A stretch of 33,021 nt of DNA. Origin: Muribaculaceae bacterium. GTDB taxonomy: Bacteria > Bacteroidota > Bacteroidia > Bacteroidales > Muribaculaceae. Below are positions 1-33,021 of the stretch, one piece after another. The position numbers and the translations under genes are program-made. Numbering within the stretch: the first letter of the stretch is position 1; each line of letters begins with the position of its first letter. The notes under the pieces are model-generated. The model saw nothing but the letters and a program-made list of their open reading frames with translations. It had not been told where the DNA came from and did not search any database. The stretch is from NCBI GenBank assembly GCA_024400935.1, contig JAKSLZ010000022.1:1-33021 (forward strand), read 5' to 3'.

Positions 1-36
1 ATAAAAATACGCAATTGTTGAAGGTTAGAAACTCCA

Positions 37-239
37 AAAATGTGATTTTACACCCAGAAATATGCCTAAAAATGTGATGTTATAGGTTATAAAATGTGCC
101 GAAAATGTGATTTTGTCCCCCAAAATATGCCCGAAAATGTGATATTATAGGTTAAAAATGCGCCGAAAATGTGATTTTGTCCCCCAAAATATGCCCAAAA
201 ATGTGATTTTTGTATTATATTTGCATCCAAAAATGTGAT
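37..239. repeat. Seven-copy 32-bp tandem array upstream of the first ATPase gene
   Basis: The decamer AAAATGTGAT occurs at 37, 69, 102, 134, 166, 198 and 230, a spacing of 32, 33, 32, 32, 32 and 32 bp. Two unit types alternate: one continues into a C-run and AAAATATGCC, the other into TTATAGGTTA, giving a 64-bp higher-order repeat. In the sixth unit the middle is replaced by a promoter-like TATATTTG. The seventh copy runs into the ATG at 242. A weakly matching stretch at 4-13 may be a decayed earlier copy. The regular 32-bp phase, close to three helical turns, suggests protein-binding sites on one DNA face (inference). Confidence 0.85.
216..223 (+). promoter_or_regulatory. Candidate -7 promoter element of the first ATPase gene
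   Basis: TATATTTG matches the Bacteroidetes -7 consensus TAnnTTTG exactly. It lies inside the sixth unit of the 32-bp array. Transcription would start around 230, so the mRNA leader would be only about 12 nt. I see no good TTTG -33 box at the usual distance, so the call rests on the -7 element alone. Confidence 0.45.
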
Positions 240-241
240 AT

Positions 242-1579
242 ATGCTTAAGCGAAAGATTGAGAATATACTCCTTGAATGGAAAAATAACCCAGAGAAAAA
301 GCCACTTATAGTGAAAGGGGCTCGTCAGATTGGCAAAACCGAATCAATACGCTGGTTTGCTAAGCACAACTACGAGCATGTGGTAGAGATAAACTTTGCT
401 CTGCAAAAACGGTTTCGTAATATCTTTGACGATGGATATGAAGTAGAAAATATCATCAAGAACATTACATTCATTGACCCGTCGCTCGTGTTTGTGCCTG
501 GCAAAACCCTCATCTTCTTTGATGAACTACAGGACCAGCCCGACTGTGCCACAAGCCTTAAGTCTTTCGCGATGAATGGCCTGTATGATGTCATCTGCTC
601 CGGGTCGATGATGGGGATCAACTACAAGAAGATAGAGTCAAACAGTGTTGGCTACAAAGAAGACTTTGAAATGCAGTCAATGGATTTTGAGGAATTCCTG
701 TGGGCAAAAGGATATAGCGAACAGCAGATTGACGAACTGTTTAATTACATGATTGATGTCAAACCTCTGCCCCGAGCCATGCATGAGGCTATGCTCTCGG
801 TGTTCCGTGAGTATATGGTTGTGGGCGGAATGCCCGAGGTTGTTAATCGTTTCATTACGCAAGGCAACTTCTCGGGGACATTGGTCAAGCAGCAACAGCT
901 CCTCCTCGACTACGAGGAAGATATAACTAAATATGCCATCGGTTTAGAAAAAGGCAAAGTCCTATCCATCTATAGGCACATCTCAACATTCCTTGCCAAA
1001 GAAAACAAGAAATTTCAGGTCACAAAGATCGCTTCTGGTGCTAGGAACAGAGAATATGTGGGCGCAGTAGAGTGGCTTGCAAATGCTGGTATTATTAACG
1101 TGTGCTATTGCCTTAGCAATGTTGAACTTCCATTAAAGGGGAACTACGACCCTAAGAACTATAAGATTTATTTCAAGGATACCGGACTGCTTGTTGCGTC
1201 ACTTGACGAGGAAGCGCAAGACGACCTGCGCGCCAATCACAACTTGGGCACTTACAAAGGTGCTCTGTATGAAAACGTCATGGCCGAGATGCTGTCGAAG
1301 CAAGGGTATGGACTATATTTCTATAAACATGAGAACCCATCGCTTGAAATGGACTTCTTTGTACGTGATGCCGAGTCTTTGATCCCCGTTGAAGTAAAAG
1401 CCGGCAACACCGCAACAGCATCGCTCAACAAACTCACCGACGGCTCGAATAAGTATCATGACGTGAGATATGGAATCAAGTTCTGCATGGGCAATATCGG
1501 TTTCAACGGACAGTTCTACACATTCCCCTACTTCATGGCATTCCTTCTTAAGAGGTTCCTTAAAGAACGGAAGTCGTAA
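242..1579 (+). CDS. DUF4143-type AAA ATPase with C-terminal nuclease-like domain
   Basis: This 445-residue protein is a P-loop ATPase of the AAA_14/DUF4143 group common in Bacteroidetes. The Walker A motif is GARQIGKT (residues 26-33), the Walker B is TLIFFDE (89-95), and a sensor-like CSGS lies at 119-122. The C-terminal part (about 200-445) is the DUF4143 region. It carries a PD-(D/E)xK-like set: D371 in a Met-Asp-Phe context, then E384 and K386 in VEVKAG. There is no signal peptide, so it is cytoplasmic. Biological roles in this family are poorly defined; DNA-related or toxin-like roles are only guesses. The gene stands alone, preceded by the 32-bp array, and its A/T-richer codon use differs from the glycan locus downstream. 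The assigned ATG directly follows the last repeat copy. Confidence 0.88.
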   Translation: MLKRKIENILLEWKNNPEKKPLIVKGARQIGKTESIRWFAKHNYEHVVEINFALQKRFRNIFDDGYEVENIIKNITFIDPSLVFVPGKTLIFFDELQDQPDCATSLKSFAMNGLYDVICSGSMMGINYKKIESNSVGYKEDFEMQSMDFEEFLWAKGYSEQQIDELFNYMIDVKPLPRAMHEAMLSVFREYMVVGGMPEVVNRFITQGNFSGTLVKQQQLLLDYEEDITKYAIGLEKGKVLSIYRHISTFLAKENKKFQVTKIASGARNREYVGAVEWLANAGIINVCYCLSNVELPLKGNYDPKNYKIYFKDTGLLVASLDEEAQDDLRANHNLGTYKGALYENVMAEMLSKQGYGLYFYKHENPSLEMDFFVRDAESLIPVEVKAGNTATASLNKLTDGSNKYHDVRYGIKFCMGNIGFNGQFYTFPYFMAFLLKRFLKERKS

Positions 1580-1604
1580 GAATTAATCTGGATTTTGCGG
1601 CTAT

Positions 1605-1646
1605 CTACTGCAAAAATGGTCGCAAATGCGACTAAAGTTGCAGTAG
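1605..1646. repeat. 42-bp nested palindrome, copy 1
   Basis: The outer arms CTACTGCAA (1605-1613) and TTGCAGTAG (1638-1646) are perfect inverted repeats. They enclose five-base linkers and an inner hairpin, GTCGCA-AA-TGCGAC (1619-1632). The layout is fully symmetric: 9 bp, 5 bp, 6 bp, 2-base loop, 6, 5, 9. It sits 25 bp after the first ATPase gene. Related copies lie at 1691-1732 and 3112-3153. Confidence 0.9.
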
Positions 1647-1660
1647 AGGGCGCTTTTTTC

Positions 1661-1691
1661 TTTGGTTTTTAAGAAATATTCTTTATCTTTG
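1661..1691 (+). promoter_or_regulatory. Promoter of the second ATPase gene
   Basis: TTTG at 1661-1664 and TATCTTTG at 1684-1691 are separated by 19 bp, a close match to the Bacteroidetes sigma-A-type promoter (TTTG, then TAnnTTTG). Transcription would begin near 1698, inside copy 2 of the 42-bp palindrome, so the hairpin or its operator would lie at the start site. Confidence 0.7.
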
Positions 1692-1732
1692 CAGTGCAAA
1701 AATGGTCGCAAATGCGACTAAAGTTGCAGTAG
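1691..1732. repeat. 42-bp nested palindrome, copy 2 (over the start site)
   Basis: The inner hairpin GTCGCA-AA-TGCGAC and the right arm TTGCAGTAG (1724-1732) are intact. The left arm has diverged to GCAGTGCAA, and its first G is the last base of the -7 promoter box. This copy overlaps the expected transcription start and an in-frame ATG at 1702 that is probably not the real start codon. Confidence 0.85.
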
Positions 1733-1752
1733 GATTCAAAATTGAACATGAA

Positions 1753-3069
1753 ATGGTAATCGAAAGAAGCAAATACGTCGAGCTGCTGATGCAGAAAAGA
1801 TGGAACAAGAAGGTGAAGATAGTCACTGGTATAAGACGATGTGGTAAGTCTTTTCTCCTTAATACTCTTTTCAAGCAGAAACTGATTGAAGAAGGTGTTG
1901 CCGAGAGCAACATTATTGAACTTGCTCTAGATAAAAAATCACATATCAAATATAGGAATCCTGATATGCTCTATGATTACATCATTGAGAAAACCCAAGA
2001 TCAAGACTCCCGGTATTATGTGATGATTGATGAAATCCAGCTTTCGTATAAAGTTAGAAATAAGGAGATTGATGAGGATTCGGTTCCTGAAGAAGATAGG
2101 GCCATGCTATATACAACTTTTTATGACGTGTTGAACGATTTGATGTCACGTCCTAACATAGACATATATGTGACCGGTTCTAACTCAAAGATGCTCTCAA
2201 AGGACATTGTGACAAACTTTCGCGATCGAGGGTCAGAGATAAAAGTGATGCCGCTGTCTTTCAGGGAATTTGTCGACTATTCTGGCATGGAGAAAGCTGA
2301 TGCCTTAGAGCAATACATGATGTATGGTGGCATGCCACTGGCTGTTGTCGAGGCCGATGAACGCGAAAAGGCAAATTATCTTAAAGGGTTGTTTGCAAAT
2401 GTCTATATCAAAGACATCGTAGAACGCTACAAACTCAAAGGCGACGCGGTACTCAGTGCACTGGTTGATGCACTCTCGTCATCAGTGGGCTCACTTACTA
2501 ATCCCCACAAGCTCGCTTGCACAGCGGCAACATTGCTTGACAAAACCACTTCTGATAGCACAATAAAGAACTATCTTGATTATCTGGAAGATGCGTTTCT
2601 ATTCAGTAGTGCAAAACGATATGATGTAAAGGGCAGGAAATATTTCAACACTATCCAAAAATACTATGCTGTGGATTTGGGGCTGCGAAATGCCCGGTTA
2701 AATTTCCGTCAGCAGGAGAGGTCTCACTTGATGGAGAACATCCTTTTTAATGAACTGATTCACCGTGGTTATAATGTGGATGTTGGTGTTGTTGAGGTTG
2801 CAAAAGTGATAAATGGCACACGCAGGCAGAGCCAGTACGAAATTGATTTTGTGGTAAATACGGGGAACAACAAGGTTTATATCCAGTCGGCATTGAACAT
2901 TGACACCAAAGAGAAAAAAGAGCAGGAAACATTCTCCCTGCACCACACTGGTGACTTCTTCCGCAAAATAGTAGTATTGGATGGCAATCAGAAGATGTGG
3001 ACCGATGAAGACGGAGTGGTATATATTGGTGTCATTCCTTTTCTTCTTGAGGACTATCTGAGAAGTTGA
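1753..3069 (+). CDS. DUF4143-type AAA ATPase (second, different subtype)
   Basis: This P-loop ATPase is 438 residues from the preferred start. The open frame begins at 1702, but those first 17 codons are largely the 42-bp palindrome. Starting at the Met of MVIERSKYVELL (1753) gives the usual family N-terminus. Counting from 1702, Walker A is GIRRCGKS (43-50), Walker B is YYVMIDE (105-111), and the sensor-like VTGSNS follows near 157-162. The C-terminal DUF4143 region ends in a YEIDFVV strand followed by YIQSAL, where the first ATPase has VEVKAG, so this protein lacks that nuclease-like Glu/Lys pair. It is cytoplasmic with no signal peptide. Its role is unknown. It has its own promoter, and palindrome copies 1 and 3 flank it. 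Confidence 0.87.
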   Translation: MVIERSKYVELLMQKRWNKKVKIVTGIRRCGKSFLLNTLFKQKLIEEGVAESNIIELALDKKSHIKYRNPDMLYDYIIEKTQDQDSRYYVMIDEIQLSYKVRNKEIDEDSVPEEDRAMLYTTFYDVLNDLMSRPNIDIYVTGSNSKMLSKDIVTNFRDRGSEIKVMPLSFREFVDYSGMEKADALEQYMMYGGMPLAVVEADEREKANYLKGLFANVYIKDIVERYKLKGDAVLSALVDALSSSVGSLTNPHKLACTAATLLDKTTSDSTIKNYLDYLEDAFLFSSAKRYDVKGRKYFNTIQKYYAVDLGLRNARLNFRQQERSHLMENILFNELIHRGYNVDVGVVEVAKVINGTRRQSQYEIDFVVNTGNNKVYIQSALNIDTKEKKEQETFSLHHTGDFFRKIVVLDGNQKMWTDEDGVVYIGVIPFLLEDYLRS

Positions 3070-3111
3070 TATGATGGCAATACAGCGACTGCATGGCTTG
3101 TTATCGGTTCT

Positions 3112-3153
3112 CTACTGCAAAAACGGTCGTAAATGCGACTAAAGTTGCAGTAG
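3112..3153. repeat. 42-bp nested palindrome, copy 3
   Basis: The outer arms CTACTGCAA (3112-3120) and TTGCAGTAG (3145-3153) are perfect. The inner hairpin is GTCGTA-AA-TGCGAC, with one change from copy 1. It lies 42 bp past the second ATPase stop codon, so copies 1 and 3 bracket that gene in the same orientation. Confidence 0.88.
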
Positions 3154-3205
3154 GAATTGATGGGTTGATAAGAAAATGTGGCTGGGAGTGTGATGATATA
3201 GACGA

Positions 3206-3243
3206 AAAAAGCCGAGGAGACCGTGTGGTTACCTCGGCTTTTT
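3206..3243. terminator. Bidirectional rho-independent terminator
   Basis: AAAAAGCCGAGG (3206-3217) pairs perfectly with CCTCGGCTTTTT (3232-3243) around a 14-base loop that itself contains ACC/GGT. T-runs occur on both strands. It would therefore serve both the second ATPase gene (plus) and the GH106 gene (minus), which converge here. Confidence 0.88.
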
Positions 3244-3325
3244 AGTGTTTTGCTATGGTATTAATTACCTAATAGAATTGTAGCTTTTCTGAAAAATACG
3301 TATGTCTTGCGGCTGGTGTTGCCGT

Positions 3326-6300
3326 TTATTTCTTTTGGGTGACGGTTACGGGACCCATGAGGCCTGACGGCATCAGGGGTTCGTCGCCTTTGTAGAACTT
3401 GAAGCCTGTGAATGTGGTGGCGTTCTCGGGGTGCTTTGCGTCGCCGATGAGGCGGTTCTTCCACAGGTTGATCACGCGCACCTCGATGCGGTTCTCGCCG
3501 GCCTTAACAGCCTTAGTGATATCTATATTATAAGGTGCTTTCCACAGCACACCCAGGTTTGTGCCGTTGACAATCACTTCGGCCATAACGCCCACTTTAC
3601 CCAAGTCGAGGCTGATGTTGCCTTCAACCTTATCAAGTGCGAATGTATTGTTGTAAACTGCCGTGCCCGAGAAATACTTGATGTCATCGTCGTTGCTCTC
3701 AGTGAACGACTGCAACTCGTTCATAGTAACGGTTTTGCCGGCTATCTGCACCTTCCAGGGAGTGTCTACTTCTACCAGCGTGGTCTCGGTGGCTTCGGGC
3801 AGACGTTGCCATGCCACGTTGGTGCTGTCCTTGAAGACGATGAACGCTGCATCGTGAGCTACCATGGGGATTTCCACAGTGGTAATGTCTCCGTTAAAGC
3901 GATAAGTAAGTTCATGCTCTTTGCCATCGTCAGCGCGCCACAGGGTGGGTTTGCGTCCGCCCACGCGGAATGACGCAGTCACAGTGCGTGGCGACTCCTT
4001 CTCGCTCATTACCCAGTATATCTCGCTCTCGGGGGTAGAGCGGTGCACATAGTGGATACCATCGAGGTCGGCGGCGTTGAAGTCGGGGATAATGCCGCGG
4101 TTTGCCAGTGCCTGTGCCACAGTCTGGCCTTCGAGCACATACTTGCGGTTGCCATTCCAGATTTCATCAACCAGACGCTCAAACTCCACCTTGTCGCCCA
4201 TGAGCGAGGGCTCGTATTCGGGACGCTGGCCGCAAATCAGGGCACCGCTGCGCACCAGCACAGCGAGTTTGCGCAGCACGGGCAGCGACATCTTGCGTGC
4301 GTTGGCATCAATGGCAAGCAGTTTGTAACGTGCTCCGGTGGGAGTGTAGAACTCCTTCTTCTTGCGGTCCCAATTCAGGATATTGATAAGCGCATCGGCG
4401 TTGATGAAGTCATAGTTGACATAGGCGGGTATATCGGGCATCCCGTTGGCAAACAGGCCTGTGATAGAGTTGTCCTCACCATAATAATATAGCACGTCGG
4501 CAACGTTCTGTCCTTGGCTCAGCATGTAGCAGCTACGTGCTAGGTAGTCAGTCCAGCACTTTGCCTGTTCGGCCCAAGTCTCGTGGCGGTTGAACCACTG
4601 GCCGAAGATGTACAGTCCCAGTCCGGGACGCTTGTCGTCGCTGGGCTGGTGGGCCGACTCGTGGATTACGAAACGGTTAAGACCGTATGCCATACCTAGG
4701 TCGGCAACAGGCTTGAGGTTACCGGGGTAGAACGAGTAGGCACGACCTTCCAGGCCATTGCTGGTAAACGTCTCGCCGCCCACGAGTTTCTTGCCGTAGA
4801 GGTGTGCAACAGAGGCGCTCTCGCGAATGTCGCACTGCGACATCGTGAAGTCGGCGCCGCCGGCATTCTCCTTAGCCCAGCGTGCAGCCATGGGCACATC
4901 ACAGTCCTTCTTCACCTCCATGCCGCATGCCAGATACAGGCGGCCGTTCTCGTGCGACTCAAAGTAGCACTTCATGCCACGGTCGTGCACCACACGAGCG
5001 ATGCGTCCGTAAAGGTTCTCGGCGATGAGCTCGCCTATTGTCTTGCGCCAGTCCCACAGGAACTGCTCGCTCTTCTCGGTGCTCTCAATGATCTGACCGG
5101 TGAGCACAGGCATCCACGGCATCAGGCTGTAGCCGCGGCGTTTCTCGAACTCGGCAGCCAGCTGCGGTGACCATGTTTCCCACCCTGCCTCATAGCTGTC
5201 AACGAGCAGGTACTTGAGACCACGGTCGCCCATCTTGCCTTGTGTGGCCTCCTTGTACATGTCGAGGTAAGTGGTGATGTAGCGTTCCACGGCGTCGCCG
5301 TCGAGCTTGGTTACCTCAAGGCCTGTTGCTTCGGGTGGGGCCGGGTGGTTCTTCTTGCCGGTGAGCGAATAGCCAAAGCGGTATATGCGCCAGTTGCCCT
5401 TGGGCGCCTTCCAGTTGAGGTTCCCGTTGGCATCAACATGATTGGTGATATCTATAACGTCGCTGAGTGAAGACACGTTGCGCTCATCGGGCGTGATGTT
5501 TGCCATCATGTCGTAGGGGGTTGAGAATCCGACCTTCTCCTCACTGTGGTTGATGCGTGCAACCGGGTGCAGCTTCAGTTCGGCCACAGCGGTGAACTTG
5601 GCGGGTACGAGTCCGTTGAGATCGGCATAAATGTCATCAACTATGGGGTTGTCAAAGATAATGCGGAAATACTTTGCTGTAGTTGGCGGGATGTCATGAG
5701 TCACCTGTGCCACGGCACCAAAGGGTATGTTGGCAATGCGGGTGAAGTTCACGCCGTCGTTGCTCACTTCCACGTGTTTGATTTTCTTGGCTGGCCAGCA
5801 GAACCACTCGGTGCGCACTACACCACCCACCACGGTCACTGCCTTGATGGTTTGAGGCTTGGCGTATTCAAACTGTATCCACGAGTATCCGCGCTCGGGG
5901 TCGTAAGGGAGGTTGACGGCAGTGTTAAGGTCGCCGTCAGTGAGTTGGTCATAGGTAAATTGTCCGGCTGATGAAGTGACTTTTGCCTCGGGGAGCATCT
6001 CCTCGTCACGCAGGCGCACGGCCATCACCGCGATATCCTTGTAGAACTCATGGTCGGCTGTTGCCACGGCAAACGTGCTGGCATTCTCGGTCAAGGCGAC
6101 ATTCTGGAAGAATCCTGTGGTTGTGAACGGTGCAGGCAAGGGCATGCTGATGATGTGGCCTCCTTTCACGATGGTCTCGCGCCATGTGAGTTTCTTCATT
6201 GCATCCTCCTTGGTTACCCACGGTCCACCGGTATTGCTCCAACCGGGCGATGCGGCCACGGCCATTTCCATCCCGAGTGAGTCGGCATAGTTGATAGCAT

Positions 6301-6583
6301 AACGGAATGCATCGGTCCACCCTTCATCCATATAGATGAGGCGCTTGTCCACGATCTGGGGTACGGTCATGCCTGCATCAAAGTGATGGAAACCGCCCAG
6401 ACCGGCACGTTTCATCCAGTCGATATCTTTCTTGATGCCGTCCTTGGAGATGTTGCCGTCCATCCAGTGCCACCATACCTGGGGGCGCGACTCGTTGGGT
6501 GGGGTTGCAAATTCGTTAAGTTGCTGCGACTGGGCGTTTATCGCCACACATGCGGCAGCTGCAAGTAGAAACTTATGCTTCAT
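3326..6583 (-). CDS. GH106 family alpha-L-rhamnosidase, secreted
   Basis: This 1085-residue protein has an N-terminal signal peptide (cleavage near residues 17-20). It would hydrolyse terminal alpha-L-rhamnosyl residues from plant polysaccharides in the periplasm or at the surface. The GH106 signature is clear: WWHWMDGNIS (37-46), GIKKDIDWMKRAG (49-61), a GGFHHFDAG stretch, then MAVAASPGWSNTGGPW (107-122). A discoidin-like beta-sandwich insert (about 210-335) carries a VEVSNDGVNF motif. A galactose-binding-like C-terminal domain occupies about the last 150 residues. Acidic residues in YFESHE and GGETFT are candidate catalytic positions, but I have not matched them to a structure. The length fits the family. 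It is transcribed divergently from the esterase-susCD operon. The known GH106 enzyme BT0986 acts on rhamnogalacturonan II. Confidence 0.92.
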   Translation of the reverse strand: MKHKFLLAAAACVAINAQSQQLNEFATPPNESRPQVWWHWMDGNISKDGIKKDIDWMKRAGLGGFHHFDAGMTVPQIVDKRLIYMDEGWTDAFRYAINYADSLGMEMAVAASPGWSNTGGPWVTKEDAMKKLTWRETIVKGGHIISMPLPAPFTTTGFFQNVALTENASTFAVATADHEFYKDIAVMAVRLRDEEMLPEAKVTSSAGQFTYDQLTDGDLNTAVNLPYDPERGYSWIQFEYAKPQTIKAVTVVGGVVRTEWFCWPAKKIKHVEVSNDGVNFTRIANIPFGAVAQVTHDIPPTTAKYFRIIFDNPIVDDIYADLNGLVPAKFTAVAELKLHPVARINHSEEKVGFSTPYDMMANITPDERNVSSLSDVIDITNHVDANGNLNWKAPKGNWRIYRFGYSLTGKKNHPAPPEATGLEVTKLDGDAVERYITTYLDMYKEATQGKMGDRGLKYLLVDSYEAGWETWSPQLAAEFEKRRGYSLMPWMPVLTGQIIESTEKSEQFLWDWRKTIGELIAENLYGRIARVVHDRGMKCYFESHENGRLYLACGMEVKKDCDVPMAARWAKENAGGADFTMSQCDIRESASVAHLYGKKLVGGETFTSNGLEGRAYSFYPGNLKPVADLGMAYGLNRFVIHESAHQPSDDKRPGLGLYIFGQWFNRHETWAEQAKCWTDYLARSCYMLSQGQNVADVLYYYGEDNSITGLFANGMPDIPAYVNYDFINADALINILNWDRKKKEFYTPTGARYKLLAIDANARKMSLPVLRKLAVLVRSGALICGQRPEYEPSLMGDKVEFERLVDEIWNGNRKYVLEGQTVAQALANRGIIPDFNAADLDGIHYVHRSTPESEIYWVMSEKESPRTVTASFRVGGRKPTLWRADDGKEHELTYRFNGDITTVEIPMVAHDAAFIVFKDSTNVAWQRLPEATETTLVEVDTPWKVQIAGKTVTMNELQSFTESNDDDIKYFSGTAVYNNTFALDKVEGNISLDLGKVGVMAEVIVNGTNLGVLWKAPYNIDITKAVKAGENRIEVRVINLWKNRLIGDAKHPENATTFTGFKFYKGDEPLMPSGLMGPVTVTQKK

Positions 6584-6660
6584 AATCCGGATTATATATT
6601 TTAGGTAGGGAGGGGTAAAGGGGGAAAATATAAGCCCTGCCTCATAGTTTTATTCTGGTG

Positions 6661-6691
6661 CAAAATTAGAATAAAAATTTAGATTATGCAA
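6661..6691 (-). promoter_or_regulatory. Promoter of the GH106 gene
   Basis: Read on the minus strand, TTG (6691-6689) and TAATTTTG (6668-6661) are separated by 20 bp, matching the Bacteroidetes -33/-7 pattern. Transcription would start near 6654, giving a leader of about 70 nt before the GH106 start codon. Confidence 0.6.
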
Positions 6692-6917
6692 TACGTGTTC
6701 AAATTTTAATTAAGTTAAGCAAAGTGAACAAATGTGACGATGTGTGAAATTTGACAATTTAAAGCCTGGAGTTTCGTCTGGCGAGGCTTAGTGGGCTCAA
6801 AATTACGATCGTTGTTGAAATTCAGCAAGTTGGCAAATTTTAGCCAACGAGATACCTGCTAAAAATGCATAAATTTAACAGATATTTATAATTGTTTATG
6901 ATATTTTGCTATAAATA

Positions 6918-6950
6918 TTTGCCAAATACAAATCGACGTTTATAAATTTG
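6918..6950 (+). promoter_or_regulatory. Promoter of the esterase-susCD operon
   Basis: TTTG (6918-6921) and TAAATTTG (6943-6950) are separated by 21 bp and match the Bacteroidetes consensus. Transcription would start near 6957, leaving a leader of about 98 nt that contains one copy of the 13-bp direct repeat. Confidence 0.6.
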
Positions 6951-7054
6951 TACGGCAAAAGAAAACCAAGTGTTAATAAGTGTTTATTATTATTTGTGAA
7001 CGCGAGTGAACAAATGTTAACACCAAAAAAGGCTAACATTAATATAAACTGTAA

Positions 7055-7921
7055 ATGAAACTCAAAAAAAGTATATTCTTAGTGGTGGCGTGCTTGCTCA
7101 CATGTTCGGTGGCGAGCGCTCAAAAACTGTATGCACAGGAATACCCCCTGTGGGAGGGTGACAAAGCTCCCACAAGCAACGGCATCACCACGCCTGAGGT
7201 GCGTTATGTTGACCATGTGGATAACGTGTCAAAGGCCACTATCACATTATATGTTCCAGAGAAAAGCTGTGGCATTGCCGTGCTGGCGTGCCCCGGCGGT
7301 GCTTATGAGAACGTGTGGGACGCCCATGAGGGGCATCAAATGGCGTGGTACTACATGAACCAAGGTATCACGTTGGCAGTGCTCAAGTATCGCAAGCCTT
7401 GCGGACAACGCCAGATTGTAATCGACGATGTGCAGCAAGCCATGCGATTCATGCGTGCTCACGCACAGGAGTGGGGATATACCAAGGTGGGCGTACAGGG
7501 TTGCTCGGCTGGTGGTCACCTGGCTTCTACCGCAGCAACACACTACGTTGATGCTGCCACACGCCCCGACTTCCAAATCCTGCTTTATCCCGTAATCACA
7601 ATGGATAAATCGTTCACCCACATGCAGACCCGCGAGAATTTCTTGGGTAAGAATCCTAGCCAGGAACTCGTGGACATGTTCAGCAACGAGAAGCAAGTGA
7701 CAGCCGACACCCCACCGGCTTTCATTGCACACAGCAGCGATGACGTGGCAGTGTCTACACGTAACTCACTTGACTACTATGCGGCCCTGCAGAGCAAGGG
7801 CGTGAGCGCATCGCTCCACATCTATCCCACAGGCAACCACGGCTGGGGATTTCGTGATGACTTCATCTACAAGCCACAGTGGACAGCCGAACTGGCTCAA
7901 TGGCTGAGAACTTTGTTGTAA
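7055..7921 (+). CDS. Secreted alpha/beta-hydrolase, probable carbohydrate esterase
   Basis: This 288-residue protein has a Sec signal peptide ending around SVASAQ (residues 18-23). It has the layout of the BD-FAE/acetyl-xylan-esterase-like hydrolases found in Bacteroidetes glycan loci. The oxyanion region is CPGGAY (79-84), and the nucleophile elbow is GCSAGG with S151. The probable acid is D229 in HSSDDV and the histidine is H261 in GNHGWGF. A Cys precedes the catalytic Ser, where Phe or Tyr is more usual. The likely role is removal of acetyl or other acyl groups from the target glycan in the periplasm; the exact substrate cannot be read from sequence. It is the first gene of the plus-strand locus, 151 bp before susC. 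Confidence 0.83.
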   Translation: MKLKKSIFLVVACLLTCSVASAQKLYAQEYPLWEGDKAPTSNGITTPEVRYVDHVDNVSKATITLYVPEKSCGIAVLACPGGAYENVWDAHEGHQMAWYYMNQGITLAVLKYRKPCGQRQIVIDDVQQAMRFMRAHAQEWGYTKVGVQGCSAGGHLASTAATHYVDAATRPDFQILLYPVITMDKSFTHMQTRENFLGKNPSQELVDMFSNEKQVTADTPPAFIAHSSDDVAVSTRNSLDYYAALQSKGVSASLHIYPTGNHGWGFRDDFIYKPQWTAELAQWLRTLL

Positions 7922-7923
7922 AA

Positions 7924-8002
7924 GTTTAAAGGTTTAAGGGTTTAAGGGTTTAAGGGTTTAAGGGTTTAAGAGTTTAAAGGTTTAAAGGTTTAAAGGTTTA
8001 AA
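7924..8002 (+). repeat. Octamer tandem repeat (GGTTTAAG/A), ten copies, after the esterase stop
   Basis: Ten GTTTAA cores at 8-bp spacing begin two bases after the esterase stop codon. The remaining 70 bp to susC (8003-8072) is A-rich with no clear promoter. Shorter arrays of the same octamer start just after the stops at 14495 and 23181, with a remnant after 21843. Confidence 0.9.
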
Positions 8003-8072
8003 TCGAGTAATCGAATTATCGAAAAATCGAAGAAATAATAACAACAAAATAATAACTAAAACAAAAACATTT

Positions 8073-11000
8073 ATGAAAATGAACCGAGGTTTATCACGAT
8101 TCCTTATGGTGCTCCTCACAGCCATCTTGTGCATCCCATGGGCGATGGCACAAACCATCACTGTGAGTGGTACGGTAGTGGATTCGGAACAGGAACCCCT
8201 CATTGGTGTTTCTGTAGTGCAAAAGAATGCCCGAGCTAACGGTGTCGCCACCGATATCGAAGGCAAGTTCTCAATCAAAGTTCCTCAAAACGCCACATTG
8301 GTGTTCAGCTATGTCGGCTATGAGGAGAAAGAGGTTGCCGTGGCAGGCAACAGGACCATAAATGTGGTCCTCGACATGGGCGCCAACATGCTCGACGAGG
8401 TTGTAGCCGTGGGTTACGGTACTCAGAAACTGGTCAACGTGACCGGTGCCGTGTCATCGGTTAGTAGCAAGACCTTCGAGGGCAAGTCTATCGCCAATGC
8501 TGCCCAGGCGCTGCAGGGCCAGATGGCCAACGTGGGCATCACCATGACATCGGGCGCTCCCGGTGCGCAGGGTAACATCAACGTGCGTGGTTACACCTCT
8601 ATCAACGGTGGTGATCCCCTCGTGCTCATCGACGGTGTTCCCGGCAACATCAACGACATCAACCCCAACGATATCGAGAACGTGTCGGTACTGAAGGACG
8701 CTGCATCGGCTGCCATTTATGGTGCCCGTGCTGCATTTGGCGTTGTGCTTGTAACAACCAAGAGCGCCACCACCGATAAGTTCACTATCACTTATAACGG
8801 CTATGTGTCAACCTCTCGCCCCACAATGAGCACCGACTTCGTGACCTGCGGTTATGACCAGGTGTCGATTGTTGACGAGGCGTTTACCCGCACACTGGGT
8901 CGCACCTACACTGGTTACAGTGAGGAAGACATGGAGGAACTCTATCTGCGCCGCAACGACAAGACTGAGAACCCCGAGCGTCCTTGGGTGGTTGTAAAGA
9001 ACGTGGGTGGCCGCGATATCTACAACTACTACGGCAACTACGACTGGTGGAGCACATTCTTCAACCCCAATGCGTTGTCAACCCAGCACAATATCACCCT
9101 TTCGGGAAAGACCGGCAAGGCCAAGTTCAACCTGTCGGGCAACTACTATTCTAAGGATGGTATCATGAAGCTGAAGACCGACAAGTACACTGCTTACAAC
9201 CTGCGTGCCAAGACCGAGGTTGAGGCGTTCCCCTGGCTCAAGGTGTGGAACAACACCAGCCTCAATGTCAACCAGACCACATTCTATGGCCTGGGTGCCG
9301 ACGCTAACTTCCGTCAAGGCGAGTACCACGGTCTGGCGGCATATGCACCCTTTAACCCCGACGGCACTCCCACTTACCGCACAACAAAGAACAACTACAC
9401 CATTTGCGATGGTGTGACTCCGCTGCTTGCAACCAACTCGGGTGGTGTGAACCGTCGTTATCAAGTTGTTTCAACCACAGGTGCAACCATCGACTTGTTC
9501 AATAAGGTGAAGTTGAACTTTGACTACACATACGCTCCCTATTTTGCCAACAGCGAAACTCGCCTGTGCAAAGCCTACTATTCAATCGAGCCCGGTGTTA
9601 TGGAACTCGTGAGCCAGTATGCTACCGACCGTTTCACTAACTCTAACCACATGCTTCCCCACAGCATTGCCAATGGATATGCAGTGTGGGAGGACGTTTT
9701 CGGCAAGCACAACATCAAGGTTACAGGTGGTGTCAACTACGAGCACAAGCAGTACTACCTCATGACAGGCCAGCGTGACAACCTCACCAGCACATCGCTC
9801 AATGCCCTCAACTTGGGTACAAGCAACCAGCAGGCATCAGGCGACCGCTATGCTTACACTCTGTTGGGTACATTCGGTCGTGTCAACTACAACTACGACA
9901 ACCGTTACCTCCTCGAGGTTGATGCCCGCTACGACGGCACATCACGCTTCAAGAGTGGTTCACGCTATGGTTTCTTCCCTTCGGTGTCAGTAGCATGGCG
10001 CATGAGCGAGGAGAAATTCTGGGAGCCCATCAAGGAAACAGTCAATAACTTCAAGCTGCGTGCTTCTTACGGTTCGCTGGGTAACCAGAATGTGGCAACA
10101 TATGCTTACATCGCTACAATGGGTACAACCCAGAGCAGCTGGATCAGCAACAACCAGAAACTGATGTATTACAACGCTCCCGGTGCAATTTCTGACAAAC
10201 TCACTTGGGAGAAGGTTTATACAACCAACTTCGGTATTGACCTGGGTATGTTCCGCAACCGCTTGAACCTGGTTGCCGACATCTATCAGCGTGACACTAA
10301 GGACATGCTCGTTCCCGGTGTTGTCCTCCCCGGCGTGTTCGGTACTTCATCACCCAAGCAGAACATGGGCGAGCTTCGCACCCGTGGTTACGAAATCACC
10401 CTGTCATGGAACGACCGCTTCATGCTCGGTGGCAAGCCCTTCAACTACAGCATCAAGGGTACCCTGGGTGACAACACATCTGTCATCACCAAGTTTGATA
10501 ACCCCACCAAGAGCCTTACTACTTACTACGAGGGCATGAAGATTGGTGAAATCTGGGGCTGGTCTATTGGCTTGTTCCAGAGCGACGAAGAGGCTGCCGA
10601 GTACACCTCACGCGTTAATCAGGACCTCGTTAACCAGAAACTTCTCCAGTCGCCTATGGCCGAGTGGAACCACTATCGTGCCGGTGACGTTAAGTTCTAT
10701 GACCTCAATGGTGACGGCGTCATCTCACTGGGCAAGAACACCGTGGATGATCCCGGTGACAAGAAAATCATTGGTAACACCCAGCCCCGTTGGAACTATA
10801 GCTTCACTCTGAGCGGTGACTGGAACGGCATCGACTTCTCATGCTACTTCCAGGGCATCGGCCGCCGCGAGGTTTATCCCGACCACGAGAACTTTACCTT
10901 CTGGGGTATTCATGGCCGTCCCTACGGTACATATATGCCCAAGGATCGTATGTGGGACGCTTACTGGAGCGAGGAGAACCCCAACGGTTACCTTCCCCTG

Positions 11001-11303
11001 TTGCGTGCTTACATGGCACTCGACGATGGTGGTCCCCTCAAGCAGAAGACCGACCGCTACATCCAGAACGCAGGTTACATCCGCTTGAAGAACGTCGTGC
11101 TGGGTTACACACTGCCCGTAAGCCTTACAAGAAAATTCCACTGCGAGCGTCTGCGCTTCTACGTGAGCGGCGACAACCTGTGGACCAAGACTCCCATTCA
11201 CTCTAAGTACATCGATCCCGAAACATTCAATGTTTCAACTCATGGTGTGAACTATCCCAACATCAACAAGAACTTCACAGTGGGCGTTGATGTAACATTC
11301 TAA
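8073..11303 (+). CDS. susC: SusC-family TonB-dependent outer-membrane transporter
   Basis: This 1076-residue protein has a signal peptide (cleavage near AMAQ, residues 24-27). A carboxypeptidase-regulatory-like beta-sandwich (about 28-112) follows, then the SusC-type LDEVVAVGYGTQ segment, the TonB plug (about 118-235, containing NVRGYTSINGGDPLVLIDG) and a 22-strand-type barrel to the C-terminal Phe. It imports oligosaccharides across the outer membrane in a TonB-driven manner with the SusD partner encoded 21 bp downstream. A DLNGDG calcium-loop-like motif near residue 880 is common in this family. There is no STN signalling domain, so it is unlikely to signal to an anti-sigma factor. The length is typical. 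The start chosen is the first of two closely spaced ATGs. Confidence 0.96.
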   Translation: MKMNRGLSRFLMVLLTAILCIPWAMAQTITVSGTVVDSEQEPLIGVSVVQKNARANGVATDIEGKFSIKVPQNATLVFSYVGYEEKEVAVAGNRTINVVLDMGANMLDEVVAVGYGTQKLVNVTGAVSSVSSKTFEGKSIANAAQALQGQMANVGITMTSGAPGAQGNINVRGYTSINGGDPLVLIDGVPGNINDINPNDIENVSVLKDAASAAIYGARAAFGVVLVTTKSATTDKFTITYNGYVSTSRPTMSTDFVTCGYDQVSIVDEAFTRTLGRTYTGYSEEDMEELYLRRNDKTENPERPWVVVKNVGGRDIYNYYGNYDWWSTFFNPNALSTQHNITLSGKTGKAKFNLSGNYYSKDGIMKLKTDKYTAYNLRAKTEVEAFPWLKVWNNTSLNVNQTTFYGLGADANFRQGEYHGLAAYAPFNPDGTPTYRTTKNNYTICDGVTPLLATNSGGVNRRYQVVSTTGATIDLFNKVKLNFDYTYAPYFANSETRLCKAYYSIEPGVMELVSQYATDRFTNSNHMLPHSIANGYAVWEDVFGKHNIKVTGGVNYEHKQYYLMTGQRDNLTSTSLNALNLGTSNQQASGDRYAYTLLGTFGRVNYNYDNRYLLEVDARYDGTSRFKSGSRYGFFPSVSVAWRMSEEKFWEPIKETVNNFKLRASYGSLGNQNVATYAYIATMGTTQSSWISNNQKLMYYNAPGAISDKLTWEKVYTTNFGIDLGMFRNRLNLVADIYQRDTKDMLVPGVVLPGVFGTSSPKQNMGELRTRGYEITLSWNDRFMLGGKPFNYSIKGTLGDNTSVITKFDNPTKSLTTYYEGMKIGEIWGWSIGLFQSDEEAAEYTSRVNQDLVNQKLLQSPMAEWNHYRAGDVKFYDLNGDGVISLGKNTVDDPGDKKIIGNTQPRWNYSFTLSGDWNGIDFSCYFQGIGRREVYPDHENFTFWGIHGRPYGTYMPKDRMWDAYWSEENPNGYLPLLRAYMALDDGGPLKQKTDRYIQNAGYIRLKNVVLGYTLPVSLTRKFHCERLRFYVSGDNLWTKTPIHSKYIDPETFNVSTHGVNYPNINKNFTVGVDVTF

Positions 11304-11324
11304 ATCTTTTAAAAGAATAAGACG

Positions 11325-13067
11325 ATGAAAAAATATATATTTTCAGCACTCATGGCAATGGGATTGATGACCACATCGTGCGACATCAACGAGTTGCCTC
11401 AGGCCAGCATCACTCCTGAAACATTCTTCCAGACCGAGGAAGACCTGCACCTCTACACCAACTCGTTCTATGGTGCATTCCCCGGTGCCGACCGTTTCTA
11501 CAACGAAAATGTTGATATCACCACTGGCCGTGAAATTCCAGAGATAATTCGCGGTGCATACGTTATTCCCACTACTGGCGGTGGCTGGAGTTGGGGTGAC
11601 TTGCGCAACATCAACTTCTATCTTGAGCGTTCAAGCCAGTGCAAGGACGAGAGCGCTCGCAACCGCTGGGATGCAGTGGCAAGGTTCTTCCGTGCTTACT
11701 TCTACTTTGACAAGGTGGCACGTTTCGGCGATGTTCCTTACTATAACTATGTAGTGGGTGACAACAGCCCCGGCCTCCAGGCCCCCCGCGACTCACGCGT
11801 TCTCGTTACTGAGAAGATGATCGAGGACCTCGACTTCGCAATCGAGCATCTGCCCACGGCAGTGAGCGTAAACGAGGTTAACAAGTGGACAGCCCTGTTC
11901 CTCAAGGCTCGCATCTGCCTCTACGAGGGTACATGGCGCAAGTATCATACCGAGTTTGGCCTCGACGGTGCCGACGAGCTTCTCACCCTTGCTGCTAATG
12001 CTGCCTTTGACGTGATGGAGCATGGTCCCTACAAGCTGCACAAGACAGGCAACCCCAATGTGGACTACATGAACCTCTTCAACCAGGACAACATCTTCAC
12101 TGACGAGGTAATCCTTGCTAAGCGCTACAGCGCCGCTCTAGGCGTGTATCACGATGCTAACTACAGCCGCCTGTCAACATCAAGCGACATCATCGGTCTC
12201 GAAAAGGCGTTTGTGAACAGCTACCTCATGAAGGACGGCTCACGCTTCACCGACAAGCCCGGTTACGAGACAATGCAGTTTATTCAGGAATGCGCTAATC
12301 GCGACCCGCGCCTGGCACAGACCATCCGCACCCCGGGTTACACCCGCGAGGGTACTGCACTACCTGCAAGCCTCTATACTTCAATGACAGGTTACACCAT
12401 CCACAAGTACCTCTCAGGCAGCAAGAACGATGCCAATGTGAAGGACGAGAGCGACATGCCCATCTTCCGTTTTGCCGAACTCCTGCTCATCTATGCCGAG
12501 GCAAGGGCCGAGTTGGGCCAACTTGACCAGAATGACCTGGACCTTACTGTTAACGAGCTGCGCTCACGCGTGGGTATGGAAGGCAAGCTCAACCTTGCTC
12601 AAGCTAATGCTAACCCCGACCCCTATCTGGAAGAGAACTTCTATCCTGGTGTTAAAGGTAGCAACAAGGGTGTAATCCTTGAGATTCGCCGTGAGCGTGC
12701 CATTGAGCTCGTTCAGGAAGGACAGCGCTGGAACGACATGTGCCGCTGGAAATGCGGTAGCACATTCACCCGTACTTACAAGGGCATGTACTTCCCCGGT
12801 TTGGGTGACTATGACCTGAACGGTGACGGCAAGATTGACCTGTGCATCTACACCGGTACCAAGCCCCGCAAGGGTAACATCGAGTACAAGCGCCTGGGTA
12901 CCGACATCATCCTCGAGAACGGCGAAGCCGGTGGCAATATGCTCATCAACTCACACTGGGTGAAGACTTGGAACGAGGGTCGTGACTACCTCTATCCCAT
13001 CCCCATCCAGGAGCGTCTGCTCAATCCCAACCTGACACAGAATCCCGGTTGGAACGACGGTATCTAA
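11325..13067 (+). CDS. susD: SusD-family surface glycan-binding lipoprotein
   Basis: This 580-residue SusD/RagB-type protein has a lipoprotein signal (MTTSC, Cys19). It acts as the lid of the SusC transporter and captures oligosaccharides at the cell surface. The N-terminal INELPQASITPETFF, the WRWDAVARFFRAYFYF-like helix (here NRWDAVARFFRAYFYF) and the C-terminal NPNLTQNPGW are hallmark SusD features. A DLNGDGKID loop near residue 500 is also frequent. The gene is 21 bp after susC and clearly co-transcribed with it. A strong terminator follows at 13123, so the cassette downstream may need read-through or its own promoter. Confidence 0.96.
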   Translation: MKKYIFSALMAMGLMTTSCDINELPQASITPETFFQTEEDLHLYTNSFYGAFPGADRFYNENVDITTGREIPEIIRGAYVIPTTGGGWSWGDLRNINFYLERSSQCKDESARNRWDAVARFFRAYFYFDKVARFGDVPYYNYVVGDNSPGLQAPRDSRVLVTEKMIEDLDFAIEHLPTAVSVNEVNKWTALFLKARICLYEGTWRKYHTEFGLDGADELLTLAANAAFDVMEHGPYKLHKTGNPNVDYMNLFNQDNIFTDEVILAKRYSAALGVYHDANYSRLSTSSDIIGLEKAFVNSYLMKDGSRFTDKPGYETMQFIQECANRDPRLAQTIRTPGYTREGTALPASLYTSMTGYTIHKYLSGSKNDANVKDESDMPIFRFAELLLIYAEARAELGQLDQNDLDLTVNELRSRVGMEGKLNLAQANANPDPYLEENFYPGVKGSNKGVILEIRRERAIELVQEGQRWNDMCRWKCGSTFTRTYKGMYFPGLGDYDLNGDGKIDLCIYTGTKPRKGNIEYKRLGTDIILENGEAGGNMLINSHWVKTWNEGRDYLYPIPIQERLLNPNLTQNPGWNDGI

Positions 13068-13122
13068 TTTTGATTAGTTGGTTTATATATCAGAACATTA
13101 TCTGAGGTAAAAAGTTGGTTTT

Positions 13123-13159
13123 AAGGGGACTGCATAGTCCGCATTGTAGTCCCCTTTTT
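13123..13159 (+). terminator. Rho-independent terminator after susD
   Basis: AAGGGGACT (13123-13131) pairs with AGTCCCCTT (13148-13156), followed by a short T-run. It lies 55 bp past the susD stop. It could be a full terminator or an attenuator that lowers expression of the cassette downstream relative to susCD. Confidence 0.75.
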
Positions 13160-13193
13160 AACTCACAAACAGAAACTAAACAATTACAGCAAT

Positions 13194-14495
13194 ATGAAAA
13201 TTCAATCTCTCTTTGGCCGTATGGCCGCAATGGTACTTCCGCTCGCATTCTGCATGGTAGCATGTGGCGGTGACGAACCCGGTCCTTCTCCTAAACCCGA
13301 TCCCGATCCCGATCCCGCTCCCGCATTCAAGCAAGCGGCAAGTCAAGACTATCAGTTGCTTCACCCCAATACCCTTGAGGCAAAGAATGTCTATTTCCTC
13401 TCGCTCATCAACAACCAGACTGCCTTGAGCAGCGCGGTTAAGGGCGACGCCGAACTTGCAGCACTGTCTAAGAAGAAATATGAGGCATTTGTAGCCGCTA
13501 CCACAGTCAAGGACAAGATTGCCGCAGTAGTGTTCTCTAACACCGAGATCACAGCAGCCGGCAAGCGCATCGCCGAGCTGTGGAAGGCCGGCAACGCTTG
13601 GGACAAGGTGGCTATTGACCATCTCTCGCCCAGCGGATGCTATATCCTCAACAAGAGCAACACCGTGCCTGCGTTCCTGCAGGGCGTGTGGGCAACCGAT
13701 GCTCAGGCTCTCAACACCATCAATAAGATATTTGGCGACGGCAGTCAGGCTGCTCACTGCGACGACGACCAGCGCACTGCAACCGACGACCAGGTACTGG
13801 CAGCGCTCAAGGCTGTTGAGGGTAAGGTGAACGCACAGTCTCCCTTCTACCTGCTTGCACTTGAGTGTGCCAAGGTTGTGCTCAACGTTAACGGCCGCGA
13901 CACTGAGGCTATCAACTTCGAGCCCATGAACTCTGGTTGCAACAAAGCTGCCTATGAGGCTGGCAAGAAGGTTGACTGGAGCAAGTATGAATACACAATA
14001 ATCATGGTTCCCGGCAATGGCCCCGACGACTACAACACTCCCCTCCATCCTCAAGGCAAGGTGCGCTGCGACATCGGTTACGAACTGTGGACACAGGGAT
14101 ATGCTCCCTTCATCATGGTATCAGGCGGCCGCATCCATCCCAGCAAGACCAAGTATTGCGAGGCCGAGGAAATGAAGAAATACCTCATGGGCAAGGGCGT
14201 TCCCGAGGATGCCATCATCATGGAGCCTCACGCTCGTCACACTCCCACCAATGTGCGTAACATGGTGCGCGTGATATTCCACATGGGCCTGCCCATGAAC
14301 AAGGGCGGTATCATCGCTTGTGAGGCTAACGTCATCACTAACACATTCCAGAGCCAGGCGTTCTTGAACCGTTGCCAGAGCGAGTACAGCTTCATCCCCG
14401 TAACCTTTGGCAAGACCATCACAACACAGGCCATCGCGTTCTATCCCAAGACCGACTGCCTGAACATCTACTCTAAAGATCCCCTGGATCCGTAA
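13194..14495 (+). CDS. Lipoprotein with DUF218 (YdcF/SanA-like) domain
   Basis: This 433-residue lipoprotein (FCMVAC, Cys24) has an Asp/Pro-rich linker of PDPDPDP type (about 33-42). A helical region (about 48-260) precedes a C-terminal DUF218-like domain (about 263-400). DUF218 features include a Gly-rich strand (MVPGNGPDDY), FIMVSGGRIHPS, and the conserved IIMEPHARHTPTNVRN segment. YdcF, SanA and ElyC of E. coli belong to this family; their chemistry is poorly known, with envelope or cofactor-binding roles suggested. The last residues are DPLDP. A paralogue with an IPT domain in place of the lipoprotein linker lies at 18737-20311 and ends DTLDP. A secreted DUF218 protein in a glycan locus is unexplained. 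Confidence 0.82.
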   Translation: MKIQSLFGRMAAMVLPLAFCMVACGGDEPGPSPKPDPDPDPAPAFKQAASQDYQLLHPNTLEAKNVYFLSLINNQTALSSAVKGDAELAALSKKKYEAFVAATTVKDKIAAVVFSNTEITAAGKRIAELWKAGNAWDKVAIDHLSPSGCYILNKSNTVPAFLQGVWATDAQALNTINKIFGDGSQAAHCDDDQRTATDDQVLAALKAVEGKVNAQSPFYLLALECAKVVLNVNGRDTEAINFEPMNSGCNKAAYEAGKKVDWSKYEYTIIMVPGNGPDDYNTPLHPQGKVRCDIGYELWTQGYAPFIMVSGGRIHPSKTKYCEAEEMKKYLMGKGVPEDAIIMEPHARHTPTNVRNMVRVIFHMGLPMNKGGIIACEANVITNTFQSQAFLNRCQSEYSFIPVTFGKTITTQAIAFYPKTDCLNIYSKDPLDP

Positions 14496-14500
14496 TAAAA

Positions 14501-14575
14501 GTTTAAAGGTTTAAAGGTTTAAAAGTTTAAAGGTTTAAACTCTTAAATTCCTAAACTCCTAAACCCTTACAAAAA
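14501..14575 (+). repeat. Octamer tandem repeat, five copies, with a degenerate inverted half
   Basis: GTTTAA cores at 14501, 14509, 14517, 14525 and 14533 begin five bases after the stop of the DUF218 lipoprotein gene. They are followed by CTTAAATTCCTAAACTCC-like sequence, roughly the reverse complement of the same octamer. The whole could fold into a weak A/T-rich hairpin. Confidence 0.75.
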
Positions 14576-14605
14576 ACACGTTTAACTAATTAAATACATT
14601 TCACT

Positions 14606-15094
14606 ATGAGAAAGAAACTATTTACTATTCTCGCAATGGTGTTTGGTTTGATTGCTTCAGCGCATGCCGAGTTGGTGCCCAGCATGACTGTGATTGACCC
14701 AAACGGCAATGAGATTTTGACATGGCCTCTCGTCGAGGTTGCCGAGATTGAACTCGGTGACAACGGCGTGACCTTCAAGTCGGCTGTCACAGGCGCCAAC
14801 GATTGTGGCATGAGCTACAGCCAAATCCAGGAAATCGAGTTGGGCGACAAGGAACCCACTCCCACAGGCATCAACGACGCTAAGGTGGGCACAGTGGCTC
14901 GCGTTACCAGCGATCTGGTTCAGCTCGCCAACGCTCCCGCCCTGGCAGGTATCGCTATCTATGACATGAACGGCCGTAAGGTGCTGGGTAGCACTACCGA
15001 TGCAAGCGGTACCGCTACCATCAACCTGAGCGACCTGGGCAATGGCGCTTATGTTATTAAGGTGAACAACTACACACTCAAGTTTGTGAAGTAA
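14606..15094 (+). CDS. Small secreted protein with T9SS-type C-terminal tail
   Basis: This 162-residue protein has a signal peptide (to about residue 21, AHA/E). A short beta-rich module (22-80) contains MTVIDPNGNE and ends in YSQIQEIELGD. The C-terminal part (about 88-162) resembles the Por-type (type A) secretion tail: GINDAK, IAIYDMNGRKVL, INLSDLGNGAYVIKV and a final KFVK. That would predict type IX export and surface attachment, if the host has T9SS. The N-terminal module is clearly homologous to residues 23-82 of the protein at 16689, which carries a dockerin instead of this tail. It sits 44 bp before its beta-propeller neighbour, so the two probably act together. No enzyme motif is visible. 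Confidence 0.78.
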   Translation: MRKKLFTILAMVFGLIASAHAELVPSMTVIDPNGNEILTWPLVEVAEIELGDNGVTFKSAVTGANDCGMSYSQIQEIELGDKEPTPTGINDAKVGTVARVTSDLVQLANAPALAGIAIYDMNGRKVLGSTTDASGTATINLSDLGNGAYVIKVNNYTLKFVK

Positions 15095-15138
15095 ACCGTC
15101 AAATCAAATTTAATCAATAACAGAAAATTATTACAACA

Positions 15139-16422
15139 ATGAAAAAATATATGTTCCTTATGGCTGCTGGCCTTATCGCTACAGCCGGTGTTGCTCAGGA
15201 CAAGGTGTATCTGATCAACAAGACCAACAACAGCATCGTGGCAACATTTGACCGTGCCGACGTTACTACCATTTCGTTCCAGAACGTTCTCGAGGCTCCC
15301 GTTATCACATCGGTAACACCCGCGAGCGTCAAGATTGGTGCCGACATCACCATCGCAGGCGAGAATTTCAGCGGTGTGAAAGAGGACAACACAGTGACAA
15401 TCGACGGCGTGGCTTGCAACATCAAGAGCGCAAGCACTACCGAGCTCGTGGTTGAGGCTCCCAGTGTGTTAGGTACTTTCTCCGTTGTCGTCACATCTAA
15501 CGGTAAGGAAACCACCAGCACTGACCAGGTAGAAATATGGGGCGAGCGCATCTCAGTGGTTAAGAACGTTGTTGACCTTCCCACCGTGCTCGGTGGCAAG
15601 CAGAGCCATTCATTTGAGTTCACTGCCGACGGCAAGATGCTCTTCGCTTCAATTGACAATCCCAACAAGTACTACTGCTACGATCCCGCTACAGGAGCTG
15701 TCGAGGTGATCAAGGAAGAGGGTGACAACTGGATTTACTCAATGACTCGCAACGGCGACAAGGTTATGCTTGCAGCCAAGAGCACAGGCAAGATGCTCAG
15801 CCTCGACCTCAATAGCAAGGAAATCGAGGAGGTAGCTACAGACCTGAGCCAGATTCTGCGTGTTGCTGTTGACGCTCAGGGCAACGCTTACGCTCTGCTG
15901 CGCGACGATGCTAAGATTTACAAGTTTGACGGCTGCACCGGCGCTGGCAAGACTCTCTTTGCCGATTTCAAGGCTACCGATGGCCAGATCTGGGACATGG
16001 CATTTGATGCTAACGGCAACCTCCTCGTGGCAGGTAACTGCGCTCTTTACAGCGTAGCTCCCGACGGCACCAAGACCACTATCGTGGGTGAGACTGGTGT
16101 GGGCTCAACTAATGACGAGCTCCACGACTACCTGGGCAACGCAAGCACTGCTCACCTGCAGAAACCCCGCATGCTGTGTGTTGACGGCCGCGGTTACGTT
16201 TGGTTCCAGGACCAGTGGAACATCACCCGCGTCCTCAAGCCCGCTGCCGATGGCTCTTACCAGAACGGTGATCTCAAGATCATGTGGTACGGCAACAGCG
16301 GTCAGAAGACAGGCGAGACTGCACAGATCTCAGTTGATCCCATCAGCGGTGATGTATTTGTAAGCATTTGGTCGGTAGGTTACAACGTACCCGTTCAGAT
16401 TTACAAGTTCGTCGTTGAGTAA
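15139..16422 (+). CDS. Secreted IPT/TIG + NHL-like beta-propeller protein (copy 1)
   Basis: This 427-residue protein has a type I signal peptide (GVAQD, about residue 20) and no lipobox. A short module (21-50) has the VYLINKTNNSIVATFDRADV pattern, which is widespread in secreted Bacteroidales proteins. An IPT/TIG immunoglobulin-like domain follows (about 52-135, SVTPASVKIGADITIAGENF), then an NHL/SMP-30-like propeller (about 150-427) with repeated FTADGKMLF, VDAQGNAYAL, FDANGNLLVAG and VDGRGYVWFQD blades. Such proteins often occupy the SusE/SusF-like glycan-binding position in utilisation loci, so carbohydrate binding is likely (inference). It is a close paralogue of the protein at 17182. It lacks a visible surface anchor. 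Confidence 0.82.
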   Translation: MKKYMFLMAAGLIATAGVAQDKVYLINKTNNSIVATFDRADVTTISFQNVLEAPVITSVTPASVKIGADITIAGENFSGVKEDNTVTIDGVACNIKSASTTELVVEAPSVLGTFSVVVTSNGKETTSTDQVEIWGERISVVKNVVDLPTVLGGKQSHSFEFTADGKMLFASIDNPNKYYCYDPATGAVEVIKEEGDNWIYSMTRNGDKVMLAAKSTGKMLSLDLNSKEIEEVATDLSQILRVAVDAQGNAYALLRDDAKIYKFDGCTGAGKTLFADFKATDGQIWDMAFDANGNLLVAGNCALYSVAPDGTKTTIVGETGVGSTNDELHDYLGNASTAHLQKPRMLCVDGRGYVWFQDQWNITRVLKPAADGSYQNGDLKIMWYGNSGQKTGETAQISVDPISGDVFVSIWSVGYNVPVQIYKFVVE

Positions 16423-16650
16423 TTTTTAAGAACGCTCGCTTTGCGAGCTATAAGGACGCGTTGCTTTAAGAACGCTTCGCTATAAGAACGGCACTTGCGT
16501 GCCTATAAGAACGCTCCGCTGCCGCTTCGCTATAAGAACGCTTGCTTGCGCAAGCAAGAAGCTTAAATTCTTATATCTTAAACTCTTATAGGGCGCCAGC
16601 CCGTTCTTATAGGACGAAGTCCGTTCTTATAGGACGTCAGTCCGTTCTTT
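16423..16650. repeat. Hairpin array with constant linker TATAAGAACG
   Basis: Linkers TATAAGAACG, or close variants, occur near 16428, 16449, 16466, 16481, 16504 and 16531. Inverted copies CGTTCTTATA occur at 16602, 16622 and, truncated, at 16643. Between linkers lie different short hairpins: GCTCGC-TTT-GCGAGC (16434-16448), GGCAC-TTGC-GTGCC (16490-16503), the palindrome CTTGCTTGCGCAAGCAAG (16541-16558), GGGC-GCCA-GCCC (16591-16602), GGAC-GAA-GTCC (16612-16622) and GGAC-GTCA-GTCC (16632-16643). Stems change while linkers are conserved. The two halves are in opposite orientation and could form one large stem. Confidence 0.85.
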
Positions 16651-16688
16651 AAAAAAACAAATTATTAATAACTTATAAAACAACAATC

Positions 16689-17129
16689 ATGATGAGAAAA
16701 AAGGTAATTTCTTTTCTTGCAATGATGCTTGTATTTGTGGCTCCTATCTTTGCCGAAGGCGTTGAGTCGCTCATGGTCGTGACCAAGGACGGCACTCCCG
16801 GCATCCAACTGGCACTCGGTGACGTGCAGAAGATCACTGTAGGGGAAACAAGTATAAAAATCATTCCCAAGGCTTCGAGCGCAGCTCAGCCTGAGTATTT
16901 CTACAGCAATCTCATGAAGATTAAACTTGGTGAGATGGAGCCCGTGGGCCTCAAGGGTGATGTGAACGGTGACGGCAGCGTCGACATCTCAGACGCTAAC
17001 ATCGCTATCAACATTATTCTCGGCTCAAGCAGCCAGAGCAGCTATCCCGCAGCTGATGTCAACGGCGACGGCAGTGTTGATATCTCAGACGTTAACATCG
17101 TCATCAACATCATTCTGGGCGGTGCATGA
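16689..17129 (+). CDS. Small secreted protein with C-terminal type I dockerin
   Basis: This 146-residue protein has a signal peptide (to about residue 22). A short beta-rich module (23-82) containing LMVVTKDGTPG and ending in YSNLMKIKLGE is homologous to the protein at 14606. A dockerin follows (about 88-146). Its two calcium loops, DVNGDGSVDISD, occur at 91-102 and 123-134, each followed by a helix (IxINIILG). The two dockerin halves are near-identical even at DNA level, from about 16959 and 17055. Dockerins bind cohesins, but no cohesin is visible in the window. The gene lies 52 bp before the second propeller gene, mirroring the 14606/15139 pair. Two adjacent ATGs are possible starts. No catalytic domain is present. 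Confidence 0.85.
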   Translation: MMRKKVISFLAMMLVFVAPIFAEGVESLMVVTKDGTPGIQLALGDVQKITVGETSIKIIPKASSAAQPEYFYSNLMKIKLGEMEPVGLKGDVNGDGSVDISDANIAINIILGSSSQSSYPAADVNGDGSVDISDVNIVINIILGGA

Positions 17130-17181
17130 TACCGCACGGGTTTATAAACAAATTCAAGAACACAATTAATCAGAAATCACA

Positions 17182-18453
17182 ATGAAGAAATATATTTTAA
17201 TTCTCGCTGCTGGCCTGCTCGCTACATCGGCTGTTGCACAGGAGAAGGTGTATCTTATCAAGAACAACACCATCGTTGCCACTTATGACCGTGCCAACGT
17301 AGACGAAATCATGTTTGAAAACAATCTTCCCACTCCCACCATCACAAGTGTTAACCCCACAACAGTGCTGGTAGGTAAGAAGCTTACTATCACCGGTACC
17401 AACTTCAGCACCGACCGTGCTGCCAACAAGGTTACCATCAACGACGTTGCTTGCAATGTCGCTTCAGCAACAACTACTCAGCTCGACGTTATCGTGCCCA
17501 CTATGGAGCCCGGTAGCTATCCCGTTGTTGTTACCGTAAACGAGAAGACTGTTACCGGTCCCGTTGTAGAGGTTAAGAACGGTGAGACCATCAACGTGTG
17601 GGAAGGCATCATCGACATCACTAAGATTGGCGACGGCACTGGCGTTCACGCTATTGAGTTCATGGCCGACGGCAAGCTCCTCCTCTTATCAAGCGACGAC
17701 AACAATCCCAACGTAATCTATAGCTTCGACTGGGATTCAGAGGTTGCTACTCCTCTCTACACCGGCACTAAGACTTGGTACTGGTTTGCTAACCGCGTGG
17801 GCAACAAGCTCCTCCTCCCCTCAAAGCCTCAGGGCAAGATGGAAGTCATGGACCTCACAACCAACACTATCACTACTCTCGCAACCGATCTGCCTCAGAT
17901 CCTGCGCGTATGCACCGATGCTAACGGCAACGCTTACGCTCTGCTTCGCGACGCTGCTAAGGTTGTTAAGTTCAACGGCATGACAGGCGAAGGCATGACT
18001 GACGTTCTCGACGCTAAGGCTACCGACGGCCAGCTGTGGGATATGTGCTTCGATGGCGATGGCAACCTCCTCGTCTTCGGTAACTGCGCTATCTATTGCA
18101 TCGCTCCCGACGGCACCAAGACTACTATCGTGGGTGCTACTGGTCAGGGCTCAACCGATGCCGACCTCCACGACTACATGGGCAACGCTGGTGAGTGCAA
18201 GATCCAGAAGGGCCGCGTTATCTTCTGCGACTCTAAGGGTTATGTATGGTTCCAGGACCAGTGGAACATCCTGCGCGTCCTCACTAAGGGTGCTACAGGC
18301 TACCAGGATGGTAACGTGAAGATTGTTTCACGCCAGGACGGCAGCAAGCTGGGCGAGCTCGGTCAGATTGCCGAGGATCCCACTACATCGGCTCACGAGG
18401 TAATGGCTGTTAGCTGGAACCTCAAGCAGGTATTCGCTATCTCAATTGAATAA
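17182..18453 (+). CDS. Secreted IPT/TIG + NHL-like beta-propeller protein (copy 2)
   Basis: This 423-residue paralogue of the protein at 15139 has the same order: signal peptide (SAVAQE), VYLIKNNTIVATYDRANV module, IPT/TIG domain (about 50-130, SVNPTTVLVGKKLTITGTNF) and propeller (about 150-423). The propeller has FMADGKLLL, TDANGNAYALLRD, FDGDGNLLVFGN and CDSKGYVWFQDQWN blades. Identity with copy 1 is highest in the propeller, for example in the AYALLRD and WFQDQWNI segments. There is no lipobox and no C-terminal sorting tail. The likely role is glycan binding at or near the outer membrane, working with the adjacent dockerin protein (inference). The pairing suggests tandem duplication of a two-gene unit. 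Confidence 0.82.
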   Translation: MKKYILILAAGLLATSAVAQEKVYLIKNNTIVATYDRANVDEIMFENNLPTPTITSVNPTTVLVGKKLTITGTNFSTDRAANKVTINDVACNVASATTTQLDVIVPTMEPGSYPVVVTVNEKTVTGPVVEVKNGETINVWEGIIDITKIGDGTGVHAIEFMADGKLLLLSSDDNNPNVIYSFDWDSEVATPLYTGTKTWYWFANRVGNKLLLPSKPQGKMEVMDLTTNTITTLATDLPQILRVCTDANGNAYALLRDAAKVVKFNGMTGEGMTDVLDAKATDGQLWDMCFDGDGNLLVFGNCAIYCIAPDGTKTTIVGATGQGSTDADLHDYMGNAGECKIQKGRVIFCDSKGYVWFQDQWNILRVLTKGATGYQDGNVKIVSRQDGSKLGELGQIAEDPTTSAHEVMAVSWNLKQVFAISIE

Positions 18454-18491
18454 TGTTAGTAAGGTTAAAATATAATTTGAGATTGAATTTA

Positions 18492-18667
18492 GGTGAGTTC
18501 TATTAATTATGATAAATGTTTATTAATTATTTCGGTCGCTTTTGAGTCTGTTTTGGCATCTTTTTGACATTCAGTCGGTCACGAAGCTCGCTTCGCTCCC
18601 TCTTCATGCCAAAAATCTACTCAAAACACCCCTCAAAATTGCCTCGACATAATTAATAGAACACACC
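18492..18667. mobile_element. MITE-like 176-bp inverted-repeat element
   Basis: GGTGAGTTCTATTAATTATG (18492-18511) is matched in reverse complement by 18648-18667 with one mismatch, a 20-bp terminal inverted repeat. TTA occurs directly outside both ends, consistent with a 3-bp target duplication. Inner segments also pair imperfectly: TTTTGAG and TTTTGGCAT on the left match ATGCCAAAAA and CTCAAAA on the right, so the whole element folds into a long imperfect hairpin. There is no coding capacity. No transposase is visible nearby. Confidence 0.55.
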
Positions 18668-18677
18668 TTAAGCTGGT

Positions 18678-18733
18678 AGGGGACCCTGCAACGGGGTCTA
18701 ACCGGAGTGAGGGTTCCCTATTTTAATTTTTTA
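18678..18733 (+). other. Leader hairpin or terminator before the IPT-DUF218 gene
   Basis: AGGGGACCCT (18678-18687) and AGGGTTCCCT (18710-18719) pair at 9 of 10 positions and are followed by a T-rich run. An alternative stem, GACCC/GGGTC (18682-18686 with 18694-18698), competes with it. Terminator and 5'-leader structure are both possible. The following start codon is only 17 bp away. Confidence 0.45.
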
Positions 18734-18736
18734 CTG

Positions 18737-20311
18737 ATGAAATTTATATTTGCGACAATTATGGCTATGGTCTGTGCCACCACGGTGATGGCGCAGCAAC
18801 CCACTTACCTGCTGCTCAAGAAGGACGGCAAGGTGGTGGACTATGTAAAGGCAGCCAGCGTTGACAGCATCACCTTTGAGAACCGCATTTCTAAGGTAAC
18901 TCGCATACAGCCCGTGCAGGGCAAGCCCGGTACCACAATCATGATTACCGGCACGGGATTTAACCCCGACATTGACAAGACAAGTGTGACCGTGGGCGGT
19001 GTCAAGGCTACAATTAAAAACCTGACATCGACACGCATCCAGGCCGTCGTGCCTGAGAATCTCAACGGACGCTACCCCGTGGTAGTGAACACCTACGACA
19101 CTCCAGTCGCAGGTCCAAACTTTGAATACAACATGAGCGAAGAGGAGGTTATGGCTCCCCATGCCACCTATAGTGTCATTGCGCCCGAGCAACTGCTCAC
19201 CAAGAACTGTTATCTCTTCACATTATTAGCTACCATACCACAGTACAAGAATGCACTGGAGCAGGTGAGCTTTTTCAATGACCTCTCTGTCTCTCGATTA
19301 GATAAACTCAAGACCTCGGCCGATGCCACCTCGGCAATGAACGCAATGCGCTTCAGTACCACACTCATTACCAAGTGGGCAAACACTTTTGCCGACCTGT
19401 GGGAAGAAGGCAACATGTGGGACATGCTCGTGAAGCAGCACCTGTGGCCTTCGGGTATGTACGACAAAGTCAAGGGCAAGGATGCCAAGGCAACCCTTAG
19501 CGCCGCCTTCAGCCAGGATGCGCTTTACATAAATAGGATAATAGGTATCTATGGCATCAAGAACTTAACCCCGCACTGCAGCGACGATGTCGCCACTGCA
19601 ACCGATGCCCAACTAACGGGTTGGATGAACTGGGTGTGCAGCCATGCCCAGCCGGGGCAGAATCTTTTTGACCTGAGCCTGATGACATGCCGTGCCATTC
19701 TCTCGGCAAACGGAAAGGAAACCACATCGGTGCTCTTTGAACCATACGCAACCGTGGGCAATGCCTGCGCTATGGACGCCCTAAGGACCGTGAACTGGGC
19801 AAACTATGGCTATGGCGTGATTTTGTGCCCCGGTGCTGGCCCCAACGATTATGTGACTGCCCTGACCTCGAGCAGTAAGGATCGTTGCAACTATGCGATA
19901 AACGAATACAAGGCCAAGCGCGCCCCGTTCATCATGGTGAGCGGTGGCAAGGTGCATCCCGCCGGGACAAACTACTGCGAGGCCTATGAGATGAAAAAAT
20001 ACCTGATGAGCCAGGGCATTCCCGAGAGTGCCATCATCATGGAGCCTCAGGCGCGCCACACGCCCACCAACTTCCGCAACTGCGCACGCATCATGTTCCG
20101 CGCAGGCATGCCGGTCGACAAGCCGTGTGTGGTGGTGTGCGAGCATGCTCCGCTCGTAAAGTTTTACGACGGAACGTTGCAAGCCCGATTCACTACCGAC
20201 TTGGGCTACCAAGCAGTGACATTTGGCAACGAACTGAATAACAATTGCGTGGAGTTTTACATAAATACTGTATCACTCACGATTGGTCCGCAAGACACTT
20301 TAGATCCGTAA
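18737..20311 (+). CDS. Secreted IPT/TIG + DUF218 (YdcF/SanA-like) fusion protein
   Basis: This is 524 residues from ATG 18737. An upstream in-frame GTG (18707) would add ten residues read from the leader hairpin and spoil the signal peptide. The signal peptide ends near VMAQQ. The short YLLLKKDGKVVDYVKAASV module and an IPT/TIG domain (about 45-130, TRIQPVQGKPGTTIMITGTGF) follow, then the helical region and C-terminal DUF218 domain shared with the lipoprotein at 13194. Matching motifs are FIMVSGGKVHPAGTNYCEAYEMKKYLM and IIMEPQARHTPTNFRN (the first split across about residues 395-420). It ends DTLDP, the paralogue DPLDP. It thus joins the propeller proteins' N-terminal half to the DUF218 enzyme, which supports shared localisation or ligand. 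No lipobox is present. The reaction is unknown. Confidence 0.82.
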   Translation: MKFIFATIMAMVCATTVMAQQPTYLLLKKDGKVVDYVKAASVDSITFENRISKVTRIQPVQGKPGTTIMITGTGFNPDIDKTSVTVGGVKATIKNLTSTRIQAVVPENLNGRYPVVVNTYDTPVAGPNFEYNMSEEEVMAPHATYSVIAPEQLLTKNCYLFTLLATIPQYKNALEQVSFFNDLSVSRLDKLKTSADATSAMNAMRFSTTLITKWANTFADLWEEGNMWDMLVKQHLWPSGMYDKVKGKDAKATLSAAFSQDALYINRIIGIYGIKNLTPHCSDDVATATDAQLTGWMNWVCSHAQPGQNLFDLSLMTCRAILSANGKETTSVLFEPYATVGNACAMDALRTVNWANYGYGVILCPGAGPNDYVTALTSSSKDRCNYAINEYKAKRAPFIMVSGGKVHPAGTNYCEAYEMKKYLMSQGIPESAIIMEPQARHTPTNFRNCARIMFRAGMPVDKPCVVVCEHAPLVKFYDGTLQARFTTDLGYQAVTFGNELNNNCVEFYINTVSLTIGPQDTLDP

Positions 20312-20361
20312 TAAATCAAAAGGTCGGTCCCCGCAGGGGCAGGCTGAAAACAATATATAAA

Positions 20362-21843
20362 ATGAACGAAAAAAATTACTTCGCTGTTGACCTGGGTGCG
20401 ACAAGTGGCCGCACCATATTGGGAACCATGAGAGATGGTAAGCTCGAGATGCGTGAGGTGACACGCTTTCGCAACCATATCATCGAAAACGGAGACCATA
20501 GCTACTGGAACCTCCTGGCCCTCTATCGTGAAATTTTAGGTGGCCTGAAGCGTGTAGCGGCCGACGGCATACACATTGAGTCAATAGGTATCGACACCTG
20601 GGGTGTGGACTTTGCCTTCTTTGGCAAAGACGGCGAACTGTTGCGTCCGCCTTACAGCTATCGTGACCGCAAGAACACCCAGGGCGCTCCACAGCGTTAT
20701 TTCAAGAAAGTACCAGCCGAAAAGGTGTACAGTATCACCGGCATCCAGGTGCTCGACTTCAACTCGCTGTACCAGCTCAATTCGCTCAAGGAGGACGGTT
20801 GCTCGGCACTTGAATCGGCCGACAAGATTCTGTTCCTGCCCGACGCGCTGAGCTATATGCTCACCGGCAACATGGTGACTGAGTACACCATTGCCTCTAC
20901 ATCCAATTTCCTCAACCCCCGCACCAAGCAACTGGAGCAGGAATTGCTCGACCCCATAGGCATCAGCGTAGACCAGTTTGCTCCCATAGTGATGCCGGGT
21001 ACCCAGATTGGAACTCTCTCGCCCAACGTACAGCGCCTCACCGGCCTGGGCGCAGTTCCCGTCATCGCCGTTGCCGGTCATGACACCGCATCGGCAGTTG
21101 CTGCGGTTCCGGCTGCAGGACAGGAGTATGCTTACCTGAGTTCTGGCACTTGGAGTCTCATGGGTATAGAGACTGACGAGCCCATCATCACCGAGACGAG
21201 CCGTGAGTGGAACTTCACTAACGAGGGCGGCCTGGGAGGCAAGACCCGTTTCCTCAAGAATATATGCGGCATGTGGCTGCTGGAGCGTTGCTGCCAGGAA
21301 TGGGGCAACAATGACTATGCTTGCCTCATCACCAGTGCTAAGGAAGTGAAGCCTTTCCGCAGCATCATCAACCCCGATGACCCCTCGTTTGCCAACCCCA
21401 TTTCTATGGTACAGGCAATTATCCAATATTGCGAGGACACTAACCAACCCGTGCCGCAGAGTAAGGGCGAGTTCAGCCGCTGCATCTTTGATTCACTTGC
21501 ACTGCGCTACCGCATGGTGATGAACAAGTTGCAGGATATGTCGCCGTTCAACATCAAGCGCCTGCATGTGATAGGTGGCGGCTCACGCAACGACATGCTC
21601 AACCAGCTCACTGCCAACGCCACACAGAAACTTGTGGTTGCCGGCCCCAGCGAGTGCACAGCAATGGGTAACCTGCTGGTACAAATCAAGACGAAAGACC
21701 CCGAGCACTTTGACCGCCGCAGCATCGTGGTGCGCAGTGTGGATACCAAGATGTTCTGCCCCGGTGATAAGGAGCTGTGGGACGAAGGTTACATCAAGTT
21801 CCTGCGCATCCTCGAGAACTATGAGCACAAGATTGTGTCGTAG
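20362..21843 (+). CDS. rhaB: Rhamnulokinase
   Basis: This 493-residue FGGY-family kinase phosphorylates L-rhamnulose to L-rhamnulose 1-phosphate in the cytoplasm. The N-terminal phosphate-binding strand is FAVDLGATSGRT, and DTWGVDFAFF is the RhaB-type substrate segment. GHDTAS carries the probable catalytic base D241, followed by AYLSSGTWSLMG. The C-terminal ATP-binding VIGGGSRN is intact. The open frame extends upstream to 20245 and overlaps the previous gene. The ATG at 20362 gives the normal kinase N-terminus and is the clear start. A small GC hairpin (CCCC-GCA-GGGG, 20329-20339) lies in the leader. It is the first gene of a rhaB-rhaA-rhaT-rhaD run, the same order as the B. thetaiotaomicron rhamnose operon. 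Confidence 0.95.
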   Translation: MNEKNYFAVDLGATSGRTILGTMRDGKLEMREVTRFRNHIIENGDHSYWNLLALYREILGGLKRVAADGIHIESIGIDTWGVDFAFFGKDGELLRPPYSYRDRKNTQGAPQRYFKKVPAEKVYSITGIQVLDFNSLYQLNSLKEDGCSALESADKILFLPDALSYMLTGNMVTEYTIASTSNFLNPRTKQLEQELLDPIGISVDQFAPIVMPGTQIGTLSPNVQRLTGLGAVPVIAVAGHDTASAVAAVPAAGQEYAYLSSGTWSLMGIETDEPIITETSREWNFTNEGGLGGKTRFLKNICGMWLLERCCQEWGNNDYACLITSAKEVKPFRSIINPDDPSFANPISMVQAIIQYCEDTNQPVPQSKGEFSRCIFDSLALRYRMVMNKLQDMSPFNIKRLHVIGGGSRNDMLNQLTANATQKLVVAGPSECTAMGNLLVQIKTKDPEHFDRRSIVVRSVDTKMFCPGDKELWDEGYIKFLRILENYEHKIVS

Positions 21844-21927
21844 TAAAAGTTTAAAAGGTTAATCGAGAGTAACGTTAATAACGACAATAACGATAGTAAC
21901 GACAACAACAATAAAAACTATACAACT

Positions 21928-23181
21928 ATGAAAGAAGAACTCATCATTAAGGCTTATGAGATTGCTCGCGAGCGCTATGCTGCCCTGGGCATCGACACCG
22001 ATAAAGTACTTGCTCAGATGCAAGATTTCCACCTCTCGCTGCACTGCTGGCAGGCCGACGACGTAATCGGCTTTGAAAACGCTGGCGGCAGCCTCACCGG
22101 TGGCATCCAGACTACAGGTAATTATCCCGGCCGTGCACGCAACATCGACGAACTGCGTGCCGATATCCTCAAGGCTACATCGCTCATCGCCGGTACTCAC
22201 CGCCTTAATCTTCACGAGATTTATGGCGACTTCCAGGGGAAGAAGGTTGACCGTGACGAGGTGACCGTTGAGCACTTCCAGAGTTGGATTGACTGGGCAA
22301 AGGAGAACAACATGAAGCTTGACTTCAACTCAACATCGTTCTCTCACCCCAAGAGCGGCAACCTGAGCCTCTCGAGCCCCGACGAGGGTATCCGCGAGTT
22401 CTGGGTAGAGCATACTAAGCGTTGCCGTGCCATTGCCGAGGAAATGGGTAAGGCACAGGGCGACCCCAGCATCATGAACATCTGGGTACACGATGGTGCT
22501 AAGGACATCACTGTTAACCGTTCGCTCTATCGTCAGCAGTTCAAGAAATCGCTTGACGAGATTTTTGAGACAAAATACGACAACATGCGCGACTGCCTCG
22601 AGTCTAAGACATTCGGCATCGGTCTCGAGAGCTTCACATCGGGTTCTCTTGAGTTCTGCGTGGGCTATTGCGCTGCCAACGATAAGATTTACACTATCGA
22701 CACCGGCCATTATCATCCCATGGAGAATGCTGCCGACAAGGTGTCATCACTCCTTCTCTATGTCCCCGAGTTGATGCTTCACGTAACCCGTGGCGTGCGT
22801 TGGGACAGCGACCATGTTACTATCATGGAAGATCCCACAATGGATCTGTTCAAGGAAATCGTGCGTGCCGATGCCATCGACCGTGTACACTATGGCCTCG
22901 ACTACTTTGACGCATCAATCAACCGCATCGGTGCATACGTGATAGGTAGCCGTGCTGCGCAGAAGTCAATGCTGTGCGCCCTGCTCGAACCCATCGCAAC
23001 ACTGCGCCAACTCGAACTCGAAGACAAGGGCTTCCAGAAGCTCGCTCTGCTCGAGGAGTGCAAGTCTATGCCCTGGCAGGCGGTTTGGGATATGTTCTGT
23101 CTCAAGAACGATGTACCCGTGGGCAACGAGTTTATCCCCGAAATCGAAGCCTACGAGCGCGAGGTGACAATTAAGAGGTAA
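21928..23181 (+). CDS. rhaA: L-rhamnose isomerase
   Basis: This 417-residue enzyme interconverts L-rhamnose and L-rhamnulose, the first step of rhamnose breakdown. The length is typical. Metal-site residues line up with the E. coli enzyme one position lower: H261 in DTGHYHP, then D293 and D295 in RWDSDHV. The N-terminal LHCWQADDV and GIQTTGNYPG segments are also characteristic. The 84-bp gap before it has a remnant of the GTTTAA octamer followed by repetitive AACGA-type sequence, with no recognisable promoter, so it is probably co-transcribed with rhaB. Confidence 0.96.
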   Translation: MKEELIIKAYEIARERYAALGIDTDKVLAQMQDFHLSLHCWQADDVIGFENAGGSLTGGIQTTGNYPGRARNIDELRADILKATSLIAGTHRLNLHEIYGDFQGKKVDRDEVTVEHFQSWIDWAKENNMKLDFNSTSFSHPKSGNLSLSSPDEGIREFWVEHTKRCRAIAEEMGKAQGDPSIMNIWVHDGAKDITVNRSLYRQQFKKSLDEIFETKYDNMRDCLESKTFGIGLESFTSGSLEFCVGYCAANDKIYTIDTGHYHPMENAADKVSSLLLYVPELMLHVTRGVRWDSDHVTIMEDPTMDLFKEIVRADAIDRVHYGLDYFDASINRIGAYVIGSRAAQKSMLCALLEPIATLRQLELEDKGFQKLALLEECKSMPWQAVWDMFCLKNDVPVGNEFIPEIEAYEREVTIKR

Positions 23182-23183
23182 AA

Positions 23184-23231
23184 GTTTAAAAGTTTAAAGG
23201 TTTAAAGGTTTAAACGGTTTAAATGGTTTAA
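23184..23231 (+). repeat. Octamer tandem repeat, six copies, after rhaA
   Basis: GTTTAA cores at 23184, 23192, 23200, 23208, 23217 and 23226 start two bases after the rhaA stop codon. A pyrimidine-rich CTCTCC/TCTCTC stretch follows, up to the rhaT start. This is the same octamer family as at 7924 and 14501. Confidence 0.85.
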
Positions 23232-23276
23232 TCTCCGAGATCTCTCCTCTCTCATCTCTCAATTCTCTACTAAATT

Positions 23277-24293
23277 ATGAGCATTTTTATAGGATTATTG
23301 ATTATAATGGTAGGAGCCTTTTGTCAGTCGAGCTCCTATGTTCCCATCAACAAGATAAAGTATTGGAGCTGGGAGTCTTACTGGATTGTGCAGGGCGTCT
23401 TTGCCTGGCTTGTATTTCCATTGTTAGGTGCAATGCTTGCCATCCCCGAGGGGAAAGGCGTGGGCGATTTGTTTGCCCTCTATGCTGCATCGCCTCGTGA
23501 CACGTTGCTCACAATGCTATTTGGAGCACTGTGGGGCGTGGGTGGTCTCACCTTCGGCTTGTCGATGCGTTATCTGGGCGTGGCGTTGGGACAATCACTG
23601 GCATTAGGAACCTGCGCAGGCCTGGGAACAATACTCACTCCCGTCTTTACTGGTAACACTGGCGACTTGACCATGCCTGTCATCGTGGGCGTAGTGGTTA
23701 CTCTTGTGGGTATAGGCATCATCGGCCTTGCCGGACACATGAAGTCGCAATCTCTCAGCGAGGAAGAGAAGAAAGAAGCCATTAAAGACTTCAACTTCTC
23801 TAAGGGTATCGCTGTGGCACTGCTCGCAGGTTTTATGAGTGCATGCTTCAGCATCGGTTTGGGATTTGGCAGCGAACTCAAGTTTGCCGAGACTGCTCCC
23901 ATCTACAGCACTTTGCCCGCTACACTGCTTGTCACCTTGGGTGGTCTTGTTGTGAATGCCGTTTACTGCTTCTATCAGAATGGTAAGAACAAGACTTGGG
24001 GCGACTATAAGCAGGGAGAATTATGGCCCGGCAATCTCATGTTCTGTGCTCTTGCCGGTGTGCTGTGGTATAGCCAGTTCTTCGGCCTGAGCCTGGGCAA
24101 GGGGTTCCTTGAGTCATCACCTGTGTTGCTCACATTCTCGTGGTGCATTCTCATGGCCCTCAATGTTACATTTTCTAATGTGTGGGGCATTATCCTCAAG
24201 GAGTGGAAGGGCTGCAACGGCAAGACTATCGCAGTGCTTGTTGTAGGCCTTGCGGTGCTCATCGTTTCGTCATTCCTCCCCCAACTACTGTAA
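23277..24293 (+). CDS. rhaT: L-rhamnose/proton symporter
   Basis: This 338-residue integral inner-membrane protein has about ten hydrophobic segments and belongs to the RhaT family. It imports L-rhamnose with a proton. The N-terminal GAFCQSSSYVPINKIKYWSWESYW segment (split over about residues 14-37) and the GALWGVGGLTFGLSMRYLG motif (about 83-101) are family hallmarks. A charged cytoplasmic loop (SLSEEEKKEAIKDF) lies mid-protein. The length is close to the usual 340 or so. It sits between rhaA and rhaD, only 4 bp before rhaD, so translation may be coupled. Confidence 0.93.
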   Translation: MSIFIGLLIIMVGAFCQSSSYVPINKIKYWSWESYWIVQGVFAWLVFPLLGAMLAIPEGKGVGDLFALYAASPRDTLLTMLFGALWGVGGLTFGLSMRYLGVALGQSLALGTCAGLGTILTPVFTGNTGDLTMPVIVGVVVTLVGIGIIGLAGHMKSQSLSEEEKKEAIKDFNFSKGIAVALLAGFMSACFSIGLGFGSELKFAETAPIYSTLPATLLVTLGGLVVNAVYCFYQNGKNKTWGDYKQGELWPGNLMFCALAGVLWYSQFFGLSLGKGFLESSPVLLTFSWCILMALNVTFSNVWGIILKEWKGCNGKTIAVLVVGLAVLIVSSFLPQLL

Positions 24294-24297
24294 ATTT

Positions 24298-25113
24298 ATG
24301 AAAACATCAGTATTAGACAATCGTGCGGCACTCGCCGCTGCCGTCAACCAGGTGGCCGAGGTGGCTGGATACCTGTGGCAAAAAGGGTGGGCCGAGCGCA
24401 ATGGTGGCAACATCACCATCAACGTGACCGACCTTGTCGACGGCGCAGTCCGTGCTTTGCCGGCTATCAGCGAAAAGAAGGCAATAGGCACTACTTTACC
24501 CCACCTCAAAGGCTGCTATTTCTATTGCAAGGGCACTAACCGCCGCATGCGCGACTTGGCTCGCTGGCCCATGGACAATGGTTCGATCATACGCATCCTA
24601 GATGATTGCGCACACTACGAAATCATTGCCGACAATCCCGTGATGCCCACCAGCGAGTTACCCTCGCACCTGTGTGTCCACAACTACCTCATAGGCAAGG
24701 GCAGCACTTACAAGGCTACAGTGCACACTCATCCCATCGAACTCGTGGCAATGAGCCATCACAAGCCCTTCCTTGAGAAGGATGTGCTCACTAACATACT
24801 GTGGTCGATGATTCCCGAGACCAAGGCGTTTTGCCCCCGTGGCCTGGGTATCGTTCCCTACATGCTGCCTGGCTCAGTTGAGCTGGCACAGGCCACTATC
24901 GACGCCATCGACGATGACTATGATGTGGTGATGTGGGAAAAACACGGTGTGTTTGCCGTGGGCGAGGATGTCATGGAGGCGTTTGACATGATTGACACGC
25001 TCACCAAGAGTGCCATCATCTACCGCGATGCCCGCAGCATGGGATTTGTGCCCGACGGCATGACCCAAGAGCAAATGAAAGAGTTGAGCGAAGTATTTCA
25101 TTTGCCCAAGTGA
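24298..25113 (+). CDS. rhaD: Rhamnulose-1-phosphate aldolase
   Basis: This is 271 residues from ATG 24298; the open frame upstream to 24250 overlaps rhaT and is not needed. It is a class II zinc aldolase that cleaves L-rhamnulose 1-phosphate to dihydroxyacetone phosphate and L-lactaldehyde. Zinc ligands are visible as H143 and H145 in VHTHP and H216 in WEKHG, with the catalytic E120 in PTSELPSH. All are offset by about two to four positions from the E. coli enzyme. The early GWAERNGGNIT motif is also typical. No lactaldehyde reductase follows; the next gene, 35 bp on, is a GH31 enzyme. Confidence 0.95.
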   Translation: MKTSVLDNRAALAAAVNQVAEVAGYLWQKGWAERNGGNITINVTDLVDGAVRALPAISEKKAIGTTLPHLKGCYFYCKGTNRRMRDLARWPMDNGSIIRILDDCAHYEIIADNPVMPTSELPSHLCVHNYLIGKGSTYKATVHTHPIELVAMSHHKPFLEKDVLTNILWSMIPETKAFCPRGLGIVPYMLPGSVELAQATIDAIDDDYDVVMWEKHGVFAVGEDVMEAFDMIDTLTKSAIIYRDARSMGFVPDGMTQEQMKELSEVFHLPK

Positions 25114-25148
25114 GATAATTTGATTACTTTTGAGAAAAAAATGATATT

Positions 25149-27710
25149 ATGAAAAATTTTGTTCTCTCAGCTATTGTTGCGCTCGGCGCAATCTTCACTG
25201 CAAGTGCAGTAAACAATGTGGCTTATCAGGATGCCACGGTTCGTTTCACAGTCATCACCGACGGTACGGTGCGCATGGAATATGCCCCCGACGGCAAGTT
25301 TGTCGACGACAAGTCGTTTGTTGCCGTTGAGCGCGACTATGCTCCCGTGAAATACACCGTTAAGGATGGCTCATGGGTTGAAATCACAACTCCCAAAATG
25401 AAACTCCGCTACAAGAAGGGTAGTGGCGCTTTCACCGAGAAGAATACCGAGATTAAGGGCGTCAAGGGCGCGTTCCAGTTCACATGGAAGCCCGGCATGA
25501 AGCAGCAGGCCAATCTCAAGGGTACCTATCGCACCCTCGACCGTTGCCTGGGCGATGTGTTCAGCCCCGGTAAGGAAAAGGTGAAACTCCCAGTTGAGGA
25601 CGGTATCATTGCCCGCGACGGCTGGACTCTCATCGACGACTCCAAGAACTTCCTCTTCGACGGCAACACCGACTGGGACTGGGTGAAGGAGCGCAAGGCT
25701 GCCGACGGTGCCCAGGACTGGTACTTCATGGCCTATGGCAACGACTACAAGAAGGCGCTGGGCGACTATGCCACATTTGCCGGCAAGATGCCTCTGCCTC
25801 CCCGTTACGTGTTCGGTTACTGGTGGAGCCGCTACTGGGCTTACAGCGACCAGGAGATGCGTGACCTCATTGACAAGATGGATGCTTACCAGATTCCCCT
25901 CGATGTGCTAGTCGTTGACATGGACTGGCACTACACCGACAATGTGCGCGGTGGCTGGACCGGATTCACATGGAACAAGTCGCTCTTCCCAGAGCCCAAC
26001 AAGTTCCTCAACTACTTGCGCGACAAGGGTCTCAAGATTACGCTCAACCTCCATCCCGCTGATGGCGTCATGACTTGGGAAGAGAAATACCCCGAGATGT
26101 GTGCCGAGGTGGGCATGAACCCTGCCGAGAAGAAGAATATCCCCTGGTGGGGCAGCCGCAAGGACTTTACCAAGGGCCTGTTCAAGCACATCCTCAACCC
26201 CATGGAGAAAGAGGGCGTTGACTTCTGGTGGCTCGACTGGCAGCAGTACCCCAACGACCTGCTCGTTGACGGCCTGAGCAACACCTGGTGGATCAACTAC
26301 ACCTTCTTCACTCAGCAAGAGAAGTTCACTAACAAGCGCCCGCTGCTCTATCACCGCTGGGGCGGTCTGGGTAACCACCGTTATCAGATTGGTTTCTCAG
26401 GCGATACCTACATGGGATGGAAGTCTCTCGACTATCAGCCCTACTTCAACCACACCGCGTCAAATGTGCTCTACGGTTTCTGGAGTCACGACATCGGCGG
26501 CCACATGCTGGCTTGGAACGATGATATCAACCCCGAGGATGCCATGGATCATGTAGATCCCGAGCTCTATATACGCTGGATGCAATTCGGTGCATTGAGC
26601 CCCGTGCTGCGCACCCATTCTACTAAGGACAACCGCCTCGAGAAAGAGCCTTGGGCATTTGGTCCCGAGGTGACCGATGTGCTGCGCGACATCATCCAGC
26701 AGCGTTACCGCATGGCTCCCTATATCTACACCACAGCACGTCAGGCTCACGACACATCTATCTCAATGTGCCGCCCCATGTACTATGACTACCCTGATGC
26801 CGAGGAGGCTTATCAGTTCAAGAACCAGTATATGTTTGGCGACGACATGATGATTGCTCCCGTCACCTCTCCTGCGACCAACGGCTTCACCACCATCAAG
26901 GTGTGGCTGCCCGAGGGCAAGTGGTATGAGATGGTATCGGGCACAATGCTCGACGGCGGACAGGTGGTTGAACGCGACTTCGCCCTCGACGAGTATCCCA
27001 TTTACGTCAAGGCCGGCGCTGTGCTTCCGTTCACAGGTGGCAAGGTGAAGAACCTCACTGCCAACGATGATCCCGTCGAGGTAACAGTATTCCCCGGTGG
27101 CAACGGCGAGTTCAAGATGTATGAGGACGCCGGCGTGAGCAAGAACTACGAGACCGAGTGCGCATGGACAGCCCTGTCGTCAAAGCGCGAAGACGCTCGC
27201 CTCACAGTGAACATCGCTCCCCGCCAGGGCAAGTATGCCGGCATGGCGCAGAATCGTGACTTCAGCGTGCGCGTGCTTTGCTCAGAAGCTCCTGCTTCGG
27301 TTACCGTAAACGGCCAGAAGGTTGATTACACCTACGATGCCAAGGAGCTCGCTGTAGTAGTGAAATTGCCCAAGAAGGCTTGCGGCACTGCTACTGAAGT
27401 CGTGCTGAACTACACCGGTCCTGCCCACAACCTTGCCGACGGCACCATTGGCCGTGCTAAGCGTGTGGTGAAGACCATCAACGAGTTCAAGAGCAAGTGC
27501 AACCCCGGCCGTTTGTTCAACGATGAGGTTGCCGACCTGGGATCGTTCTACGTGGGCATCAACTACAACCCCGAGAATGTGATTGAGTGGGTCAACAAGT
27601 TCAACACCACCTACAACAACCTTCCCGAGGTGTTCAAGACATTTGGCGACAATGACCGCGCCAAGGCCGACGCCCAGTGGATTTTTGAAAAAATCAACTA
27701 CAAGAAATAA
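25149..27710 (+). CDS. GH31 family alpha-glycosidase, secreted
   Basis: This 853-residue protein has a signal peptide (to about residue 20). A galactose-mutarotase-like N-domain (about 25-215) precedes the GH31 barrel (about 225-570). The probable nucleophile is D363 in FWWLDWQQ and the acid/base is D419 in GFSGDTYMGW. LVVDMDWHYTD and FWSHDIGGHM are further hallmarks. Beta-domains follow (to about 765), then an Ala/Lys/Asn-rich helical tail (about 769-853) not needed for the GH31 fold. Family members cleave alpha-xylosides, alpha-glucosides, alpha-galactosides or alpha-GalNAc; the specificity here is not readable with confidence. It follows rhaD by 35 bp, so rhamnose catabolism and this periplasmic hydrolase are probably co-expressed. 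Confidence 0.9.
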   Translation: MKNFVLSAIVALGAIFTASAVNNVAYQDATVRFTVITDGTVRMEYAPDGKFVDDKSFVAVERDYAPVKYTVKDGSWVEITTPKMKLRYKKGSGAFTEKNTEIKGVKGAFQFTWKPGMKQQANLKGTYRTLDRCLGDVFSPGKEKVKLPVEDGIIARDGWTLIDDSKNFLFDGNTDWDWVKERKAADGAQDWYFMAYGNDYKKALGDYATFAGKMPLPPRYVFGYWWSRYWAYSDQEMRDLIDKMDAYQIPLDVLVVDMDWHYTDNVRGGWTGFTWNKSLFPEPNKFLNYLRDKGLKITLNLHPADGVMTWEEKYPEMCAEVGMNPAEKKNIPWWGSRKDFTKGLFKHILNPMEKEGVDFWWLDWQQYPNDLLVDGLSNTWWINYTFFTQQEKFTNKRPLLYHRWGGLGNHRYQIGFSGDTYMGWKSLDYQPYFNHTASNVLYGFWSHDIGGHMLAWNDDINPEDAMDHVDPELYIRWMQFGALSPVLRTHSTKDNRLEKEPWAFGPEVTDVLRDIIQQRYRMAPYIYTTARQAHDTSISMCRPMYYDYPDAEEAYQFKNQYMFGDDMMIAPVTSPATNGFTTIKVWLPEGKWYEMVSGTMLDGGQVVERDFALDEYPIYVKAGAVLPFTGGKVKNLTANDDPVEVTVFPGGNGEFKMYEDAGVSKNYETECAWTALSSKREDARLTVNIAPRQGKYAGMAQNRDFSVRVLCSEAPASVTVNGQKVDYTYDAKELAVVVKLPKKACGTATEVVLNYTGPAHNLADGTIGRAKRVVKTINEFKSKCNPGRLFNDEVADLGSFYVGINYNPENVIEWVNKFNTTYNNLPEVFKTFGDNDRAKADAQWIFEKINYKK

Positions 27711-27723
27711 TTTCTGAAAACAA

Positions 27724-29028
27724 ATGCACCGTCGGTATATCACCATATTAGCGGTACTCACCTGCATAGTGTCGTGGGCAATAACTCCCCGTGAGGAGTT
27801 TGCCCGCGACAAGCGCCGCAGTGCCTATTGCTATGTGGTTTACCCCGACAAGGACCTTCCTGCCCTCACGCCTGCGCCACGTGGCTACGTGCCGTTCCAC
27901 ATCGACCATTATGGCCGTCACGGTAGCCGATGGCTCACAAATGCCAGGGCTTACAGCGACCCCATCGAGATTCTTGACATGGGAGCCCGCAACGGCCGGC
28001 TCACCGCTAGGGGACAGGAAATACTGTCACAGCTCAAGGTCCTTAACGAGGCTTCGCAGAACCGATGGGGCGAACTTACCCCATTAGGTGCCGAGCAGCA
28101 TCGTGGCATAGCCGAGCGCATGATGACGAATTTTCCGCAGGTCTTTGCCGGTGATGCCATCATCAACGCACGTTCTACCACCAAGATAAGGTGCATCCTC
28201 TCGATGAGCAACGAGTTGCAGGTGTTCTCGGCACGCAATCCTCGCATCACGATTGACTGTGACGCCAGCGCTGCCGACATGTATTACCTCAAGAGCGAGC
28301 CTCGCGAACTCATAGACTCGCTGGTAAAGCCTGCAATGCCTCAGTTGCTCGACCTCATGAAGGCTGAAATCGACTTTTCGCACTTCCACAGCCAGTTGTT
28401 CAACGACCCGCAGTTTGTGGCCGACAGCATCGCGCCTGCCGACCTCGTGGGCAAGATGTATGAACTCGCCAGCAACATGCAGAGCCATAGCGAGATGGAT
28501 ATGTCGTTCTACGACCTGTTTACCGTCGACGAACTCTACGGCATCTGGAACAAGTTCAACACTTGGAACTATGTCTATCTGGCTGCGTGTCCGCAATCGG
28601 GCAGCGCGTGCCCCTACGTGACAGGCGTGCCCCTGTTGCGCAACATCATCGCCAGCTGTGATGCGGCAATCGCGTCGGGTAACCATGGCGCTACATTGCG
28701 ATTTGGACACGACACGGTCATCATGCCCACTGTGTGCCTTATGGGCTTGGACTGGTATGGTGCGCAGGTGAGCGACATGAGCAAGGTGTCTGACGAGTGG
28801 CAAAACTACCGCATCTTCCCCATGGCGGCCAACCTGCAGATGGTGTTCTACCGTCACGCCGAAGGGAAAACATCACCAGCCGACATACTGGTAAAATTCC
28901 TCTACAACGAGCACGAGGCGACGCTGCCCATCAGTGCCGTTGAGGGTCCGTATTATCGCTGGAACGACGTGAAATCATATTTTGAAAACATATTAGCCAT
29001 GAGCCCCTATAAGGCTCTCGGCTACTAA
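27724..29028 (+). CDS. Histidine acid phosphatase (clade 2, MINPP/phytase-like)
   Basis: This 434-residue secreted protein has a short N-terminal hydrophobic signal. The phosphatase motif is DHYGRHGSRW, with R65, H66 (phospho-acceptor) and R69. The distal proton-donor pair is H329-D330 in LRFGHDTVIM. These define the histidine phosphatase superfamily branch 2, which includes Bacteroides inositol polyphosphate phosphatases and other phosphomonoesterases. It would release phosphate from an extracytoplasmic substrate. It lies 13 bp after the GH31 gene and 13 bp before GH127, so it belongs to the operon, which is unusual for a glycan locus. The substrate could be phytate or a phosphorylated glycan; sequence does not decide. 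Confidence 0.85.
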   Translation: MHRRYITILAVLTCIVSWAITPREEFARDKRRSAYCYVVYPDKDLPALTPAPRGYVPFHIDHYGRHGSRWLTNARAYSDPIEILDMGARNGRLTARGQEILSQLKVLNEASQNRWGELTPLGAEQHRGIAERMMTNFPQVFAGDAIINARSTTKIRCILSMSNELQVFSARNPRITIDCDASAADMYYLKSEPRELIDSLVKPAMPQLLDLMKAEIDFSHFHSQLFNDPQFVADSIAPADLVGKMYELASNMQSHSEMDMSFYDLFTVDELYGIWNKFNTWNYVYLAACPQSGSACPYVTGVPLLRNIIASCDAAIASGNHGATLRFGHDTVIMPTVCLMGLDWYGAQVSDMSKVSDEWQNYRIFPMAANLQMVFYRHAEGKTSPADILVKFLYNEHEATLPISAVEGPYYRWNDVKSYFENILAMSPYKALGY

Positions 29029-29041
29029 AAAATTGATAATA

Positions 29042-30904
29042 ATGAAGTTGAGATTCTGGATATGTGCGGCACTGCTTGCCGGAGCTTTAACAACTGCACA
29101 TGCAGCGCAAAAGGGCGCACCGCAAATTCAAAGCGTGAGAATTAACGGCTATGTGGGCGACCGCATTGACAAGTGCATTGAGCATGTCACCATGCCCGTA
29201 GATGTTGACCGCTTGGTTCAACCGTTCCGTGCACAGGACGAGACCCAAAACCGCTGGCAAGGCGAGTTCTGGGGCAAGTGGGTGCAGGGTGCCATTGCGT
29301 CTTATCGCTACAACGGCGATGCCGCGCTGTATGAGAAGATTAAGAACTCTGTAGACTTGATGATTGCCACTCAGCTCCCCGACGGCTACATGGGCAACTA
29401 CGACAAGCAGCACCAGCTGCAAGGTTGGGACGTATGGGGCCGCAAGTACACCACATTAGGACTGCTCAAGTGGTATGACCTGTCGGGCGACAAGAAGGCT
29501 CTCGATGCCGCATGCCGCCTCATTAACTACACTATCACTCAGATAGGCCCCGGTGCAACTCCCGTCTATAAGACCGGCTGCTACAAGGGCATGGCATCGG
29601 GGTCAATACTTGAGCCAGTGGTAATGCTGTACAACGCCACCAAGAATCCCAAATATCTCGACTTTGCCAAGCATCTGGCACAGAGCCTTGACGAGAAGGG
29701 CGGACCCCAACTCATCACGCTCGCTGATACTCGCCTCGACCGCCGTTTCCCAGTAGAAGAACCCGACATGTGGTGGAGCAACGAGAACGGCCAGAAGGCC
29801 TACGAGATGATGTCGTGCTACGTGGGTTTCCTTGAACTCTACAAGGTCACTGGCGAGAAGCGCTACCTCGACGCCGTGGAGGCGGTGATGAAGCACATCA
29901 TGGACGAGGAAATCAATATCTGCGGCTCGGGTGCAGCGTCTGAATGCTGGTTTGGCGGCAAACTGCGTCAAACCGAGCCCAACTGTGACGCTATGGAGAC
30001 CTGCGTCACTTTCACATGGATGCAAATCAACGAGCGCCTGCTGCAAATTACAGGCAAGCCCGTCTATGCCGAAAATATTGAGAAAACCACATTCAACGCC
30101 CTCATCGCAAGCATGAAGTGCGATGGCACCGAGATTGTGAAATACACTCCGCTCGACGGTTTCCGCATGGGTGCCGACGGCCAGTGCGATATGCCTCTGC
30201 ATTGCTGCAATGCCAATGGTCCGCGTGCCTTTGCCATGATACCGCGTTACGCTTATTGCGTGCAGGACGGCGCTGTGGAGGTAAACATGTTCACCCCCTC
30301 AGAGGCAACGATTAAGGTTGGCAAGGAAATGGTGAAACTCGGCATGACCACGGGTTATCCTGCCAGTGGCAATGTGGAGATCGCTGTTGAGTGCAAGAAG
30401 AAAGCCGCTTTCCCGTTGAAGGTGCGCATCCCTGCATGGGCCGAGGGTGCCGATGTTCAGGTCAACGGTGTTTCGGTCAACGGTGCTGTAGCTGGCCAGT
30501 ATTGCGTTATCAATCGTGAATGGAACAATGGCGACAAGGTGACCGTTGACTTTGAGATGAGCGCTCGCCTGGAGAAGTTGAACGGCTTCCAGGCAATCGT
30601 GCGCGGCCCTATCACGCTTGCCCGCGACAACCGTTTCAACGACGGCCATGTCGATGAGGCATGCATCATCCCTGCCGACAAGGATGGCAAGGTAGAGCTG
30701 AAAGCAGTGGCAGCTCCCAAGGATATGTGGATGGCCTACGAACTCGTTGTCCCCGTGGGAACATACGGCAACGACGGTCAGATGCCCAAGCGCACCATCC
30801 ACCTGTGTGACTTCGCCTCGGCATGCAACGACTGGGACTTCAACGGCCGTTGCCGCGTGTGGCTACCCCGCACCGTCGAAGTGCGTTTTGATCCCCGCAG
30901 ATAA
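29042..30904 (+). CDS. GH127 family glycosidase (beta-L-arabinofuranosidase-like)
   Basis: This is 620 residues from ATG 29042; a TTG three codons upstream is possible but unlikely. It has a signal peptide (to about AHAAQ). The (alpha/alpha)6 barrel carries the GH127 zinc/cysteine site: E319 and C321 in METCVTF, and C388-C389 in HCCNANGPR. One of the paired cysteines would be the nucleophile and the others zinc ligands, as in the Bifidobacterium enzyme HypBA1. The family removes beta-L-arabinofuranosyl residues. A relative in B. thetaiotaomicron, BT1003, instead acts on aceric acid of rhamnogalacturonan II. It is 13 bp after the phosphatase gene and 5 bp before the GH36 gene. Confidence 0.9.
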   Translation: MKLRFWICAALLAGALTTAHAAQKGAPQIQSVRINGYVGDRIDKCIEHVTMPVDVDRLVQPFRAQDETQNRWQGEFWGKWVQGAIASYRYNGDAALYEKIKNSVDLMIATQLPDGYMGNYDKQHQLQGWDVWGRKYTTLGLLKWYDLSGDKKALDAACRLINYTITQIGPGATPVYKTGCYKGMASGSILEPVVMLYNATKNPKYLDFAKHLAQSLDEKGGPQLITLADTRLDRRFPVEEPDMWWSNENGQKAYEMMSCYVGFLELYKVTGEKRYLDAVEAVMKHIMDEEINICGSGAASECWFGGKLRQTEPNCDAMETCVTFTWMQINERLLQITGKPVYAENIEKTTFNALIASMKCDGTEIVKYTPLDGFRMGADGQCDMPLHCCNANGPRAFAMIPRYAYCVQDGAVEVNMFTPSEATIKVGKEMVKLGMTTGYPASGNVEIAVECKKKAAFPLKVRIPAWAEGADVQVNGVSVNGAVAGQYCVINREWNNGDKVTVDFEMSARLEKLNGFQAIVRGPITLARDNRFNDGHVDEACIIPADKDGKVELKAVAAPKDMWMAYELVVPVGTYGNDGQMPKRTIHLCDFASACNDWDFNGRCRVWLPRTVEVRFDPRR

Positions 30905-30909
30905 CAGAT

Positions 30910-32739
30910 ATGAGACAATTGATATTTACAACATTGATGCTGTGTGTCATCAATTGCGTTAATGCTTTTGAGATCCGCCTCACGTCAAAGACTGTAGGCG
31001 TAGTTCGTCTCGTATCTATGCAACCGGGCGAATGGAGCATTCACGCCACGATAAACGAAAATGACGGAAAAGAGGTGGTACACATCACGCTCAATGCCTC
31101 GGCAGCCATACAACCGCCCCGTTTTCAAGTAGAAATGGATGTTCCACAAATAGATATTCACCATCTGTGGAACTGCAAGAGCACAAGTGACAGATGCTGG
31201 CTGAAGCCCGACTGGTTAGGGCCTAACTCATCGCAGTTGGCCTGTGGCATGCCCCTGTATGCTTTTATAAACGACAACAACCAGAATCGACTCACCATTG
31301 CATGTAGCGAAAGTTTGCGCCGTGTTGATGCCTTGATGGGTATGCACGAAGAGGATGCAATGATAACAGCCCGTCTGAGTTTCTTCAATGCTCCCGAGGC
31401 TCCGCTGTCGCATTATGAGGTGGATATTCTCCTGGATGGCAGCAACCGTTTTTGGGGAGAGGCCATAAGCGAGGGGGCCCAGTGGATTTCGGCTTCGGCC
31501 GGACTCTCTCCGTGTCAAGTGCCTAATGCCGCTTACGAACCACTTTATAGCAGTTGGTATCAGTTTCACCAAAACATCAAAGCCGAGGATATTGAAGCTG
31601 AATGTAAGATGGCAAGCCTGATGGGAATGAAGACCATAATCCTTGACGACGGTTGGCAGACTGATGACAATAATCGTGGATATGCCTATTGTGGTGACTG
31701 GGAAGTGAGCAAAAACCGTTTTCCCGACATAAAAAGACATGTGGAGCAGGTGCAGCACATGGGGATGAAGTACATGATGTGGTACTCAGTACCCTATGTG
31801 GGGCATAACAGCAAAGCGTACAAGCTTTTTAAAGGCAAATACCTGTGGGACAGCGACCAGCAGAAACTCGCCGCTTTGGATCCCCGGTTCCCCGAAGTGC
31901 GTCAATATCTGTGCAAAACATATCAAGACGCCATTACAACAATGGGCTTGGACGGATTCAAACTTGACTTTATAGACGTGTTTAAACTTGATGGTGAAGA
32001 CCCCGCAGAAAAAGAAGACTATGCAGGAAGGGATATCAAGTCGCTACCCGAAGCCGTCAATGCGTTGATGAGTGAGATATATTATCAGTTGCATGAAATC
32101 AATCCTGACGTACTTATCGAGTTCAGGCAGGAATATGTAGGCCCGGCAATACGCCAGTACGGCAATATGCTTAGGGCCGCCGACTGCCCTGGCGACATGC
32201 AGGGAAATAGAATCAGGATATGCAATCTGCGTCTCACATCAGGCAATACGGCCGTTCACTCCGACATGCTTGAATGGAATGTCAACGAAACACCTGAAAA
32301 TGCCGCCAGAACGATACTCTCGGCATTGTTCTCGACCATACAGTATTCAATGATGCTACGCGACATCCCTGAATCCCACCGGCAACTTATCCGTCACTGG
32401 ATAGCATTCAGCAATGAACACCGAAAAACCCTCTTGCAAAGCGAGTTCAGGCCTTATCATCCCGAACAATGCTTCCCGATGATAGAAGCCGAGAGTGACA
32501 CCGAGAAAATTGTCGCTATTTACTCGCCCCTACAGGTTTACATAGCCGACGGAAAACCGACAATAGTGGTGAATGCATCACGCCAGCGCGCATTAGCCGT
32601 TGATGGCGATAAGGGTAAATATCGTGTGGAATGTTTTGATTGCTTGGGCAATAAAACAGATTCTTATAAAATCAAGATAACAGACAAAGCATTTATAAAC
32701 ATACCCGTCAGCGGGTATTGCAAAATTCAGAAATTATGA
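30910..32739 (+). CDS. GH36-like alpha-galactosidase, secreted
   Basis: This 609-residue protein has a signal peptide (to about NAFE). A beta-sandwich N-domain (about 20-215) precedes a TIM barrel (about 225-510) and a small C-terminal beta-domain. The probable nucleophile is D353 in FKLDFID, and the acid/base lies in RAADCPGD (D425 or D429). TIILDDGWQTDD and MMWYSVPYVG fit clan GH-D. The predicted role is removal of alpha-galactosyl residues, although close GH36/GH27 relatives can use other alpha-linked sugars. Its coding sequence looks somewhat A/T-richer than its neighbours. Its stop overlaps the start of the next gene by 4 bp (ATGA), which implies translational coupling. Confidence 0.85.
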   Translation: MRQLIFTTLMLCVINCVNAFEIRLTSKTVGVVRLVSMQPGEWSIHATINENDGKEVVHITLNASAAIQPPRFQVEMDVPQIDIHHLWNCKSTSDRCWLKPDWLGPNSSQLACGMPLYAFINDNNQNRLTIACSESLRRVDALMGMHEEDAMITARLSFFNAPEAPLSHYEVDILLDGSNRFWGEAISEGAQWISASAGLSPCQVPNAAYEPLYSSWYQFHQNIKAEDIEAECKMASLMGMKTIILDDGWQTDDNNRGYAYCGDWEVSKNRFPDIKRHVEQVQHMGMKYMMWYSVPYVGHNSKAYKLFKGKYLWDSDQQKLAALDPRFPEVRQYLCKTYQDAITTMGLDGFKLDFIDVFKLDGEDPAEKEDYAGRDIKSLPEAVNALMSEIYYQLHEINPDVLIEFRQEYVGPAIRQYGNMLRAADCPGDMQGNRIRICNLRLTSGNTAVHSDMLEWNVNETPENAARTILSALFSTIQYSMMLRDIPESHRQLIRHWIAFSNEHRKTLLQSEFRPYHPEQCFPMIEAESDTEKIVAIYSPLQVYIADGKPTIVVNASRQRALAVDGDKGKYRVECFDCLGNKTDSYKIKITDKAFINIPVSGYCKIQKL

Positions 32740-33021
32740 AACTGAGAAAGATTTTAGGTGCAACGCTGGCATTGGCTACGCTCATGTGCTCGGCTCAGGG
32801 CAATGATGCAAAGATGAACGCATTCGTTGATAACCTCATGTCGCAGATGACCATTGAGGAGAGAATAGGCCAACTCAACCTACTGCCGGCTCCCACCGAG
32901 ATTGTCACTGGTACCAAGCAGACCGATGACTTCGTGGGCAAGATACGCAAGGGCGAAGTGGGCGGAGTGCTCAACTGCAAGGGCGTGAAGAACGTGCGCG
33001 AGCTGCAGCGCCTCAACATCG
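32736..33021 (+). CDS. GH3 family glycosidase, N-terminal part (cut by window end)
   Basis: The first 95 residues of an incomplete gene start at the ATG that overlaps the GH36 stop codon. After a signal peptide (MCSAQG), residues about 30-95 read like the start of a GH3 catalytic domain: NLMSQMTIEERIGQLNLL, then GEVGGVLNC. GH3 enzymes of this type are commonly beta-glucosidases or beta-xylosidases of the periplasm. Catalytic residues lie beyond the window. Its position at the end of a tightly spaced run makes it part of the rhamnose/glycosidase operon. Confidence 0.82.
   Translation, partial: MKLRKILGATLALATLMCSAQGNDAKMNAFVDNLMSQMTIEERIGQLNLLPAPTEIVTGTKQTDDFVGKIRKGEVGGVLNCKGVKNVRELQRLNI

Follow-up and report, generated by a model that had tools for sequence, protein, structure and literature searches.

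The window analysed here, a 33,021-nucleotide stretch of a Muribaculaceae bacterium (contig JAKSLZ010000022.1), contains a PUL recognized by adjacent SusC and SusD genes together with GH106, a BD-FAE-like esterase, GH31, GH127 and rha genes. The GH106 alpha-L-rhamnosidase (3326..6583, − strand) matches PF17132 with 1028 bits, and the SusC-type TonB-dependent receptor (8073..11303, + strand; Plug, CarbopepD_reg_2 and TonB barrel) is followed by SusD (11325..13067, + strand; SusD_RagB, 158.6 bits). Six open reading frames (13194–20311), all on the + strand and in the order A-S1-P1-S2-P2-B, lie between SusD on the 5′ side and an FGGY sugar kinase in the RhaB position on the 3′ side (20359..21843, + strand; Pfam FGGY). 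The kinase opens a kinase-rhaA-rhaT-aldolase run (20359–25113; Pfam FGGY, RhaA, RhaT and Aldolase_II), and a MINPP-like histidine phosphatase, a relative of inositol polyphosphate phosphatases (27724..29028, + strand; His_Phos_2, 42.4 bits), is located 7.4 kb away from B. In the PDB, this phosphatase matches 7r5y, ‘Histidine acid phosphatase’ (E 1.3e-74), and MINPP1 entries (E 1.2e-50 to 3e-48). The Bacteroides −33/−7 promoter consensus has four matches in the window versus 0.54 expected, with one at 6918–6950 upstream of the esterase and none within the cassette. Intergenic repeats and a long hairpin are found between the cassette units, and Rfam gave no match on 13000–20400.

The outer genes of the cassette encode DUF218 proteins. 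A (13194..14495, + strand, 433 aa) and B (18737..20311, + strand, 524 aa) score 50.7 and 54.7 bits against Pfam DUF218 (PF02698), above the gathering cut-off of 27.6 bits, with partial coverage of positions 2–91 and 10–88, respectively, of the 133-position profile. A begins with a lipobox-like MVAC followed by GGDEPGP and a Pro/Asp spacer, and on this reading it is a candidate surface lipoprotein. B has a signal-peptide-like stretch beginning at the ATG at 18737 (the longest frame starts at the GTG at 18707), followed by an IPT domain of the P type (TIG, 49.3 bits) and the long DUF218 region. Among the inner genes, S1 (14606..15094, + strand, 162 aa) is a small leader protein with a C-terminal Por_Secre_tail (PF18962, 33.2 bits; TIGR04183, 39.2 bits) and hence a predicted T9SS cargo, while no Pfam match to this tail is seen in P1, P2, A, B or S2. 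S2 (16689..17129, + strand, 146 aa) is a small leader protein with a type I dockerin (Dockerin_1, 53.6 bits), a module with 102 matches in the 77% complete genome, which has two cohesin matches, one of them below the cut-off. P1 (15139..16422, + strand, 427 aa; TIG, 51.2 bits) and its paralog P2 (17182..18453, + strand, 423 aa; TIG, 54.2 bits) consist of a leader, an IPT/TIG domain and a probable beta-propeller. Weak matches point to the propeller, namely SGL, Reg_prop and Mala_s_1 in P1, each below the cut-off, and a G-beta propeller as the best PDB match of the P1/P2 profile (E 4.6e-4).

The symmetric arrangement of six genes given in the preliminary description is confirmed by the open reading frames and Pfam domain content, as is the paralogy of its two ends: A and B are 35% identical across 403 positions, and in a tree B falls together with A, separate from 17 further long DUF218 members (100/99). 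A tandem duplication of the S-P pair had also been proposed. It agrees with the 50% identity of P1 and P2 across 431 positions, with gaps of exactly 44 bp (S1-P1) and 52 bp (S2-P2), and with the S leaders, which are 31% identical over the first 85 aa (z = 11.4 with 300 shuffles; the next-best value for S1 or S2 among the leaders tried, z = 5.1, is S2 versus a further small dockerin protein encoded in the genome); it does not extend to the S1 and S2 tails, a T9SS tail in one and a dockerin in the other. The leader and IPT domain of B match positions 3–137 of the P1/P2 profile (E 4.8e-16), and besides P1 and P2 themselves B is the only match to this profile in its own genome at E ≤ 1e-15. Since this part of B is P-type, B is a real domain join that combines both module types, P-type leader and IPT with A-type DUF218, just as had been suggested.

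A and B are members of a separate family, here called long DUF218. In an 18-row alignment that runs end to end and includes A as a full-length member, GxGP, GG, EA, ARHT, N, R-N and a C-terminal DP are conserved without exception, and the same residues recur without change in an alignment of 10 rows that includes Persicobacter and five sphingomonad proteins. Such strict conservation of polar residues in Bacteroidota and sphingomonads suggests catalysis. The AF2 model of A residues 48–433 (pLDDT 89.5) has a helical N-half of about 210 residues. Foldseek returned no match to the DUF218 model at E ≤ 0.001, the best 50 of 596 all having a query TM below 0.25, and the one PDB match of the long DUF218 profile (E 0.4) was taken as chance. 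Of the SanA triad T125, H149 and E182, T125 corresponds by eye to the Thr of ARHT, and no conserved residue of the long DUF218 alignment corresponds to the His or the Glu. We know of no activity for any long DUF218 protein and, to our knowledge, the chemistry of the widespread DUF218 family is unknown even in E. coli.

Among 297 family genomes, full-length A was found only in the window's own, and A had no match in a phage collection. Full-length P1/P2 occurs in none of 149 other relatives at 1e-15 and in none of 174 at 1e-5, where the one partial match spans 48 residues. The long DUF218 family extends further, and 23 loci outside the window were compared, 18 from Bacteroidota or kin of the window and five from sphingomonads. 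Six-frame tblastn at 1e-5 detected no match to RhaB, RhaA, RhaT, RhaD, GH106, S1, S2 or P2 in these loci, and the single match of P1 is an 83-residue piece in L068. With no rha, GH106 or S1/S2 relatives in 23 of 23 loci, two expectations of the preliminary description, a tie of these proteins to rhamnose and the recurrence of the small tailed partners, find no comparative support. As a set, the six genes are rarely together elsewhere; it is a core of DUF218, propeller and receptor that recurs in distant genomes, accompanied by neither rhamnose nor the propeller family of P1/P2.

A TonB/SusC-type receptor is encoded within the fetched stretch of 19 of the 23 loci: 14 of the 18 (L021, L023, L024, L025, L027, L067, L068, L070–L074, L132 and L177) and all five fetched sphingomonad records. 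No receptor was seen in L020, L022, L026 or L069, where L020 ends at a contig end 5′ of the DUF218 gene. The receptors are of three types, represented by 11 loci with a SusD at least 56% like that of L023, by L072, L073 and L177 (45–50% alike), and by the sphingomonad receptors (at least 60% like that of L178), whose five loci showed no SusD by annotation (L180 and L181) or BLAST. All three are unlike the window's receptor; the window SusD scores 25–54 bits against the DUF218 loci versus 527 and 392 bits (48% and 40%) against two control loci. Because the receptor types differ, the association of receptor and DUF218 probably arose more than once, and shared descent makes the 11 loci of the L023-like SusD type non-independent.

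The controls were 40 SusD loci, five from each of eight genomes also holding test loci, hand-picked mostly from the higher-scoring SusD matches as stretches of 17 kb (one of 16.5 kb) and searched by tblastn at 1e-15 using test-locus queries, with any match of a query to its own locus dropped; L177–L182 were excluded from the Fisher tests. A 291-residue beta-propeller is encoded in nine of the 18 non-sphingomonad loci versus none of the control loci (Fisher test, 9/13 v 0/40, P = 1.6e-7; here as below, P counts loci as independent, including the 11 related ones with one SusD type), and in 0 of 177 other class genomes. Its model (pLDDT 87.7) matches PDB propellers at E 4.9e-8 and 1e-7, and a PDB sequence search with the family gave one match (E 0.46). 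Homology of P1/P2 to this propeller family (A5) was rejected by sequence (hhalign probability 0.3%).

GH92, whose enzymes cleave mannosides, and phosphodiester enzymes are also found next to long DUF218. A GH92 gene starts at or no more than 30 bp from the DUF218 end in L072, L073 and L177, while in L178 and L179 the two genes share 4 bp. The mere presence of GH92 shows no enrichment (3/13 v 5/40, P = 0.39); only its clade does, with 57–61% likeness among L027, L072 and L073 versus 23–30% for controls. GDPD is present in L025, L068 and L074 (0/40 controls), a YncE-phosphoesterase in L071 and L132 (1/40 controls), and PI-PLC-C1 in L177 (E 3.4e-98). The phosphodiesterase enrichment (5/13 v 1/40, P = 0.002) comes from a test picked after the loci were seen. 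Its count omits the alkaline phosphatase of L069 and the phytase-like gene of L067, both ~7 kb from DUF218, as well as a metallophosphoesterase in L132 and a phosphodiesterase/sulfatase-like gene in L020; like the PI-PLC, the last two and the phytase-like gene are each confined to a single locus. The gene adjoining DUF218 that the L180 and L181 records label ‘nuclease’ was not counted either, since the Pfam family S1-P1 gives E 0.12 for L182 only and nothing for L180 and L181, and there is no PDB match. MINPP was rejected as a common neighbor (0/23 loci, 0/40 controls).

We propose, with a probability of roughly 60%, that long DUF218 is a secreted envelope accessory, probably an enzyme, of TonB-dependent and mostly SusC/D glycan uptake, duplicated and recombined in the window. 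Its site of action on the ligand would be the cell surface or the periplasm, and a beta-propeller, GH92 or phosphodiesterase would often be its partner. In the rhamnose PUL of the window, long DUF218 has duplicated to A and B, which lie around a local duplication of the pair of S and IPT-propeller genes, and B has fused a P-type leader and IPT onto its DUF218. In the division of labor that we infer, the lipoprotein-like A and B would process a surface-held ligand, P1 and P2 would bind or scaffold, S1 and S2 may supply the anchoring tails missing from P1 and P2, and SusC/D would import the processed product. Tentatively, the ligand may carry a phosphodiester of the mannosyl- or inositol-phosphate type. 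A bolder and rather doubtful extension makes long DUF218 the signature enzyme of TonB-dependent uptake loci of a class not yet described, which would take up glycans or glycolipids with a phosphodiester link, of the mannosyl-phosphate or inositol-phosphate kind. The class would occur across Bacteroidota and sphingomonads alongside unrelated receptors, with a dedicated propeller, GH92 or GDPD/PI-PLC as partners; the window would then be a duplicated, domain-shuffled rhamnose-locus version with a MINPP-type inositol phosphatase. If our main reading is true, long DUF218 is a new accessory among the known parts of Sus-type loci. A secreted-looking DUF218 branch beside nutrient receptors offers a route to DUF218 chemistry, and the neighboring GH92, GDPD, PI-PLC and propeller genes point to testable candidate ligands.

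Surface glycan-binding proteins (SGBPs) commonly contain IPT domains and propellers. The cassette might encode non-catalytic SGBPs of a rhamnose PUL, placed where SusE/F would be, with DUF218 recruited as a binding module, as would fit A directly 3′ of susD with its lipobox-like start, outside relatives mostly beside SusC/D, and the want of obvious counterparts for the SanA His and Glu. We consider this possible but not probable, given that GxGP, GG, HP, EA, ARHT, TN and RN are strictly conserved in 10 aligned members, that the outside relatives mostly have ordinary signal-peptide-like starts rather than lipoboxes, and that no SusD was seen at the five sphingomonad loci.

The recurrence of DUF218, propeller and receptor elsewhere also weighs against an array of secreted genes that merely expanded locally by duplication and recombination and has no joint function, as do the modules of both types in B and the frames of both DUF218 and both P genes, still open despite divergence to 35% and 50%. 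Such an origin, which we regard as unlikely, would account for the absence of the exact set elsewhere, for the intergenic repeats and long hairpin, which may indicate local rearrangement, and for a dockerin in a genome where this module is common. More improbable still is an ElyC/SanA-like action of DUF218 on envelope glycans of the cell itself, with its place in the PUL due to chance. Reports on ElyC and SanA describe periplasmic proteins that alter ECA and peptidoglycan (PMC3879167, PMC12176290, PMC8609368), but several receptor types adjoin long DUF218, A is distributed unlike a housekeeping envelope factor, and the window's genome encodes a separate ordinary short DUF218 protein.

The window resembles known SusC/SusD PULs with SGBPs in the SusE/F position, in that SusC-SusD is directly followed by secreted-type, IPT-bearing proteins and sugar-specific hydrolases and rha catabolic genes are near. 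It differs by DUF218 at the SusE/F position, for which the literature searched on PULs and SusD yielded no DUF218 or YdcF counterpart, and by the duplicated S-P pairs. The 291-residue partner of other loci has a fold like the bacterial glutaminyl cyclase propellers 3mbr and 3nol (TM 0.60 and 0.58; 12–14% identity); it is absent from the window, where P1 and P2 are of another family, with an IPT domain. With ElyC, SanA and YdcF of E. coli, A and B share the Pfam DUF218 core above the cut-off and likely the triad Thr of SanA, whose His and Glu are not conserved by sequence, whereas long DUF218 is set apart from these proteins by its helical N-half and by relatives that sit beside TonB receptors.

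The main interest of this locus lies in a long DUF218 protein family of secreted type whose link to TonB-dependent uptake spans two phyla, and is larger than the six-gene cassette at 13194–20311. The window itself is, by gene content, a rhamnose polysaccharide locus. A GH106 rhamnosidase gene (3326–6583, minus strand) is followed by genes for an esterase, SusC, SusD, the six secreted-type proteins and a sugar kinase in the rhaB position, and then by rhaA, rhaT, a class II aldolase, GH31, a MINPP-like phosphatase, GH127 and a melibiase-like hydrolase. Domain assignments for the six agree with the make-up claimed in the preliminary description: a DUF218 protein (A), a small protein with a Por tail (S1), an IPT and probable propeller protein (P1), a small protein with a dockerin (S2), a second IPT and probable propeller protein (P2), and an IPT-DUF218 protein (B). 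The spacers from SusD to RhaB measure, in order, 126, 110, 44, 266, 52, 283 and 47 bp. An 8-bp tandem repeat lies downstream of A (14496–14543), and the P1–S2 intergenic stretch (16430–16650) carries repeated short TATAAGAACGC-type palindromes. Between P2 and B sits a long, imperfect inverted repeat (18488–18671) with 24-nt arms that are 92% complementary; the folding energy of 18480–18700 is −61.9 kcal/mol (z = −4.4), and the repeat may be what is left of a mobile element, or else a terminator. Two tandem AAA_14/DUF4143 genes (242–1579 and 1702–3069) occupy the left end of the window.

The cassette members are related to one another. Over 403 residues, A and B are 35% identical; they group together, to the exclusion of 17 further long DUF218 sequences (support 100/99), in a midpoint-rooted tree in which the B branch is long and the bootstrap not fully settled. 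P1 and P2 are 50% identical, and S1 and S2 have in common an 85-residue leader (z = 11.4 against shuffles), the next-best leader match for either being that of S2 to another small dockerin protein encoded in the genome (z = 5.1). Searched against this genome at E ≤ 1e-15, a profile of P1/P2 matches P1, P2 and B alone, with the match to B spanning profile positions 3–137. B is therefore a P-type front joined to an A-type back; the Rosetta-stone hint read earlier from its architecture stands. The genome holds two further small leader and dockerin proteins built like S2 (L113:3234–3656 and L114:3252–3665), with no P1/P2-like genes adjoining. It is dockerin-rich, with 102 type I dockerin matches (for example 16953–17117 in the window) versus 3 Por tails, and has almost no cohesins to set against them (2 matches, one under cut-off).

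As a set, the cassette is not conserved. Of 297 genomes in the bacterial family, only that of the window has full-length A, and weak matches in 14 others cover leader-like stretches or parts of the DUF218 domain. P1/P2 had no match in 149 other relatives at 1e-15, and their propeller half alone gave one partial match of 48 residues among 174 other relatives at 1e-5.

Judged by their sequences, A and B are members of a distinct long DUF218 family. The domain of A is modeled with confidence (pLDDT 89.5, pTM 0.86), with helices only over approximately the first 210 residues and then an alpha/beta half. An A+B alignment search found 8 full-length relatives in Bacteroidota genomes. Order-level (393 genomes) and class-level (395 genomes) searches each added one more, the former in G403, and a phylum-level search (395 genomes) found 7 genomes besides that of the window. 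Leaving aside G403 and the genome of the window, 95 further genomes of the order matched, none above 51.9 bits and all through only part of the profile; nearly all of these matches fell in the DUF218 half and resembled ordinary short DUF218 proteins. Seven plasmid records also carry the family, of which six were fetched. The 23 outside loci comprise 8 from Bacteroidota, 9 from the window's order or class, one from Persicobacter and 5 from sphingomonads. GxGP, GG, EA, ARHT, N, R-N and a C-terminal DP are invariant in an 18-row alignment and again in a set of 10 members to which Persicobacter and the sphingomonads contribute, where the L180–L182 proteins have a shorter N-half.

A TonB/SusC-type receptor lies within the fetched stretch at 19 of the 23 outside loci, and none was seen within that of L020 (where the contig ends just upstream), L022, L026 or L069. 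The receptors are of separate types: the SusD proteins of 11 loci resemble the L023 SusD at 56% or more, L072, L073 and L177 are 45–50% alike, and the TonB receptors of the five sphingomonad loci, where no SusD was seen, are at least 60% like that of L178. The window SusD gives only 25–54 bits against DUF218 loci, versus 527 and 392 bits (48% and 40%) against two control SusD loci. Because long DUF218 meets several unrelated receptors, descent alone is unlikely to account for its presence. Among the 40 control SusD loci, L150 lacks long DUF218; its SusC/D pair is near the window's (40%), and it also encodes a metallophosphoesterase-like protein and a propeller-phosphoesterase fusion.

A partner propeller also recurs. 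A 291-residue family is present in 9 of 18 non-sphingomonad loci (L021, L023, L024, L025, L027, L067, L068, L071 and L132) and adjoins DUF218 in all but L071, with none in the 40 control loci or in 177 other genomes of the class. Three members scanned had no Pfam match; the predicted structure (pLDDT 87.7) matches PDB propellers (282 matches at E ≤ 0.001), among them glutaminyl cyclases (TM 0.60 and 0.58). Homology of P1/P2 to this family is not detectable, so that DUF218 is repeatedly paired with a propeller, but with different propeller families. A further hint in favor of the preliminary description comes from L068, which also encodes an NHL-repeat protein, on the opposite strand about 7 kb away, that aligns with P1 over 83 residues (34%).

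Neighboring enzymes bear on the ligand. GH92 directly follows DUF218 in L072, L073, L177, L178 and L179, and lies after SusD in L027. The two Novosphingobium DUF218/GH92 frames overlap by 4 bases (L178:11182–11185, L179:11215–11218), pointing to coupled translation. GH92s of L027, L072 and L073 are 57–61% alike, those of L177–L179 are more distant (L178 versus L027, L072, L073 and L177, 31–36%), and the five in control loci are 23–30% like the DUF218-linked ones. GDPD follows SusD in L025, L068 and L074, a propeller-phosphoesterase fusion is nearby in L071 and L132, and in L177 the gene after GH92 encodes a Ca-dependent PI-PLC (E 3.4e-98); controls have no GDPD and one fusion (L150). A GDPD or phosphoesterase thus accompanies 5 of 13 DUF218 loci versus 1 of 40 controls (P = 0.002, a test picked after the data were seen, on related loci). 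The window's own phosphate link is a relative of MINPP-type inositol polyphosphate phosphatases (27724–29028) amid rhamnose hydrolase genes, 7.4 kb from B and found in none of the 23 outside or 40 control loci. A phosphodiester ligand is therefore possible but rather doubtful.

The rhamnose tie in the preliminary description did not extend beyond the window: six-frame tblastn (1e-5) found no relatives of RhaB, RhaA, RhaT, RhaD or GH106 in the 23 outside loci, and the link is particular to the window. That description was right in observation and half right in interpretation, the six-gene set being a local, duplicated and shuffled form of the long DUF218 association with uptake. In the open-licence papers covered, DUF218 was not found together with 'polysaccharide utilization', YdcF with SusD, or 'NHL repeat' with SusD and IPT. 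Published accounts describe E. coli ElyC and SanA as acting in the periplasm and affecting glycan assembly (PMC12176290, PMC3879167, PMC8609368), SanA requiring T125, H149 and E182 (PMC12176290). The long DUF218 proteins are likely enzymes with an altered site, or may instead have a binding role, as comparison with SanA suggests: in a by-eye reading of the alignment the Thr corresponds to the invariant T of ARHT, whereas the His and Glu have no conserved counterparts in the long DUF218 sequences.
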